Assembly (NCBI GenBank): GCA_016874055.1
Contig: VGVG01000002.1
Location: 1 to 64,000 of the forward strand
Length of the DNA: 64,000 nucleotides
Direction: 5' to 3'
DNA from: Gammaproteobacteria bacterium
Lineage (GTDB): Bacteria > Pseudomonadota > Gammaproteobacteria > Steroidobacterales > Steroidobacteraceae
The notes under the pieces were generated by a model. It was not told the DNA's origin, ran no database searches, and was given only the letters and a program-made list of their open reading frames with translations. Both the position numbers and the translations under genes were made by a program. Every line of letters starts with the position of its first letter. Positions within the stretch are counted from its first letter, which is position 1. Below are positions 1 through 64,000 of this stretch, piece after piece.

Positions 1-134
1 GCGGGCCGAGGGGATGGTTACCGCAGCCGCCACGTCCCGGTTCGTATCATTGAGCAGGTACGCGAGGTTGAAGCGCCAGTTGCGTGAGAGCTGATAGGCC
101 CCTCGGATCACACTGCCCCCGCCGTCGTTCAACG
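1..134 (-). pseudogene. C-terminal part of a porin-like outer-membrane barrel (fragment)
   Basis: Read on the minus strand and leaving the window at base 1, this encodes about 44 residues with alternating polar and aromatic character, including GAYQLSRNWRFNLAYLLND, which is typical of beta-strands near the end of large porins (Porin_5-like). Upstream the frame meets a TAA at about 155, inside the SCO1 coding sequence, so no gene start exists here. The fragment begins where the SCO1 homology begins (about 127-134). It is therefore a truncated gene or one side of an assembly join. The porin assignment rests on pattern only. Confidence 0.45.
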
Positions 135-646
135 CGACAGAGGTCACTAACTTTGCTTATGGGCGAGGGCTCGACATCCCCGATACCGAGGGAAATATTC
201 GTCATATCGATGACTTTAAAGATCAGATCACGCTCGTATTCTTTGGCTTCACACGCTGTCCTGACGTTTGTCCCACCACGCTCATGCGCCTGCGTCAGGT
301 GCGTGATTCTTTGGGTGAGGATGCCGACGAGGTGCAAGTGCTGCTCGTCAGCGTCGATCCTGAGCGCGACACCCCCGACCGCCTTGGTGCCTATGTCAAA
401 AGTTTTGATGAGTCGTTCATCGGGCTGCGGCCCGAGCCCGCCACTCTTGAAAAGGTAGTCGAGGCGTTTGGTGCCATCGCCGTGAAGGTTCCTACGAAGG
501 GCGACGACTACACCATCGATCATTCCGCCACGATCTACGTCTATGACCGTCAGAGCCGGCTGCGACTTATTGCGCAGCCGAATCTCGAAATCGATCGGTT
601 CGCTTCCGATTTACGGCGGCTTATTCAAGAGCGTCGCAGATTCTAA
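128..646 (+). pseudogene. SCO1/SenC copper chaperone, 5'-truncated
   Basis: SCO proteins are thioredoxin-fold copper chaperones for assembly of the CuA site of cytochrome oxidase, anchored outside the cytoplasmic membrane. Reading in frame from 128 gives FNATEVTNFAYG, the family's usual lead-in, then FFGFTRCPDVCPTT with the CxxxC copper ligands (bases 242-280), and the conserved ligand His in DYTIDHSATIYVYD. The N-terminal membrane anchor is missing. The frame has a TAG at 95-97 and no ATG/GTG/TTG between there and the ATG at 284, which lies after the copper motif and cannot be the true start. Homology stops abruptly at about 128, where a minus-strand porin-like fragment begins. The gene is thus broken, or the join is artificial. 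Confidence 0.85.
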
Positions 647-652
647 AGCATT

Positions 653-686
653 AAAAAAAACGGCCCCTTTGCAGGGGCCGCTTTTG
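653..686. terminator. Bidirectional rho-independent terminator
   Basis: Bases 661-680 form a strong hairpin with CGGCCCC/GGGGCCG arms and a six-base loop. Eight A residues precede it (653-660; a U-tract for minus-strand transcripts) and CTTTTG follows it (for plus-strand transcripts). It sits between the convergent ends of the SCO1 remnant and the autotransporter gene and can serve both. Confidence 0.8.
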
Positions 687-706
687 ATATCGAGGTTGGG
701 GGCGGT

Positions 707-2695
<1,989 letters not shown>

Positions 2696-2701
2696 TGGCA
2701 A

Positions 2702-3224
2702 TGTGTCCTAAAATTGAGTCCTAAACAGGAAGATGCCTTCGTAATATATTCGGGCGGTAGGGGTGTCGCAAGTTCCTTAGCGAAAAGATTGGTAAAGAGA
2801 GCGCTTTAGATCCCACTTGCTCTCAAGCTAGACGTCGCCGGATAGTAGCACTGGGCGCGTTTTGCAAGATAGGGCGTAATTGGGGCGCCCGTAGAGCGAT
2901 CGCCTTGCGGTTTACCCCCCGGGTGCCCGGCTCGGTCTCGAAGCGGCTCGCCGAAATCGGCCCTACGGCCCCCCAATCGGAGGAGTCGGGGAGCCCCTCT
3001 GGCGACACCGGCAGCGCGCGCTCAGTAACCCTACCCTGATTCTTAAAAATTGTTACCGAAACGGCGGGGATCGACACCGGACCGGTGCGGCTCTCTACCA
3101 AACGGGCGGCGGCATGTTCCGCGTAAGTGAGCCGATCGATGTTAAATATTATGGCCTGCCTTTTTATTGGAGGACTTGCTTCCACTATGTGGGATACGCC
3201 GCTATTGCAACGGCCTAACAATTA
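2702..3224. other. Intergenic region without a supported gene
   Basis: This stretch separates the adhesin from the pseudogene tract. Its first 120 bases presumably hold the adhesin promoter, but I see no convincing -35/-10 pair. A 132-codon minus-strand frame (2823-3221) has no recognisable motif or convincing ribosome site and is not called. Confidence 0.5.
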
Positions 3225-4545
3225 CTACCACCCGACAGCGCGTTTTGCCTCCGCGCAAAACTGGGTCAGTTCGTTCTTGGGCGATGCGCAGACGGCGGGC
3301 AAGACGAACTCGGTCGGGGTCAATGTTGTGCGCAACACTTCACCCGAGCGGGTCAACTCAATCTCGAAGCGATGCGCCTGCACTGGCTCGGCAGAGAGCG
3401 GCGGCTCTGTCTCCGAGACGCCGAATACGAAACCCGAGACCGTGAGCGCCCCACCTGTGCCGCAGCCCACGTCGGTGACCAACGACATCTCGGCAGGTCG
3501 GGCGACCTCGATGTCGTTTTGATTCGCCGCAGTCAGCGCTTTGTCGAAGCGGTGCGTGATCAGGCGATAGCCGTCTTGGACGGTCCAGACGTTATCTGAG
3601 CAAATCGAAACCCAACTGTTACCTGGCAAAGCAAAATAGTGAACATCTCACCGGCTTTACGCCAAACGACCGACATAGTTTCCGCAAGCTTATAGTTTCG
3701 AAACCGTATGTGGCGATCCCCACTCGTATACGTAATGGTCGCTTGTACGACCTCCCTGCGACGCTGCGGCCCGGCGTCCAATGTAATCTCGTATGCACTT
3801 CCCGTATTCAAGTCCTGCACAACCGATGCCACGGCGCAAGCAACCTCAACCGCGCCTCTCTTTGTTATCGCATCCGCTGATGACTCACGACCGCCTGATT
3901 TATGCCCACCAGAGAATTTTACTGCAGTACTGCAGTACTAACGAAAGAAACTGCTGAAGACCGCTGCTCAACAATCTTTATCTCGACTGGATTTTCAAAG
4001 TCGACTGCACCCGGCCAAACAAAACTTGGGAAAGGCCATGAACAACCATCGCACCTCCAGTTCCTGAGTAAGATGTTCAGCCGCAAATACAACGACCCAG
4101 CTGATATTGGTACTGATAGGCTACCCGCGATCTCCCATTTACCCGGCGCGACCTTTTTAGGCTTGGGTAAACAGACCTCCGACACATCACTAACAGGACC
4201 AAATGCGCGAACCTTCTGCTTCGAAAGTTGAACTGTGGAAGAAGCTATGAATCCGTCGAACATGTCAGCAGAGTCGTTCAAAGTAGAACGTACCTCGATA
4301 GTCGATCCTGTCTCCGCTTGCGCTGGTATTGATGTTTCAACGGTAGGCCGCACCATTTCAATGGTCACAGGAACACGCGCGCTCTTTGTAGCCTGTAAGT
4401 CTTCAGCCCGACCACCTGCCGCTACCGTCGTATACGGAGATGAGTTCTTTGTACTTAACCCTAAAACCCTAATACGCCAACCCTTGCCCTCCGTAACCGC
4501 TAACGGCACAACAGCCGAACTACTTCCGTCATGCGCCTGATTCAC
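3225..4545 (-). pseudogene. Unrecognised large gene broken by two frameshifts
   Basis: Three successive minus-strand frames join into one protein: 4545-3919, then about 3920-3640, then about 3640-3225. The first break is an exact 8-bp tandem duplication (ACTGCAGT at 3921-3928 and 3929-3936). Removing one copy restores reading from ...SFVSTAV into KFSGGHKSGG. The second is consistent with a single-base loss at about 3630-3650, between KAGEMF and ALPGNSWVSICSDN. With both repaired, the length is exactly 438 codons from GTG 4545 to the stop. The translation looks beta-rich and secreted or structural, and I do not recognise it. The frame is open upstream of GTG 4545 for about 20 codons, so the original start may lie further up. 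Confidence 0.65.
3921..3936. repeat. 8-bp tandem duplication causing a frameshift
   Basis: ACTGCAGT occurs twice head to tail. The insertion shifts the enclosing minus-strand reading frame by two and creates the TAA that ends the 4545-3919 frame. Deleting one copy restores the frame, so this looks like a slippage mutation that inactivated the gene. Confidence 0.85.
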
Positions 4546-4631
4546 TACGATGGTGGTCGCCGTACTCCCAGAACCTTTATCAACCCGGTCGGGCGCGCAG
4601 GGTAAACCTCAACCAAAGATACCGGGTCACG

Positions 4632-4811
4632 TCACAAGCAACGCTTCGCACGATTTCCCGACGGGTACTGGCTGCGCAGAGTTGCTGATGTCCAAAGAAC
4701 TCCACCGGCACAGTCGCAGCCAGATCGCGCATAGAGAGCGATTTCTCGTTGGCACAGTGGACAGGCGCCGTCGTAGAACACTGAGAGTGATGCGCAACGT
4801 TCGGGTGTCAT
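4632..4811 (-). pseudogene. DCC-family thiol-disulfide oxidoreductase-like remnant
   Basis: A 59-residue frame from ATG 4811 begins with SVFYDGACPLCQREIALY. This is the signature of the DCC family (DUF393), small proteins with a conserved DxxCxxC motif and a predicted thioredoxin fold. Family members are usually about 110-140 residues. Here the similarity fades after roughly residue 30 and the frame closes early, which suggests a truncated or frameshifted copy. Another frame downstream stays open with protein-like composition. It lies in the decayed tract between the small acidic ORF and the large pseudogene, all on the minus strand. Confidence 0.5.
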
Positions 4812-4830
4812 CGGCTAGTTCGTTTCACTC

Positions 4831-4866
4831 TGAAGGAATCTCACTCTCTGAAGGAATCTCACTCTC
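4831..4866. repeat. 18-bp perfect tandem duplication
   Basis: TGAAGGAATCTCACTCTC is present twice in direct succession (4831-4848, 4849-4866). The second copy contains the stop codon of the small minus-strand ORF at 4859-5020. This is the second short tandem duplication within 1 kb of the decayed tract. Confidence 0.9.
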
Positions 4867-5020
4867 CACCACCATCGCCCCCACCACTATCTCCTCCGTC
4901 ACCGTCATAATCCTCACCATCTGACGAGTTGGCTACGATAGGCATCGTGTCGCCGTCTTTTCGTTTTTCGCCTTCAGAGACATCGTGAGACCAAAAAAGA
5001 TTGGTTAGCCATTCCCACAT
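4859..5020 (-). CDS. Small acidic Gly/Asp-rich hypothetical protein (53 aa)
   Basis: It starts at ATG 5020 immediately after a strong ribosome site (TAGGAGGGTC, AGGAGG five bases upstream), the main reason to believe it is translated. The product begins MWEWLTNLFWS, an aromatic amphipathic segment, passes through a charged stretch (EGEKRKDGD), and ends in a Gly/Asp/Ser tail (EDYDGDGGDSGGGDGGGE). I recognise no family. The acidic tail could bind divalent metal or be unstructured. It is the first gene of a possible minus-strand unit that includes the DCC remnant 47 bases downstream. The neighbours are decayed, so it may be a survivor. Confidence 0.5.
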   Translation of the reverse strand: MWEWLTNLFWSHDVSEGEKRKDGDTMPIVANSSDGEDYDGDGGDSGGGDGGGE

Positions 5021-5258
5021 GACCCTCCTAATTTCACCCTCCCGCGGGAACTATAACGTCAGTCGCAAGGACGCTGCTCTCCCTAGACGCCAACACAACG
5101 ATCGGACTAGCCGAGGTCTTTCCGCTGGCCCTTCACCACCGCTGATAAGATTGGGGACCTCTGTCCCCCCGCGCTAGGATGCGACAAACTGGAGGCGCCT
5201 AGCGCAGCAGTTCTGGGGGTCTATTTGGGGGTATCCGGCAAGACAACATCAAATTAAA
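5021..5258. other. Noncoding tract with two inverted repeats
   Basis: I see no gene here. Two hairpins are visible: GGGGAC/GTCCCC (5153-5158, 5163-5168) and GCGCTAGG/CCTAGCGC (5171-5178, 5198-5205). Neither has a following T-run, so they are not typical terminators. GGGGGT-rich sequence follows (5214-5233). The upstream part must hold the promoter for the small minus-strand ORF. Confidence 0.4.
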
Positions 5259-5275
5259 TACATAAAAATTATGTA
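5259..5275. promoter_or_regulatory. Palindromic operator-like site upstream of the nitroreductase
   Basis: TACATAA-AAA-TTATGTA is a perfect inverted repeat with 7-base arms in an AT-rich stretch, about 60 bases before the nitroreductase ATG. Its position and symmetry suit a dimeric repressor or activator. No regulator gene lies next to it, so the factor is unknown. Confidence 0.35.
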
Positions 5276-5334
5276 GTTAGAGTGATCTTTAGGTAGACGC
5301 CACCCCACCATTTACATTTATTTAGGTGATCGTC

Positions 5335-6009
5335 ATGAATGTCTCTGACGCCATTCGCGGTCGCCGCTCGATCCGCGACTTCCTCCCCGATCCGGTTCCC
5401 GAATCGGTCCTGCGACAAATCTTTGACGCTGCGAGATGGGCACCCTCGGGCAGCAATATTCAAGCGTGGCGTGTCATCGCGGTTACCGGTACCAAGCGTG
5501 ACGCTGTCATCCGCATGGCTCGCAGCAAACACGAAGCCGGACTCGTAAGATCGGAGGCCTTTCCCATCTATCCGCCCAACCTCTGGGAGCCGCTGAGATC
5601 ACGACGTTTCGCACTCGCCGAAGATATGTATCGTGCGCTTGGCATCCCTAGAGAGGATAAAGTGGCACGCCGCACGCATGTAGCCAGAAATTTCGAATTC
5701 TTTGGCGCACCCATTGGTCTGTTCTTTGTCATCGATCGCCGTGTCGCCCACGGGCAGTGGGCTCATCTTGGAATGCTGATCCAGACCATCGCATTGCTGA
5801 TCGAGGAGCGCGGGCTTGGTTGCTGTATGCAGGAGGCTTGGGCAGCCTTCCGACCTGAACTCGCCGGGATGTTCAATTTAAGTGCCGACGAGATGGTGTA
5901 CTGCGGTATGGCGGTGGGCCAGCCAGACCGAACCAAACCAGTCAATCAATTTGAGCGAACGCGAATCAGCGTCGACGAACTCGCCGAGTTTCTCGGTTTT
6001 AAAGACTAA
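5335..6009 (+). CDS. Nitroreductase family FMN oxidoreductase
   Basis: A 224-residue member of the NAD(P)H/FMN nitroreductase superfamily, whose members reduce nitroaromatics, quinones or enones. The N-terminus has the FMN-binding signature AIRGRRSIRDFLPDPVP and the ARWAPSGSNIQAW motif. The C-terminal part has GLGCCMQEAW and the conserved MAVGQPD turn. ATG 5335 is chosen because AGGTGA lies five bases upstream; a GTG nine bases earlier overlaps that site. It is a single gene preceded by a palindrome (5259-5275). The substrate cannot be told from sequence. Confidence 0.9.
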   Translation: MNVSDAIRGRRSIRDFLPDPVPESVLRQIFDAARWAPSGSNIQAWRVIAVTGTKRDAVIRMARSKHEAGLVRSEAFPIYPPNLWEPLRSRRFALAEDMYRALGIPREDKVARRTHVARNFEFFGAPIGLFFVIDRRVAHGQWAHLGMLIQTIALLIEERGLGCCMQEAWAAFRPELAGMFNLSADEMVYCGMAVGQPDRTKPVNQFERTRISVDELAEFLGFKD

Positions 6010-6698
6010 ATTAAATCTGTGATTAAGACCGTCTTAGGAGAACTCGTTTCAATGACGAGACCATGCGCACTGCGCGGGACATCTGAGACCCAGAGCAACC
6101 AAATCACGCACCCGTAAGATCCAGGGATGTGCCACGCGCTGCCCCACCTGGGGTGCGATGTTAAATCGTTGGAACTGTCTCACGAAGTGACCTTTGTGCA
6201 GTATAAGAGCCGCCTCAAGCCCATCGCCTGCGAGCTGCTTGCCCGCCCATCGCGAAAACCCGCTAACTAGTGGTCGCCAGGCCAAAGAATGCGGCTCGAG
6301 TAATACCCCAGGCGGGATTTTCTTACGTGACATCTCCACCCCCCGCTGACGGCATGAACCATCGCGAAAAACGGCAGATTTTAGAGATGCGAGCGGGTTA
6401 TCTCGCGCAACGCGATTGACCCACTGCGCCATCACCGACCGACCTATGAATCTTTAAAGCAGTCCGCTCGCAAACGGACAAGCGTTGAGGGGATAGCGAA
6501 ATGCATGGCTCCGTACGTTCAACACCACGCCTTGATCGAACCAGAGTCTAAGCCGAAACGAACGAGAGAAATCTTCGATTCCGGCCCGAACTAATTCGGA
6601 CGTCGCGATCAAGTGTATGCGACGTCGAAGTGCGCCGAAGCCGAACTCCGGATTGAGCGTACAAATATCATCGGGTGATTGCGAAGATGCAGACGACT
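6010..6698. other. 690-bp region with no confident gene
   Basis: The region holds a short perfect inverted repeat (TAAGAC C GTCTTA, 6024-6036) just after the nitroreductase. Two minus-strand frames (6049-6435 and 6454-6915) are protein-like in parts but carry no recognised motif; the second runs into the carboxypeptidase gene out of frame. They may be remnants of a decayed gene. No RNA gene was seen. Confidence 0.4.
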
Positions 6699-7778
6699 TC
6701 ACGCCACCGCAGATTCGAGCATCGTCAGGGTGCCGGCATCGGCGTCGAGCTCCACCTGCACGCCAACCGGCAATGTGAACTGGCGAGGGATATGCCCGAA
6801 CATTGCACCGTAATAGGCGGGGACGCCTAAAGACTTCACGTGGTCGTTCAAAATATCGGGAATGGTGAGCGAGCCGAAACCTTGGCCTGGATCGCACCTG
6901 CTGCAAGTCCCCCATACCACCCCCTTCACTCGATCGAGAATACCTGCGAGCTTCATCTGCACGAGCATACGGTCGATGCGGTATGGCGCCTCATCAATGT
7001 CCTCTAAGAAAAGAATCGAATCAGTAAAATCTGGGACGTACGGCGAACCAAGAATGGCGGTGAGCACCGTCAGGTTACCGCCAAGAAGTTTTCCTCTTGC
7101 CTTACCCGGCGTGATGATGCGCGTGCGATCCTCGCTCGGTACGATGGTGTCAGAGATATCCTTGGGGTTCGCAAACGTAACCGCCTCGCCCTTCCACGTC
7201 ACACGCTGCAACCAGTCGACGTTCGTTCGGTTCCATTCGCTTGCACCGTTTGGACCATGGAACGTGACGAGTCCGGTTTTGGCATGTAGCGACAACAGTA
7301 ACGCGGTGATATCGCTGTAGCCGATCAATACTTTCGGGTTCGCGGCAATTGCCGCCCAATCTAGTAACGGCAGCAAGCGCGCTGCACCCCACCCACCGCG
7401 AATGCAATGAATGGCCTTGACCTCAGGATCACGAAAAAGCGCACTGAGATCAGCTGCCCGATCGGTATCGCGACCGGCGAGATAACCGTAACGGTCGTAG
7501 ACGTGACGACCAAGCTTGCCCTTGAGGCCAAGCGCCGCCAGCGCCTCAAGCAGAATGTCGATGTCAATCAGATCCCAATTTGCGCTTGAGGTGCTCATGA
7601 GCCCGATGGTGTCGCCGGCGACAATACGCGGCGGCTTGACCGTTACGAGACTCTTAAGGTCCAGGCGTGGGGGCGGACGTTTTGCCGTGCCTGCGGTGCC
7701 TACGGCCGGTACCATGAGCGGCACGATGGAGGACATCATCGCACTTGCCGTGGTGATCGCTTGACGACGTGAAAGCAT
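6699..7778 (-). CDS. LD-carboxypeptidase (peptidase S66 family), exported
   Basis: Family S66 enzymes (LdcA/MccF) cut the L,D bond of murein tetrapeptides in wall recycling, or detoxify microcin C-type compounds. The 359-residue product has the catalytic Ser in GYSDITALL, the preceding IHCIRGGWGAARLLP motif, and the C-terminal YGAMFGHIPRQFTLPVG segment with the catalytic His. The N-terminus MLSRRQAITTASAMM has a twin-Arg and a hydrophobic run, suggesting Tat or Sec export, unlike cytoplasmic E. coli LdcA. ATG 7778 has GGAG eight bases upstream. The gene is divergent from modA with a short gap. Family confident; substrate unproven. Confidence 0.9.
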   Translation of the reverse strand: MLSRRQAITTASAMMSSIVPLMVPAVGTAGTAKRPPPRLDLKSLVTVKPPRIVAGDTIGLMSTSSANWDLIDIDILLEALAALGLKGKLGRHVYDRYGYLAGRDTDRAADLSALFRDPEVKAIHCIRGGWGAARLLPLLDWAAIAANPKVLIGYSDITALLLSLHAKTGLVTFHGPNGASEWNRTNVDWLQRVTWKGEAVTFANPKDISDTIVPSEDRTRIITPGKARGKLLGGNLTVLTAILGSPYVPDFTDSILFLEDIDEAPYRIDRMLVQMKLAGILDRVKGVVWGTCSRCDPGQGFGSLTIPDILNDHVKSLGVPAYYGAMFGHIPRQFTLPVGVQVELDADAGTLTMLESAVA

Positions 7779-7845
7779 CGACTATCTCCGAACGACGGCC
7801 ATCTTCCGGCCACATCTGCAGTATACGCGGGACCAGAATGCCACC

Positions 7846-8592
7846 ATGAAATCGAAGTTGCTGCTTGCCCTCCTCACCCTAGTGATCTGCCCGGCCTTAT
7901 ACGCGGCAGAGGGCTCGCCACCCGTAGTTACGGTCTTCGCGGCAGTCTCTTTGACGGACGTTCTGCAGGATGCGAGTGCGGAGTTCACGCGGCGAACGGG
8001 CATCGAGGTGCGTCACTCGTTTGCCTCGAGTGCGCAACTGGCACGTCAAATTGAATCGGGGGCCCGTGCAGACGTCTTCGTCTCCGCAGACCAAAAGTGG
8101 ATGGACGAACTTCGCAATGCAGGACAAGTTGACTCGCAATCGGAGCGCCATGTCGCCAGAAATCGTCTGGTGGTGATCCAACCGGTGAGCACGCCGCGTA
8201 TCGACCGCCACAACTGGCTAAGTGTAGTTGAGCGTGGCGGCCTCGTGACGGGCGATCCGGAGTATGTACCGCTCGGGCGCTACGCTCGAGAAGCCCTGAC
8301 CTCACTAGGGGTGTGGGACAAAATCGAAACGCGTATCGCCCGAGCAGAAAATTCGCGCGTTGCAACGTTGCTCGTGGCGCGAGCTGAAGCGGTAATCGGG
8401 ATCGTCTACGCTACCGACGCGTTGGTGGCGCCAGGTGTCCGGGTAGTCATGCCTCTCGATGCTTCACTTCATTCACCCGTGGTGTATCCCGCCGCACGCA
8501 CGCGAGATGCGAGGGCCACGGCAAGCGTCTACCTGGATTTCCTCTCGAGCAAAAATGGACAAAAGTTTTTTGCGAGACACGGCTTTCAGTAA
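7846..8592 (+). CDS. modA: Molybdate ABC transporter periplasmic binding protein
   Basis: ModA captures molybdate or tungstate in the periplasm for the ModBC permease. The 248-residue product has a signal peptide (cleavage near ALYAAEG) and family motifs VFAAVSLTDVLQDASAEF, SSAQLARQIESGARADVFVSAD and the PLGRYAREALTSLG region. No modB, modC or modE lies alongside, so this copy is an orphan and must use permease parts encoded elsewhere or act as a stand-alone oxyanion binder. The ribosome site before ATG 7846 is weak. Confidence 0.93.
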   Translation: MKSKLLLALLTLVICPALYAAEGSPPVVTVFAAVSLTDVLQDASAEFTRRTGIEVRHSFASSAQLARQIESGARADVFVSADQKWMDELRNAGQVDSQSERHVARNRLVVIQPVSTPRIDRHNWLSVVERGGLVTGDPEYVPLGRYAREALTSLGVWDKIETRIARAENSRVATLLVARAEAVIGIVYATDALVAPGVRVVMPLDASLHSPVVYPAARTRDARATASVYLDFLSSKNGQKFFARHGFQ

Positions 8593-8680
8593 TCCTTTCA
8601 GTAATCTATGAGATATCATAAAAAATGTTGCGGGCGTGAGCCCCACCCTGTCTCACATGACCTCCATAAACTGACGACGT

Positions 8681-9349
8681 ATGTTTCCTCCAAGCATTGT
8701 CGGGTCGCACGAACACCCCGTCGTCCTCGTCGTAGAGGACGATCCGACTTTCGAAACCTTGATGCGTGCAGCGATCGCGCGACTTGGCAAGACTTGGGAG
8801 TTGAAGTGCTTTCGCAATACCCTCGATGTGCTTCGCTATCTTAAATCGCCTGACGCCCACGTAAATCTTGCTCTCGTCGATATTGGTCTGCCGGACAGCA
8901 GCGGCATAGACGTAGTCGCTCAAGTGCACGAAGCACACCCGGATGCGCCAATCCTAGTGGTGTCGGTGATCGCTTCCGAACAAAACGTGCTCGCTGCCAT
9001 CCGCGCCGGTGCGCGCGGGTATATTTTGAAAGACGACGGCATAACGCAGCTCGCTGAAGCGTTGCGGCAGACGCTGCGGGGTGACTGCCCCATCAGTCCC
9101 CCACTCGCTCGCTATTTGTTCAAGCTTGTTGGCTCCCGAAGTATGCCTGCCGGCCTGCCCGAGCTCACGCCAAAGGAGCTCGAGCTACTTAAACACCTCT
9201 CATGCGGGCGTAGTTATGCCAAAACAGCTAAAGAAATGAGTATCGCCATGTCGACAGTGCAGACCCACATCCGCAATCTGTACCGAAAGCTCGACGTGCA
9301 CTCACAGGTGCAGGCCGTCACCCGCGCGCAGGATCGCGGTCTGATCTGA
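8681..9349 (+). CDS. NarL/LuxR-type response regulator
   Basis: A two-domain transcription regulator of 222 residues. The receiver domain (about 12-130) has the acidic pair VVEDD, the phospho-acceptor Asp in LVDIGLPDSSG and the conserved Lys in GYILKDD. A C-terminal LuxR-type helix-turn-helix follows (LTPKELELLKHLSCGRSY ... STVQTHIRNLYRKL). No histidine kinase gene is adjacent, so it is an orphan regulator within this window. It lies 88 bases after modA on the same strand and might share a transcript, but the function is not implied by that. Confidence 0.92.
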   Translation: MFPPSIVGSHEHPVVLVVEDDPTFETLMRAAIARLGKTWELKCFRNTLDVLRYLKSPDAHVNLALVDIGLPDSSGIDVVAQVHEAHPDAPILVVSVIASEQNVLAAIRAGARGYILKDDGITQLAEALRQTLRGDCPISPPLARYLFKLVGSRSMPAGLPELTPKELELLKHLSCGRSYAKTAKEMSIAMSTVQTHIRNLYRKLDVHSQVQAVTRAQDRGLI

Positions 9350-9364
9350 GGCTACCAGCAGCGA

Positions 9365-10312
9365 TTATTCTTTGACAAGACGCATAACCTCACTTGGATT
9401 CAAGGTGCTTGCGCGATCACGAATCGTGGCTAGGTATTGCTGCTGAGTCCCCTTCGCTGAGGCAAGCAGGTCTTGGTACGTACTGCGCAATAATTCCGCC
9501 GACATGACGCGACCACCCGCGTAGTACAGCTTGGCGAGATATCCAAGGGCATAGGTAGTGGCGAAGGAGAGCGCCATGCCAGTAGCCGCACGCCCCAACC
9601 CGCCGATCATGCTGCCTGCTGCCTTGCCTAGCAGGCCTCCGACAAGCTTCCGCCCAATTTGCTCGACGTACTGGGAGGTCAACCCGATCCCGAGAGTGGC
9701 CAAAAATTCTTTAATATGCCCCTGATCAAGGTTAACGCCGTAAGACTGCCCAATCCGGTACACCATGCGGACTTGGAGCGGGATGATCGCCATCGAAGCC
9801 CACGACTGAGGCAGCAGCTCGAGTGCACCGTTGAGAATGGCGCTATTGAGTATGCGCTTATCGAGCGCCGCATCTGTCGCAGAGGTGCTAGAGGCGCTAA
9901 TTGCGGTGTCCGGTGCATAAGCGGCCGCTGCAATAGCATCGGCCCGTGACGCCGCCGCCTTTGCGGTGTCGTCATTTTCAAGTCTTAGGTGTTGGCGCAA
10001 AGCCGCCAAAAAGATCCTCTCGCTCTCGCTCTGCAGGCCGTCGGCGTCGATGACGCATACCGCCATTTCGTAGGCGAGCTGACGATGCTCCAACTGCGGT
10101 AGAGCGACCGCTGCAGACTCGAGCGTCACCCGTTTAAGTAAGACATCTTGGTAAACGCCAGCGAGCGTCACCCCGTCGGCGGTGACCAAAGATTCTGCAG
10201 CCTCGCGGATGGTAGCCCGCTCACCCTCGGACTTGCGACCATCGGCGAGGGCGGCTTGGATCATGATATTCAGTACGGCACGTTGTTCGTTGGTATTCAT
10301 GCTTCGCAGCAT
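9365..10312 (-). CDS. TerB-like protein with C-terminal membrane-associated domain
   Basis: A 315-residue protein. The N-terminal 130 residues form an alpha-helical TerB/DjlA-like domain with repeated acidic turns (AALADGRKSEGERATIREAA and VIDADGLQSESERIFLAAL), a pattern linked to divalent-metal or tellurite-stress proteins. After an Ala-rich linker (about 130-160), the C-terminal half (IIPLQVRMVYRIGQSYGVNL, then Gly/Ala-rich hydrophobic stretches) resembles DUF697/YcjF-type membrane-associated regions. The start may be ATG 10312 or 10300; AAGGA touches the first and lies 12 bases before the second. It converges on the response regulator. No specific function can be assigned. Confidence 0.7.
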   Translation of the reverse strand: MLRSMNTNEQRAVLNIMIQAALADGRKSEGERATIREAAESLVTADGVTLAGVYQDVLLKRVTLESAAVALPQLEHRQLAYEMAVCVIDADGLQSESERIFLAALRQHLRLENDDTAKAAASRADAIAAAAYAPDTAISASSTSATDAALDKRILNSAILNGALELLPQSWASMAIIPLQVRMVYRIGQSYGVNLDQGHIKEFLATLGIGLTSQYVEQIGRKLVGGLLGKAAGSMIGGLGRAATGMALSFATTYALGYLAKLYYAGGRVMSAELLRSTYQDLLASAKGTQQQYLATIRDRASTLNPSEVMRLVKE

Positions 10313-10438
10313 TCCTTACAGAGAGTCAGTGGACGCGTGCGACGGCGGGAAGTTCCCTTAGAGACCGCCCGCCCACGTGATGCGCAATGCGAATAGGTTT
10401 TGCTGCGAGTTTTCCTAGGATTCGATAGTCTCGGGATT

Positions 10439-11464
10439 ATGAATATCGACCTCATCCTAGAACCCGATCTCACCCCTGCCCAAGTTGCCGAAGTGGGACA
10501 AAAAGCCGAACGCTACGGAGTGAGGGCGCTCTGGAGCTCCAATTATTTTGCTCATTGGGACTGCTTTTTGTCGTTGGCCCCACTGGCGCAATTGACCTCG
10601 AAGCTCTTGCTTGGACCGCTCGCAGTCAGCCCCTTTGAGATGCATCCGCTTAAGATTGCTAACAGTTTGCTCTCGCTCAATGAGCTCGCCGGAGGCCGCG
10701 CTGTTATCGCTATGGGCGCAGGTGAAGGCAACATCGATTGCATGGGCATCGAGCGACCAGAGAAAATCGTCCGGGCCGTTCGCGAAGGCATCGAAATCGT
10801 CCGTGGTGCCGGACGTGGCAAGCTCGCCAAGGGCTATAAGGGTGAGGACTTTGTTGTCAATCTCCCCTGCGCCTATGACTGGCTGACAGCGCCCAACCCT
10901 CCAATCATTTACGGCACTGCATATCGCGGACAGATGATGCGTATGGAGGCCCGAGTTTCCGATGGCGTCTTTATTGGCTGTACGCCCCCTGAAGTAATGG
11001 CCAACGCCATGAAGGAAGTCATGGAGGGCGCAGCGAAACGCGAGCCCGACATGCCAGCGCTGCTAACTAATACGTTCTGGGCTTGGCACTTGAAGCGCGA
11101 TCGGGCCGAGGGTTACCGCGAGTCTCGACGCGAACTACCCTGGCGCGCGATCAAGCTACAGAAAGATCTCATCATGCAGTGCTTATCGGAAGACGAGGCG
11201 CAGTTGGTTCGCGATCACTACGACAAATTTGTAGCGGCATGGTTCGATCGCTCGGGCAACATTCATGGGATTCCAGAGGACATTCCGAATCGCCTCTGCG
11301 AATACTTCACGTCGACGGGCGGACTCGAGGATCTTGATCGCGAGATTGAGCGGTTCCGCCTTTTCGCCAAAGCCGGATTATCCGAGTGTGCGCTACGCCT
11401 GCACAACAACCCGATGGAGGCCCTTGATATCATCGGGCAGCACGTCATTCCGAAACTGCGCTGA
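10439..11464 (+). CDS. LLM-class (luciferase-like) oxidoreductase, probably F420-dependent
   Basis: A 341-residue TIM-barrel protein of the luciferase-like monooxygenase superfamily, whose members use FMN or F420. The N-terminus MNIDLILEPDLTPAQVAEVG and the segments SLAPLAQLTSKLLLGPLAVS and NSLLSLNELAGGRAVIAMGA are typical of the F420-dependent branch. F420 cofactor genes on the opposite strand (from 12190) support F420 over FMN. ATG 10439 is preferred over a TTG at 10400, as family members begin at this position; the ribosome site is poor. The substrate is unknown. Confidence 0.85.
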   Translation: MNIDLILEPDLTPAQVAEVGQKAERYGVRALWSSNYFAHWDCFLSLAPLAQLTSKLLLGPLAVSPFEMHPLKIANSLLSLNELAGGRAVIAMGAGEGNIDCMGIERPEKIVRAVREGIEIVRGAGRGKLAKGYKGEDFVVNLPCAYDWLTAPNPPIIYGTAYRGQMMRMEARVSDGVFIGCTPPEVMANAMKEVMEGAAKREPDMPALLTNTFWAWHLKRDRAEGYRESRRELPWRAIKLQKDLIMQCLSEDEAQLVRDHYDKFVAAWFDRSGNIHGIPEDIPNRLCEYFTSTGGLEDLDREIERFRLFAKAGLSECALRLHNNPMEALDIIGQHVIPKLR

Positions 11465-11629
11465 TCGCTCCGTCGCGACATCGCTGTAAAGCGTGGTGCT
11501 CCGTCGCGGTACACACCGATGGCGCAAATGCCCGACATGAACGCCGAATCCGTCAAGGGCAAGATCACGCGCATGCTGCAGTGAGACCGCCACGTCTCTC
11601 TCCTCGACCAACAACCGCGCCTGATCAGT

Positions 11630-12190
11630 AGGCATCAGCTCACCGAGCAGATCGTCGGGGGCATCTACGTCCTGAGAGAGTTCGGCAATCTCGATTTAAG
11701 CGTGACACAACCCGAGACGGTGCGCCGCGTCGAGATGGGCGCTCGCCATGCTGAGGCAGCAGCGTCGAGAGCAAGGTCAACCACAGCGCGTTCGTGCACA
11801 AAACTCGACAATCTTGTGCGACGACGATTTGCTCCGAAGCCGAACGATCGATGAGTTGATCGAGTTCCTCGAAGGTGACCCGCAGCGCATCGGCAGCCGC
11901 CACAAGCATGGCCTCGAAACGCGACGCCAAAAATTTTCGTATGATGTATCCCGCAGCGTTTAGTCCAGTGCCGTGCTCCTGAAATACTCCGACACCCTTA
12001 GGTAGACCGTTGAAGTCCTCGGGTGTGCCAATGACGATGTGGTTAAAATTCTTTGACCCGCCCAACGCGGTGGACACTCGCGCGAGCATCGGTTACCTCA
12101 GCGCTGAGCGACGAGCAACAGAGAGTACCCCAGAAAGTGTGATTTGCCTTCACCTGGTGAGCGGACGGGGAGGACGGCAACGACGCCCAT
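11630..12190 (-). pseudogene. cofC: Decayed cofC (2-phospholactate/PEP/3PG guanylyltransferase)
   Basis: CofC activates the phospho-acid that becomes the F420 side chain. An ATG at 12190 shares one base with the cofD stop (TGATG) and reads MGVVAVLPVRSPGEGKS, the CofC/FbiD start. A missing base in a C-run (12128-12131, plus strand) breaks the frame. The next frame continues LSVARRSALR, hits TAA (12095-12093), then runs MLARVSTALGGSKNFNHIVI, EHGTGLNAA, AADALRVTFEELDQLI and IVVAQDCRVLCTNAL, matching CofC landmarks. A second frameshift near 11760 leads to SMASAHLDAAHRLGL, a TAA (11698-11696), and AELSQDVDAPDDL, the family's C-terminal DVDTPxDL motif. The identification rests on motif order. Either the gene is dead or the sequence carries several errors. 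Confidence 0.7.
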
Positions 12191-13179
12191 CAGCCGACGC
12201 TCCACCTTAACGTGGACTCAGCGCGAAGCAGCCGTGCGAGATCAAGAGCTGCCGATGCAACCCGTTCACGATCCTCGAGTGTCCGCATAAGCGTTCGCGT
12301 CGCACTCCAACGCAATCCGTACGCGGCGAGTACAGCGCGCGTTTCGGGGAGGTCGTCGAACTCATCGATGATCAAACCATCGATAAGCTGGGTGTAATGG
12401 CGAGCGATAGCGGCAGCCCTCCTATCGACGCCCAGTTCCTGCATAATTTTTGTTGTGGGGCCTTTGATGGCCCGCTCACCGATGAGCGGCGAGACGGCGA
12501 CCACCGGCACTCTGGCCGCGCGCAGCGCCATGCGTAGTCCGGGTACGGCAAGAATAGGATCGATGCTGAGATAAGGATTAGAGGGACAAAGGATGATCGC
12601 TTCGAGCGCCGGGCTACGCAGCAGATCGAGTACCTCGTCGGTCGGCCTTGCGTGTGCCGCTCCGGCGTAATGCAATCTTTGAACCTTCGGCATCGCTCGC
12701 AAGCGGACGAAGTAATGCTGGAACTCGAGAGCTCCAGCATCGGTATCCAGTAGCGTACTGACGGGCGTGTCACTCATCGGCAGTAATCGAGTCGCTACAC
12801 CGAAGCGCGTCGCAAGGTCGCTCATAATCTGCGTCAGTCGCTCGCCCTCAGCCAGGCGACGAGTGCGCTCGACGTGAAGTACGAGATCGCGGTCACCCAG
12901 CAGGAACCAATCCGGCCCGCCCTGACGACGCAACTCATCCATGAAGCCGAAGGACTCATCTGCGCGTCCCCAGCCCTGCCCGGGATGAACGACTCCGGCG
13001 AGCGTGTACAACACGGTGTCGAGATCTGGACAAATACGCAGTCCGAGATGGGTAAAGTCGTCCCCGGTGTTGACTAATACCGCGAGTTCACCGGCGCACA
13101 GTCGACGCGATAGACCAAGCGCGAGCTTCGCGCCCCCCACGCCCCCGGACAACGCTAGAACCTTGGTCGCCGGCCTCAC
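12190..13179 (-). CDS. cofD: 2-phospho-L-lactate transferase (F420 biosynthesis)
   Basis: CofD/FbiA transfers the activated phospho-acid from the GDP-linked donor to the deazaflavin FO, giving F420-0 or its dehydro form. The 329-residue product begins VRPATKVLALSGGVGGAKLA, the family's nucleotide-binding loop. It then has VNTGDDFTHLGLRICPDLDT and CPSNPYLSIDPILAVPG, all diagnostic. GTG 13179 is the start: it overlaps the cofE stop by four bases (GTGA) with a GGGGGGA ribosome site nine bases before. The upstream open frame to 13443 is only the antiparallel shadow of cofE. The stop overlaps the ATG of the decayed cofC. Confidence 0.95.
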   Translation of the reverse strand: MRPATKVLALSGGVGGAKLALGLSRRLCAGELAVLVNTGDDFTHLGLRICPDLDTVLYTLAGVVHPGQGWGRADESFGFMDELRRQGGPDWFLLGDRDLVLHVERTRRLAEGERLTQIMSDLATRFGVATRLLPMSDTPVSTLLDTDAGALEFQHYFVRLRAMPKVQRLHYAGAAHARPTDEVLDLLRSPALEAIILCPSNPYLSIDPILAVPGLRMALRAARVPVVAVSPLIGERAIKGPTTKIMQELGVDRRAAAIARHYTQLIDGLIIDEFDDLPETRAVLAAYGLRWSATRTLMRTLEDRERVASAALDLARLLRAESTLRWSVG

Positions 13180-13940
13180 CGAAACAAGTCCCCCCCACTC
13201 GGTCGCACGATGGACTGACCATCCGATAACGGCAGGGAAAAATCCAATCCACGCACCAAGGTGACCGGAATTCCCTCGGTCGATTCGCCCATCACAAGAC
13301 CCGCTCCAGCGGCTACGGCATCGGCCAAGGCAATCTGGGTGCTCTGCAAGGTTCGACCGAGGCGATCCTTCGTGCCACGCAAATCGAGTACCCCGGTGTA
13401 ACCGGCGACCCCCAACGCAACGTTGACCGTGCCCTCGCGCCACGGCCGTCCAAAGCTATCGCTGATGATGATGGCCGGATGCTCAGGCTCTAGCGCCTCG
13501 CGCAAGCGACGCGCCGAGGCATCACAGTCCTCGGGCAGTAACAACACCCGATCATCGGCCTGCGAAATATTGGAGCGATCGATACCGGCATTGGCCATCA
13601 CCCATCCACAGCGGTGCCGCGTGATGAGGATATGGGGGACCGCACGGAGGATTTCTTTTGACTCGCGCAGCACTAACTCGACGAATCGCGGATCTTTTTG
13701 TACTTTGATTGCCAGCGTACGCGCCTCGGCAGACGGCGTCACCTCAGCAAGTCGAACGAGGCGACCCTCGGCTTTTGATACGATCTTTTGTGCGACGACC
13801 AACAAATCTTTGGACTGTAGGGTGAGATCGCTCGTAATGACAGCCTCGCGGATCAGAGCGGCGAGATCGGCTCCGACCCCGACCTCGGGCAATCCGCGTA
13901 ATCCATGAAATCTGACCTCCGATGGCATCGAATTCAGCAC
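13176..13940 (-). CDS. cofE: F420-0:gamma-glutamyl ligase
   Basis: CofE adds the first L-glutamate residues to F420-0, using GTP. The 254-residue product carries family motifs LVVAQKIVSKAEGRLVRLAE, ITRHRCGWVMANAGIDRSN, IIISDSFGRPWREGTVNVAL and LVMGESTEGIPVTLVRG. It is the CofE domain alone; the FbiB-type C-terminal nitroreductase-like domain of mycobacteria is absent. GTG 13940 overlaps the reductase stop by seven bases with GGGA upstream; ATG 13928 is an alternative. It is followed by cofD with a GTGA overlap, indicating translational coupling. Confidence 0.95.
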   Translation of the reverse strand: MLNSMPSEVRFHGLRGLPEVGVGADLAALIREAVITSDLTLQSKDLLVVAQKIVSKAEGRLVRLAEVTPSAEARTLAIKVQKDPRFVELVLRESKEILRAVPHILITRHRCGWVMANAGIDRSNISQADDRVLLLPEDCDASARRLREALEPEHPAIIISDSFGRPWREGTVNVALGVAGYTGVLDLRGTKDRLGRTLQSTQIALADAVAAGAGLVMGESTEGIPVTLVRGLDFSLPLSDGQSIVRPSGGDLFR

Positions 13941-14605
13941 TTAATTCCCGTGATGCGGATACCGCTACCATCAACGGTGTCTTGCTTGTTGATGAAATTA
14001 AGAGAGGGAGTTAGCGGCTCCGCTGCAGTAGACTTCACGAGAGTGCCAGTATTTAAGATGCGAAGACCACAGGCACCGACGAGCCGGACGACCGAATAGC
14101 GTGCCAACTTATCTTTGCCGAGGGCGAGAACGTCACGGTCGACGACCCCATCGGTTACAAGTTTGTGGGCCGCCGTGTTGTGGGCCGCCGTGTTTTGAAA
14201 TGCTGATACCACATGAATCCCATCAACGAGAATTTTTTGAGCGCGAACTGCCGCGCTCCCTTCAGGCGGCAGCCGCACGCGCTTGACCTTGGGAGGCACC
14301 AACGGCACCGTCGTGTCGACCACGTTTTTGGCGGCGATCGCCTCGCCGATCTTGCGGAGCGCGGCTTCCTGCGAAGCGAGAGGCTCGGTCAGGATCACGA
14401 GTTCGGTCTGGATATTACCGGCGGCGCCCACAGAGCGCGCGGTCGCAGCGGTTAATCTTATTGCGGTCTCCACGGCCTTGGCGGGGTTTTGCGATCCGAT
14501 CACCTCCCGCTCACCGACTTTGGCGAGGCGCCGAGCGATGGCAGAGCCGAGATCGCCGATGCCACCAATCACGGCGATGAGGGACGCGAACTCGGTCGTA
14601 AACAT
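13934..14605 (-). CDS. NADPH-dependent F420 reductase (Fno/NpdG type)
   Basis: The family exchanges hydride between NADP(H) and coenzyme F420. The 223-residue product has an N-terminal Rossmann loop AVIGGIGDLGSAIARRLA, the family block VVDTTVPLVPPKVKRVRLP, and GIHVVSAFQNTAAH followed by the C-terminal EPLTPSLNFINKQ and GSGIRITG. Odd points: a 15-bp tandem duplication makes NTAAHNTAAH where relatives have one copy, next to the F420-binding region; and the segment after the Rossmann strand (EREVIGSQNPAK) is slightly irregular. It may therefore be impaired. It stands first of the F420 set, 36 bases after glycerate kinase. Confidence 0.85.
   Translation of the reverse strand: MFTTEFASLIAVIGGIGDLGSAIARRLAKVGEREVIGSQNPAKAVETAIRLTAATARSVGAAGNIQTELVILTEPLASQEAALRKIGEAIAAKNVVDTTVPLVPPKVKRVRLPPEGSAAVRAQKILVDGIHVVSAFQNTAAHNTAAHKLVTDGVVDRDVLALGKDKLARYSVVRLVGACGLRILNTGTLVKSTAAEPLTPSLNFINKQDTVDGSGIRITGIKC
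14164..14193. repeat. 15-bp in-frame tandem duplication inside the F420 reductase gene
   Basis: TGTGGGCCGCCGTGT occurs twice in direct succession (14164-14178 and 14179-14193), adding five residues (AAHNT repeated) to a conserved block. It is in frame, so the gene stays open, but the insertion falls at a family-conserved position. Confidence 0.9.
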
Positions 14606-14641
14606 CTGCAGCGGAACCGTGCAATGGAATGGATCTCAATT

Positions 14642-15886
14642 CTAGCGGCTCGGCATCACCACCATAAGGATATCAGCGACGTTCGTTCCTGTTGGCCCCG
14701 TGACGAACAGATCATCGAGTGTCTGCAAAGCGGAACCGGAGTCGTTGGTCTCGAGCGTGAGAGCGAGGTCGATTCCCACACGCTCAGCGCGCGCGCGCGT
14801 CGTGGCATCGAAAAATGCACCCGCTGCAGTCGTCGGCCCGTCGGAGCCGTCTGTACCCGCAACGAGTCCGGTGATCCGATCGACTTGAGTTTCGCCCCCA
14901 CCGGCGCCCAGCGATATCCCGAGTCGTAGCGCAAGCTCTTGTGCGCGTCCGCCTCGCCCCGACCCACGCACCGCGACCAATGGCTCGCCCCCCGCGATGA
15001 GTACGCCCGGTCGATGGCGATGGGACTTGAGTCGATAGCGTTCGATTTCCTTGATCATCCGCATCGTTTCGTGCTCGACCGATCCGTATAAACAACGACC
15101 GAGCGGTACAGCATCGAAACCCTCGGTCTGCGCGGCTCCCGCGGCCGCATCGAGCGCGTCGTCGAGCGTGGCGACGACGGCGTACTGCGAACCCCTGCGA
15201 GCGAGCTCCTCGGACCACGTGGGCGCAGATCCGATCACCAACGGATCGTCACCCGGAACATCTGAAATCGCGAGGGTCGCAAAAGACGCCGGCGCGAGAC
15301 GCGCGCCGAGGCGACCGCCCTTGATGGCCGACAGCTGCTGTCGAAGACGATTGATTTCGGCAATCGAGGCACCCGAATGCATTAGCGCCATTGTCGCGCG
15401 GCGCTTGTCCTCAAGCGTCACTCCCGGCGCGGGCAGCGCGCAAAGTGCCGAGGCACCACCCGACAGCAGTAGGACAAAACAATCGTCGGATCGTGGCTCA
15501 CCAATGAATTCGAGTAAACTTCGCGCGGCGCGCGTACTGTCCTCACCCGGGTACGGATGATTACCGAAGAGAATTTTCCACGGCTCCGCAGTCGATTCGA
15601 TCGGTGGATCTCGAACGATCAGCAGGCCATCATTGATGTCGTGACCCGCTGCGCGAAGACTGGCACGAAACCCACGCGCCGTGCCGAGAGCCGCTTTTCC
15701 AATCCCGATGACGCGAAGGCGACCACCGCGCCAAGGAAGCGAAAGTTGCACACGACGTGTGTCGCGAACAAACTCGAATACACCGTCGCTACACCGAGCA
15801 TATCGGCGAAACACTCGCTCTGGTTGTACGGCCGCCACGGCCGCTGAATACCACCTCGCAAGCGCATCTCGAAATTCAGCCGTCAT
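14642..15886 (-). CDS. Glycerate 2-kinase (MOFRL family)
   Basis: MOFRL-type glycerate kinases (GckA/TtuD) phosphorylate D-glycerate, usually at position 2, feeding lower glycolysis. The 414-residue product has the N-terminal DUF4147 domain with RVIGIGKAALGTARGF, GNHPYPGEDSTRAARSLLEF and FVLLLSGGASALCALPAPG, and the C-terminal MOFRL domain with LIAGGEPLVAVRGSGRGGRA and GLVAGTDGSDGPTTAAGA. ATG 15886 overlaps the stop of the G3E GTPase gene by four bases (ATGA); an upstream GTG at 15934 would lie inside that gene. It is next to F420 genes, where glycerate-derived phospho-acids are conceivable precursors, but this is inference. Confidence 0.92.
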   Translation of the reverse strand: MTAEFRDALARWYSAAVAAVQPERVFRRYARCSDGVFEFVRDTRRVQLSLPWRGGRLRVIGIGKAALGTARGFRASLRAAGHDINDGLLIVRDPPIESTAEPWKILFGNHPYPGEDSTRAARSLLEFIGEPRSDDCFVLLLSGGASALCALPAPGVTLEDKRRATMALMHSGASIAEINRLRQQLSAIKGGRLGARLAPASFATLAISDVPGDDPLVIGSAPTWSEELARRGSQYAVVATLDDALDAAAGAAQTEGFDAVPLGRCLYGSVEHETMRMIKEIERYRLKSHRHRPGVLIAGGEPLVAVRGSGRGGRAQELALRLGISLGAGGGETQVDRITGLVAGTDGSDGPTTAAGAFFDATTRARAERVGIDLALTLETNDSGSALQTLDDLFVTGPTGTNVADILMVVMPSR

Positions 15887-16980
15887 GGGACAGAGGATGT
15901 GCTCCTTAAGCAACGAGCCCAGAGCCGATCCCAAGCGTCAGCCTCCCACTTCACGCCCGGTGGGAGCTGAACCTCGATACGATTATCCCGACGCCAGGCG
16001 GTTGGCTGCATCGACAGCTGGCCCTGCACCAGCTGCAAAAGTAGCCACGTGTCCTCGTCCACTCGGATGACGGCCTTTAAACGCTCGGGTCGAGCGAGTG
16101 CCGGATCAACGAGGGACAAGTCGCTCGATAACAGCGTCAGAAACCTCATCTCAACGAAAGACGTGGCGCGCGGAAAGATCCAGCGCGCGCCGTGTCGACC
16201 GAGATGATGAAACTCACGACGCAGCTGCCCATCAGGTGAGACATGAGCGTGTTCGGATGAATAAGCGTGTTCTAACGCTTGAGCGTGCTCGGCTGCATGA
16301 CTGCTCGGTCTTTTAAGAAGCGGGGAGTGTTGGCGAACCGATCGTCCCTGCTCGATCGCTCGAAACGCCTCAGACGGCAACGCACCCTGCTCAACCTCAC
16401 CCACCCAACTCTTGGCAGGAAACAGACCATCCGCCAGCTCTATGAATTTATTTTTCTGAACGTTGTTAGCGAGGTCGACCTTGGCGAGAACGAGCGCGTC
16501 CGCGATCTCGCGCACGGCGATGACGGTTTCATCGGAACTCTCAAGGTGAGAGGGATCGATCAGTCCAATGACGCCGCAGAGTGTTATGGTCCCCGCCGCC
16601 TCGTGCGCGAGCAGTTCTTCGACGATACTCCCTGGATGACCTATACCCGAAGGCTCCACCAAAATGCCTACAGGTCTAACCCGCTCGATCAGATCGAGCA
16701 AATTGCGCCGAAAATCGGCCTCGCCCGAGCAGCACAGGCATCCCCCGGGCACGAGGCGCACATCGAAAGCACCCTTCGCAGCCGCCGCGACGGTGAGCGC
16801 ATCGATGCCGGCGTCGGTGTATTCATTAAGCAGCACGACCCAATTGTCGCGCTCGGGTTTTTCCGCGAGCCAACGCGCTATGAGCGTAGTTTTTCCCGAG
16901 CCCAATGGACCGGCGATCACCCAGGAAGGGATTGGCGTCGCTCGCGTGATGCTCTCAGCCTCGAGGGTTTGCGCCGTCAT
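15883..16980 (-). CDS. G3E/COG0523 GTPase, putative metallochaperone
   Basis: COG0523 proteins (CobW, YjiA, ZNG-type) use GTP to deliver zinc, cobalt or other metals. The 365-residue product has Walker A GPLGSGKTT, the metal-binding GGCLCCSG motif, Walker B-like ILVEPSGIGHPG, a base-recognition motif LAKVDL (in place of NKxD), and a His-rich linker (HAAEHAQALEHAYSSEHAH), followed by the CobW C-terminal domain. The start overlaps the amidase gene by 26 bases and the stop overlaps glycerate kinase. The client enzyme is unknown; the neighbouring hydrolase needs no metal. Confidence 0.9.
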   Translation of the reverse strand: MTAQTLEAESITRATPIPSWVIAGPLGSGKTTLIARWLAEKPERDNWVVLLNEYTDAGIDALTVAAAAKGAFDVRLVPGGCLCCSGEADFRRNLLDLIERVRPVGILVEPSGIGHPGSIVEELLAHEAAGTITLCGVIGLIDPSHLESSDETVIAVREIADALVLAKVDLANNVQKNKFIELADGLFPAKSWVGEVEQGALPSEAFRAIEQGRSVRQHSPLLKRPSSHAAEHAQALEHAYSSEHAHVSPDGQLRREFHHLGRHGARWIFPRATSFVEMRFLTLLSSDLSLVDPALARPERLKAVIRVDEDTWLLLQLVQGQLSMQPTAWRRDNRIEVQLPPGVKWEADAWDRLWARCLRSTSSVP

Positions 16981-17866
16981 AACTGACTAGAGCCCCGTAG
17001 AGATCAGGACGCCGATCGCGGAACACGCCCCAACTCGCCCGCTGTCGTGCAATGTCGTTGAGATCGAACGTTGCCACGAGTACGGCATCGCTATCCTCAC
17101 CCGCTTCAGCCACCTTGGCGCCCGTCTGATCCGCGATGAAGGACGAACCGTAGAAGCGGATGTACAGCTTGTCCGGATCTTGTACGGCTCGTTCGATACC
17201 GTAGCGGTTCGACGCGATGAGCGGCATCATGTTGGCGGCTGCGTGGCCCTGCTGGGTGCGTTGCCAATGTAGACGCGAGTCGATGGGCGGCGCCGGCGGT
17301 GGCTCGCTGCCGATAGCCGTCGGGTATAAGAGCATATCGGCCCCAAGCAGCGCCATGGCTCGCGCGCATTCCGGAAACCATTGATCCCAGCAGATGCCGA
17401 CGCCGATACACCCGAAGCGCGTCGGCCACACTTTGAAGCCCGTATCGCCGGGACTGAAGTACTGCTTTTCCTGATACCCGGGTCCGTTCGGGATATGCGA
17501 CTTGCGGTAAAGGCCCAATACCTCACCATCGGTATCAATGATCGCGACGCTATTGAAATACGATTGATTGGCTCGCTCGAAAAAACTAATCGGTAACACG
17601 ACGCTGAGTTCTTTCGCAATGCGCTTGAAATGACAAATAGCCGCATTCTCGGCGACCGTCGTCGCGAGCGAGAGATGCCTCACGTCCTGCTCAATGCAAA
17701 AATAGGGTGTTTCGAAGAGCTCTTGAAGCAAGATCACCTGTGCGCCGCGCCTTGCCGCCTCACGAACCAGCGCCTCCGCACGCGCCAAGTTCGCATTACG
17801 ATCCCAAGTGCAGGCGAACTGCGTCGTTGCGACCGTGACTTTTCGCGGACTTGACGTGACAAACAT
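16955..17866 (-). CDS. aguB: N-carbamoylputrescine amidase
   Basis: A nitrilase-superfamily hydrolase (303 aa) that converts N-carbamoylputrescine to putrescine, CO2 and ammonia in the agmatine route. The catalytic triad is visible: Glu in ILLQELFETPYFC, Lys in YRKSHIPNGPGYQEK and Cys in GVGICWDQWFPECARAMAL. The close match around FSPGDTGFKVW and IGSEPPPAPPIDSRLHWQRT is characteristic of AguB. The usual partner, agmatine deiminase (aguA), is not in this window. It lies four bases after the Gfo/Idh gene and overlaps the G3E gene by 26 bases. Confidence 0.93.
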   Translation of the reverse strand: MFVTSSPRKVTVATTQFACTWDRNANLARAEALVREAARRGAQVILLQELFETPYFCIEQDVRHLSLATTVAENAAICHFKRIAKELSVVLPISFFERANQSYFNSVAIIDTDGEVLGLYRKSHIPNGPGYQEKQYFSPGDTGFKVWPTRFGCIGVGICWDQWFPECARAMALLGADMLLYPTAIGSEPPPAPPIDSRLHWQRTQQGHAAANMMPLIASNRYGIERAVQDPDKLYIRFYGSSFIADQTGAKVAEAGEDSDAVLVATFDLNDIARQRASWGVFRDRRPDLYGALVSYDGANPRG

Positions 17867-17870
17867 GCGT

Positions 17871-18815
17871 TCAACCCCGTTTAGATCCCAGCATTTCAGT
17901 GATCCGTATGGCAGTCACTAGCGCTCGCCACCCCGCCTCGCCATCAACCACGGGCGGCCTACCTTGCGCGATACAGTCGAGGAACGAGCGAATCTCAGCG
18001 CGCAAGGCGTCGCCCTGCTCAAAACTCTGCTCTTCGATGTCGACGGGTAATTCGCCCGCTGCGAGTGGCATCGAACGCTTGGTGATAGTCGTGAGGATGC
18101 GTTGCTGCAAATCGATGGAGAGATACGCATCGTCGCGAAACACGCGCAACTTTCGCTCAGTTTTAAGACTGACCCGGCTCGCCGTGACATTCGCCACGCA
18201 GCCGCCAGCAAACCGAATTCGTGCGTTGGCGATATCCACAGCGCCGGAAAACACCGGCGTACCGACGGCATCGATCGAATCAATTCGCTGACCGACGATA
18301 CTCTGAACGATATCGATATCGTGGATCATGAGATCGAGTACGACGTTGACGTCGGTACCGCGCTCTTTAAAGGGCGCGAGCCGCTGACACTCGATGAAGC
18401 GACTACCCTCGAGCCGACCCTCTGCAGCGACGATCGCGGGATTGAAACGTTCGAGGTGACCCACTTGGAGGATGCGACTCTTGCGCGAGGCGAGCGCAAT
18501 GAGCTCGCGCGCCTGCTCGGGCGTCTCGGTGATGGGTTTCTCGACAAGCACGTGCACACCTGCTTCGAGGAAGTCCCGAGCGATGGCGTGATGCGCGGTC
18601 GTTGAAGTAACGATACTTACTGCATCGACCTCTCCAAGTAACTCGCGGTGGTCAGCAATTCCCTGCGTGCCAAGCTCGCCGGCGACAGCCTCGCGAGCCT
18701 CGGCTCGAGTATCAACGACCGCGACGAGAGAGCTCCCCGCCTCGCTAGCAAACTTCTGTGCGTGAAAACGACCAAGATAGCCGGCTCCGATCACTGCTGT
18801 CCGGATAGAGCTCAT
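17871..18815 (-). CDS. Gfo/Idh/MocA-family NAD(P)-dependent dehydrogenase
   Basis: A 314-residue oxidoreductase with N-terminal Rossmann fold (AVIGAGYLGRFHAQKFAS), the EKP motif (HVLVEKPITETPEQA) with the catalytic Lys, and the LMIHDIDIV segment holding the active-site His. The closest functional group appears to be UDP-N-acetylglucosamine 3-dehydrogenase-like proteins often found with lipid A and nucleotide-sugar genes, but the substrate is uncertain. It is the first gene of the long minus-strand run that reaches cofD, divergent from a small membrane protein gene with only eight bases between starts. Confidence 0.88.
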   Translation of the reverse strand: MSSIRTAVIGAGYLGRFHAQKFASEAGSSLVAVVDTRAEAREAVAGELGTQGIADHRELLGEVDAVSIVTSTTAHHAIARDFLEAGVHVLVEKPITETPEQARELIALASRKSRILQVGHLERFNPAIVAAEGRLEGSRFIECQRLAPFKERGTDVNVVLDLMIHDIDIVQSIVGQRIDSIDAVGTPVFSGAVDIANARIRFAGGCVANVTASRVSLKTERKLRVFRDDAYLSIDLQQRILTTITKRSMPLAAGELPVDIEEQSFEQGDALRAEIRSFLDCIAQGRPPVVDGEAGWRALVTAIRITEMLGSKRG

Positions 18816-18823
18816 GCAGTATT

Positions 18824-19114
18824 ATGCGCCTTATGGGCCGCCGAATCCCTAAGCTCGACTTACTAACCCTGAACCGGGAGGCTCGCCTGCTCGCAGGCTC
18901 GCTTATTTTTGCGGCAGTCGCTTTACCACCCATTGTTTGGGTTGTCGGTCGAGCTCTGCTCGGACCCTATGCGAACGGAGGCATGCTCGCCATCCTCGGC
19001 GACTACTTCCCACTCCTCTCCTCGGGATCTGTCGCTGCCTGGGTTTTGCTGTTCGGGCCCTACGTGCTGCTCAGCACCTTGCGCCTTGCAGCCTGGGGTT
19101 TGCGCCGCATATAG
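18824..19114 (+). CDS. Small inner-membrane protein, two predicted helices
   Basis: A 96-residue protein with a basic N-terminus (MRLMGRRIPK) and two hydrophobic segments (about 24-46 and 60-88), ending with a short basic tail. No family recognised. ATG 18824 or 18833 could start it. It is divergent from the Gfo/Idh gene and converges on the M28 peptidase gene. Confidence 0.6.
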   Translation: MRLMGRRIPKLDLLTLNREARLLAGSLIFAAVALPPIVWVVGRALLGPYANGGMLAILGDYFPLLSSGSVAAWVLLFGPYVLLSTLRLAAWGLRRI

Positions 19115-19139
19115 GATCAGACCCACTGGCGACGACAGA

Positions 19140-20771
19140 TTAGTCGGCTGCCGCCAGACTGCGGTCGCGCGTTGCCCGGAATTCACTCGTTGCGTACCAG
19201 TTCGGGAAGTGCTTCTCGCCGGCGAGCATTGAGCCAACACCGAACAGTAACTCGAGATCTTGGATGCCACCGCGCAGATCGGTACCCGGCCTGAACTCAT
19301 CGGAGGGCTTGTGGTAATGCAGCGCTGTGAATTCGGCCGCCTGAGCCTTCGCCCATTCCGCACCCTTCTCGCGATCTTCTATACCAAGCTTAAAGTAGAG
19401 GGCGGGCACGCCGACTTTCGCGAAGTTGAAGTGATCAGAGCGGTAGAAAAAGCCGTTTTCAGGAGTGGGTTCCTCTCGCAGCACGCGATCTTGTTTCGCT
19501 GCCGCGCGCTCGAGATAAGGTTCGAGCTCCGACGCACCGAAACCAATGACCGAGACATCTCGCGTCGGCCCACCCCAAGTGATAGCGTCCATATTGAGCG
19601 CAGCGACAGTTTTATGGAGCGGGAAGATCGGATTCTGCACGTAGTATGCCGAACCGAGCAATCCGCTCTCTTCGAGCGTTACCGCCAGAAACACGATCGA
19701 TCGCTCGGGGCGACGCTTCAACTCAGAAAATGCCCTGGCTAAGGTGAGCATTCCCGAGGTACCAGTCGCGTTGTCGAGCGCACCATTGAAAATATTATCT
19801 CTATTTCGAGCAAGCGACTTACCAAGATGATCCCAATGCGCTGTGTAGACGATATATTCATCGGCGCGCTTGCTGCCTTTGATCATAGCTACCACGTTCG
19901 GTGAGCGCGATCGGCGAATGAGATTACGAAGATTACCAGACGCTTTTTGAGCAAGCATAATCGGCTTGAATCCGCGCTGACTTGCAGCGATTATCAATTC
20001 GTCGTAACTACGACCATTTGCTCGCAGAAGTGCGTCGCCTGCTTCGCGCGTAATCCAGCCCTCGATCGCTACACGACTGGGGTTATCGTCGGCATATACC
20101 GTATCGAGTTGCGGACCCATCCAACTGTTCTGCACTGTATCCCAGCCATACGCGGCGGGCTTAGTGTCGTGGATGATGACTGCGCCGGTGGCCCCCTGAC
20201 GTGCCGCCTCTTCGAGCTTGTAAGTCCAGCGACCGTAGTAAGTCATCGCGCGGCCGCGAAACAGCTCGGGATCGTTGGTGACAAAACCCGGGTCGTTGAT
20301 GAGGATCACCGCCGTCTTACCGCGCATGTCAACGCCGGCGTAATCGTTCCAGCCGTACTCCGGAGCGACCACGCCGTGACCAACAAAAACGAGTGGGCTG
20401 TCGGTAATCAAAATCTCAGGAGCAATACGCTTCGTCCAGATCACCATGTCAGTACCGTATTCGAGCTTTGTTCCGCCAAAGAAAAGCGACGTATCGCTAC
20501 CGGCGGTGATCTCGACGATCGGCACCTGCTGGAGATAGGAGTCACCATTACCTGGAGTGAGACCTAATTTTTTAAACTCCGATACTAAATAATCAACAGT
20601 CTTACGCTCGCCGGCTGTGCCGGGCTTGCGACCCTCAAACTCGTCACTCGACAAGGTCACAATGTGACGCTCGTACTCGGAAGCGGGAATCAGCGGTGGC
20701 GTGTAGCGGGAGGAGCCATGACACGCAGCCAGGAATAATGTTACGAGAGCCAGAACTACGGACTTCAACAT
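19140..20771 (-). CDS. M28-family zinc aminopeptidase lipoprotein with PA domain
   Basis: A 543-residue predicted periplasmic peptidase. From ATG 20771 it has a lipoprotein signal (VVLALVTLFLAACHGSS, lipobox LAAC), a protease-associated insert (about 90-260), and the M28 metal site: HWDH, the bridging Asp in NGALDNATGTSG, the Glu pair in AVTLEESGLLGS, Asp in ALNMDAI, and a late His in HYHKPSDEF. ATG 20771 is chosen because GGGGAG lies seven bases upstream and it begins the signal peptide; the open frame upstream to 20873 overlaps the next gene. The likely role is peptide degradation in the periplasm. Confidence 0.9.
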   Translation of the reverse strand: MLKSVVLALVTLFLAACHGSSRYTPPLIPASEYERHIVTLSSDEFEGRKPGTAGERKTVDYLVSEFKKLGLTPGNGDSYLQQVPIVEITAGSDTSLFFGGTKLEYGTDMVIWTKRIAPEILITDSPLVFVGHGVVAPEYGWNDYAGVDMRGKTAVILINDPGFVTNDPELFRGRAMTYYGRWTYKLEEAARQGATGAVIIHDTKPAAYGWDTVQNSWMGPQLDTVYADDNPSRVAIEGWITREAGDALLRANGRSYDELIIAASQRGFKPIMLAQKASGNLRNLIRRSRSPNVVAMIKGSKRADEYIVYTAHWDHLGKSLARNRDNIFNGALDNATGTSGMLTLARAFSELKRRPERSIVFLAVTLEESGLLGSAYYVQNPIFPLHKTVAALNMDAITWGGPTRDVSVIGFGASELEPYLERAAAKQDRVLREEPTPENGFFYRSDHFNFAKVGVPALYFKLGIEDREKGAEWAKAQAAEFTALHYHKPSDEFRPGTDLRGGIQDLELLFGVGSMLAGEKHFPNWYATSEFRATRDRSLAAAD

Positions 20772-20797
20772 GTTCGATCTCCCCGTTGATCCAAAAC

Positions 20798-21088
20798 TCA
20801 TCTTTGCGGCCAGACCAACCAGCCAATTGCCGTGAGTAACACCGCGAGTGCGGCCTGCGGCAGACGTCGCCATGTCGTCTCGCGGAGTTCACCGTAAAAA
20901 CCGAGGCCCGACACCACAGCGATCAGAGTCGACCCGGCGAAGGTGCGTAATAGCGGCGGGAACTCTTCCCCAATGCGCTCGGCGAACTCTGGGAGCATCA
21001 GAAAGACGATTAAAGTCAGCACCAGCGCGATGGTGATGGAAACGGCTGAGCCCAGGATGATTCCGAGCAGGACAGACAATGGACGCAT
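20798..21088 (-). CDS. Small inner-membrane protein, three predicted helices
   Basis: A 96-residue protein with hydrophobic segments at about 5-33, 45-63 and 75-93, separated by a polar loop (LPEFAERIGEEFPP). No family assigned. It precedes the M28 lipoprotein gene by 26 bases on the same strand and may be cotranscribed with it. It is divergent from prc with 78 bases between starts. Confidence 0.65.
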   Translation of the reverse strand: MRPLSVLLGIILGSAVSITIALVLTLIVFLMLPEFAERIGEEFPPLLRTFAGSTLIAVVSGLGFYGELRETTWRRLPQAALAVLLTAIGWLVWPQR

Positions 21089-21166
21089 TAGAACCTCAGC
21101 CCGACTAGCGCCGCACTTGAAGGGGCGCGTCCGGGTGATTAGTCTACGGAATTTACTGATCTTAAA

Positions 21167-23296
21167 ATGCCTATGACCCCTAATCGACGCCGCCCAGCGG
21201 CACTTTTTGCGTACAGTGTTCTGTCGATCGCATTGCTGACCCTAGGCAGTTCGTCGCGATTAACAGCCGACACTTCTAAGCTACCGCCCGGGGCCATAGT
21301 GCCTTCGTCGCGCGAACGCATGATAGCCAGACAAGTTGGATCGCTCCTCGAGGACAACCACTATAGCCAACAACGCATTGACGATGCGATGTCGCCGCGG
21401 ATATTGGATAAGTTTCTCGACGGACTCGACGGCCAGCGCAGCTACTTTCTAGCCAGTGACGTTGCCGAATTTCAGGCGTACCGGCTGCGGTTCGACGACA
21501 TGATCCGTACTGGGGACCTCGAGCCCGCTTACGTCATGTTCTCCCGTTACCAGCAACGCAATCGCGAACGTATCCAGCATGTTATCGCTTTGCTTGATAC
21601 GACCCCGGACTTTACGCTCCACGAATCATTTGCGTTCGATCGCGAAAAATCTGCGTGGCCGACGACCACGGCGGAACTCGACGAGCTATGGCGCAAGCGT
21701 GTGAAGAATGATGCCATCTCGCTGTTGCTTACCGGCAAATCCTGGGATGAGGCTCGCGAGGTACTGCGTGCTCGGTACGACCGCGTCCTCAAGCGTGCCG
21801 ATCAGATTAAGCCTGAGGAGGTCTTCGAATTGCTTCTCAACTCTTATGCCCGTACCTTCGATCCGCACTCCAACTACTTTTCGCCGCGGAACTCTGAGGA
21901 GTACAAGATCCAGATGAGCCTCAACTACGAGGGCATCGGTGCTTCGCTGCAGCTCGTCGACGATTACGTGACGATCATGAATCTTATAGAAGGCGGCCCT
22001 GCTGCTGCCTCCGGCGCACTCAGCGTTAACGACCGAATCACCGCAGTGGGTCAAGGTAAACACAACCCGATGACGGACGTCGTCGGTTGGCGTATCGATG
22101 ATGTGGCGCAACTAATTCGTGGTAAGGGCGGCACCATCGTACGTCTGCAAATTCTGCCTGTGGGCGTCGCTCCGGGCTCGCCGGAACGGGTACTCGAATT
22201 CATTCGAGGCAAAGTCACCCTTGAGGCGCAAGCGGCTCGTAAGGAACTTAAGACCACCAAGCGTGGCAACGCAGAGTACCGCGTCGGGATCATCAAAGTG
22301 CCGGGATTCTACTCCGATTTCGAGGGCCAGCGCGCCGGTGATGCGAACTATCGCAGTACGACTCGCGATGTTCGTCGCCTTATCGCTGAGCTCAAGCAAG
22401 AAAAAATTGATGGTCTGGTCATCGACTTGCGCGGTAACGGCGGCGGATTCCTGCCCGAGGCACAGTCCCTGACGGGTCTTTTCGTCAATGGGGGGCCCGT
22501 GGTTCAAGTAAAATTTTCGAATGGCGAGCGCGAAGTGCTTGACGATAACGATACCGGAATCGCCTACGACGGCCCCCTCGTCGTCGTTATTGATCGCTTC
22601 AGCGCCTCGGCCTCCGAAATCTTCGCAGGTGCAATCCAGGATTACCGTCGCGGCGTCGTCGTCGGGCAGCGTAGTTTCGGCAAGGGGACCGTGCAGAACC
22701 TTGTTCCGCTTTCCCGCTGGAGTGCTCGGCCGGTTAACGGACAGCTGACCGTCACCATCGGCAAGTTTTATCGCGTCACCGGCGAAAGCACGCAGCATCG
22801 CGGCGTCGAGCCCGATGTGGAACTCGCTTCCGCGATCAACTTGAATGACATTGGCGAAAGCGCGCTCGATGACGCCCTGCCTTGGGATCGTATTGAACGC
22901 ACTGACTTTAGCGCACTCGACACCCGTCTGCCCGCGAAAGCTAAACTTTCACTCGAAGAAAGCACCCGGCAGGGTCGCGACCCCGACTACCGATGGCTAG
23001 TCGAGAATATTACGGCTCTCGAGCAACTACGCGCACAACGCGCGCTGTCGCTCAACCTTCAAAAGAGGCGTGCGGAGCGCTCGGATCTTGAGGCGAATCG
23101 GCTTGCCCGTGAAAACGCCAGACGAAGCGCGCGTTCAGAGGCGCCGCTCACCTCGATCGAGGATCTCGATACCTCTAAACAACCGGACGTTGTGCTCGAT
23201 CAATCGGCTGAGGTGTTAGTGGATATACTTAATTTTACGGCTCCGACAAAGTCAGTGAAGCCGAAAACCATTACAGCGAAACGCGAAGCCGCGTGA
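21167..23296 (+). CDS. prc: Carboxy-terminal (tail-specific) processing protease
   Basis: Prc/Tsp is a periplasmic serine protease that degrades proteins from nonpolar C-termini and controls murein hydrolases. The 709-residue product has a signal peptide, the long N-terminal Prc domain, a PDZ domain (about 240-320, YEGIGASLQLVDDYVTI onward) and the S41 catalytic core. The Ser lies in RFSASASEIFAGAIQDY (about S481) and the Lys in VVGQRSFGKGTVQNL (about K506), with the same 25-residue spacing as E. coli S430/K455. The C-terminal DUF3340-type tail is present. Its 3' end overlaps the convergent DUF1249 gene by 26 bases. Confidence 0.95.
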   Translation: MPMTPNRRRPAALFAYSVLSIALLTLGSSSRLTADTSKLPPGAIVPSSRERMIARQVGSLLEDNHYSQQRIDDAMSPRILDKFLDGLDGQRSYFLASDVAEFQAYRLRFDDMIRTGDLEPAYVMFSRYQQRNRERIQHVIALLDTTPDFTLHESFAFDREKSAWPTTTAELDELWRKRVKNDAISLLLTGKSWDEAREVLRARYDRVLKRADQIKPEEVFELLLNSYARTFDPHSNYFSPRNSEEYKIQMSLNYEGIGASLQLVDDYVTIMNLIEGGPAAASGALSVNDRITAVGQGKHNPMTDVVGWRIDDVAQLIRGKGGTIVRLQILPVGVAPGSPERVLEFIRGKVTLEAQAARKELKTTKRGNAEYRVGIIKVPGFYSDFEGQRAGDANYRSTTRDVRRLIAELKQEKIDGLVIDLRGNGGGFLPEAQSLTGLFVNGGPVVQVKFSNGEREVLDDNDTGIAYDGPLVVVIDRFSASASEIFAGAIQDYRRGVVVGQRSFGKGTVQNLVPLSRWSARPVNGQLTVTIGKFYRVTGESTQHRGVEPDVELASAINLNDIGESALDDALPWDRIERTDFSALDTRLPAKAKLSLEESTRQGRDPDYRWLVENITALEQLRAQRALSLNLQKRRAERSDLEANRLARENARRSARSEAPLTSIEDLDTSKQPDVVLDQSAEVLVDILNFTAPTKSVKPKTITAKREAA

Positions 23297-23777
23297 AGCC
23301 ATGACCGCACTCGAGGCAGTACTCGAGCCATTTGTTCAACATGACATTGCGCGCCCAGCGCTGGTCGAGATCGAATCCCCTATACTGTCGCCAACCATGG
23401 AGCAGCGGATGCTCGTGGGTATCGGCCAAAGAGTGCGCCTCGGTAAGCCTCGCATCATGATACACGCGAATCTCCATGTCTGGTGCATTCATTACCGAAC
23501 CGTTATCTGAAAACACATACGTTAGTTGCAGCATCGTGGTGTAGGGGGACTTCTCCGTCACGCGAAGCTCAAGCTCCGCGTCACCTTGCACTCTCGAGCG
23601 ATGGAACCCCTCGACCGAACGCAGTTCGCCTGCGAGCGCCCCGAGTCGACGATGGTTACTCTCATACAGCGCCATCAGCGCGACAAAACTGCGCGGTCGT
23701 GATCGCCAGCAGGTCGGCAACAAAGGCTCACCCAGCAGTCCCTGCAGGGCGAGTTTTCTTGAGTCGAAGTTATCCAT
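23271..23777 (-). CDS. DUF1249 family protein (YqiB-like)
   Basis: A 168-residue cytoplasmic protein of the DUF1249 family, widespread in Gammaproteobacteria (E. coli YqiB) and of unknown function. Typical features are the aromatic and His-rich C-terminal half (EIRVYHDARLTEAHSLADT, NKWLEYCLECGH) and N-terminal SFVALMALYESNHRRL. ATG 23777 has GGAGGG upstream. It converges with prc and overlaps its end. Confidence 0.85.
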   Translation of the reverse strand: MDNFDSRKLALQGLLGEPLLPTCWRSRPRSFVALMALYESNHRRLGALAGELRSVEGFHRSRVQGDAELELRVTEKSPYTTMLQLTYVFSDNGSVMNAPDMEIRVYHDARLTEAHSLADTHEHPLLHGWRQYRGFDLDQRWARNVMLNKWLEYCLECGHGFTRLRVSL

Positions 23778-23822
23778 CGACGTTTCCCTCCGCCCGACTA
23801 TAGCCCGAGTCGGTTGATTACG

Positions 23823-24641
23823 TCATGGACGAACTCGGCGTTCAATACCGGTCGACTGGAGAATACGCGCAGAAATTTCCTCTATGGAGCTATCAGTGGT
23901 ATCGAGCACTCGAATCCCGTTACGCTGAAAGATTGCATCTGCCACGCGGGTCTCGAACTGTACTTGCGGAAGCGAGGCGTAGCGACTGTTCGGGCGTCGC
24001 TCCTGACGAATTTGCTGCAGTCGACTAGGTGTAATTCGTAGCCCGAAAAGTTTTGCCTTATGAGGCTGCAAGGCCGACGGCAAGCCCGCCGACTCGAGAT
24101 CGTCATCGGTCAACGGATAGTTGGCAGCGAAGATTCCGTACTGCATCGCAAGGTATAAGCAGGTCGGTGTTTTGCCCGAGCGCGACACCCCGACGAGCAC
24201 TATGTCGGCTTTCCAATAGTCGCGGTTCGACCCATCATCGTTCGACAGAGCGTAATTCGTGGCGTCTATACGTGCCGCATAGCCTACCGAATCGGAAATG
24301 CCGTGCGCCTTACCCGAGCTGTGGGTCGAACGTGTCCCCAGTTCGCGTTCCATTGGTCCAACGAAGACTTCGAAGAAATCGAGCACCAAAGCCTTCGCCT
24401 CGCGAATTACTAGTCGTAAATCGTCCTGAACTAAGGTGCTAAAAACGATGGGCCGAGCGCCCTCTTCAGTTCCGACGGCATTTATGCGCCGTACCGCCTC
24501 TTGTGCCTTGTCAATGGAGGAGACAAATGGCAGAGTCACGGCGCGAAATTGCAGCCCTTCGAATTGCGTCAACAGACTGTGTCCCATGGTTTCAGCCGTA
24601 ACGCCTGTCTGGTCGGAGACGAAAAATACGGTTCGCGTCAT
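23823..24641 (-). CDS. ppsR: Phosphoenolpyruvate synthase regulatory protein (bifunctional kinase/phosphorylase)
   Basis: PpsR (DUF299) inactivates PEP synthase by ADP-dependent threonine phosphorylation and reactivates it by Pi-dependent removal. The 272-residue product starts [20 protein letters not shown] and contains the P-loop [19 protein letters not shown], both diagnostic. ATG 24641 begins the family's conserved N-terminus; a GTG three bases upstream sits better behind AAAGGTG and may also initiate. It is divergent from ppsA, its target, with about 70 bases between, the usual arrangement. Confidence 0.95.
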
Positions 24642-24709
24642 CACACGTTGATCCACCTTTCGAAATTCAAGACCGAAGTTTCCCTCGACCTGCTCTTCAA
24701 CTCAAGGAT

Positions 24710-27082
24710 GTGCCCGTGACCGAACTCGTCCTCCCCTTCGAACGTCTTACGATGCACGACGCCGAAACGGTCGGTGGTAAAAATGCCTCGATCGGCGAGA
24801 TGATCGGACAGCTAGCATGCTTGGGGGTTAAGGTCCCAGCTGGTTTTGCGACGACGGTCGCCGCTTATCATCAGATGCTTGCGCGCGACGGTCTCGACGT
24901 GCGAATCCGGACGCTGCTGCAATCGCTCAACGTCGACGACGTGGTTTGCCTCGCTGAAGTGGGCGCCACCATTCGAGGTTGGATTCTCGCCACGCCGCTC
25001 CCCGCCGAGTTAGAGCGCTCGGTCCGCGAGAGTTATCGACGATTTAACGCGAATGCCTCAGTCGCCGTGCGCTCGTCGGCGACGGCCGAAGATTTGCCCG
25101 AGGCGTCTTTCGCAGGTCAGCAAGAAAGCTTTCTAAACGTGCAAGGCGAGGATGCCGTTATTGAGGCGATTCGTCACGTATTCGCATCGCTCTTTAACGA
25201 TCGCGCTATCGCCTATCGCGTCCATCAAGGCTTCGATCATTCGCTCGTCGCGCTCTCGGTAGGCATCCAGCAAATGGTTCGCTCCGATCTCGGCGCGAGC
25301 GGCGTCATGTTTACGCTCGATACCGACAGCGGCTTTCGCGATGTGGTTTTTATCACGGCTTCTTATGGCCTCGGCGAAACCGTCGTGCAAGGCGCGGTGA
25401 ACCCGGATGAGTTCTATCTGTACAAGCCCGCAGTGCGTGCGGGTCAACATCCGGTGCTACGCCGCAACCTAGGCGCCAAAGCCATCAAAATGGTCTTCGG
25501 CGAGACAGGTTCGGCGGAGCGCGTACACACGGTTGATGTCGCCGCTGCCGATCGCCAGCGCTTTTGCTTGAATGATGCCGATCTTCTCGCGCTTGCCAAA
25601 CAGGCGCTTATTATCGAGGACCATTACGGTCGACCCATGGACATCGAGTGGGGCAAGGACGGCGTAACCGGGGGGCTCTTTATTCTTCAGGCGAGACCCG
25701 AAACCGTTCAGAACCGCGTTGGTCGTACGATCCAGCGCTATACGCTCGCTAAACGTTCTCTTGTCATCGCGCAGGGTCGAAGCATCGGTCAACGCATCGG
25801 CGCCGGACCCGCGCGCGTCATTTCCGGCCCCTCGCAGATGGCGCGGGTCCAAGCGGGTGATGTACTGATCGCCGATATGACCGATCCGGACTGGGAACCT
25901 GTTATGAAACGCGCCTCGGCAATCGTCACGAATCGAGGCGGCCGAACCTGCCACGCGGCCATCATCGCTCGCGAGCTCGGCATCCCCGCTGTCGTCGGCT
26001 GTGGCAATGCCACGAGCAGCATCCTTGAGGGTCAGCCAGTCACAGTCTCCTGTGCCGAGGGTGATACGGGCTTCGTCTATGACGGTGCCCTAGACTTCCA
26101 GCGCCACCAGATCGAACTGGACGCTCTGCCTCCGGCTCCCGTCAAAATCATGATGAACGTGGGTAATCCCGATCGTGCCTTCGATTTGACGAATCTTCCA
26201 CATTGCGGAGTCGGGCTTGCGCGACTCGAGTTCATCATCAATCGAATGATCGGCATACACCCGCGCGCACTGCTCGACTTCGATCGCCTCGACGCAAACC
26301 TCAAGGACGAGATCAGGTCGCAGATCTCCGGGTATGACAACCCGATAGGGTTTTACGTCGACAAACTCGCCGAGGGCGTGGCACAGATTGCGGCCGCCTT
26401 TTCTCCTGAGCCAGTAATCGTTCGACTATCCGATTTTAAATCTAACGAGTACGCTAATCTCATCGGTGGCCGACTGTACGAGCCCACTGAAGAAAATCCA
26501 ATGATCGGCTTCCGTGGCGCTGCACGGTACACCGACGTAAATTTCCGCGCCTGCTTCGAACTCGAGTGTCGGGCGCTCAAAAAAGTGCGTGATGACATGG
26601 GCCTCACCAATGTACAGGTGATGGTGCCTTTCGTTCGCACGCTCGGCGAAGCTAGGGACGTCACCGCTTTACTCGCTTCCAACGGACTCAAGCGTGGCGA
26701 CGACAGCCTGAAAATTATCATGATGTGCGAGCTTCCCTCTAACGCGGTGCTCGCCGAGCAATTCCTGGAATTCTTCGATGGTATGTCGATCGGCTCGAAC
26801 GACATGACTCAGCTCACACTTGGCGTCGACCGAGACTCAAGCATCGTAGCCCAGCATTTTGACGAGCGCGACCCGGCTGTCAAAAAAATGCTCTCTATGG
26901 CCATCAGTGCCTGTCGCAGGGCCAAAAAATACATTGGCATCTGTGGTCAGGGTCCTTCCGATCACCCCGATCTTGCTCGTTGGCTTGTTGAGCAAGGAGT
27001 AGACAGCCTATCTCTCAACCCCGATACCGTCATCGAAACTTGGCTGATGCTAGCGCAGGACGCCGCCGCGGCTAAGCGCTAA
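24710..27082 (+). CDS. ppsA: Phosphoenolpyruvate synthase
   Basis: Converts pyruvate, ATP and water to PEP, AMP and Pi in gluconeogenesis. The 790-residue product has the N-terminal ATP-binding domain ([35 protein letters not shown]), the swivelling phospho-His domain with catalytic His in [17 protein letters not shown], and the C-terminal PEP-binding barrel with the Cys in [20 protein letters not shown]. The PpsR target Thr precedes the catalytic His (GGRTCHA). Length is normal for PpsA. The 3' end overlaps a convergent dehydratase gene by 11 bases. Confidence 0.97.
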
Positions 27083-28049
27083 GCGGTGCGCGACCCGCGA
27101 GGAATGGGCACGCCGACAAATCGACGTTACCGCCAGAGATGATCACGCCGATCGTCTCGCCAGATCGTCCGATCCGGCCCTCGATGAGCGCCGCGAGCGG
27201 GACAGCCGATGAGGGCTCGATCAGCAGCCGCAGATCTTCGAGTGCGATGCGCATCGCGTTGACTATCGCACTTTCTGAGACCGTTAAAACATCGTCTACT
27301 AACGATCTGAAAATGAGGTACGGACGTGCGCCGATAGAGCCACGAAGCCCGTCGGCGATGGTTGCCGGCGATCCCTGGACACCCACTCGGAGACCACCGT
27401 GGAACGAGCGCGCAGCATCGTCTGCCATTTCGGGCTCAACGCCGATCACGCGGCAGGATGGGATCATCGCCTTGCCGGCGATGGCCGTACCCGAGAGTAA
27501 ACCGCCACCACCGACTGGCGTGGCGAGCACCTGAATGTCGGGATGTTCGCTGAGCAACTCGAGCGCCGCTGTTCCTTGGCCAGCAATGACCTGAGCATCG
27601 TCGAACGGATGAACTACAGCAGCGCCCGTGCGTGAAATCACCTCGACGAGCGTCGCCTCACGAGCTACCAGCCCCGGATCGCAGGCGACGAGCTCAGCAC
27701 TCTCCGCAAGAATAGCCTGAAGTTTGACGGCCGAGGCATCGCGCGGCGCCACGACGATACAGCGCCAACCACGTTCGCGCGCTGCGCGAGCCAGTGCAGC
27801 ACCGTGATTGCCCGAGGAATGAGTGGCGACGATGCGCGACGCCGACTCGAGTTGTAACAGCTTATTTGTCGCGCCGCGTAACTTGAATGCGCCCCCGTGC
27901 TGTAGATTCTCGCACTTGAGGAGCACGCGCCGCCCGACTCGAGAATCGAAACGCGCAAAGTTCAGGACTGGCGTGCGTAGTACGCGCCCGAGCAATCGAC
28001 CGTACGCTGCGACTACATCATCGAATGTCGGTATATCGACCGTCGACAC
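27072..28049 (-). CDS. PLP-dependent threonine/serine dehydratase (or serine racemase)
   Basis: A 325-residue fold-type II PLP enzyme. The PLP Lys is in [19 protein letters not shown], the substrate loop is [12 protein letters not shown], and the glycine loop [11 protein letters not shown] holds the PLP phosphate. There is no C-terminal ACT domain, so it matches the short catabolic threonine dehydratase / serine racemase group rather than feedback-regulated IlvA. It starts three bases after the orn stop and is probably cotranscribed with orn. Confidence 0.9.
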
Positions 28050-28051
28050 GC

Positions 28052-28612
28052 TCAGCTCACACCTTTCGGTCCGACTACGAAAAATCGTTCTCGGTAGTAC
28101 TGTAGCTCGCGCACCGACTCGCGAATATCATCGGGTGCGCGATGGGTACCTTCCTTGCTGAATGCAGCAGCAAGATCAGGCGACCAGCGCCTAGCTAATT
28201 CTTTGACTGTACTGACATCGAGATTACGATAGTGAAAAAATGCCTCAAGACTTGGCATGAGTCTCGCCATGAAGCGCCGATCTTGACAAATGCCGTTACC
28301 ACACATGGGCGATGCACCCTTCTCAACGTGCCGTGCCAAGAACTCGACGGTCTGACGTTCTGCCTCCTCGAGCGTGATGGTACTAGCCCGAACGCGCGCG
28401 ATGAGCCCTGTCCCGCCGTGCTGTCGCTGGTTCCATTCGTCCATCAGCGCGAGCGTAGCATCGTCCTGATGAATAGCGAGCACGGGCCCCTCCGCGATGA
28501 GCTGCAGGGAGGAGTCTGTCACCAACGTCGCAATCTCGATAATGGTATCGGACTCGGGCTTGAGTCCAGTCATCTCGAGATCAATCCAAATCAGTACATT
28601 GCGACTTGGCAT
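28052..28612 (-). CDS. orn: Oligoribonuclease
   Basis: A DEDDh 3'-5' exonuclease that degrades two-to-five-base RNAs, including the pGpG left from c-di-GMP turnover. The 186-residue product has [20 protein letters not shown] (ExoI Asp and Glu), the ExoII Asp in [19 protein letters not shown], and the ExoIII region with His and Asp in [18 protein letters not shown]. Length and motifs are standard. It is divergent from rsgA, as in many Gammaproteobacteria. Confidence 0.97.
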
Positions 28613-28708
28613 AGTTAAATTCCGTCAGGGTTCTTCATATTGGATTGAGCCTGAGTCTATCAGAGGCTAGAGTGACACCCTCTTTTGTAGTAACGGCTCG
28701 TTAGCATC

Positions 28709-29620
28709 TTGGAATTCGTGGCGCAGGTCATTGTCGCGCACGGACGTCATGTCCGAGTGCGCGACGACACAGGACGTATCGTTCAGGCTAGACCATTCGG
28801 GCGCCGCTTGAAGGTGGTCTGCGGCGACCAGGTACGCTGCGAAGAAGATGCCACACATACTCAGGTTCACGTCATCGAAGTGCTGACGCGTCGTAGTCTA
28901 CTCGCTCGCGCGACGCTACGTGGCGACGCGGAGCCCGTCGTCGCCAACCTCTCGTTGCTCGTCGCGGTGATGGCTCCCATGCCGATACCCGACCTTTTTA
29001 TCATCGATCGATATCTTTGCGCTGCCTCATCAGCCGGCATTAAGGCTTTGGTGCTGATTAACAAATCCGATCTCGTACCAGATTTCGATCTCTCCCCACT
29101 GGCTCGTTCATTCGAGTCAGCCGGCTATTCCGTGCTCCTCTGCAGTGTCGAGACGTGTCGAGGTCTTAATGCACTGAAGGAAATACTTCTCAACGAGACG
29201 AGTGTATTCGTCGGGCAATCGGGCGTCGGTAAATCCTCACTCATCGGTCGGCTAATACCCGGAATCGCGCTCATGACGGGCGAGCTTGATCGCGATGCCG
29301 GAGGTCGACACACCACCACAAGCTCGTCGTTACACGATCTGCCGAGTGGCGGGTTCGTCATCGACTCGCCGGGCGTGCGCGACTTCGCTCCCGCCATCGA
29401 CACACTTGAGCCTCGTAGCCTCGGCTTTCCCGAAGTTGATCGGCTAGCGATAGGTTGTCGCTTCGCCGACTGCCAGCACCTGCAGGAACCTAGCTGCGCC
29501 GTACGCTCGGCGGCAGAGAACGCGCAACTGGATGAACGGCGATACGAGAGCTACCGTAGGCTTCGACGTCTGCATGCTGATCTAAAGGCCGCTAAGGGCC
29601 CGGACCGAAGACGCAACTAA
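28709..29620 (+). CDS. rsgA: Ribosome small-subunit biogenesis GTPase RsgA
   Basis: RsgA checks late 30S assembly using a circularly permuted GTPase domain. The 303-residue product has an OB-fold N-terminus, G4 (LINKSDLV) ahead of G1 ([15 protein letters not shown]) and G3 (DSPGVRDF), and the C-terminal zinc knuckle with Cys/His in [16 protein letters not shown]. The start is unclear: TTG 28709 or GTG 28718, the latter with GGA five bases upstream. The stop overlaps the end of convergent recR by four bases. Confidence 0.95.
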
Positions 29621-30216
29621 ATCAGCGACTGACGCCCCGCGAGCGCGTGGGCCAGTGTTCCGCCGTCAATATATTCGAGCTCGCCGCCGATCGGCACGCC
29701 GTGCGCAATGCGTGTCGCGCGTAATCCACGCGACTTGGCGATTTCTGACAGAAAATGCGCCGTCGCCTCGCCCTCCACAGTCGGGTTGGTCGCAAGAATC
29801 ATCTCCTCCACGATACCCGAGTCGAGGAGCGCCTCAAGTTCACGAATGCCGAGTTGCTCGGGTCCGATGCCATCGAGTGGCGAAAGATGACCCATGAGCA
29901 CGAAGTAACGGCCTCGGTAGCCACCCGATTGCTCGATGGCGACGACGTCCGCGGGCGACTCGACTACGCAGAGCTGACTCGTATCGCGCTGCGTCGAGCT
30001 GCAGATGAAACACAGATCGCTCTCGGTAAGCATCCGGCAATGCTGACATCGCACTACTGCTCGAAGCGCGCCAGACAGGGCATCGGCCAGTTCACGGGCA
30101 CCCTCCCGACCTTCCTGTAACAAGTGAAATGCCATACGCTGAGCTGTCTTAGGGCCAACTCCGGGCAGTGCGCGTAACGCGTCGATAAGTCGAGCGAGCG
30201 CCGGGGTGTGCTTCAT
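29617..30216 (-). CDS. recR: Recombination mediator RecR
   Basis: RecR acts with RecF and RecO to load RecA at gaps. The 199-residue product has the helix-hairpin-helix ([17 protein letters not shown]), the Cys4 zinc finger ([16 protein letters not shown]), the Toprim domain ([17 protein letters not shown]) and the C-terminal Walker-B-like [20 protein letters not shown]. It is the last gene of dnaX-ybaB-recR, 14 bases after ybaB. Confidence 0.97.
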
Positions 30217-30230
30217 TTTCAGGGGTAAAC

Positions 30231-30551
30231 TTAGAAGGGGACCTTGAAGCCGGGTGGCAGACGCAGCCCGGACATCAGCGACGACATGCGTTGCTGGCTC
30301 TCGGTCTCGATGCGGCGCACGGCATCGTTGATGGCAGCGGCGATCAAATCTTCGAGCATCTCGCGATCTTCGCCCACCACCAGGGGCTCAATCTGCACGC
30401 GCTTCACCTCGTGCTTGCCGGTCATCGTGACCTTTACCATGCCACCGCCCGACTCGCCGACGACTTCCATCAACGCAATCTCTTCTTGCATCTTTTGCAT
30501 ATTGCGCTGCAGCGCCTCTGTCTGTTTCATCATATTGCCAAAATTGGCCAT
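30231..30551 (-). CDS. ybaB: YbaB/EbfC family nucleoid-associated protein
   Basis: A 106-residue DNA-binding dimer of the YbaB family. It begins [20 protein letters not shown] (coiled coil), continues with the conserved [20 protein letters not shown] strand region, and ends in [11 protein letters not shown], typical of Gammaproteobacteria. It sits between dnaX (12 bases upstream) and recR, the canonical order. Confidence 0.95.
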
Positions 30552-30563
30552 CGCTGATTTTCC

Positions 30564-32159
30564 TTAATGAGGTTTAATTGGATCAATTTTTAGGCTAGCA
30601 CCGAATTTTTCTTTGAAGCCGCGTACGGTTGCGTCGGATTCGAGCGATCGACGGGCGGCGTCGATTTCGGCATCGACGGTGCGCTGCTCAGCGCGCGCCG
30701 GCGTTTCGACCGGCGCTTGAGCGAGTTCGATCTCCACACGCACTGTCTCGCCGAGACGACGAGACAAGGCCTGCGAAAGTTTATCGACCAACGAGGCGGT
30801 CTTGAGTAGCGACTGCGCCGGGTCGAGGGTGAACCGAACCAGGCCGCCCTCTCTGCCCATGTAAGCGCAATTGGCGGCCAGCTGCCTCGCTGCACCCCCT
30901 AGCTCGAGCCCTGCGAGGGCGTCCTGCCACTGCGCGAGGTCCAAAACCCCGCTGGAAGGCGCCAGGGACAGCCCGTGTCGCGCGGCGGCGGCTGGCGGCG
31001 CAGCCCCTTCTTCGCCGGACAGCGCAGGCGTGCCGCCACGCGACCCCCTACTCTCCGACGGATCAGCGCTCGGCGCGGAGAGCCGGAACGCCACCATGCG
31101 CAGCAAGGTCATCTCGAACCCGGTTCGGGTATCGGGCGCCCAGGCGAGATCACGCCGGCCGAGGATGGCCGTCTGATAAAAAAGCTGTACGTCCTCTGGG
31201 CTGATCGCCAAGGCGAGCTCCGCGAGCTGCTCCGGCGGATGCAACTCGTCGCCCTCGAAGGTGGGTAATGTCTGCTTGAGCGCAACACGTACCAGCAAGG
31301 TGGAGAGCGCATCGAGCACGTCGCCGTAATCGGGTGCCCACTCATCGAGCGACTGCGCAAAACGCATCAGCTCGGCTGGATCAGAGGTGCCGAGCAATCG
31401 CGCAAGTTGGAACACTTGCTTACGATCGACCGTTGCGAGCATCGTGCGTGCTTCGCTCTCGGCCACCTTACCCCCCCCAAAGGCGAGCAACTGGTCGAGA
31501 AGCGACAAACCATCGCGCATGCTGCCATCAGCCGCCTCGGCGATGAGACGCACCGCTGCAGGCTCGAAGTTAGTATTTTCGGCTCTAAGTATGACCTTCA
31601 TGCGATCAGCAATCATCGAGACCGACAAACGCTTGAGGTTGAACTGCAGGCAACGCGAGAGCACCGTCACCGGTAATTTTTGAGGGTCGGTCGTGGCCAA
31701 CAAGAATTTGACATGCGGCGGCGGCTCCTCGAGCGTCTTTAGCAGCGCGTTAAACGAATGAACCGAGAGCATGTGAACTTCGTCGATGAGATAGACCTTG
31801 TACCGACCACGCGTGGGCATGTACTGCACGTTATCGAGTAGTTCACGGGTGGCATCGACCTTCGTTCTTGAAGCGGCGTCTACTTCGATAAGGTCGACGA
31901 ATCGACCCTCGTCGATCTCGCGACACGTTGCACAGGTGCCACAGGGCGTGGGACCCATCCCTGCCTCACAATTGAGGCCCTTGGCGAGGATGCGTGCAAT
32001 GGTTGTCTTGCCTACTCCTCGCGTTCCTGTGAATAAGAATGCATGATGCACCCGATTGGTTTCGAGCGCATTTGAAAGTGCCTGCAGGACGTGCTCCTGC
32101 CCAGTAAGTTCATCGAAGCGACGGGGTCGCCATTTTCGAGCAAGTGCGGTGTAGCTCAT
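30564..32159 (-). CDS. dnaX: DNA polymerase III subunit tau/gamma
   Basis: The clamp-loader ATPase. From ATG 32159 it has 531 residues: N-terminus SYTALARKWRPRRFDELTGQ, Walker A FTGTRGVGKTTIARILAKGL, four-Cys zinc module (CGTCATC region), DEVHMLS Walker B, then a domain III and a shortened tau-type C-terminal region. AGGA lies six bases before ATG 32159; upstream in-frame codons fall within the SRP RNA. I did not find a convincing slippery heptamer, so a separate gamma form is not claimed. Confidence 0.96.
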   Translation of the reverse strand: MSYTALARKWRPRRFDELTGQEHVLQALSNALETNRVHHAFLFTGTRGVGKTTIARILAKGLNCEAGMGPTPCGTCATCREIDEGRFVDLIEVDAASRTKVDATRELLDNVQYMPTRGRYKVYLIDEVHMLSVHSFNALLKTLEEPPPHVKFLLATTDPQKLPVTVLSRCLQFNLKRLSVSMIADRMKVILRAENTNFEPAAVRLIAEAADGSMRDGLSLLDQLLAFGGGKVAESEARTMLATVDRKQVFQLARLLGTSDPAELMRFAQSLDEWAPDYGDVLDALSTLLVRVALKQTLPTFEGDELHPPEQLAELALAISPEDVQLFYQTAILGRRDLAWAPDTRTGFEMTLLRMVAFRLSAPSADPSESRGSRGGTPALSGEEGAAPPAAAARHGLSLAPSSGVLDLAQWQDALAGLELGGAARQLAANCAYMGREGGLVRFTLDPAQSLLKTASLVDKLSQALSRRLGETVRVEIELAQAPVETPARAEQRTVDAEIDAARRSLESDATVRGFKEKFGASLKIDPIKPH

Positions 32160-32179
32160 GCGCGTCCTAAAGGAGGCGG

Positions 32180-32281
32180 CCCGCACCAGCAGGACTCCGG
32201 CACCCGACATCGCCGCAACCGTTGCTCCCTTCCGGGCCTGGCGGGGTTAACGGCTGGTCGTCGCGAAGGAACCGGTGCGGG
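32180..32281 (-). ncRNA. ffs: Signal recognition particle RNA (4.5S, bacterial small type)
   Basis: The minus strand folds as a long hairpin closed by CCCGCACC (32281-32274) and GGTGCGGG (32187-32180). The apical region carries the universal SRP domain IV motif, CCAGGCCCGGAAGGGAGCAA, in its usual place. The length of about 102 bases fits 4.5S RNA. It lies between glgB and dnaX; ffs just upstream of dnaX is common in beta- and gammaproteobacteria. The ends are set by the closing helix and could differ by a few bases. Confidence 0.93.
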
Positions 32282-32302
32282 ACGCCATCGAAGACGCAGA
32301 GT

Positions 32303-34507
32303 CTACACCAGCCGACCATACCGAGCCGTCGCCGAGAACCGTTGATCGCCTCCCTCCGAGGGGCCTGCGGGCTCCACGAACACGGTGGATAGCGGCGGCA
32401 GGCGCAGCACAATCGAGTACGGTCGCCCATGGGCCGGCACGGCCTCGGCGGTGGCTGCGCCGAACTTGAGCCCGATGTTGCTACCCCCGTAGTAGGCCGA
32501 ATCGGTATTCAGTCTTTCCCGGTAAACACCCGCCGCGGGGACACCGATCCGATACCCTTCGCGGGTCGCCGGCGTGAAATTGCTGATGACAATGATCGGG
32601 CGATCAACCTCGTTGCCGCGGCGCATAAACGCAATAAGGGACCGCTGACTATCGGTCACTTCGATCCACTCGAATGAGTGGGGATCGACGTCGCAGCGGT
32701 ACAGCGCGGGCGTCTCGCGCAGCATCTCATTCAGATCTCGAACCAAACGCTGAACCCCAGCATGTAACGGCTCATTGAGCCTCGACCAATCGAGTTCGGT
32801 ATCGTGGTTCCACTCGCGCTCCTGCGCGAACTCGCACCCCATAAAAAGCAGTTTCTTGCCCGGATGACCAAATATGTAGCCAAGATACGCTCGGAGGTTG
32901 GCAAATTTCTGCTCGCGAGTTTTTGGCATCTTGCCAATCAGAGAACCTTTTCCGTGTACCACTTCGTCGTGAGAGATCGGCAGTACATATCGCTCACTAA
33001 ACGCGTAGAGCAGGCTAAAGGTGATCTCGTCGTGATGATAGGCGCGGTGCTCCGGCGATCGAGCGATGTAGCGCAGCGAGTCGTTCATCCAGCCCATGTT
33101 CCATTTGTACGAAAATCCAAGCCCGCCGGCCTGCACCGGCTGAGTCACTTTCGGGAACGCGGTGGACTCCTCGGCGATCATCAGCGTCCCCGGATACTCT
33201 GCGGCGACAACAGAATTCAGCTGACGCAAAAACGCAATGGCCTCAAGATTTTCTCGGCCGCCATTGACGTTCGGGAGCCACTCTCCTTCGCGACGACTGT
33301 AATCTCGATACAGCATCGATGCGACCGCATCGACACGCATTCCGTCTATCCCGTAAGACTCCAGCCAATGCAGCGCGCTGCCGATCAGAAAACTCCTGAC
33401 CTGCGGCTTTGAAAAATCATAGATCAACGTATCCCAATCCTGATGGATACCCTCTCGAGGATCTCCGTACTCGTAGAGCGGTGCGCCATCAAAACAAACC
33501 AGGCCATGCGTATCGTTCGGGAAGTGTCCCGGGACCCAGTCGACGATTACTCCAATCCCTGCGCGGTGACAGGCCGATACGAACCGTGCGAATCCGGCTG
33601 GCTCGCCGTGCCGGGAGGTCGGCGCATAAAGCCCAACGGGCTGATACCCCCAAGAGCCATCAAATGGGTGTTCGGCCGGCGGCAGTAACTCGACGTGCGT
33701 AAAGCCCAGCTGGGTCACGTAGGGAACGAGCTCCGCAGCGAGTTCATCCCAGTCGAGAAATTGCCGTAGTGAATCCTTCGGGCGTCGCCACGAAGACAGA
33801 TGCACCTCGTAAATACTCATGGGAGCACGGGTTGCGTTGGCATCGGCACGAGCTGCGGGCCGTGCGACTCGCTCTGTCAATCGTGATACGACGCTCGCAG
33901 TTCCGGGATAAGCTTCGGATCTACGAGCAAATGGATCTGCTTTTTGAGCAATCGTGGCGCCCGCCGCATCGCGGATGGCGAACTTGTATAGAGCGCCCTC
34001 GGCTACACCAGGGATGAAAAGCTCCCAAATCCCGCTTTCCTCGTGCAGTCGCATCGGATGCTGACGCTCATTCCAAAAATTAAAGTCACCCACGACGCTG
34101 ACGGCACCCGCCCGCGGCGCCCAGACAGCAAAACGCACTCCTTTCACGCCGAGTGAACTGCAAGGCTCGGCGCCAAGTAAACGTTGAGGGCGGATGTGCT
34201 TCCCGGCAGCGAACTCCGTCAGCTCACGCGGCTCTAATAAACTCGGATGTCGATATGGGTCGTCGAACACCGATTCACCACCCGACTCCCAACGCGCACG
34301 CAAGCGGTAGTCGACGATCAAGGTTTTGGTCGACGCCTCATAGAGCCCATCAGGATGGAGCCGCTCGAAACGAGCGATAACACGATTGTTCTCAGGCTGC
34401 ACGAGCTCGAGAGTCAACGCGCCCGGCTGGAATACTCGAACTCTCGCGTTACCCTTCGAATCGATGTGGGGACCGAGCTGCAAAGGCTCATACCAGCTCG
34501 AGCACAT
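32303..34507 (-). CDS. glgB: 1,4-alpha-glucan branching enzyme
   Basis: Introduces alpha-1,6 branches into glycogen (GH13_9). The 734-residue product has N-terminal CBM48 domains (FAVWAPRAGAVSVVGDFNFW), then the barrel with nucleophile Asp in GIDGMRVDAVASMLY, acid/base Glu in MIAEESTAFPKVT and third Asp in LPISHDEVVHGKGS, and a C-terminal beta domain. The start is ATG 34507, preceded directly by a TTG. It begins only seven bases after the pentaheme cytochrome stop, so it appears to be the last gene of the cytochrome operon. glgC and glgA lie 18 kb away. Length is normal. Confidence 0.96.
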   Translation of the reverse strand: MCSSWYEPLQLGPHIDSKGNARVRVFQPGALTLELVQPENNRVIARFERLHPDGLYEASTKTLIVDYRLRARWESGGESVFDDPYRHPSLLEPRELTEFAAGKHIRPQRLLGAEPCSSLGVKGVRFAVWAPRAGAVSVVGDFNFWNERQHPMRLHEESGIWELFIPGVAEGALYKFAIRDAAGATIAQKADPFARRSEAYPGTASVVSRLTERVARPAARADANATRAPMSIYEVHLSSWRRPKDSLRQFLDWDELAAELVPYVTQLGFTHVELLPPAEHPFDGSWGYQPVGLYAPTSRHGEPAGFARFVSACHRAGIGVIVDWVPGHFPNDTHGLVCFDGAPLYEYGDPREGIHQDWDTLIYDFSKPQVRSFLIGSALHWLESYGIDGMRVDAVASMLYRDYSRREGEWLPNVNGGRENLEAIAFLRQLNSVVAAEYPGTLMIAEESTAFPKVTQPVQAGGLGFSYKWNMGWMNDSLRYIARSPEHRAYHHDEITFSLLYAFSERYVLPISHDEVVHGKGSLIGKMPKTREQKFANLRAYLGYIFGHPGKKLLFMGCEFAQEREWNHDTELDWSRLNEPLHAGVQRLVRDLNEMLRETPALYRCDVDPHSFEWIEVTDSQRSLIAFMRRGNEVDRPIIVISNFTPATREGYRIGVPAAGVYRERLNTDSAYYGGSNIGLKFGAATAEAVPAHGRPYSIVLRLPPLSTVFVEPAGPSEGGDQRFSATARYGRLV

Positions 34508-34513
34508 CAAAGA

Positions 34514-35800
34514 TCAGCGTGCACCGAGCACAGACATCCACTTAACGAATCGCCTTTGATCGAAGGCGTTGTCATCACGCAAATCATCGAATAGCCGGTC
34601 GATCTCCGCACGCTTACCACGATCGAGCTGCAAGCCTGCAAGCATTACAACGAGACCCATCGCCGCTTGCTCGGCGGCTGCCGGATCGGGGAATCCACCC
34701 CGTCGAGACGCGTCGATGAGCGCTTGGACAACAGCGTTCATCTCAGCGGCACTCCAACTGCGCCCTTTCAGCTCTCTCTCCGTCACAAGCAGCGCGTCAC
34801 GAGTGGTCGCAAGGGCCTTCTTTAACGAGGCCATATCACCATTCGCCGAACGCTGTAATCCAATGATCGCTCGATGAAGCGGCCTCGAAGACTCCAACCG
34901 AAGAGCTTGAGATACCTGTTGAAGGACGAGCAGATGAGCGTCCTGCCATCGAAGGTCGCCCGGCCCGCCAAGCGAATAGCTCGAACCCCCGAACGCGGAC
35001 AGTCGAAGATCTCGATGGCAGGAATGACAGGCGTAGATGCCGAAATCCGGAATGGGACCAAGTCGTCCGGCGCCGTGACGGTCGATCAGGTCAAGTTGCC
35101 GACGCGAGGATTCGATTAGTCCCTTGGCCCATAGGGCAGCATGCGCCGTCTGAGCACTCTTTCGATAATGCTCCCGCCCACCACTGGTGCGCCAAAGTTC
35201 AAGATAAGTATCGAGCTCAAAGACAATTCGCGGGTGTCCGGCAGCCATCATTCGATGATTCGCATAGCGATCCTTGTCGCCGACATGACACGCGAGGCAG
35301 GTCACCGCGAGCGTATCTGGATTCTCTAGTGCGACGAGCCCTCGGGCCAGATTCTCACTTCGCGAAATCTTCGGCACCTGATAGTGGGTCGACAGCCACT
35401 TTTCTGACCCGCCGTGACAACTCTCGCATCCCACCCCGTCATCCAGTTGGAATTTAACGCCTCGCTGCGCGGCAGGTATGGCATCCGAATGACAGACAAG
35501 ACACGCCGGCGCTTCATGTGCAGGGCCAATACCCATTCGACGAGCAATTTCTTGAGACTGTTTATTGAATAATACCTTGTATGCGTTGGAATGCAGATCG
35601 AATTGCGACCAAGTCGTATATTCGTTCTGGAGGACGCTCTCATAAGCCTTGAGTGGTTGGCTCGAACCGTGACACAGCGATGAGGCGCAGGTGGCAACGC
35701 CCTCATGACGACGCTTGGCCTCATCTGCCACCGCGCCGATCGCGGACACCACAGCAAGACCCAAGGCTGCCCACTTCAAATGGATAGTCTTAAAACTCAT
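34514..35800 (-). CDS. Periplasmic pentaheme cytochrome c (c554-like)
   Basis: A 428-residue exported protein (signal peptide ending near AIGAVA) with one CX4CH site (CASSLCH) and four CXXCH sites (CLVCH, CESCH, CLACH, CHSCH). The spacing of the first sites and the CHG context recall the cytochrome c554/NrfB-like fold used for periplasmic electron transfer. The C-terminal third has no heme motif. The start ATG overlaps the upstream decaheme gene stop by four bases. It is probably a shuttle within the electron-transfer operon. No catalytic Lys-ligated CXXCK site is present. Confidence 0.85.
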   Translation of the reverse strand: MSFKTIHLKWAALGLAVVSAIGAVADEAKRRHEGVATCASSLCHGSSQPLKAYESVLQNEYTTWSQFDLHSNAYKVLFNKQSQEIARRMGIGPAHEAPACLVCHSDAIPAAQRGVKFQLDDGVGCESCHGGSEKWLSTHYQVPKISRSENLARGLVALENPDTLAVTCLACHVGDKDRYANHRMMAAGHPRIVFELDTYLELWRTSGGREHYRKSAQTAHAALWAKGLIESSRRQLDLIDRHGAGRLGPIPDFGIYACHSCHRDLRLSAFGGSSYSLGGPGDLRWQDAHLLVLQQVSQALRLESSRPLHRAIIGLQRSANGDMASLKKALATTRDALLVTERELKGRSWSAAEMNAVVQALIDASRRGGFPDPAAAEQAAMGLVVMLAGLQLDRGKRAEIDRLFDDLRDDNAFDQRRFVKWMSVLGAR

Positions 35801-38800
35801 CTTAAATTCCTCTGAGCCTGCTGCACGGCTGGGTTGTCCTCGACGTACCAGGGTTCGCCATCCTTATTGAGATACATTCGCTGCATCTCCTGTAGGTTGA
35901 ACGGACGCGAACCCCGGCGACCAAACACGGCGACTTGACCGCCGCTTTCGTCCACCGCCCGATCGCGCTCCAATGGCCGGGACAGACTCAGCGCAGCCGA
36001 TCTTGTCGCCTTATGGGCGATCAACTCCGGTCGCGGCTCCGGACTGAACCCGTAGAAATTTGGCTGCGAAGAGGGACTCGTCAGCTGCACGACTTTCAAT
36101 CCACCCTTACCGTCCGCCACGTAGGCAAAAAGAGAAGCATTGGTCGACGCAATCATCACGTCCCGGGAGTCGACAAGATTCCCGTCGGCGCTCCATTTCC
36201 GGAACAAGCGCGCAGCATGCGGTCTCTTTACGTCGATGATGGCCAGGCCTTCACGCCCATTGGCGACGTAAGCGTAGGTCCTTGCGACGGTGAAACCCCC
36301 TGCACTATTCAGCGGTACCGTCGCGTATGACAGCTTGCGCGGGCGCGACGGCGTCGTAATGTCGACCACCTCGAATCCTCGCGCCGTCGTCACAAAGAGA
36401 TAACGGAACTGAAGGGCAACGGCACGCGGCGAGTCGAAAGGGATCTCCGAAACAATCTTTGGCAGACTCGGAGTAGACAAGTCTGTAATGACAACCGACT
36501 TGTCCGTGACGACGTAAGCCAGATTCCCGGCAATGGTCAAATGTCGAGCGCCGGTCAGCTTCCCGCTCGGATTCCATGTCAAGAAGCGCCGCAGGAAATT
36601 ATTCCTGAACTCACCATCGGCCAACGTGTTGATATCAACCAGCACAAGCCCTTCAACCGAGTCGGTAATTACGGCGAAGCTATAGATCGGCAGGAAAGGC
36701 TGCTCCAGATTTGCCTTACGCATGAGATCGCCCTCATTGCGCGGCGGGTGCACAGGTTGAGTGGTCGCTAACGCAACGCACGTGGCATTGGTCGTGCGCA
36801 CCTGGGTGTTGTGTCCAAGAGGCGAGAACGGTGCACTGATCAACTTCTGGCTGATGCCTTTATTGGCGATGCTCGCTGCATCCAACACACGCATACCGCG
36901 TTTTCCCTCGGCAGAGAAAACATATTCGCCTCGCAATTGCACGCAGCCGGCAAGTCCGCCGCTCAACGCGCTGGTGCGCTGTAACTCGCGGTCCCGCCCG
37001 AGATGATCGGCGTACCACTTGGGATAGGTGTAGCGATGAAGGTAACTACCGATGACGGCTTGCGGCTCGTCCCACTCCGTCACCTCGATTGCAGCGACGC
37101 CCTTCTCCGTGCCGACCCAAGCGTTGAGACCATTAAAATTGATGAATTGGGTACCGAATCCCAGTGTCTGCGCGATGATCGCGTTGTTATCTCCCTCTTT
37201 AGCGAGATGACAGTCACTGCAGGTCTTCGTTTCCGTTTTGCGCTCGGTGTGCGGATAGTGCGGATTCATTGCCTGCGAGCTATAGCCCGACGCGGCGATC
37301 GGCGGCTGCTGGATGTAAATACGCTCGCGGTTGGAGTTGGTCGAAGACAATACGAGGGCCGACGACGAGCGTACCGGCGCCATCTTTCCTCCTTCACTCG
37401 CCCCGCGCCAACCAAGCATGAAAATGTCTTCACGCAAGACCTGTGGATTGTAGGTCGCAAAATTACGTGTCTCACCGCCCTCGTAACGATGGCGCTCCGT
37501 CTTCGCATTCGCCTCGATCGGCAAATGGCAACCGCCGCAACTTGTCGTCCATGGCGTGTGACAGGTGTAGCACTCCATTTTATCGTCGTTGTGCGCAAGC
37601 ATCTCCCACGGAATATCCGGTCCGAAGTTTTGCTTTTTGGAATCCTTCTCCATCGTCTTGGCCCGCGCAGCCTTCGCGTTGTAGTGCGCGTTACCAGGCG
37701 TCACCGTGTCCTTAACCTGCGACACCTCCCACTCGAGACCGGCCGTCACCGCTGATCTTTGAATCAGCGTATTCCCACGCCACTCGAAGCGAAGCTTGCC
37801 ATCAGGGTTACGAATAAGACCCAGATTAGTTCCAGACTTCGGCGCTGCGGGTCCGGATGTTCTTAGATTGGCAACAGCCGCTGTCGTACCGTGACAGTCC
37901 TTACAGTCAATCTCGACGGCTGCGGCAACAGAGCCGTGCAGATAGCCATTACCATGCGAATCCTGCGCGAAGTGACAGTCAACGCAGTGCATTCCGACAT
38001 CCACGTGAATCGAAGACATCTGCACCGTCTTCTCCCACTTCTGCGGGTCGTCGTTAGCGATGATGTTGCCGTCGGCATCGAGCAGATTGCCTTCGCGGTC
38101 ACGCTTGTGAATCGCCCGGAAATTCCACCCGTGCCCGTGATAGTCCGCGAACTGGGTATCCTTCAACTTCGGATTGAGTTCGCTGACAGTCTTGAGAAAC
38201 TCAAGATCCCCCCACTTCCCACGCGGCGCAGCGCCCTCCGGATTACGATCGAGTACCTGTCGGATTTTCTCCGGCGCCGGGAATTGCTGCTCCTCCGGCC
38301 ACATGTGGGGAGCATCTGACTCGTAATCCCACATCGTGTAGCCGAGGAACGAGTTGATAAACATGTTTGGCTGGTGCATGTGACAAATCATGCACTGGCT
38401 CGTTGGGATCGACCGCGTAAATGAGTGAGCTAACGGATGCCCGCTGCGATCTTTCGGAATCGTAGGATCTACAGTCTGCGATTTTCCGTCGTGCCCAAAT
38501 TGCGCGTAAGGACCCGAGTGTCTTGGATCGCGATCGTTCGCGTACACCACATGACAGCTCGTACAACCCGATGATCGGAAATCGCCAGGGTTATCGTTAG
38601 TACCCATGAACCACATCAACGGATCGTTCAAGCGGGTTTTGTGGATATTGAGCACCGGTACCGCAATCCGACCACCGGTGCCGGGACCGCGATTTGACTG
38701 CTTGAAGTCAGGGCGACCCGGCTCTTCGAGACGCTGTATTTGACCCAAAGAATTAGGGATACCCGTTTCGGGGAATAGGTTGGTGATGTTGCGTCCACCG

Positions 38801-39564
38801 CGCTCGAAGGCGCGGAAGATATCGGCGGGCGGCAGGTTCTCCCAACGCGGCAACGGGTAGATTCGTTCGACGAGCTCATGCTTCTCGCGTTGCTCAGCCG
38901 TTGTCTTCGCCCCTTCGAGGATCGCCGCGACACCCTCTTTGGTGTAGCTCTCACCGAGAATGTAGTTCTTGAAAGGAAGTAAGCCATTGTTATAGGCCGC
39001 TCCGCCCCAGAACATCGTGGCGGTCGCCATCAAACTACGCTTGGCATCTTCGATGGTGCGGGCGTGACACGCGCCACACGCTGCATCGGCGGCGCGGTAG
39101 TCGCCAGGATTGACGAACCGGATGAACTCGTTCGCCTCTTTGTTCAACAAGGCGTAGGCACGCTCTGGGTTGGCACTCGATGGGTGATCCCACGCAGACG
39201 GATGCTTAGGCAACACATGAGCCGTATCGCGTACCTCGGCGTACTTTCGGTTGTTCCGTTGCGTGTCGCGATCATCCGGGCCAATCCAACGCACATTGGC
39301 CGAACCGCCGTGACAATCCGTGCAACCGAGTACGACACCCGGATTGGCATGCATGGTCGGCTGATCGGTCTTAGTGTGGCAGTCGTTACACCCCACACTC
39401 TTCGCAGCCGCCTCCTCCAAAGTCTGCTTCGCAGGTGCAGGCGGTGAGACCACGTAAAACCGCTCGACTGCCTTGAGACCTTCCGCCGAGGTCGCGAAAT
39501 CGACCGAGCCCGGCAAAAGCATCAGTCCGGATAACGTGAAGATTGACGCGACGAGCTTTTTCAT
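35797..39564 (-). CDS. Decaheme cytochrome c with C-terminal LVIVD-type beta-propeller
   Basis: A 1255-residue exported protein (signal peptide MKKLVASIFTLSGLMLLPG). Ten CXXCH motifs are spread over the first two thirds (CNDCH, CTDCH, CGACH, CTSCH, CMICH, CVDCH, CKDCH, CYTCH, CGGCH, CSDCH). The last 400 residues contain repeats such as NLAYVVTDKSVVITDLSTPS and YAYVANGREGLAIIDV, the LVIVD repeat pattern of a beta-propeller. Such a fusion suggests a large electron-transfer protein with a partner-binding or surface domain. It starts 11 bases after the beta-barrel gene and overlaps the pentaheme gene by four bases. The family as a whole is not one I can name. Confidence 0.85.
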   Translation of the reverse strand: MKKLVASIFTLSGLMLLPGSVDFATSAEGLKAVERFYVVSPPAPAKQTLEEAAAKSVGCNDCHTKTDQPTMHANPGVVLGCTDCHGGSANVRWIGPDDRDTQRNNRKYAEVRDTAHVLPKHPSAWDHPSSANPERAYALLNKEANEFIRFVNPGDYRAADAACGACHARTIEDAKRSLMATATMFWGGAAYNNGLLPFKNYILGESYTKEGVAAILEGAKTTAEQREKHELVERIYPLPRWENLPPADIFRAFERGGRNITNLFPETGIPNSLGQIQRLEEPGRPDFKQSNRGPGTGGRIAVPVLNIHKTRLNDPLMWFMGTNDNPGDFRSSGCTSCHVVYANDRDPRHSGPYAQFGHDGKSQTVDPTIPKDRSGHPLAHSFTRSIPTSQCMICHMHQPNMFINSFLGYTMWDYESDAPHMWPEEQQFPAPEKIRQVLDRNPEGAAPRGKWGDLEFLKTVSELNPKLKDTQFADYHGHGWNFRAIHKRDREGNLLDADGNIIANDDPQKWEKTVQMSSIHVDVGMHCVDCHFAQDSHGNGYLHGSVAAAVEIDCKDCHGTTAAVANLRTSGPAAPKSGTNLGLIRNPDGKLRFEWRGNTLIQRSAVTAGLEWEVSQVKDTVTPGNAHYNAKAARAKTMEKDSKKQNFGPDIPWEMLAHNDDKMECYTCHTPWTTSCGGCHLPIEANAKTERHRYEGGETRNFATYNPQVLREDIFMLGWRGASEGGKMAPVRSSSALVLSSTNSNRERIYIQQPPIAASGYSSQAMNPHYPHTERKTETKTCSDCHLAKEGDNNAIIAQTLGFGTQFINFNGLNAWVGTEKGVAAIEVTEWDEPQAVIGSYLHRYTYPKWYADHLGRDRELQRTSALSGGLAGCVQLRGEYVFSAEGKRGMRVLDAASIANKGISQKLISAPFSPLGHNTQVRTTNATCVALATTQPVHPPRNEGDLMRKANLEQPFLPIYSFAVITDSVEGLVLVDINTLADGEFRNNFLRRFLTWNPSGKLTGARHLTIAGNLAYVVTDKSVVITDLSTPSLPKIVSEIPFDSPRAVALQFRYLFVTTARGFEVVDITTPSRPRKLSYATVPLNSAGGFTVARTYAYVANGREGLAIIDVKRPHAARLFRKWSADGNLVDSRDVMIASTNASLFAYVADGKGGLKVVQLTSPSSQPNFYGFSPEPRPELIAHKATRSAALSLSRPLERDRAVDESGGQVAVFGRRGSRPFNLQEMQRMYLNKDGEPWYVEDNPAVQQAQRNLR

Positions 39565-39575
39565 GGGTTCGATAA

Positions 39576-41345
39576 TCAGTAAGTAAGTACGAGATTGCCA
39601 AGAACGGCGTAAGCGATGTCGTCTTCAAAGAGGTCGCGATAACCGTCCCCCGGCACCAAAGTGGCGACGGATAATCGACCCACGACGTTTTGAATGGCCG
39701 TCGGTCGCCAAATCACCGCGATCGAGGCATCTAGACCAATGTCCTTGGCGATATCCCCTTGCGCACGCGCAACCCGTAAGGTTGCCGTATCGACGAATTG
39801 TAACCAGTTGACGTTGGTGCTCACCCGCAAGGTTGGCGTCAGATCAAAGTCAGCTCCAACACCAATAAGCCTCAGCCCCGGATTCGCGAAATTCGACTGG
39901 CCAAACTCCTTAGAAGATCTCAGCGAGTTTAGCAACCCGTTACGCCCGGTCAATGTCACACGTCCACCACCAATCAGCGGAACGGGCTCACGTATCCAAA
40001 AGCTGGTATCCGCACCAGCAAAGAGAGGATTTTCGAATATCGCGTCAAATCCCTCGCCTCGATCATCAAACGGATCTGAATCCGCAGATCCCCACGCGAG
40101 CGAAGCGCGAGCGCGGATCCACGAGAAATCCTTTGAGATCTCGGCTGCCAGAAATCCTGCTCGAATCTTTTGCGGGCGATCGATGAAGGTGCCGCGCTCG
40201 GCATCTCCAGTCGCGTAGTACGCGGAAGTCGTGAGGTTAACTCCGGCGATATGACCGTCACCGGAGACACCGAGATAAGTGACATCGTAATCACCCGATC
40301 GCTCGACACCGAGCGATACAGGTCGCTGAATGATGCCGTTGTCATCGTACTGAATTTGCCCGCCTTCGCGATTGCGGTTATGGATCACCGTGCCTTGGGT
40401 GAAAAATCCTAGAGTCGGCCAGTCTTGTACATAAAGGTTGGCGACGAAGACATCATCGTCTCGAAACGATGCGAGACCTCGAGAGAACACATCATTCAGA
40501 CCGCTATTTGTGTCTTTGTCGAGGCGACGGAACCACGCAAGGTTGTATTGATGACGATTGCTTGATCGGATACCAAATAGACGCGCACCAAACATCGCAT
40601 CATTGAGCAAAAAGCCACGGAAGTCGGAGGTGAAGGGCTGTATCCCGACACGGAGACTGTCGAAGTCGTAGTTGGGCGACACATTTCGCAAATGGCGATC
40701 GACGAACGCGGCCTGCAAGCCAAACGCCGAGTCGTAGCGAACCTTGGACGCATCTGCGGGCGCACGCAGCAAGCCACGCTCGTCAGCAGAGACTCGCGTC
40801 ACGTTAAATGCTGGCGTGAATCGGAACTCCCAATCGGGCGGTTTGAACGTTGTGTTGCCCTGGTAGAGCACGGTCTCAAGAATGAAGGTCTGCGCCAAGA
40901 TCTCCGTCTTCGGACTGCCAAACGTATTCAGAGATCCCGGTCTGGCCGTAACGGGACCACCGACCGGCAGAGGAAACGAACGCGGTTCAAAGACTGAATC
41001 GGAAATCCCGATGAAAGCCAAGTACCAGTCTTCTCCGAACATGGGTCGATCGCCCTTCAAGCGATTGAAGCCATTGTAGGGATCGAGCAAGTTTTCTTTG
41101 ATGCCAATCGCCTCAACGATACGCCATCGATCCGGGAACCCTTGTAGAGATCCCATCTCTTCTATCGGAGCTGGGGAAATTCGCGTTGGATCACAAGGTT
41201 CCGGCTCATACGGGATAACTGGGATCGTAGGACTACGACGACCCGACTCGGTCGGCTGCGAAGGCGGACATGCCTCGTTCGCGAGAGCGGATCCCGCAAG
41301 GACCCATCCGAGCAGCGCGGGTAACCATGTTCGATCAAAGACCAC
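39576..41345 (-). CDS. Outer-membrane beta-barrel protein of the cytochrome cluster
   Basis: A 589-residue protein with a signal peptide (VLAGSALANEACPP), a proline-rich N-terminal segment with two Cys, then many alternating strands with aromatic girdle residues, ending in VLGNLVLTY, a C-terminal aromatic residue as in outer-membrane barrels. It is about the size of MtrB/PioB barrels but I see no clear sequence match. GTG 41345 is the start, with AGGAG eight bases before; it overlaps the lipoprotein gene by 11 bases. Position between a lipoprotein and a decaheme cytochrome suggests a porin-cytochrome conduit, which is inference. Confidence 0.7.
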   Translation of the reverse strand: MVFDRTWLPALLGWVLAGSALANEACPPSQPTESGRRSPTIPVIPYEPEPCDPTRISPAPIEEMGSLQGFPDRWRIVEAIGIKENLLDPYNGFNRLKGDRPMFGEDWYLAFIGISDSVFEPRSFPLPVGGPVTARPGSLNTFGSPKTEILAQTFILETVLYQGNTTFKPPDWEFRFTPAFNVTRVSADERGLLRAPADASKVRYDSAFGLQAAFVDRHLRNVSPNYDFDSLRVGIQPFTSDFRGFLLNDAMFGARLFGIRSSNRHQYNLAWFRRLDKDTNSGLNDVFSRGLASFRDDDVFVANLYVQDWPTLGFFTQGTVIHNRNREGGQIQYDDNGIIQRPVSLGVERSGDYDVTYLGVSGDGHIAGVNLTTSAYYATGDAERGTFIDRPQKIRAGFLAAEISKDFSWIRARASLAWGSADSDPFDDRGEGFDAIFENPLFAGADTSFWIREPVPLIGGGRVTLTGRNGLLNSLRSSKEFGQSNFANPGLRLIGVGADFDLTPTLRVSTNVNWLQFVDTATLRVARAQGDIAKDIGLDASIAVIWRPTAIQNVVGRLSVATLVPGDGYRDLFEDDIAYAVLGNLVLTY

Positions 41346-43332
41346 TGCAGGGCTCCTGTTCGTTGGAGTCCAGGAACGGCGCTTGCGGACAGCTTAAGTA
41401 GCGCAGGCGAGCACCACTAGGAACCAATTGATCAGCTCGACGATTCGAGGGCGCATGCTGAGGCGGGTTACCGGACAAACCGGCACGCGCGACGCCAAGG
41501 AAAGCGACCATGTCATCCTGATCGATACCGTCCCCAGAAACCCCGATCGCACCGATCAGCTGTTCACCGCGATAGATCGGTACAGCACCAGGAAAAATTT
41601 GTATGCCATTGGCTAGACCTCGAACGGCACCATTTACGACAAAGCCGCGATCGAAACCGCCCACTCCGCTGCAATTACGTGGGGTATCCGGCGTCAAACC
41701 TCGAACGAATGCGACGTGCTGAATGACAGCGTTATGAACGAGATCCAGTTGTAATCCCGTATTGAGCGGGCTCCACTGTCCCGGCGCTCGAGAGAGCGGA
41801 CCAAATGGGTTGCCATCAACACCGTCCGGGTAATTCGGGCGTGCGAGATTGCCAATCGCGCGAGCGGAAAATGCAGTCATCCCATCCGCCAAGGCATTTG
41901 GCAAGCCAAGGAAGATACGCATGGAGGTGACATACTGCGCCGGCGACTCTTCTCGCAAACGCACCAAGACGCGATCGAGATAGACGGCCGGAGGAAGCGC
42001 ATTCAGACTCTCTACCGATGTACGCGAAGACAAAAACGCTGCGCCGCGCGCCTTCTGTACTGACACATCGATACCGAACACGGGCGCGTCGCGAGTTCGC
42101 ACGAGCCCCAAAATTTCGCCCTGCGAATCAACCACGGTGATCGAGACACGCGCCGGTGTATCGAGCGGGCGTCGTATCTGCGCTCGACTTCGATTCGCAA
42201 CTCGCAAGGCACTCGAGAGGATTGATCGCACCTCGGCGGATGTCAGCGCCGCAGCACCGTCAGTGCCCGCGCGCGGACGAAAACGCTCGTTGTCCGCCGC
42301 ATCAACCAGAACGAATGCATCAAGATTGGCGTAGTCCTGACTATCGGCCCGAATACCGGAGCGTGACTGTCCAAAAGCCGTTCCCGCTCTGATCGCTGCA
42401 ACGTTGTAGCCAGGCACCGCAACGAGCTGCCCAACGCTACCAAGAAGCGAGGCGAACGCCGGTGGCGAGTCGATTCTGGAGCGCAGGTCCTCGACGCGAA
42501 AATCGCTGAACCTTAAGGTCTTGCCATCGGCAGTAATCCGATCTGCGCGACGATCCTCCGGCGCAGCCTGCGAGCCCGTGGCGGCAAAGGCCACCGCCTC
42601 GTCGACATCGTTATCGACATCAAGGACGTCACGATCAATGCCATAAACAGGATCGATGACTACCCCTACTCCACCGACCGGCGTACCTGATCGATAGAGA
42701 GGGAATCCGCCCGGGTCGCCCGCAAGTCCGAGAGGCGATCGCTTCGGACCGATATCAGCCTCAGCAGGCGTGAAACGCGCCGCAACATCCGAGCACGGCA
42801 GCTGACTGAACTGGACACCAAACAACGGACCGCCCGGGGTCAGCAGTTCACCAGGATTAAAATGCGATTGGATGATTTGACTGGCGGTTCGAGTGCTGAA
42901 GGCATTACCTTCACTCGAGAGATAGGCGCCCGTGACGGCCTTCGCAATCGCAGCCGCCGTCGCCGGAATCACTTCGACGTTTTCAAGGCCTCCGCTCAGC
43001 GCGGACGCCGAAACGTCACTGGTACGCATCGTGACGTCAGCGAGCGCGCCAGACATGCGGAACACCGCAAGCACATTACCGACCCGATCGACCACAGCAA
43101 TGGTTGCCTTGACACCCCTCGCCTGCGCCTCGGCAACACCTCGTGCGATCACGGATTCAACATCACTGACGGTCAGGAAAGAGTTGGCGTCCGCGCAGCT
43201 ACCGTCACAGGAAGCCGTACTGGAGGGTGAAACAGCGCTGCCACTCGCTCCAGAGCTCGGCGTCTCCGAGCCACCACCGCCACACGATGCGACCAATGCG
43301 GCGCAGAGTGCCATCAACCCCAAGCGTCTCAT
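41335..43332 (-). CDS. Lipoprotein with two GlcG/HbpS-like heme-binding domains
   Basis: A 665-residue lipoprotein: from ATG 43332 the signal LGLMALCAALVASCGGGG has lipobox VASC. Two GlcG/HbpS (PF03928-like) units are visible: SVIARGVAEAQARGVKATIA followed by VVDRVGNVLAVFRM, and LTSAEVRSILSSALRVANRS followed by ITVVDSQGEILGLVRT, each continued by segments such as GEQLIGAIGVSGDGIDQDD. HbpS-type domains bind heme or redox ligands, and standalone copies are about 140-190 residues. The start overlaps the FHA-decaheme stop by four bases (ATGA). The role in the cluster is unknown; heme or substrate binding at the membrane surface is plausible. Confidence 0.75.
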   Translation of the reverse strand: MRRLGLMALCAALVASCGGGGSETPSSGASGSAVSPSSTASCDGSCADANSFLTVSDVESVIARGVAEAQARGVKATIAVVDRVGNVLAVFRMSGALADVTMRTSDVSASALSGGLENVEVIPATAAAIAKAVTGAYLSSEGNAFSTRTASQIIQSHFNPGELLTPGGPLFGVQFSQLPCSDVAARFTPAEADIGPKRSPLGLAGDPGGFPLYRSGTPVGGVGVVIDPVYGIDRDVLDVDNDVDEAVAFAATGSQAAPEDRRADRITADGKTLRFSDFRVEDLRSRIDSPPAFASLLGSVGQLVAVPGYNVAAIRAGTAFGQSRSGIRADSQDYANLDAFVLVDAADNERFRPRAGTDGAAALTSAEVRSILSSALRVANRSRAQIRRPLDTPARVSITVVDSQGEILGLVRTRDAPVFGIDVSVQKARGAAFLSSRTSVESLNALPPAVYLDRVLVRLREESPAQYVTSMRIFLGLPNALADGMTAFSARAIGNLARPNYPDGVDGNPFGPLSRAPGQWSPLNTGLQLDLVHNAVIQHVAFVRGLTPDTPRNCSGVGGFDRGFVVNGAVRGLANGIQIFPGAVPIYRGEQLIGAIGVSGDGIDQDDMVAFLGVARAGLSGNPPQHAPSNRRADQLVPSGARLRYLSCPQAPFLDSNEQEPCSGL

Positions 43333-45044
43333 TGGCTTACCGCTGCCTCTCGAATCACCTTCTTCATGACGGGGATCCACAGCGGCTCTTGCTTATCGTG
43401 ATAAACGTGGCACGACGCGCAAGGGCTTGCGATACGAGCCTGTCCACCCTCGGTGCCGGTCTCACCGCCATGGCAGTCACGACATACTTTGATCTGCGGC
43501 ATCAAAACGTCACTGGCGACTTTCGCATCCGCCGCGGCGTGACAGGTTTCGCACGTAGCCTCTCCCGTCGCGTGCGCGGCATGATCAAATCGCGCTTTGG
43601 GCATGAACGTTTGCGTCAACTTGACGGGCGCGACGCTCCACAGAGGTTCTGTGGGCGTACCTTCGCGAGTGACGGTATGGCAATCCGCGCACATCCGACG
43701 CTCGAAGATATCCGCCGCCACCTGATTCGCGCGCTGTGTGGCACTTCCGAGCACGCGAGCGCGGGCTGCCGCGCTGAGAGATGCGCCGGGCGGCGTCACG
43801 CCATCGGCGGCCGCGACAGCATCGCTATAACCGCCGAGAAAACGCCGACTGTAATGATCGATCAGCGTCTGTATGACAAGTGCCGGCTCGCCATGCGGCA
43901 CCGTACGCTTCGGCTCCGCTGGATCGAAACCCAACGTGTGGCATGAGCCGCAATGCTGCTCCATCTCAATTGGCTTGAAGCTCGTACCACTCTCTGTCGG
44001 CGTGTGGCAATCGGCACACTCCATGACAACTTCGCCCTGCGGAGCCTTGATACCTTTCGGATTGAGGTGAGCAGCATGGGTAAATTCAAGATTCGATTTT
44101 TCAACGATTTCTGATTCGCCTAGGCGGGCCCGCGTCACTTTCCAATCCGGCGCCGTCAGCAAACTGATCTGAAAATCCGGATGCTGAGAAACGAAATCCG
44201 TCACCGGCAGCGCTTTTGGTCGAGCGCCATGACTCTGGGGTTCAGCATGGCAATCAGAGCAAATTCGCGTGTCGAGCTGGATAAGATTCGACGGTTCATC
44301 ATGCTCGACGTGACAGGTCGTGCAACGATCGGCGGTCATATTTGCCGCAGCAGGATGATCCGCAGGCACGTGCTGATGAAGGGTATTCGCGTGACAATCT
44401 AGGCATTGCTCATTGCGAACTCGGCGGAACGGTTGCTCATGACAGGCCTCGCAGGCAACCTCGAGGTTACCGTGCGCAGAATGCAACGCCCCGGAAGTCC
44501 ACTGCATATCGCTCGGTAAAACACTCTGTCGTAACCATTCGATGGACGCATCGCCGCGACCCACCATGAGCCAGGGCAAAACGAGCCCGAGCACGAGGGA
44601 GACACTGATCCCCGCCCATGCCCATGGACGCTTTCGCCAACCCACTTCGGCGAGAGACATCGAAAACTTTGGAAGCGGTCCGTCCTCGACAGCAACACTT
44701 TCGCGGACATCTCGCTCGATTGTCAGGGTCACGTCATAGCCGACGGGATTTTCGACAACTTTGATCAGCGACGGACCGAGCGAAATTTCGTCACCAACTT
44801 TCAATATGGCGCTACGTTGCAACCGCCCGTTGATCTCGACCTGTGCAGGGGGCGTACACGTGAGTTGCAGCTCGCTCCCAGATCGACTCAGACGTGCATG
44901 CTGTAAGTCGATTCGCGGATCGTTGATCTGGATGTTCTGATCAGTGGCTCGCCCGATGGATAGCGAATCGCTCTCGAGCGCCCTCTCCTGCGTACGCAGG
45001 GCACCCGCTTTTTCCGTCTCAAGAGAACGAATTAAGATCCGCAT
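43329..45044 (-). CDS. FHA domain-transmembrane-decaheme cytochrome c fusion
   Basis: From ATG 45044 the product has 571 residues. Residues 20-90 form a forkhead-associated domain (LSIGRATDQNIQINDPRIDL then QHARL, and later EINGRL): the Gly-Arg, His and Asn-Gly landmarks are present, but the usual phosphothreonine-contact Ser is Asp here. A single membrane helix follows (about 141-162). The periplasmic part has ten CXXCH motifs (CEACH, CLDCH, CTTCH, CSDCH, CADCH, CGSCH, CADCH, CETCH, CRDCH, CASCH). The topology puts a signalling domain in the cytoplasm and a multiheme wire in the periplasm. It is four bases after the cytochrome b gene. Confidence 0.88.
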   Translation of the reverse strand: MRILIRSLETEKAGALRTQERALESDSLSIGRATDQNIQINDPRIDLQHARLSRSGSELQLTCTPPAQVEINGRLQRSAILKVGDEISLGPSLIKVVENPVGYDVTLTIERDVRESVAVEDGPLPKFSMSLAEVGWRKRPWAWAGISVSLVLGLVLPWLMVGRGDASIEWLRQSVLPSDMQWTSGALHSAHGNLEVACEACHEQPFRRVRNEQCLDCHANTLHQHVPADHPAAANMTADRCTTCHVEHDEPSNLIQLDTRICSDCHAEPQSHGARPKALPVTDFVSQHPDFQISLLTAPDWKVTRARLGESEIVEKSNLEFTHAAHLNPKGIKAPQGEVVMECADCHTPTESGTSFKPIEMEQHCGSCHTLGFDPAEPKRTVPHGEPALVIQTLIDHYSRRFLGGYSDAVAAADGVTPPGASLSAAARARVLGSATQRANQVAADIFERRMCADCHTVTREGTPTEPLWSVAPVKLTQTFMPKARFDHAAHATGEATCETCHAAADAKVASDVLMPQIKVCRDCHGGETGTEGGQARIASPCASCHVYHDKQEPLWIPVMKKVIREAAVSQ

Positions 45045-45048
45045 CGGA

Positions 45049-45927
45049 TTACCAGTAGAGGAACACACTCACGACGTGCGCGACGAGTGTTCCGAGCAAA
45101 GCCAAGGTTACAGGCACATGTATGTACAGCCAGATATCGAGCCAACCTCTAATCTGCGCATCTCTACACAGCCGACGCAGTAAATTTCTCCGCTCAGCCA
45201 ATAGGCTCAGCAGATCACCAATGCGTCGACTGAGCTCACCATCCGTACTGCGTGCAAGCTCGTCCCCGAGCCAAGTCAGAGCTGCAGACTGTCCGCTATT
45301 TGGCGAGCTAACGGCTCCTTTATTCGAGGGAACCATCAACACCGAACTATCCCGGCCGGCCAGGATGTTACGCGTACTACCACCGAGCGCGGTGCCGTCA
45401 CGATTGGCACGCAAGAGATCAGCGAATCGCCGTGGCATGCCGCGTGCGATACGCAACGCGCGCTGGTCGATGTCCTGAATTTCCTCGAGCAGACGATCAG
45501 GCTTGCTACCGGCGCGATTTGCCGACATCAGCTGGGGGTAACGCTGGTAGGCCACCACCCCGACGATTCCGCTGGCGATCACGATGACCATCAGTGCATA
45601 ACAAAGCGTGTGCAGATTCCAACCGAACTGGAATCCGCTGTGCAATGTTGAGATCAACAGAAGCGAGAGACCGAGATAAACGTGTGCGCTGGTCCAACCC
45701 CGCAGGGTGCCCATCGCCGATGAATACGACCGCTTTCTAATTCCCAGTGCGGTCAACCACAAGATGAGCGCGGCACCGATGCCACCGAGTGTGTATCCGA
45801 GCCAAGTGCCACCGTTGGGTGGTGATAGAGGGTCGTGCCAGACATACAGCGCGACGGAGATACCGCAGAGCCACAGGGACACTCGGAGATAACGTCGATT
45901 CGCATGATTAAGCAGTGACTCGTACAT
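45049..45927 (-). CDS. Membrane b-type cytochrome-like protein
   Basis: From ATG 45927 (two bases after the stop of the Fe-S gene) the product has 292 residues with five likely membrane helices: four in the first 150 residues and one at the C-terminus (IWLYIHVPVTLALLGTLVAH). His residues near both ends of the third helix (AHVYLGLSLLLISTLHSGF, then LH) and the His pair in the last helix fit two bis-His b hemes. A soluble segment of about 120 residues separates helices 4 and 5. It probably passes electrons from the Fe-S protein to the decaheme protein or the quinone pool. No named family recognised. Confidence 0.75.
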   Translation of the reverse strand: MYESLLNHANRRYLRVSLWLCGISVALYVWHDPLSPPNGGTWLGYTLGGIGAALILWLTALGIRKRSYSSAMGTLRGWTSAHVYLGLSLLLISTLHSGFQFGWNLHTLCYALMVIVIASGIVGVVAYQRYPQLMSANRAGSKPDRLLEEIQDIDQRALRIARGMPRRFADLLRANRDGTALGGSTRNILAGRDSSVLMVPSNKGAVSSPNSGQSAALTWLGDELARSTDGELSRRIGDLLSLLAERRNLLRRLCRDAQIRGWLDIWLYIHVPVTLALLGTLVAHVVSVFLYW

Positions 45928-45929
45928 GC

Positions 45930-48377
45930 TTAGAAACGCGAAGCCTCCTGCTTCACGAATGTCACAAACTCCTCCGGGTTGACACGTAGTGCCGCACCCG
46001 TCGGACACGCGCGAACGCATGCGGGTCCACCATCCTGACCCTTGCACATGTCGCACTTGACAGCTTTCTTGACGGCCTTCGGCGCGTCGATCGCGGCAGG
46101 CTCATGATGATGCGAGCGACCGAGCCCCTGCAACTTGCTATAAACGCTCTCTTTGCTCCCGCCGAACATCAGCCAAGACATCAGCGAGGGCTGCTCGGGC
46201 GGCGGTCCCGACATGTGAATCACGCCATAAGGGCAATTACGCTCGCAGTTTCCACAGCCTATGCAATTATCGCCGACAAATACCTCACCATTCGGTGAGC
46301 GGCGAATCGCATCTGGCGGGCAGTCCTTCATGCAATGCGGATCTTCGCAGTGGCGACAAGACGTCGGCACATGAACGTTGGCAAACGTCGGACCGGCTGC
46401 GCGATCAAGGCGAGAGGTGCCGCCATGAGTGGCCGCACAAGCGCGCTCACAGTTATCGCATCCGACACATAGGGTTTCATCAATCAGCAATACGTCGGTG
46501 GCCTCACCCAGCCCTTGCTTCAGAAGAAACGAAATCAATTCGCCTGCGTGGTCCTGCCCCTGCAGATGAGTATTGCTTGCCACGCGCTGTCGAACGGTCT
46601 CTTCCAGCTCTTGTCGCAAGCGAGGGTTTTTCTGGAGCAGTTCGCCGAACGTCGCAGCATTGAGACTGATGGTCTCGGTGGCTACCGTCGCTCGCACCGT
46701 CGCACTACGCTGCGTGTTACCGAGCAGCCCCATTTCGCCGACATAGTTGCCGGCGGCTACGTACGAGGTCACCACCTCTCTTCCACCAATCGATCGCAAC
46801 ACCGATACAGAGCCACTTCGAATGAGGTGTAACGAATCAGCCTCATCACCCTCTGTAAACAAAACTTGCCCCGCCCGAAAGCGGTTGAGCTTCGAGTTGG
46901 CAGCAATTGGCAGTAACTCATCGGTGGCCGCTTGCGGCGCAAATCCACTCTGAATCGCGCGTACTATAAAGGTATGGTCGACGACGGCTTTGGCAGCGTC
47001 GACTGAACTCAATAACTTCAATACGTCGCGGCGTGGCGTCTCGATCAGTACACAGTCTCGCCCAGCAAGCGCTGTAGCGGTACGTCGACGACCCGAAAGC
47101 AACCCCATTTCACCGAAGAATTGCCCAGTCGAAAGCACCACGCGCTTAGCAGGATCATTTTCGTCGACTTGTATTTCGACGCTGCCGCTGAATATTGTGT
47201 AGAACGAGTTGGTGTAATCGTTTCTTTTAAACACCACCTCGCCTGCCTTCGGAACATGAACGCTGCTGCCGAGCATCAGCTCGCGAAACATCAGCGGATT
47301 TACCTCCGCAAAAATCGGTATCCGCGCTTGCATACTCTGCAGCGTCGCGGTGACTGAAAGATGCCCGAGAATTCCCGCGAGCTTCGACTGAAGCAAGGGT
47401 TCGTCAGCTGGAGTGACGGGCGTGCCACGAATGTACTCAACCACCTCGTAGCCTTGATTCATCGCCTGCTTGATGAGCGGATATCCACCAAGAGCACCGA
47501 TGACGTACAGCCCGGCGACATTGGATTCGTAATTGGCCGACAGCAAAGGCAGTGAGGTCGGATCGCTTGAGGGAAATTTGATTCTGCAGGACTCGACAAA
47601 CTTACGCGGCGGAATAGCACCGAGACGAGCGATGATTCGATCGCAGGGCAACTGCATCTGTCCATTAGCAGTCGTCAACGACAACTCGTACGGTTTAGCA
47701 CCCTCCGGCGTCTCGACGAGCGAGCTGCACTGCGTCGAATAGAGGCAGTTGACCTTTCCCGCCTCGATTGTTTTCAGGATGAGCGTCAAGTTGCCGTCCT
47801 TGCAACGTGCGAACTCCCCCGCCCGGTTTATCAGATACACCGTGTTCTGTTTCGAGAGAGCCACCGCGTTCTCGATTGCCGCATCACCCGCACCGACGAC
47901 GACGATCGTCTCGCCCTGATACTCCTCCGGGTCATCCAGCGTGTACTGCACGCATGGCAAAGATTCCCCGGGAACTCCGAGACGCCTAGGATTACCTTGC
48001 AATCCAATGCCAAGGATGACGTTCTCGGCGAGAACTTCACTGCCATCTTGCAGCTTGAGATGGAAGTCCCCTTTCTCCCCGGAGATCGCTACAACCTCAG
48101 CGCCGTAACGAACGTTAACGTTCTGCGCGGCAAGACCACGGGCCCACTCATCGAGAATTTTTTCTCGAGTGCCGGCAGCGAAGGCGAGTGGACTACGCAG
48201 CGGCAGCACATTCGGCTCGGCCATCACGTGCTTGCCTTTCTGATATCGCTGGATCGTGTTGGCATGAGCAGCGGTTTGCTCGAGCAGCACGTGCGACACG
48301 CCGATCCCCGCAGCGCGGGCCGCAGCGCTCAAGCCGCCCGGACCCGAACCGACGACGGCAATGACAACCTTGGTCAT
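45930..48377 (-). CDS. FAD oxidoreductase-double cNMP-binding-four [4Fe-4S] ferredoxin fusion
   Basis: An 815-residue cytoplasmic protein with three modules. Residues 1-320 form a two-dinucleotide-fold flavoprotein (VVGSGPGGLSAAARAAG for FAD; IVVVGAGDAAIENAVAL for NAD(P)H), YpdA/thioredoxin-reductase-like but without a CxxC active site. Two cyclic nucleotide-binding domains follow (about 350-480, with GQFFGEMGLLSGRRRTATA; about 490-610, with GNYVGEMGLLGNTQRSATV), each with the phosphate-binding GEMGLL-R-A cassette. The last 180 residues hold 16 Cys in four ferredoxin motifs (CVGCDNCERAC, CRHCEDPHCMKDC, CIGCGNCERNC, CDMCKGQDGGPACVRAC), as in HybA/DmsB. It is the first gene of the cytochrome operon and the probable electron entry point. 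Confidence 0.9.
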   Translation of the reverse strand: MTKVVIAVVGSGPGGLSAAARAAGIGVSHVLLEQTAAHANTIQRYQKGKHVMAEPNVLPLRSPLAFAAGTREKILDEWARGLAAQNVNVRYGAEVVAISGEKGDFHLKLQDGSEVLAENVILGIGLQGNPRRLGVPGESLPCVQYTLDDPEEYQGETIVVVGAGDAAIENAVALSKQNTVYLINRAGEFARCKDGNLTLILKTIEAGKVNCLYSTQCSSLVETPEGAKPYELSLTTANGQMQLPCDRIIARLGAIPPRKFVESCRIKFPSSDPTSLPLLSANYESNVAGLYVIGALGGYPLIKQAMNQGYEVVEYIRGTPVTPADEPLLQSKLAGILGHLSVTATLQSMQARIPIFAEVNPLMFRELMLGSSVHVPKAGEVVFKRNDYTNSFYTIFSGSVEIQVDENDPAKRVVLSTGQFFGEMGLLSGRRRTATALAGRDCVLIETPRRDVLKLLSSVDAAKAVVDHTFIVRAIQSGFAPQAATDELLPIAANSKLNRFRAGQVLFTEGDEADSLHLIRSGSVSVLRSIGGREVVTSYVAAGNYVGEMGLLGNTQRSATVRATVATETISLNAATFGELLQKNPRLRQELEETVRQRVASNTHLQGQDHAGELISFLLKQGLGEATDVLLIDETLCVGCDNCERACAATHGGTSRLDRAAGPTFANVHVPTSCRHCEDPHCMKDCPPDAIRRSPNGEVFVGDNCIGCGNCERNCPYGVIHMSGPPPEQPSLMSWLMFGGSKESVYSKLQGLGRSHHHEPAAIDAPKAVKKAVKCDMCKGQDGGPACVRACPTGAALRVNPEEFVTFVKQEASRF

Positions 48378-48381
48378 GACC

Positions 48382-49188
48382 TCACCCGCCGTCCGCGAAC
48401 TCCGGATAAAGAGTCATTCCACCGCAGACGAAAATGGTTTGACCATTCACGTAATCGGAATCATCCGATGCCAGCCAAACCGCCGCTTTGCCGATATCGC
48501 TGGGCTGTCCGACTCGGCCATAAGGGATAAGCTCGAGCAACTTGGCGAGGGCCTCGGGCGTCTCCCAGGCAGGGCGATTGATTGGAGTGGCGATCGCACC
48601 GGGACCAATAGAATTCACCCGTATTTTGAGCGGCGCGACTTCCTGCGAGAGACTTTGCATGAAAAGTTTGACGCCACCCTTGGAGGCCGCGTAATTGACG
48701 TGACCCGCCCAAGGGATGACCTCGTGTACCGAGGACATGCAGATCACTTTACCGGCAGCAGCCGAGACTCCGGACTGAACGCCACGCTTCATCATTTCTC
48801 GGACGGCGCGGCGGCTGCAGAGAAACATTCCGGTCAAATTCACATTGATGACTTTATTCCATTGAGCCAAGGTCATTTCATGGAACGGCGCGTCCTGCTG
48901 CAAACCCGCGTTATTCACGAGAATGTCGATAGCGCCCCACTCGCCCATCATTTTGTCGAACATCGCCTCGACTTGAGCTTCATCCGAAACGTCTGCCTGT
49001 ACCGCGATGGCGCGACCGCCGGCTGCCTTAATGGCCTCGATAACAGGCACGGTACCAGCCACATTGCCAACGTAGTTGACCACCACGTCAGCACCGGCTT
49101 GACCTAGGGCGATCGCCACGCCCGCGCCGATGCCTGAACTTGCGCCGGTAACCAGCGCCTTTTGACCCTTGAGCGGTTTGTAAGACAT
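48382..49188 (-). CDS. SDR-family glucose 1-dehydrogenase
   Basis: A 268-residue short-chain dehydrogenase. NAD(P) loop TGASSGIGAGVAIALGQAGA, NNAG motif (LVNNAGLQQDAPF), catalytic Ser in CMSSVHEVIPW and YxxxK in HVNYAASKGGVKLF. The overall pattern (HEVIPWAGHVNYAASKGG, LIPYGRVGQPSDIGKA) matches bacterial glucose 1-dehydrogenases, which oxidise glucose to gluconolactone. ATG 49188 has AGGAG nine bases before; the longer frame upstream overlaps the glucosidase gene. It follows the glucosidase by 32 bases, so the two may release and then oxidise glucose. It ends just before the Fe-S fusion gene. Confidence 0.88.
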   Translation of the reverse strand: MSYKPLKGQKALVTGASSGIGAGVAIALGQAGADVVVNYVGNVAGTVPVIEAIKAAGGRAIAVQADVSDEAQVEAMFDKMMGEWGAIDILVNNAGLQQDAPFHEMTLAQWNKVINVNLTGMFLCSRRAVREMMKRGVQSGVSAAAGKVICMSSVHEVIPWAGHVNYAASKGGVKLFMQSLSQEVAPLKIRVNSIGPGAIATPINRPAWETPEALAKLLELIPYGRVGQPSDIGKAAVWLASDDSDYVNGQTIFVCGGMTLYPEFADGG

Positions 49189-49220
49189 GAAATTTGCTCC
49201 TGAAGACATTACGACTTGAA

Positions 49221-51896
49221 TCAGTGTGAACGCCACTCGTCGATCAACGACGCGACCAACCCGGTCCACCCCGTTTGATGGGATGCACCAAGCCCGACAC
49301 CCGTATCGCCATGGAAGTACTCATGGAACGTAAGGTAGTCGCGCCAATGCGGATCGTTCTGGAACTTCTCGATGTTTCCGTACTCTGGACGTCGACCATT
49401 CGCATCACACGCAAACACCGCGATCAGTCGATTCGCATGCGCGCGCGCTATGTCATCGATGGTCCAGGTCTTCCCTTTTTTGTCCTTGACGGTTAAGTCT
49501 TTTCCGTGCGCCTTGGCGAGCTTGCGCAAAGATTCAATCATGAGAAATGCCGTTGGGAACCAAATCGGTCCTCGCCAGTTCGAGTTGCCACCTTTGATCT
49601 TGCAGTCAGCCTCGCCCGGCTCGTACCCGACCTGATTTCCGCCAAGACTAAAGGGCTGTTCAAGGTGGACTCTTGAGAGGCTGCGTAAGCCGTAGTCGGA
49701 CAGAAACTCGTCCGAATCGCATAACCACTGCAGCATCCGCTCAAGTTGCGCACGATCGACGATCGTCATCGCGAGGGTTTCCCCCTCTGGGTTAACGATC
49801 TTCGAAATGCATCGGTCCACGATCTCAGATCGATTGTTCACGAACCAGTTGAGATTGGACGTGAACTCTGGGAACTGCTTGAGCCACTCCGTTTCCAAGC
49901 GCTCAACTGCATATAACGGGATGAGTCCAACCATGGAGCGAACCCGAATCTTCTCGTAGTGCCCATCGGGATAACGCAACACGTCATAGAAGAAGCCGTC
50001 TGTCTCGTCCCAAAGATCATGATCGCGCCCGCCCTGACGCTTCATCGCAGCGCCGATGTAGACGTAATGCTGGAAGAACTTGGTCGCTAAGCTCTCGTAG
50101 GTCTGATTTTCCTTGGCAAGTTCGAGCGCGATACGCATCATATTGAGACAGAACAGTCCCATCCAGCCGGTCGCATCCGACTGCTCAAGCACCGCATCGC
50201 CGGGCAGCTTTTCCGAACGATCGAACAATGTGATATTGTCGAGCCCGAGGAATCCGCCTTCGAACACGTTATTGCCGCGGCTGTCGACCTTGTTGATCCA
50301 CCAAGCAAAGTTGATGAGCAACTTATGGAAGCAGCGCTCAAGGAACGCCCTATCGGCCACCCCGGAGCGAACGCGATCCATGTTGTACACGCGCCAGACC
50401 GCCCAGGGATGCACGGGTGGATTAAGGTCGGAAAACTCCCACTCGTAGGCAGGAATCTGTCCGTTGGGATGCTGAAACTGTTCAAACAACATCAGCCACA
50501 ACTGCTGTTTGGCGAACTCGGCATCGATGATTGCAATGGCGACGGTATGGAATGCGAGATCCCATGCCGCAAACCACGGGTACTCCCATTTGTCTGGCAT
50601 CGACAGAACGCGCATTGAATTGAGATGGCGCCAATGCCTGTTACGGATGTCGATTCGCGACTGAGGCGGTGCGAGCTTTGGGTTGTCACCCTTCAACCAA
50701 AGGTCAACGTCAAAAATGTAATTTTGCTTCGACCACATCATGCCGGCGAACGCTTGTCGCTGAATTCGGCACTCGTCCTCTGTAGCACCCTTCGGATGGA
50801 TGGTTTTGTAGAACTCGTCGGCCTCGCGCCGCGCTTTACCGACTACCGCCGAAGCCTCCTCGAGCGACGCCTTGCCGTCATCTGACAAGCGGAAATGCAG
50901 CACGACGGAACCCCTTGCCGGTACCGTGCGTTGGTAATGGATTCCCGCCTTGGTGCCTTCCTGATCGGCGTTGATCGCGCCGACCTCACCGTTGACGATG
51001 TGACGATGGAACGCATCCTTGTAGAACCGGCGCCCGCTCTCAGGCTTGACTCCATACAGCCGTTCAACGTTCGTTTCGTTATCAGTAAAGAGCGTATCCC
51101 CTTCACCCTCAGCGCAAAAATAGCGTTTGCCGAGCGAATATTTGAAGGGCAGATTGGTTAACCCGTCGGCTCCCAAATCGTCGGCGACCATACGTATCTG
51201 TTTGCCGCGTTTTGCCCCTAATTTAATATTCGGTGGGCGCTTACGCGTCTCACCCCAGCCCCAGATATTTCGGAACCACAACTGGGGTATCAAATGAATA
51301 TCGGCGTCTTCGGGACCCCGATTACAGACCTCGATTCGAATACAAAGATCTTCTGGGCCGGCTTTTGCATACTCGACGAACACGTCGAAGTAGCGATCTT
51401 GATCAAAGATTCCAGTGTCGAGTAACTCAAACTCGGGCCCTCGACCGTTACGGCTTCCGTTCTCTCGCACCAACCACTCGTACGGGTACTTCGCGTGCGG
51501 GTACTTGAAGAGATACTTCATGTAACTGTGGGTCGGGGTGCTATCGATGTAGAAATAGTACTCCTTCAAATCCTCGCCATGATTGCCCTCAGCCGGGATC
51601 AAGCCAAATGGACGCTCCTTGAGGATCGGGTCACGGCCATTCCACAGCGCCAAAGAAAAGCACAGCAGTTGGTACTGGTCAGACACGCCCGCCAGCCCGT
51701 CTTCACCCCAACGATAGGCTTTGCTTCGAGCCATGTCATGCGTGAGGTGATTCCAAGCGGCGCCATTCGCACTGTAGTCCTCGCGAACCGTGCCCCATGA
51801 GCGCTCACTCAGATAGGGTCCCCAGCGGTACCACGCCTCGCCAGAACGAGCTTTAAGCAAGCGGCTGTGCTCAGCCGTCTGCCGTGAATCGACCAT
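49221..51896 (-). CDS. GH63/MGH1-like glucosidase
   Basis: An 891-residue cytoplasmic glycoside hydrolase of the mannosyl-oligosaccharide glucosidase-like group (GH63 with MGH1-like (alpha/alpha)6 barrel). Recognisable stretches are [40 protein letters not shown] (with the probable catalytic Asp), [20 protein letters not shown], and [15 protein letters not shown] near the C-terminus. No signal peptide. AGGAGT precedes ATG 51896. The natural substrate may be glycogen-derived or compatible-solute glucosides; nearby glycogen genes and glucose dehydrogenase are consistent but not proof. Confidence 0.88.
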
Positions 51897-51962
51897 ACTC
51901 CTTCTCTCCCCAAAAACGTCGCCCCTCTCGCAGGTCTCAGCAAAGAGCGCTGCGGACGACTA

Positions 51963-52454
51963 ACAGCCTGTTGAAAAACTCTCTGAACAATACTCTACTC
52001 TCGATTTAGCGTCATAGGGTGAGCGTTGTTCAAGGGAGAAGCAAGAATGCGCGGTCATGTCGATCCCCAGAAAGGTTTGTTCAGCTACTTCTCGGTTGAG
52101 GAACGGATTCCGTTGGATCACCCGTTGCGCCGGGTGAAGGCGCAAGCTGACGCGGTGCTGGCGACGATGGCAGCGGAGTTCGAGGCGATGTACGCCACGG
52201 TGGGTCGACCTTCGATCGCGCTGGAGCGGTTGCTGAAGTCCTCGCTGTTGATCGCCCTTTACTCGGTGCGCTCGGATCGGCTTTTCTGCGAGATGCTCGA
52301 CTACAACATGCTGTTCCGGTGGTTCTTGGACATGGACCTAGAGGAGCGTGCGCTCGAATTGCAGCGGTGCCGAAGAACTCCGCGAGGTATGCCGCCCGGT
52401 TACTTTTCCTACGTGACCCCTCGGTCTGTCGATCAAGAAAATATTGAACAATGA
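51963..52454 (+). mobile_element. IS5-family element remnant with truncated transposase
   Basis: The left end (about 51963, CAGCCTGTTGAAAAACTC) resembles IS5-group terminal repeats. From ATG 52047 (AGGGAG upstream) it encodes MRGHVDPQKGLFSYFSVEER and continues through the DUF772 N-terminal domain to LFRWFLDMDLEERALE. After about 110 residues the homology ends in unrelated sequence and the frame stops at 52454. The DDE catalytic domain and right terminal repeat are missing. It lies between the glucosidase and glgC, so insertion and deletion have occurred there. Confidence 0.85.
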
Positions 52455-52538
52455 GTCCAATTGTGGCTTGCTAACAATTGCTCCGAAATGAAATGAGTGC
52501 AATACACGCACGATAAAAACAGGACCGCGAGGGAGTGA

Positions 52539-53816
52539 GTGAACATTGACAACAATGTTGTGGCGAGCGTCGAACTTCCGCGCCGAACTGTCGCGATTGT
52601 ATTGGCGGGGGGTCGAGGCAGCCGCCTGCTCGACCTAACAACCCGCCATTCGAAACCCGCCGTCTTCTTCGGCGGCAAATTCCGCATTGTCGACTTTGCT
52701 TTGTCGAATGCGGTCAACTCGGGTGTGAGACGTATCGCCGTCCTCACTCAATATACGAGTCACAGCCTCATCCGTCATATCCAAATGGCGTGGGGGTTTC
52801 TGCGTAGCGAGCTCAATGAATTCGTCCAAGTCTTACCGGCGAACCAGCGCGCAGGCAGCGATGTCTGGTATCAAGGCACGGCCGACGCAGTGTTCCAGAA
52901 TCGCGAGGTCATTCGTAGCTTCGGCAGCTCCTATACGCTGATCTTGGCGGGCGATCACGTATACAAAATGGATTATGCAATCGCTCTAGCCGATCACGTG
53001 CATCATGGCCGGGGTTGCTCTATCGCGTGTATCGAGGTTCCGAAAGAAAAAGCCAAAGATTTCGGCGTGCTTGAAATCGGCCAAAGTAATCGGGTGACGC
53101 GGTTCGTCGAAAAACCAGAGCATCCGCACTCACCCGATCACGTCCTCGGAAAGTGTCTCGTCTCGATGGGAATCTACATATTTGATACCGCTTTCCTTCT
53201 GAGTGAGCTCGAACGCGACGCGGCCGATCCGAACTCGACGCATGATTTTGGACGTGATGTTATTCCGCGTCTGGTTCGTGAAGGACACGTTACCGCGCAT
53301 CGATTCGAGTCGAGCGCCGTCAACCGCGCAGACGGCGCAGAACCTTACTGGCGCGACGTCGGGACACTCGACTCGTATTGGGATGCGAACATTGACTTGA
53401 CGACCACCCTACCCCTTCTGAATCTCTACGACGAGCGCTGGCCGATCTGGACTTATCAGGCGCAATTACCTCCAGCAAAGTTCGTCCACAACTCCGAAGA
53501 TCGTCGCGGAATCGCCTTCGAATCTTTGGTCGCAAGTGGATGTATTGTCTCCGGTACCGTCGATCGTTCGGTGCTGTTTTCCGGCGTGCGTGTGCACTCG
53601 AGAGCACGGTTGGAGCTGTGTGTAGTTCTTCCTGGTGTCACGGTTGGACATGGCGCTCGAGTTGCAAGAGCGGTTATCGATCGCGACTGTCGCATTCCAC
53701 CGGAACTCATCGTAGGCGAAGACCCGGAACTCGACGACCAGCGTTTCGTGCGCAGCCCTAACGGCGTCACCCTGATCACGCAGGAAATGCTCGATCGCTT
53801 GGCGAACAACACATGA
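52539..53816 (+). CDS. glgC: Glucose-1-phosphate adenylyltransferase
   Basis: Makes ADP-glucose, the committed step of glycogen synthesis. The 425-residue product has the nucleotide loop VLAGGRGSRLLDLTTRHSKP, the conserved WYQGTADAVFQN, the Asp-containing ILAGDHVYKMDY, FVEKPEHP, and the C-terminal left-handed helix repeats. GTG 52539 follows a GGGAG ribosome site. Its stop overlaps the glgA start by four bases (ATGA). Confidence 0.96.
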   Translation: MNIDNNVVASVELPRRTVAIVLAGGRGSRLLDLTTRHSKPAVFFGGKFRIVDFALSNAVNSGVRRIAVLTQYTSHSLIRHIQMAWGFLRSELNEFVQVLPANQRAGSDVWYQGTADAVFQNREVIRSFGSSYTLILAGDHVYKMDYAIALADHVHHGRGCSIACIEVPKEKAKDFGVLEIGQSNRVTRFVEKPEHPHSPDHVLGKCLVSMGIYIFDTAFLLSELERDAADPNSTHDFGRDVIPRLVREGHVTAHRFESSAVNRADGAEPYWRDVGTLDSYWDANIDLTTTLPLLNLYDERWPIWTYQAQLPPAKFVHNSEDRRGIAFESLVASGCIVSGTVDRSVLFSGVRVHSRARLELCVVLPGVTVGHGARVARAVIDRDCRIPPELIVGEDPELDDQRFVRSPNGVTLITQEMLDRLANNT

Positions 53817-55261
53817 CTTCGCATGACTGCAGTCTCTCCGTGCTCCATGCGGCCACGGAGCTGTTTCCGTGGATCAAGACCGGCGGCCTCGCAGATGTGG
53901 CCGCGGCATTACCCGAGGCGCTCGGCACGATTGGCGTCGATACCCGCCTCGTCATACCGGGTTTTCCAGATGTCATCTCCGCCCTTCGCGATGATCGTGT
54001 GGTTTATGAAGCTCAGGGCCTCCTCGGGACTTCTCGCATGCAGCTACGTCTAGGAACGCTGCCCTCGCGAAACACTCCCGTTTACGTGATCGATGCGCCG
54101 TCCCTCTACGCACGCCCGGGAAGCCCCTACTCGCATCCCCACAACGGCGATTGGGGAGATAACCTGATTCGGTTCGCCATGCTGGGCTGGACCGCAGCGC
54201 GACTTGCCGAGGGTGGTCTCGATCCACATTGGCGGCCCGATGTTCTGCACGTGCACGACTGGCACCCTGCGCTCGCCCTCGCCTACGTCGCGGATTCCTG
54301 GCCTCCCGTGAAGAGCGTTTTCACGATCCACAATATTGACTACCAAGGACGCTTTCCACCCGCTGACTTCAATCGGCTCGATCTGCCCCACTGGTTATGT
54401 GCGCCCTACGGGCCGCTAGAGTTCTTCGGTGACCTCTGTTTTCTTAAAGCGGGTGTCTTGCTTGCGCATAAAGTAACCACGGTCAGTCCAACCTACGCTC
54501 GCGAAGTCACCGAGGGGCAACATGGTCATGGCATCGACTCAGTGATCCGATCGCGGGGCGACGCACTCATCGGCATCCTGAACGGTGTCAACTACAGCGT
54601 CTGGGATCCACGGAACGACGAACATTTACCGGCGCGCTTCGGAATCGATGACCTCGCTGGTAAGGCGCGCTGCAAGACAACGCTACGCTCGCGTGTAGGA
54701 CTCAACGATCGCGGTGATGCTCCAATCTTCGTCGTCGTCAGCCGACTTGGCTGGCAAAAAGGGTCTGATCTCATCGCCAACGCCGCCGACGACCTCGTCG
54801 CGCGCGGAGCCCAACTCGTAGTAATCGGCAGCGGTGATCGCCAAATTGAGGAGCGATTCAAGGAGCTCCAAAATCGGCATGGCGGAATGGTGACTATCCA
54901 CACCGAATTTTCAGAGCCGCTTGCACATCTTGCGATAGCTGGCGGGGACGCGCTTATCATGCCGTCGCGACAGGAGCCTTGTGGTTTGACCCAAATGTAC
55001 GCGAAGCGTTACGGAACATTACCCCTCGTGCATGCCGTTGGCGGTCTCGCCGACACGGTCACCATCGAGACAGGATTTAGCTTTGTTGAGCGCGAATCCT
55101 CCTTGACGGCAACGATCGATCGCGTTCTGCAGACCCATCAGGATCGCCCGCGCTGGATGCAAATGGTGTCGACTGCGATGCGGACAGATCACAGCTGGGG
55201 GAAATCGGCGGAGGCGTATCGCAACATCTATCTTCAAATCTTAGGGAACACGCCATCGTGA
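53813..55261 (+). CDS. glgA: Glycogen synthase (GT5)
   Basis: Transfers glucose from ADP-glucose to growing alpha-1,4 chains. The 482-residue product has the substrate-binding motif ELFPWIKTGGLADVAAALPE, DVLHVHDWHP, VSRLGWQKGSDL with the conserved Arg/Lys, and the C-terminal GT-B motif MPSRQEPCGLTQMYAKRYGT with the catalytic Glu. Translationally coupled to glgC. glgB lies 18 kb to the left on the other strand, and no glgP or glgX is in the window. Confidence 0.96.
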   Translation: MTSHDCSLSVLHAATELFPWIKTGGLADVAAALPEALGTIGVDTRLVIPGFPDVISALRDDRVVYEAQGLLGTSRMQLRLGTLPSRNTPVYVIDAPSLYARPGSPYSHPHNGDWGDNLIRFAMLGWTAARLAEGGLDPHWRPDVLHVHDWHPALALAYVADSWPPVKSVFTIHNIDYQGRFPPADFNRLDLPHWLCAPYGPLEFFGDLCFLKAGVLLAHKVTTVSPTYAREVTEGQHGHGIDSVIRSRGDALIGILNGVNYSVWDPRNDEHLPARFGIDDLAGKARCKTTLRSRVGLNDRGDAPIFVVVSRLGWQKGSDLIANAADDLVARGAQLVVIGSGDRQIEERFKELQNRHGGMVTIHTEFSEPLAHLAIAGGDALIMPSRQEPCGLTQMYAKRYGTLPLVHAVGGLADTVTIETGFSFVERESSLTATIDRVLQTHQDRPRWMQMVSTAMRTDHSWGKSAEAYRNIYLQILGNTPS

Positions 55262-55308
55262 CGGCCAATCAGGCGTTATCATTACTCTTTTTGAGAGTCT
55301 GAACATCG

Positions 55309-56577
55309 ATGCCGCGTGTTTCATCCTGTCGACCCCAAGTTGAACGCGCGCTCTCATGTATCGCGCCACAGATCGATCGTCGGCACATTGATAACCTGAC
55401 ACTGCTGATCGATTCGTCGATGCAAGGTCAAACGAGGCACTATCACACCCTGAGCCACGCGCTGCTGGTTGCGGATTCGGACGATGTGCTCGATATCCTT
55501 ATCGGCCTATGCCACGACATCGTGCAGGTTGACGTCGACGGTGGACTGCCAGCTGCCGCGGAGCCTTGGCTGGCCGGCCTCGTACGATCAGACGATCGTG
55601 TCCATTTCACTCTCGTCGACGACGCGCAGACTCGAGCTGACCAAACCTTCGGAATCGTCAAAGCAATTTTCAATCTACAGCCGGGGCAACTCTTGCCCGA
55701 TTTCGGTGGCAAGAATGAATTCTTGAGCGCGATGGTCGCCTGCAGGATCCTCGAGCGCGCAGTCGATCCATCGACGATCGCCGCCCTGGCGGTCGGGATC
55801 GAAGCCACGATCCCCTTTCGCAAAGATCCAGATGGTATCGCGCAACGCACCTTGGGCGCGCTCGAGGACATCGACCGACGTTATGGAATCGGCTTTTCTA
55901 ATGAGCAGAGTCGCGATTACCTTCGTCGCTCCGTGCGCGTCGCCAATCGCGACGTAGGCAGCTTCGCCAGTGAGAATCTTCCCGCGTTTTTAGATGACAC
56001 ATGGAACTTGATGCGCGAGAGCTCGGCCGACTTGCGCAGAGATCGCCCAGTCAAAATCGACACCTACCGACTCATTATTCAAAAAATGACGCGTTTTTTG
56101 GGCTCGCTTCAAGCTGAGAACGTCTTTCGATGCTTTGACGATGAGCCAAGTGCGCACCAATTCCCGCACATCCTCTCGTCTACATCTGAAAATCTTTCTA
56201 TCATCTCGGCAGTGATGCAGACCAAACTGCTCGCAGTCGCACTAATCGAGACCGCGACGGCGGATATAACAACCGCACACCTCAGTCCTCGAATTACTTC
56301 GAGGTCTGCCGCGCCGAGATCGATCACTCACGCACGAACGGTGGAATCGATTCTCGCGATAGGAAAGGACTCCTCTGCGGAGTTCGACATCGATCGATCT
56401 CCTTTATCCCATCGAGTCATCTCGACGATGTCGGCAGCCGAGATCAAAGAACTGACAAATGAAGTTTCGGACCGAACACCGATCAGTAAAACATTACTAA
56501 CCCGGGTGCCCGCTGAACTTGCAAAGCAGGCAAAAGAACTGGTGGATCTGATGATCACACCGTGTCGAGACGATTAA
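55309..56577 (+). CDS. HD-superfamily-like protein of unknown function
   Basis: A 422-residue protein. Residues 40-75 have the spacing of an HD phosphohydrolase metal site: TRHYHTLSHALLV followed by IGLCHDIVQV. Later segments (residues 100-200) are helical with charged residues. The C-terminal 130 residues look like a separate, Ser/Thr-rich helical region. HD proteins often cleave nucleotides or cyclic nucleotides, but key downstream ligands are not obvious. It follows glgA by 47 bases and overlaps the convergent cyclase gene by four, suggesting a linked role in nucleotide signalling; this is inference. Confidence 0.5.
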   Translation: MPRVSSCRPQVERALSCIAPQIDRRHIDNLTLLIDSSMQGQTRHYHTLSHALLVADSDDVLDILIGLCHDIVQVDVDGGLPAAAEPWLAGLVRSDDRVHFTLVDDAQTRADQTFGIVKAIFNLQPGQLLPDFGGKNEFLSAMVACRILERAVDPSTIAALAVGIEATIPFRKDPDGIAQRTLGALEDIDRRYGIGFSNEQSRDYLRRSVRVANRDVGSFASENLPAFLDDTWNLMRESSADLRRDRPVKIDTYRLIIQKMTRFLGSLQAENVFRCFDDEPSAHQFPHILSSTSENLSIISAVMQTKLLAVALIETATADITTAHLSPRITSRSAAPRSITHARTVESILAIGKDSSAEFDIDRSPLSHRVISTMSAAEIKELTNEVSDRTPISKTLLTRVPAELAKQAKELVDLMITPCRDD

Positions 56578-57647
56578 CGAGCGGCCGAAACCAACCGTTT
56601 GGCTTTTTCCGAGTCAGGTGGTGGTTTAAGCGGCGCTAGTCCAGTTTCGCCAACCTCAAAAATCTCAATCGGCACCTTGACGCCTTTGACCACATAGCTG
56701 CCGTGGTTACGCCAGGCTACGAGATTAATACTCTCAAACTCGTACCCGTTGAGCATTTGGAAGGCATTTTCATAAACAAAACGCGACATCAAAATTTGCT
56801 TGCCCAGCGCGAGTGACATGATGCGTGACGCGGTGTCCACCTGGATACCGTTGAAGTCGAAAGTCTTCCCGGCCACCTTCGCGTTGTCGACATACACCTC
56901 TCCGACATGGATCCCAACACGATCCTCCATTCTGATCCCTTCGGATGAGAATTTATCGACGAGTTGATGCTGCAGGTTGAGGGCAAACGTCACAGCTTCG
57001 GAGGGAGTCGCAAAAGCGATGAAAAAAGAGTCACCGGAGGTCGACACCTCCTCCCCCGTCGCTGTACTCGCCAGCACTCTGCGCACAATGTCATGGTGGT
57101 CACGCACATGCTGCACGGCCTCTGAATCGCCGAATTCCTGTTTTAACTTGGTTGACCCAACAAGATCTGTGAAGAGCATCGTCACGACGCGAGTCGCTGA
57201 AGAACTACGGCTCTCCGCATGCATTGTCGGCATCGAGCGATGCGCCGCGTCTCCGCCAGTATCTTGAGTAGGAGCCCGAAGCGCTGCCGCCCCACCCGAC
57301 GACGGCGGCGAGTTTTTGGCAAAGGGTTCAGCGAGCAATTGCGCAAGTAATCCCGTGATGGTCGGGGAACTGAACTTTTTGTTGAGACTACCGCGAAGGT
57401 ACGCCATCGTCAGCGTCTTGGACAGCACGGCGTGGTAACGACTGTCGGCCATATAACTGATGCCTGTCTCCGACGGCCAAGCCACCACGACCTCACCCCC
57501 GAGTCCGGCTACTCGACAGATATCGCGGATCTGTTTCAGCAGAGTTTGCTTAACGTCTGGGGCGACCTGCTTGATCTGCGATGACACTGGAACGAAAACA
57601 AAATCGCTCCCTTGAACCTTTACGTGAGCAACCTGAATCGTGTTCAT
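56574..57647 (-). CDS. Class III adenylate/guanylate cyclase
   Basis: From ATG 57647 the product has 357 residues. The first 145 form a helical region with an unassigned sensory or dimerisation role, followed by a low-complexity linker (PPSSGGAAALRAPT). The catalytic domain (about 155-330) has the first metal Asp in TMLFTDLVGSTKLKQEFGD, the second in EEVSTSGDSFFIAF, the GIHVGEVYVDN strand, and the transition-state Arg in FNGIQVDTASRIMSLA. No membrane segment. It could produce the cyclic nucleotide sensed by the cNMP domains of the 45930-48377 protein. Nucleotide preference cannot be told here. Confidence 0.88.
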   Translation of the reverse strand: MNTIQVAHVKVQGSDFVFVPVSSQIKQVAPDVKQTLLKQIRDICRVAGLGGEVVVAWPSETGISYMADSRYHAVLSKTLTMAYLRGSLNKKFSSPTITGLLAQLLAEPFAKNSPPSSGGAAALRAPTQDTGGDAAHRSMPTMHAESRSSSATRVVTMLFTDLVGSTKLKQEFGDSEAVQHVRDHHDIVRRVLASTATGEEVSTSGDSFFIAFATPSEAVTFALNLQHQLVDKFSSEGIRMEDRVGIHVGEVYVDNAKVAGKTFDFNGIQVDTASRIMSLALGKQILMSRFVYENAFQMLNGYEFESINLVAWRNHGSYVVKGVKVPIEIFEVGETGLAPLKPPPDSEKAKRLVSAAR

Positions 57648-57676
57648 TAGAGGCCTTGCTTGCCGCAATAAAAAGT

Positions 57677-58463
57677 TGGCGGAGAGAGGGTCCGCTCATT
57701 CTTCGTTTCAACTCGCCCAAGCATATAACTTTCGTTCGATGAAAATAGGGTTTCTCGTAAATTCATTGAATTAAGCCAACTCATCCCGTACCATCAAAGC
57801 TCATCTTTTCGGATATGATCGGTGTGTATGCCGACGATTGTCAGGGAACTCTCCGCACTCGAGGTGAAGCGTCTGACCCGGCCCGGCTGGCATGCAGTGG
57901 GCGGACCATCAGGAACCCTATTACAGATTAGGGCAGCGATATGCAAGGGTAACCTTCCCTCTTGATCATGGATTCTTCGCCTTAGAAGCGCAGGTAAGCG
58001 ACAACCGTTAGGTTTAGGTCGGTATCCAGAGGTAACTCTGGCCGAAGCTCGGGAACGCGCCCAACAACTCCTCCAGGAGGCGCGAAAAGGGGTAGACCTG
58101 GGGTTGCCCAGAAGCGCGCCCAACGCAGCGCTAAGATCGCCTCAGCCTCAAAACAAAAGACTTTCGAGGAGTGCGCTGGCGCGTACCTCAAAGCGCACGC
58201 AACCGACGGTACCACCCCGGTGGGGGTCTGTGTGCAAAGAATTCGCTCTTGCCTGCGCCAGAGCGCGCAGTGGGTTACTGGGAGGCGCAACTGGACCGCT
58301 CGCCACTCGTCCACAGCAAGTGAAAGGCGTAGCTGGCCGGACATCACAGATTGGCGAATGCCTGTGACAGGCTTTATGACGGCTTTTTTGGTATGCGGTT
58401 GGGTATGCAGCGGGAATTACCAGAGATAACCCCTTGCTTTAAAAGAGGGACTGGCGGAGAGAG
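57677..58463. mobile_element. Collapsed integrative element at tRNA-Ser(GGA)
   Basis: TGGCGGAGAGAG occurs at 57677-57688 and again at 58452-58463, where it is the CCA end and acceptor of tRNA-Ser on the minus strand. Between them lies tyrosine integrase debris. This fits attL/attR repeats around an island whose cargo has been lost. Outside the integrase fragment (57689-57827) I see nothing coding. The 12-base match is short, so the second att copy is a suggestion. Confidence 0.5.
57828..58370 (+). pseudogene. Tyrosine-type integrase, degraded
   Basis: ATG 57828 opens MPTIVRELSALEVKRLTRPG then WHAVGG, the arm-binding N-terminus of phage/island integrases (DUF4102-like). The frame stops at 57961-57966. 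A shifted frame continues SWILRLRSAGKRQPLGLGRY then PEVTLAEARERAQQLLQEAR, and another, after about 58110, gives QKRAQRSAKIAS and KTFEECAGAYLKAHA, the start of the core-binding domain. The rest is fragments, with matches near GHHRLA; the catalytic Arg-His-Arg-Tyr domain is gone. At least two frameshifts and a deletion make it non-functional. It lies next to the tRNA 3' end, as expected for an island integrase. Confidence 0.88.
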
Positions 58464-58541
58464 TGGGATTCGAACCCACGAACACCTTGCGATGTTACTT
58501 GACTTCCAATCAAGCGCCTTCGACCGCTCGGCCATCTCTCC
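58452..58541 (-). tRNA. tRNA-Ser (anticodon GGA)
   Basis: The minus strand starts GGAGAGATGGCCGAGCGGTC and folds with a GGAGAGA/TCTCTCC acceptor, the anticodon arm CTTGA-TTGGAAG-TCAAG (anticodon GGA), a long variable arm as in type II tRNAs, and the T arm GTGGGTTCGAATCCCAC. The CCA is encoded (58454-58452). Reads UCC and UCU codons. Confidence 0.97.
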
Positions 58542-58557
58542 AGCAGGCGGAATGATA

Positions 58558-58836
58558 TCAAGCCTCGGAGCGCCCGGGCGGTGCGGGGTTGAATTTCGGA
58601 GGCTGATCGAGGCACGGGGCCTCCGAGGGACGGGCCATCTCCGTATTCTCAAGCGGAGGGATCGTCAGTGCAGCCCGAGTATCGGGGGCATCGTAACCCG
58701 GCGGAATTTTGAGCGCAGGCTTGTCCTCGACGTTGGCGAAATCCTCAGGCTTGGCGCAGGTCATCTTGAACAGCGACCCGCAGCCCGAGGCCATGAGAAA
58801 AGTTATTAAAAGAGGGACTAGTCGGACCATACTCAT
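58558..58836 (-). CDS. Short lipoprotein, BamC/NlpB-like
   Basis: From ATG 58836 (AGAGGTG nine bases upstream, inside the dapA end) the product has 92 residues with a lipoprotein signal (LLITFLMASGC). The mature part contains ALKIPPGYDAPDTRAALTIP, resembling the N-terminal ordered strand of BamC (NlpB), the outer-membrane assembly lipoprotein encoded after dapA in E. coli. The BamC helix-grip domains are absent, so this is either a minimal relative or a separate family sharing the motif. It begins four bases after dapA. Confidence 0.65.
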   Translation of the reverse strand: MSMVRLVPLLITFLMASGCGSLFKMTCAKPEDFANVEDKPALKIPPGYDAPDTRAALTIPPLENTEMARPSEAPCLDQPPKFNPAPPGRSEA

Positions 58837-58840
58837 AACG

Positions 58841-59731
58841 CTAAACACCTCTGGATGCCTGATGAACACCTGCGGCCGTCAAGGCCGCGGCGACCCGCTC
58901 ATGCAACGCCTGGGAAAGCGGGGTCATGGGCAAGCGAATCCCAGGGCGAATCATACCCATTCGATGTAACGCCCACTTGACCGGGATTGGATTGCCCTCG
59001 ACGAAAAGGTCTGTGTGCAAACGCGCGAGCGGCGCGTCCAGCTCCGCAGCACGATTTGCGTCCCCTGTGAGGGCCGCAGCGATCATATCGCTCATGGACT
59101 GCGGCGCAACATTCGCAGTGACAGAAATAACGCCTCGCGCACCCGCGAGCACCGCCTCCCGGCAGGTGGCGTCATCACCCGACAACACGGTGAAAGACGG
59201 CGCAGCCGAGAGAATCTCCTTTACGCGCATCGTCCCCGGTACAGCTTCTTTGATAGCGACGATACGCGGCACGGTCGCAAATCTTCCAACGGTCGATGGC
59301 AACATATCTACGCCCGTTCGTCCGGGAACGTTGTAGAGCACCACCGGTACCTTTGATGCGGTAGCGACCGCTAAGTAATGCTGGAAGAGACCTTCCTGTG
59401 TCGGTTTAACGTATGTCGGCGTCACTACCAACAATCCGTCGATGTTGAGCTCGCTGAGCCAGCGCGCGCGATCAACCGTCAAGGCCGTGCTGCTTAAGCC
59501 CGCCCCAGCGATAATCGCCATGCGTCCGCGTGCAAAGAGCCGCGCGGCGACGACGAGCTGCTTAAGTTCAGTGTCGGTGATAGTGGCAGACTCGCCCGTC
59601 GTACCGCCGACTACCACAGCCGTCGTGCCGCCAGCCAAGTGAAACTCGAGCAGGCGGTGCCAGGACTCGAGATCGATGGCACCGTCGGCATGCATCGGCG
59701 TGACTACGGCTACGGAACTACCAGAAAACAT
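58841..59731 (-). CDS. dapA: 4-hydroxy-tetrahydrodipicolinate synthase
   Basis: Condenses pyruvate with aspartate semialdehyde in lysine and diaminopimelate synthesis. The 296-residue product has the GGTTGESATIT loop (Thr pair), the conserved Tyr in VVLYNVPGRTGVDM, the Schiff-base Lys in RIVAIKEAVPGT, and LSGDDATCREAVLAGARGVI. ATG 59731 is chosen; a GTG directly before it is possible. It is divergent from gcvR and followed by a lipoprotein gene, the common gammaproteobacterial layout. Confidence 0.96.
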   Translation of the reverse strand: MFSGSSVAVVTPMHADGAIDLESWHRLLEFHLAGGTTAVVVGGTTGESATITDTELKQLVVAARLFARGRMAIIAGAGLSSTALTVDRARWLSELNIDGLLVVTPTYVKPTQEGLFQHYLAVATASKVPVVLYNVPGRTGVDMLPSTVGRFATVPRIVAIKEAVPGTMRVKEILSAAPSFTVLSGDDATCREAVLAGARGVISVTANVAPQSMSDMIAAALTGDANRAAELDAPLARLHTDLFVEGNPIPVKWALHRMGMIRPGIRLPMTPLSQALHERVAAALTAAGVHQASRGV

Positions 59732-59856
59732 CACACGACCAAGAGGCGGAAACGATCTCGAATGTTACGGGCGCGCGACTAAACGACGCAACCCGTCGCC
59801 GAACCTCGTGATTGGGTCGCGATCACGCGTCGCAGTCGGTACACTTGGGTACAGAA

Positions 59857-60387
59857 ATGAAGCTATACCTTGCCATCTCGGCCATCGGTGCCGACCGCAC
59901 CGGGCTCGTTCACGATCTCACCCAAGTCATTAGCGACTGCGGGGGTAACATCAGCGAGAGCCGGATGGCAAGTCTCGGCAACGAGTTCGCCATGGTGCTA
60001 CTCGTAGCTGGGAATTGGCATTCCATTGCAAAACTCGAAACGGAACTTCAGCGCTTTACAACCGAATCAGGGCTAACGCTGCACCTGCACCGTACCGATC
60101 CGCGGGAGGCGCGCTCCGACCAACTCCCTTACTCTATCGATGCCGTCTGTCTGGACCAAACCGGCGTTGTCGCTGCACTATCGGGTTTTTGCGCGAATCG
60201 CGGTATCGACATCGCAGAGGTCGCAACGCGCATCTATCCGGCTGCTCATACCGGCGCGCTCATGTTTTCGGTCCAGATGATTATCAACGTCCCGAGCAAA
60301 CTGCATCTTGCCCACCTTCGCGAAGAGTTCATCGAGTTTTGCGACACTCGTAACCTAGATGCCATTTTAGAGCCCGTAAAATCTTAA
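59857..60387 (+). CDS. gcvR: Glycine cleavage system regulator, tandem ACT domains
   Basis: A 176-residue protein with two ACT domains: LYLAISAIGADRTGLVHDLT in the first and SIDAVCLDQTGVVAALSGFC in the second. This is the architecture of GcvR, which represses the glycine cleavage operon in E. coli by binding GcvA. ATG 59857 begins the first ACT strand. Position between dapA and bcp is conserved in Gammaproteobacteria. GcvA is not in the window, so the regulatory target is by analogy. Confidence 0.9.
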   Translation: MKLYLAISAIGADRTGLVHDLTQVISDCGGNISESRMASLGNEFAMVLLVAGNWHSIAKLETELQRFTTESGLTLHLHRTDPREARSDQLPYSIDAVCLDQTGVVAALSGFCANRGIDIAEVATRIYPAAHTGALMFSVQMIINVPSKLHLAHLREEFIEFCDTRNLDAILEPVKS

Positions 60388-60405
60388 CGCTGGAGATCTC
60401 CTCGA

Positions 60406-60888
60406 ATGTCTAAGTCCGTCTCAGTAAAGATTGAACTCGGTAAAAAGATTCCGGATTTCACCGCCGCCGCCACCGATGGCGGAACCTGGCGGCTACGCGA
60501 TGCTAGGGGCAGTAAGGTAGCGATCTTTTTTTACCCAAAAGACCTGACTTCCGGTTGCACCGTCGAGGCTCAGCAGTTTCGCGATCTGTACAACGCCTTT
60601 CGTAAGATAAATACGCTTGTCATCGGCGTATCGCGCGACACAAGCGCGTCGCACCAGAAGTTCAAGATCAAGGAGAAACTCAATTACGAGTTGATTTCCG
60701 ATACCGACGAGAAGGTGTGTAAAATGTTTGATGTCATCAAAGAAAAAAATCTGTACGGAAGAACGGTGATGGGTATCGAGCGCAGTACCTTTCTCATCAA
60801 TGAAAACGGCATGCTCGCCAAGGCGTGGCGCAAGGTCAAGGCCGACGGTCATGCGACCGAAGTTCTCGCAGCGGCGAGAGCACTTTGA
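60406..60888 (+). CDS. bcp: Peroxiredoxin, Bcp/PrxQ type
   Basis: A 160-residue thiol peroxidase that reduces hydroperoxides. The peroxidatic Cys is in FFYPKDLTSGCTVEAQQF (about residue 52) with the PxxxTxxC context. The resolving Cys usually found five residues later in E. coli Bcp is Gln here, so this is a one-Cys type unless a later Cys (in EKVCKMF) serves. It is 18 bases after gcvR, and its stop overlaps the PhoH start. Confidence 0.92.
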   Translation: MSKSVSVKIELGKKIPDFTAAATDGGTWRLRDARGSKVAIFFYPKDLTSGCTVEAQQFRDLYNAFRKINTLVIGVSRDTSASHQKFKIKEKLNYELISDTDEKVCKMFDVIKEKNLYGRTVMGIERSTFLINENGMLAKAWRKVKADGHATEVLAAARAL

Positions 60889-62303
60889 GCAAGCACCGCG
60901 CCGCGCGACAGCGCCGGCTGTTCGTGCTCGACACCAACGTGCTAATGCACGATCCGACGTCCATATTCCGATTTGAAGAACACGATATTTATCTGCCAAT
61001 GGTGGTTCTCGAAGAACTCGACGTCAATAAAAAGGGCGTCTCAGAGGCCTCACGTAACGTTCGTCAGATCAGCCGTTTTCTCGATGACCTCTTGAGTGAC
61101 GCTACACGCGAACGGATCGAGCAGGGTCTTCCGCTGCCTGACAATCTCTCAGGTAACCACGGCAAGGCGCCTTCTACAGGTCGACTCTATTTCCAAACAC
61201 AACGTCTAAGTTCGGCGCTGCCGGACAGCCTGCCTGGGCAGGGCAACGATAACGCCATCCTCGCGCAAACCCTCGCCCTGCAGGCGCTCTACCCGACGAC
61301 GCAAGTCGTGCTCGTTTCCAAGGACATCAATCTGCGCATCAAGGCCGCGGTTGTCGGCGTACATGCCGAGGACTATTTCAGCGATCGAACCATCGAGGAT
61401 GCCGACATCCTTGCGACTGGGCGCGAGCCGCTCGCTGCCGATTTTTGGGAGCGTAACGGCACGGATATGCGCTCTTGGAAAGACGGCGCGCGGACCTTCT
61501 ATGAAATCTCGGGTCCAACGGTCGCCAAGTGGTACCCCAATCAGTTCGTCTACGAGGAGCGGGAGGGCGGTATCGAAGCGCTAGTGAGAAGCGTCCATAG
61601 TAACTCGGCCACACTCGAACTCGCGCGCGACTTTCGAAGTGAGCGTCACGGCGTATGGGGTATAAGCGCGCGCAACCGCGAACAAAACTTCGCCCTTAAT
61701 TTATTGATGGATCCCGAGATCGACCTCGTGACCATCCTCGGGCCCGCAGGCACAGGTAAGACGCTACTCACGCTCGCTGCGGGACTGGTTCAAACGCTCG
61801 AGTACAACCGTTACGCCGAGATCATCATGACTCGGGTCACGATACCGCTTGGCGAAGACATCGGCTTCTTGCCCGGTACCGAAGAAGAAAAAATGGTTCC
61901 GTGGATGGGCGCCCTCATGGATAACCTCGAGGTGCTTACTCAAAGCGCCGAGGGTGGAAGCTGGGGTCGCGCGGCGACGAACGATTTACTGCGCAATCGC
62001 ATAAAGATCCGCTCGCTGAATTTCATGCGCGGACGCACCTTCCTGAACCGCTTCGTTATCCTTGAGGAGGCGCAGAATCTCACGCCGAAACAAATGCGGG
62101 CGCTGGTGACGCGTGCGGGACCGGGCACTAAGGTCGTTTGCCTCGGTAATATCGCACAGATCGATACACCTTACCTCACAGAAACGACCTCTGGTCTCAC
62201 TTTCGTCGTGAGCCGTTTCCAAGGATGGGCGCATGCCGGTCACATGACGCTGATGCGCGGCGAACGCTCAAGACTCGCCGATCAAGCCTCCGAGGCACTT
62301 TGA
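60885..62303 (+). CDS. PIN domain-PhoH ATPase protein
   Basis: A 472-residue PhoH2-type protein: an N-terminal PIN RNase domain (RLFVLDTNVLMHDPTSIF, with acidic residues through VLVSKDINLRIKA) and a C-terminal PhoH ATPase (Walker A TILGPAGTGKTLLTLAAG, Walker B RFVILEEAQNLTPKQMRALV). PhoH2 proteins are ATP-dependent RNA helicase-RNases. The start is probably TTG 60885, overlapping the bcp stop (TTGA), because the preceding in-frame codons lie within bcp and family members begin near KHRAARQRRLFVLD. Confidence 0.93.
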   Translation: MSKHRAARQRRLFVLDTNVLMHDPTSIFRFEEHDIYLPMVVLEELDVNKKGVSEASRNVRQISRFLDDLLSDATRERIEQGLPLPDNLSGNHGKAPSTGRLYFQTQRLSSALPDSLPGQGNDNAILAQTLALQALYPTTQVVLVSKDINLRIKAAVVGVHAEDYFSDRTIEDADILATGREPLAADFWERNGTDMRSWKDGARTFYEISGPTVAKWYPNQFVYEEREGGIEALVRSVHSNSATLELARDFRSERHGVWGISARNREQNFALNLLMDPEIDLVTILGPAGTGKTLLTLAAGLVQTLEYNRYAEIIMTRVTIPLGEDIGFLPGTEEEKMVPWMGALMDNLEVLTQSAEGGSWGRAATNDLLRNRIKIRSLNFMRGRTFLNRFVILEEAQNLTPKQMRALVTRAGPGTKVVCLGNIAQIDTPYLTETTSGLTFVVSRFQGWAHAGHMTLMRGERSRLADQASEAL

Positions 62304-62331
62304 ACTTGCGGGCGCCACCCCGATCTACCCG

Positions 62332-63837
62332 ATGGTGCATCCGTTCGTGCTGCAAAAGTTTGCCGTGCGCTCGTTGATAGTGTTGATCGCGGCTCTCGTG
62401 ATGCTGCTGCCGGGGCGCGCGGCCGCGCAGTCTGCCTCGGCCGATCTACCCAACATCGGCTCTGGGGCCAATTCCGCTCTCACCCTGGACGACGAGCACC
62501 AGATCGGGCGCATGGTCATGCGCGGACTTCGCGACCAGGGTCTGGTGCTTGAGGATCCTGAGGCCACGGACTACATTCAAGCCCTCGGCAGTCGCATCAC
62601 CTCACAAATCCCGGAATCCGAGCAGCGCTTCACGTTTTTCGTAGTGCGTGAGGCGGGGGTCAACGCGTTTGCGCTGCCCGGTGGTTTCGTAGGCGTCAAT
62701 TACGGGCTCATCACTGCAACGGCCAATGAGTCGCAACTGGCGAGCGTACTCGCCCACGAGATTGCCCACGTGACACAGCGGCACATCGCCCGTGCCATTC
62801 AGGCACAGGGACGTAGCGCCATGACCTCTGCCGCGGCAATGCTCGCTGCCATCCTCATCGGCATGACTACGGGCAGCGCCGACGCCGTTCAAGCTGGTAT
62901 CGCCGTCGCTCAAGGTGCGATGGCGCAGCAACGGATCAACTTCACGCGTGCCAATGAATACGAAGCCGATCGAATCGGGATTAGCTTTCTCGCTGCAGCG
63001 GGCTTTGACCCGAATGGCATGCCCGATTTCTTTGAAACACTAAACCGACGGTCAGGGCTCTCAGGCAGCGGCGTCCCGGAGTTTTTGCGTACTCACCCCG
63101 TTACCGCTAACCGTATCGCCGAATCGCGCGATCGCGCCGCGCAGATCACCCCCGAGGTGAAGCTGCAGACTGCGTCGTACGAGTTCGTACGCGAGAGAGT
63201 TCGTGTGCTCGGCGCGCCGAGCGGCTCCGATCTGCGGCCCTTCTACGCGGCAATCGCCGATCGCGGGCCACTCAATGCGGCGCAGCGTTATGGTGAAGCG
63301 CTAGCACGGCTTGAGGCCGGCGATCGTGATCTCGCCGCGAGCGCTCTCATCGAGCTATCAGCCTCACAGCCACAGAGCCCCCTGCTCCAAGCTGCGCTAG
63401 GACAAGCGCTCTTCGCAGCGGGCCAGCCCGACCTCGCCCGTCCAACCCTGCAGCGCGCGCTCGCGGTGGCGCCTCGAAACGTGCCGCTCGCCATTCGCTA
63501 CGCCGAAGTGCTGTTGCAAACCGGAAGCGCGAAAGAGGCTCACGCCGTACTGCTTGATCTCTTTAACAATGTACCTCCGACACCGGAGCAGATCCGCTTA
63601 ACGGCACTCGCCGCAAGCAGCGCCGGTGATACGGGCGACGCGTACTACTACATGGGCGAGTATCACCTGTCGAGTGGCGATCTTATACTCGCTATTAAAC
63701 AACTGGAACTCGCACTCGCCGACCCCGACATTACTAGCGTTCAGCGAGCGCGATTTCAGGCACGAATGAAAGAAGTTCGCGAGGCCTTAGTTGCTAGCGG
63801 CAAGCGGAACGCCCGCGAGACAGCGGGGAGACCTTAA
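62332..63837 (+). CDS. bepA: BepA-like periplasmic M48 metalloprotease with TPRs
   Basis: BepA (YfgC) assists outer-membrane protein assembly (LptD) and degrades stalled forms. The 501-residue product has a signal peptide (ALVMLLPGRAAAQ), zinc site SVLAHEIAHVTQRHIAR with the third ligand Glu in ANEYEADRIGISFL, and C-terminal tetratricopeptide repeats (about 320-480). Length matches E. coli BepA (487). It lies 28 bases after the PhoH gene. Confidence 0.93.
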   Translation: MVHPFVLQKFAVRSLIVLIAALVMLLPGRAAAQSASADLPNIGSGANSALTLDDEHQIGRMVMRGLRDQGLVLEDPEATDYIQALGSRITSQIPESEQRFTFFVVREAGVNAFALPGGFVGVNYGLITATANESQLASVLAHEIAHVTQRHIARAIQAQGRSAMTSAAAMLAAILIGMTTGSADAVQAGIAVAQGAMAQQRINFTRANEYEADRIGISFLAAAGFDPNGMPDFFETLNRRSGLSGSGVPEFLRTHPVTANRIAESRDRAAQITPEVKLQTASYEFVRERVRVLGAPSGSDLRPFYAAIADRGPLNAAQRYGEALARLEAGDRDLAASALIELSASQPQSPLLQAALGQALFAAGQPDLARPTLQRALAVAPRNVPLAIRYAEVLLQTGSAKEAHAVLLDLFNNVPPTPEQIRLTALAASSAGDTGDAYYYMGEYHLSSGDLILAIKQLELALADPDITSVQRARFQARMKEVREALVASGKRNARETAGRP

Positions 63838-63841
63838 GTCC

Positions 63842-64000
63842 ATGTTGATACTCTCTCAAAATCGGCGTGGATCGCATGTCCGAAACCATGGTTACATGCT
63901 CCGCGCTGTCCTCGCGCTAAACCTGCTCGGTTTCCTCTCCGCTTGTGCCACCACGGTGACGCGAGCGGCCGATCCACGCGATCCGTTTGAGCCGATCAGC
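63842..64000 (+). CDS. mlaA: MlaA/VacJ lipoprotein, 3' end beyond the window
   Basis: A partial gene of 53 codons. The sequence from the second ATG (63896) reads LRAVLALNLLGFLSACATTV, a lipoprotein signal with lipobox LSAC, followed by ADPRDPFEPIS, the family's DPxEPxNR entry motif. MlaA removes phospholipids from the outer leaflet with OmpC/F for the Mla system. ATG 63842 is five bases after bepA; 63896 may be the true start. Only the N-terminus is visible. Confidence 0.8.
   Translation, partial: MLILSQNRRGSHVRNHGYMLRAVLALNLLGFLSACATTVTRAADPRDPFEPIS

Follow-up and report, generated by a model that had tools for sequence, protein, structure and literature searches.

A conserved seven-gene cluster for a putative trans-envelope electron pathway with cyclic-nucleotide-binding domains

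Seven minus-strand genes, g1 to g7, at 34514-48377 of the window (the whole stretch of 64,000 nucleotides that was analysed) can be read as a route that exports electrons across the cell envelope, with NAD(P)H as its source and a cyclic nucleotide as its gate, a reading to which we give an even chance. In the mechanism that we propose, NADPH would reduce the FAD of g1, and the four [4Fe-4S] clusters of this protein would relay the electrons to g2, a diheme cytochrome b. From there they would pass over the inner membrane to the membrane-anchored decaheme cytochrome g3 and be ferried over the periplasm by the pentaheme g7 to an outer-membrane assembly of g6, g5 and g4. This assembly would hand them to an acceptor at or beyond the cell surface; Fe(III)/Mn(IV) is one possibility, or some other oxidant serving as electron sink under oxygen shortage. 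The flow would be switched by cAMP, or a related nucleotide from a neighbouring cyclase, on binding to both cNMP domains of g1, and in this genus the fuel may be stored glycogen, by way of an adjoining glucose dehydrogenase. The use of NADPH over NADH, the direction of flow, the crossing of the outer membrane, the gating and the acceptor are what we infer. A more specific version, which we put forward tentatively, is a new class of pathway, respiratory or acting as a redox valve: an NADPH:extracellular-acceptor oxidoreductase spanning the whole envelope, with about 25 c-hemes, two b-hemes, four [4Fe-4S] clusters and FAD. cAMP would act as a direct switch at the NADPH end, letting aerobes dump NADPH electrons (for example from glycogen or glutamate) outside on a second-messenger signal. 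Known outer-membrane conduits have mostly been studied in metal-respiring or iron-oxidising bacteria and swap electrons with the quinone pool. If our reading is true, an NADPH-fed, nucleotide-switched, conduit-like system is widespread in other proteobacteria and also plasmid-borne, and second-messenger signalling is tied to extracellular electron flow within one enzyme. Full-text searches of open PubMed Central papers turned up no description of the gene set; cultured, named environmental strains carry it, so it is testable now.

The gene set, its conservation, its cofactor motifs and its ligand residues are established, as is, in a model, the fold of the barrel. All seven open reading frames proposed in the sequence-only reading were recovered in our ORF check at the positions given there, and every junction is an overlap or gap of 11 bases or less. 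With conserved starts (g2 ATG 45927, g3 ATG 45044, g4 ATG 43332, g5 GTG 41345), the gaps are 2 bases for g1/g2, 4 for g2/g3 and 11 for g5/g6, and the overlaps 4 bases for g3/g4, 11 for g4/g5 and 4 for g6/g7. The earlier estimate of about 25 c-heme motifs also holds: g3 and g6 have 10 each and g7 has four CxxCH and one CX4CH, a total of 25, and 24 of the 26 CxxCH found in all six frames of the window lie inside g1-g7. The proposal of a seven-gene operon stands for the tight joining of g1-g7 and not for its limits, as the same-strand run also takes in a glucose dehydrogenase (SDR-g1 gap of 4 bases) and glgB (3-6 bases from g7). These short gaps imply that in this genome the cotranscribed unit probably extends beyond the seven genes.

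At the cytoplasmic end, g1 (45930-48377, 815 aa) encodes an FAD/NAD(P) oxidoreductase with two cNMP-binding domains and four [4Fe-4S] clusters, matching Pyr_redox, cNMP (two stretches) and Fer4 in Pfam and, among PDB profiles, Bdr/YpdA (5.1e-32), HycB3 (3.8e-25) and the cNMP domains of PKA/PKG. Sixteen cysteines are invariant in 46 of 46 aligned rows, and the glycine motifs at both nucleotide sites are kept in all of them. A Glu and an Arg of the phosphate-binding cassette mark a cNMP-binding domain; they are E423 (45/46) and R432 (46/46) in the first domain and E548 (36/46) and R557 (46/46) in the second. By these residues both pockets appear intact, which upholds the cNMP module in the proposed chain. 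No invariant or near-invariant Cys lies ahead of residue 637, and for want of a redox-active Cys we rejected a role as thioredoxin/bacillithiol disulfide reductase.

The inner-membrane part comprises g2 and g3. From its conserved ATG, g2 (45049-45927) encodes 292 aa, with no Pfam family above its cut-off and no convincing relative in a PDB profile search. In the numbering of its longest ORF (start 46056), H125/H139 and H313/H327 are invariant in 37 of 37 rows, as is H149; because four of these His form two pairs 14 residues apart, within the spacing of 13-14 that marks such proteins, they point to a diheme b-type cytochrome. A simple hydropathy scan flagged residues 86-106, 151-169 and 308-332, and left the H125/H139 stretch unflagged. 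The third gene, g3 (43329-45044; residues numbered from the longest ORF, start 45068), encodes a degenerate FHA domain, one hydrophobic segment (152-170) as TM helix and a periplasmic decaheme cytochrome, with Pfam matches to FHA and class III/C7 cytochrome. Its ten CxxCH are joined by exactly ten further His, all invariant in 46 rows (one motif His at 98%), as expected if every heme were bis-His ligated. Phosphothreonine-reading FHA domains carry the motif G-R ... S-x-x-H ... N-G. G39 is kept in 46 of 46 rows, R40 in 39, the His in 36 and N80 in 36, but the Ser at -3 of the His is present in 2 and missing in 44, and G-R..S-x-x-[HYQ] occurs in only 3 of 46. We hence rejected the g3 FHA domain as a working phosphothreonine reader.

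On the periplasmic side, g7 (34514-35800) encodes a pentaheme cytochrome matching PF13435 (Cytochrome_C554), in which five motif His and five further His are invariant in 42 of 42 rows. Its hydrophobic N-terminus and the TM segment of g3 suggest that both are exported to the periplasm and, judged from invariant motifs and ligands, both are multiheme c cytochromes. The lipoprotein g4 (41335-43332) has repeated HbpS/GlcG-like domains (PF03928, three stretches). For g5 (39576-41345), Pfam gave no family at E 0.1 and a PDB profile search no convincing relative; among 46 members searched at E 0.01, only Alginate_exp was matched, in three, and the MtrB/PioB barrel (PF11854) in none. Its model (AF2 pLDDT 81, pTM 0.80) has, by count, 18 strands of at least 10 residues and matches AlgE in Foldseek (2.5e-18; VIA Z 28.3, rmsd 2.9, 361 aligned). 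MtrB is not among the Foldseek matches listed, from which alone the lack of an MtrB fold does not follow. The model agrees with the proposed outer-membrane barrel, of a predicted AlgE/OprD-like type, and g5 is thus a predicted integral outer-membrane beta protein. The sheath that holds MtrA has 26 strands; with an 18-strand AlgE/OprD-like barrel instead, a heme wire through g5 is not obvious, and the modelled fold would suit a porin as well as a conduit. According to the excerpt of PMC6148476, an outer-membrane conduit has three elements: a periplasmic multiheme c cytochrome, an integral beta protein and a redox-cofactor lipoprotein. Here g7 and g3 provide the first and g5, by prediction only, the second, while for the third the HbpS-like g4 is a candidate, and 29 of 38 relatives show a lipobox under a loose definition.

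The protein g6 (35797-39564; Pfam LVIVD and cytochrome) combines an ExtM-related decaheme domain (about residues 30-800) with an LVIVD propeller (about 800-1180). For its 10 hemes it has 13 invariant non-motif His, 12 of which fall within the heme domain, while g3 has 10 for 10 and g7 has 5 for 5. Its model is weak over the heme domain (mean pLDDT 65; segments below 50 in the trimmed protein include 199-305, 626-674 and 694-742), so that the best 50 Foldseek matches are propellers and other non-heme folds and heme ligation is unreadable from it. A PDB profile search gave no convincing relative. The score against the ExtM equivalog NF040943 is 65 bits (cut-off 800) and against the ExtN/ExtO equivalogs 25-26 bits (cut-off 200); two 12-heme relatives score 227-232 bits with the ExtM model and align with g6 at 26-27%, which suggests through them a distant kinship with ExtM. 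In the excerpts of PMC5877670 and PMC6148476, Geobacter extHIJKLMNOPQS encodes the porin ExtI, pentaheme ExtKL, 12-heme ExtM, 10-heme ExtN and cytochrome b ExtP; for G. sulfurreducens they connect extI with selenite/tellurite reduction and extHIJKL with normal Fe(III) reduction. Judged by these excerpts, the two systems share a porin, a pentaheme, an ExtM-type multiheme and a b-type cytochrome in a conserved cluster, and differ in that no Rieske protein or rhodanese was matched among g1-g7, and in the extras here, namely the NAD(P)H/FAD, four FeS and cNMP parts of g1, the FHA of g3 and the propeller of g6.

This kinship bears on the possibility that g6 is instead a periplasmic, NADPH-fed multiheme reductase of a small soluble oxidant (an oxyanion, nitro compound or N-oxide), with g5 as substrate porin. 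The AlgE/OprD-like model of g5, the link to a selenite/tellurite cluster and the surplus invariant His of the most conserved subunit, which leave room for a catalytic or metal site, are in its favour; we nonetheless think it unlikely, as a 1255-residue propeller protein kept in fixed synteny with a lipoprotein and a barrel would be a heavy design for a soluble reductase and no known reductase active site was matched in Pfam, NCBIfam-type models or PDB profiles. Nor did the homologues include an outright case of a known soluble-substrate respiratory enzyme, although g6 is distantly related to ExtM.

The cluster resembles MtrCAB/PioAB/MtoAB, as far as the excerpt of PMC8805035 describes them, in having decahemes and an outer-membrane barrel in one operon with probable trans-envelope flow, and differs at the inner end: those systems have a quinol dehydrogenase such as CymA there, and this one NAD(P)H and cytochrome b. 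Kinship with Mtr/Pio fails at the sequence level. The MtrA/DmsE model TIGR03508 (cut-off 192.2) scores 27 bits with g3, 16.5 with g7 and 24-26 with g7 relatives; the OmcA/MtrC model TIGR03507 (cut-off 209.3) scores 12.3 with g7, g6 not being among the matches listed; and Pfam MtrC domain II/IV (cut-off 30) scores 20 with g7 and 16.3 with g6. With these scores and no MtrB_PioB match we rejected membership; the best structural matches of the barrel are AlgE/OprD-type porins. Searches of open PubMed Central full text yielded no case of FHA or cNMP modules in known conduits. Compared by description only, from the excerpt of PMC10734462, Uet of Tenderia/Gallionella likewise has a predicted barrel and a multi-subunit multiheme conduit, with NHL-repeat proteins where a propeller is found here, but comprises an undecaheme, a tetraheme, three trihemes and a peptidylprolyl isomerase, and no NAD(P)H/cNMP subunit is described there.

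Hosts of the gene set are Gamma-, Alpha- and Betaproteobacteria and include Parahaliea, Haliea, Steroidobacter, Limnobacter, Sphingobium and MAGs whose titles point to lake water; the set is also carried on Sphingobium plasmids. Among 57 named loci with 9 kb of upstream DNA, all of g1-g6 are present in 53, in identical order in 49; the electron chain is thus co-conserved, which supports the sequence-only reading of its seven parts as one system, and chance co-location of the seven genes was considered and rejected. Complete ORFs of other loci keep 10 CxxCH in g3 (75/78) and g6 (94/94), and four CxxCH with one CX4CH in g7 (65/65). Over 35 loci, and uncorrected for species kinship, pairwise distances correlate at r 0.92-0.94 within g1-g2-g3, 0.88-0.91 within g5-g6-g7, 0.79-0.87 between these two groups and 0.81-0.89 for g4 against all other subunits. 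The most conserved subunit is g6 (mean identity 66% in the 35 loci; 59-93% to the window copy across 80 loci kept). There are exceptions: no g7 was seen adjoining the cluster in 17 of 54 loci, two loci have g4-g6 without g1-g3 nearby, three others have no g1-g3 in the stretch read, one genome carries g6 apart from g1-g5, and g1 is split over two overlapping reading frames in locus L018.

Metabolic neighbours bear on the source of electrons. The SDR of the glucose 1-dehydrogenase subfamily (48382-49188, minus strand; likely start 49188, longest ORF 49269) scores 223.6 bits with NF005559 (cut-off 215) and 298 with NF006493 (below its cut-off of 420), and holds the same place in other loci of the genus. 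Upstream of it lies an MGH1/GH63-like glycosidase (49221-51896, minus strand; PF22422, PF03200), conserved in genus loci, and directly downstream of g7 the branching enzyme glgB (32303-34507, minus strand; NF003811, 939 bits). Of 104 loci, 11 have an NADP-specific glutamate dehydrogenase close to the cluster, against a chance expectation of about 0.4 (25 genes in 44 Mb, 0.7-0.8 Mb of flank), with at least seven state changes on the g6 tree. The family of this enzyme was confirmed in all six checked, and it is the genome's best match to the family in 10 of 10 genomes checked, which were chosen for carrying it. Such NADP-dehydrogenase neighbours, like cyclases, are established in part of the loci, the glutamate and glucose dehydrogenases only in a minority, and the former may use rather than supply NADPH.

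Heme wires work in both directions, and this reversibility is compatible with electron uptake, in which extracellular or surface-bound donors would feed g6, g7, g3 and the cytochrome b, and finally NAD(P)+ in g1 or the respiratory chain. The members include a Haliea MAG with the title Biocath_Gamma_022, and 23 of 24 genus genomes carry COX1, which makes a terminal oxidase the usual case; the lack of a COX1 match in the window's own assembly (83.65% complete) is therefore probably due to incompleteness. However, driving electrons from ordinary donors onto NAD(P)+ via a bare cytochrome b is energetically uphill, and no coupling site is visible; some neighbours are NAD(P)-linked dehydrogenases; and the named hosts are, we presume, heterotrophs. 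Uptake consequently seems to us improbable, a little more so than the soluble reductase.

For the gating in the export pathway, the candidate source of nucleotide is a class III cyclase (56574-57668, minus strand), 8.2 kb from g1 and the only PF00211 match in this assembly, with orthologs near the cluster in three other loci. Beside it, a plus-strand gene (55309-56577) encodes a protein with no Pfam match and an HD-like motif by eye, 34% identical to the product of L018:3014-4531, which sits between cyclase and g1. A CHASE2-type cyclase is within 5 kb of the cluster in all five order-level genomes outside the genus with full g3. In loci L012-L014 cyclase, TPR, FecR and g1 all run in one direction, with glutamate dehydrogenase placed between the last two in L012. 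The CHASE2-type cyclase of L014 is cut by the contig end. A cyclase or CHASE2 match was found in the stretch read in 15 of 102 loci, four of them weak. Within the genus, 6 of 17 g3-positive genomes have a cyclase on the contig of g3 (many contigs being short) and 10 have cyclases on other contigs only; one of these 10 genomes has 11, none near the cluster, and in one g3-positive genome none was found. The sequence-only reading of built-in signalling is supported to the extent that the cNMP pockets appear intact and cyclic-nucleotide genes adjoin the cluster in part of the loci, and is not supported as to the degenerate FHA.

Other signalling neighbours are PP2C (26 of 102 loci), FHA-only proteins (23; the canonical motif is kept in 6 of 6 looked at) and kinases (4), and Pkinase PF00069 had no match in the window's own, 83.65% complete genome. 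Phosphatase and cyclase modules show at least 6 and at least 10 changes on the g6 tree, and four loci match both. That the complex is a redox sensor or signalling device, with little electron flow and with the envelope's redox state monitored by cNMP, FHA, cyclase, phosphatase and kinase genes, is suggested by these neighbours, but is very improbable given that g3 lacks the phosphothreonine-contact Ser and that phosphatase and cyclase modules come and go while heme sites stay. A metallophosphoesterase adjoins g3 in four loci, and in one of them its best NCBIfam match, at 141 bits against a cut-off of 400, is to a 2',3'-cyclic nucleotide enzyme.

The seven minus-strand genes predicted from the sequence alone (g1-g7, 34514-48377) were recovered as open reading frames at the positions proposed for them and, with conserved start codons used, no two neighbours overlap or stand apart by more than 11 bases. 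The predicted total of about 25 c-type heme motifs was likewise confirmed, with ten in g3, ten in g6 and four plus one CX4CH in g7. Scanning the 64 kb in six frames yielded 26 CxxCH motifs, 24 of them within g1-g7. The same-strand run is longer than seven genes: an SDR gene (glucose-1-dehydrogenase subfamily) ends 4 bases before the start of g1, and glgB starts 3-6 bases downstream of g7.

We scanned one genome per species with a g6 alignment, which gave at least 591 confirmed stretches out of 594, and kept the best 80. By title these come from Gamma-, Alpha- and Betaproteobacteria, and the named hosts among them include Parahaliea maris, P. mediterranea, Haliea sp. E1-2-M8, Pseudoteredinibacter isoporae, Steroidobacter agaridevorans, S. 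gossypii, Limnobacter alexandrii and Oceanibacterium hippocampi. Of these 80 loci, 57 have 9 kb or more of sequence upstream of g6. In 53 of the 57, g1-g6 were all present, and in 49 they stood in the order 1-2-3-4-5-6; g4 is absent from loci L054 and L075, g1-g3 are absent from L052 and L104, and g1 is placed after g7 in three. Among those of the best 80 with enough downstream DNA, g7 was found in 37 of 54. At E 0.001, g3 was matched in 25 of 60 relatives and in 17 of 24 genomes within the window's genus, three of the 25 (G025, G032, G050) giving a weak and partial match only. Gene order is the same in 15 fetched relatives as far as each stretch reaches, L017, L018 and L022 ending before the gene set does and several others inside g7. 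In L011 neither g6 nor g7 adjoins g5, g6 being on another contig, and g1 of L018 is readable in two frames. In a sample of the phylum, g6 was matched above 1,100 bits in 11 of 398 genomes, the window's own among them, and at any score in 22; in a sample of the order, above 800 bits in 22 of 196 and at any score in 30. L028 and L031, MAG contigs titled Klebsiella pneumoniae, share g6 with two genomes of the window's genus (G004, G007), and these titles look wrong. Full-text searches of open PubMed Central papers found no published description of the g1-g7 set. In a Sphingobium plasmid record its products bear generic names, 'multiheme c-type cytochrome' and 'cyclic nucleotide-binding domain-containing protein' among them.

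The first three genes encode what would be the inner part of the chain. g1 is an FAD/NAD(P) reductase, kin to Bdr/YpdA and ferredoxin-NADP reductase, with two cNMP domains, both keeping the Glu and Arg of the pocket, and a HycB-like part. Its 16 invariant Cys (46/46) are enough for four [4Fe-4S] clusters; no conserved Cys lies ahead of them, which rules out g1 as a disulfide reductase. In each of two His pairs of g2, invariant in 37/37, the residues stand 14 positions apart, which is the pattern expected of a diheme cytochrome b. The helix of the second pair was flagged in a simple hydropathy scan; that of the first was not. g3 has ten CxxCH motifs and exactly ten further invariant His, so that, judging from the sequence, all its hemes can be bis-His and the protein a pure wire. 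The FHA domain of g3 retains the Gly and mostly the Arg; since the phosphothreonine-contact Ser occurs in 2 of 46 rows and G-R..S-x-x-[HYQ] in 3 of 46, we take it to be a docking or structural domain.

In the remaining genes, g7 carries five heme motifs and five further His, invariant in 42/42, and g4 has HbpS-like repeats with a lipobox-like site in 29 of 38. The AlphaFold model of g5 (pLDDT 81, pTM 0.80) shows 18 strands of at least 10 residues by our own count. Its best structural match is AlgE (Foldseek 2.5e-18; Z 28.3, rmsd 2.9 over 361 residues), followed by the OccK/OccD porins, and Pfam finds Alginate_exp in 3 of 46 family members. The sequence-only reading had set the cluster beside Mtr, Pio and related conduits, as systems that also pair decahemes with barrels. 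Kinship with them did not hold at sequence level: Pfam finds MtrB_PioB in 0 of 46 members of the g5 family, and the sequence tests made reject membership of the Mtr family. Within the genus, MtrB_PioB occurs in one of 24 genomes, G012, and this genome gave no match to g3. Among known systems, the ext cluster of Geobacter comes closest (PMC5877670, PMC6148476). Two 12-heme ExtM-like cytochromes from another class of the same phylum (L143:9047-11431, L144:8168-10738) align with g6 at 26-27% identity with all ten heme sites kept, and score 227-232 bits on the ExtM model (NF040943, cut-off 800), g6 itself scoring 65; the rest of the cluster was not found within the 20 kb read around them. By these alignments and scores, g6 is distantly related to ExtM and additionally bears a propeller. 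Its 13 invariant non-motif His, one of them (H854) in the propeller part, exceed the need of ten bis-His hemes. Because of the AlgE/OprD-like type of barrel and the kinship of g6 to ExtM, a rival explanation stays in play, namely a periplasmic reductase with g5 as the porin for its substrate, which we consider unlikely.

We put at about even the chances of our main reading, an NADPH-fed, cyclic-nucleotide-gated export of electrons to the outer membrane or surface. Electrons would pass from NADPH through FAD and the Fe-S clusters of g1 to heme b of g2 and on to g3, and from there through g7 and g6/g5/g4 to an outer acceptor, with a cyclic nucleotide acting at g1 as the switch; our guess for the acceptor is an electron sink used when oxygen is low. 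The outward direction is favoured because of the NAD(P)-linked neighbours and because no coupling site is visible for an uphill push, and for the same reasons inward flow, the chain run as electron uptake, appears improbable.

Signalling genes recur around the cluster. A CHASE2-type cyclase lies within about 5 kb of it in all five genomes that belong to the window's taxonomic order but not to its genus and have a full g3 (that of L014 truncated by the contig end). Cyclase, TPR, FecR and g1 all run in one direction in L012-L014, and in L013 and L014 FecR abuts g1 or almost does; 10 of 104 loci have a FecR gene near the cluster. In L139, L140, L141 and L146, which also have cyclase or CHASE2 genes nearby, a metallophosphoesterase stands beside g3. 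A single class III cyclase is encoded in the genome assembly that contains the window, at 8.2 kb from g1. The protein adjoining it (55309-56577), which no Pfam family matches and in which an HD-like motif was recognised by eye, also occurs near cyclases in other genus loci and may be a nucleotide phosphodiesterase of undescribed type. Overall, a cyclase or CHASE2 match was obtained in 15 of 102 loci (four of them weak), and PP2C phosphatases (26/102), FHA-only proteins (23/102) and kinases (4/102) also occur, these three families having been verified on examples only. Genomic densities of 41 PP2C_2 genes per 66 Mb and 28 CHASE2 per 41 Mb predict about 0.5 genes of either family in the 0.72 Mb of flanking DNA.

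Among metabolic neighbours, NADP-specific glutamate dehydrogenase is near the cluster in 11 of 104 loci (L012, L050, L053, L061, L065, L075, L082, L137, L138, L142, L147), with about 0.4 expected; on the g6 tree, which has 102 rows, its presence changes at least seven times. A glycogen island surrounds the cluster in the genus loci read (L148-L151), made up of cyclases with the HD-like protein, glgA, glgC, a cNMP-aquaporin, a glycosidase, the SDR and g1-g7; the window's island additionally has glgB after g7. The aquaporin (MIP) fused to a cNMP-binding domain, an assignment made on the L016 copy, is upstream of g1-g7 in four genus genomes (L016:1276-2436, which is L149:6775-7935; L148:12785-13969; L150:12779-13915; L151:10960-12144), and a remnant with only a 38-residue match (68% identity) is left at 52084-52470 of the window.

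Pairwise-distance correlations over 35 loci, uncorrected for species kinship, are 0.92-0.94 within g1-g2-g3, 0.88-0.91 within g5-g6-g7 and 0.79-0.87 between the two blocks, with g4 at 0.81-0.89 against all. On plasmids, 17 records match g6, and in 13 of these, from Sphingobium (12) and Sphingopyxis (1), the match spans 80% of it or more; both of the two inspected were typed conjugative. On the Sphingobium plasmid locus L146:580-14689, g7-g4-g5-g6 are preceded by CHAT, CHASE2 and two-partner-secretion genes and by a 2092-residue protein without a Pfam match. In L140, L141 and L146, which are Sphingobium or grouped with it in the g6 tree, g7-g4-g5-g6 and g1-g2-g3 lie on opposite strands; all genes of L139 run in one direction, and in most of the other alphaproteobacterial loci, which are named, the 1-6 order is kept.
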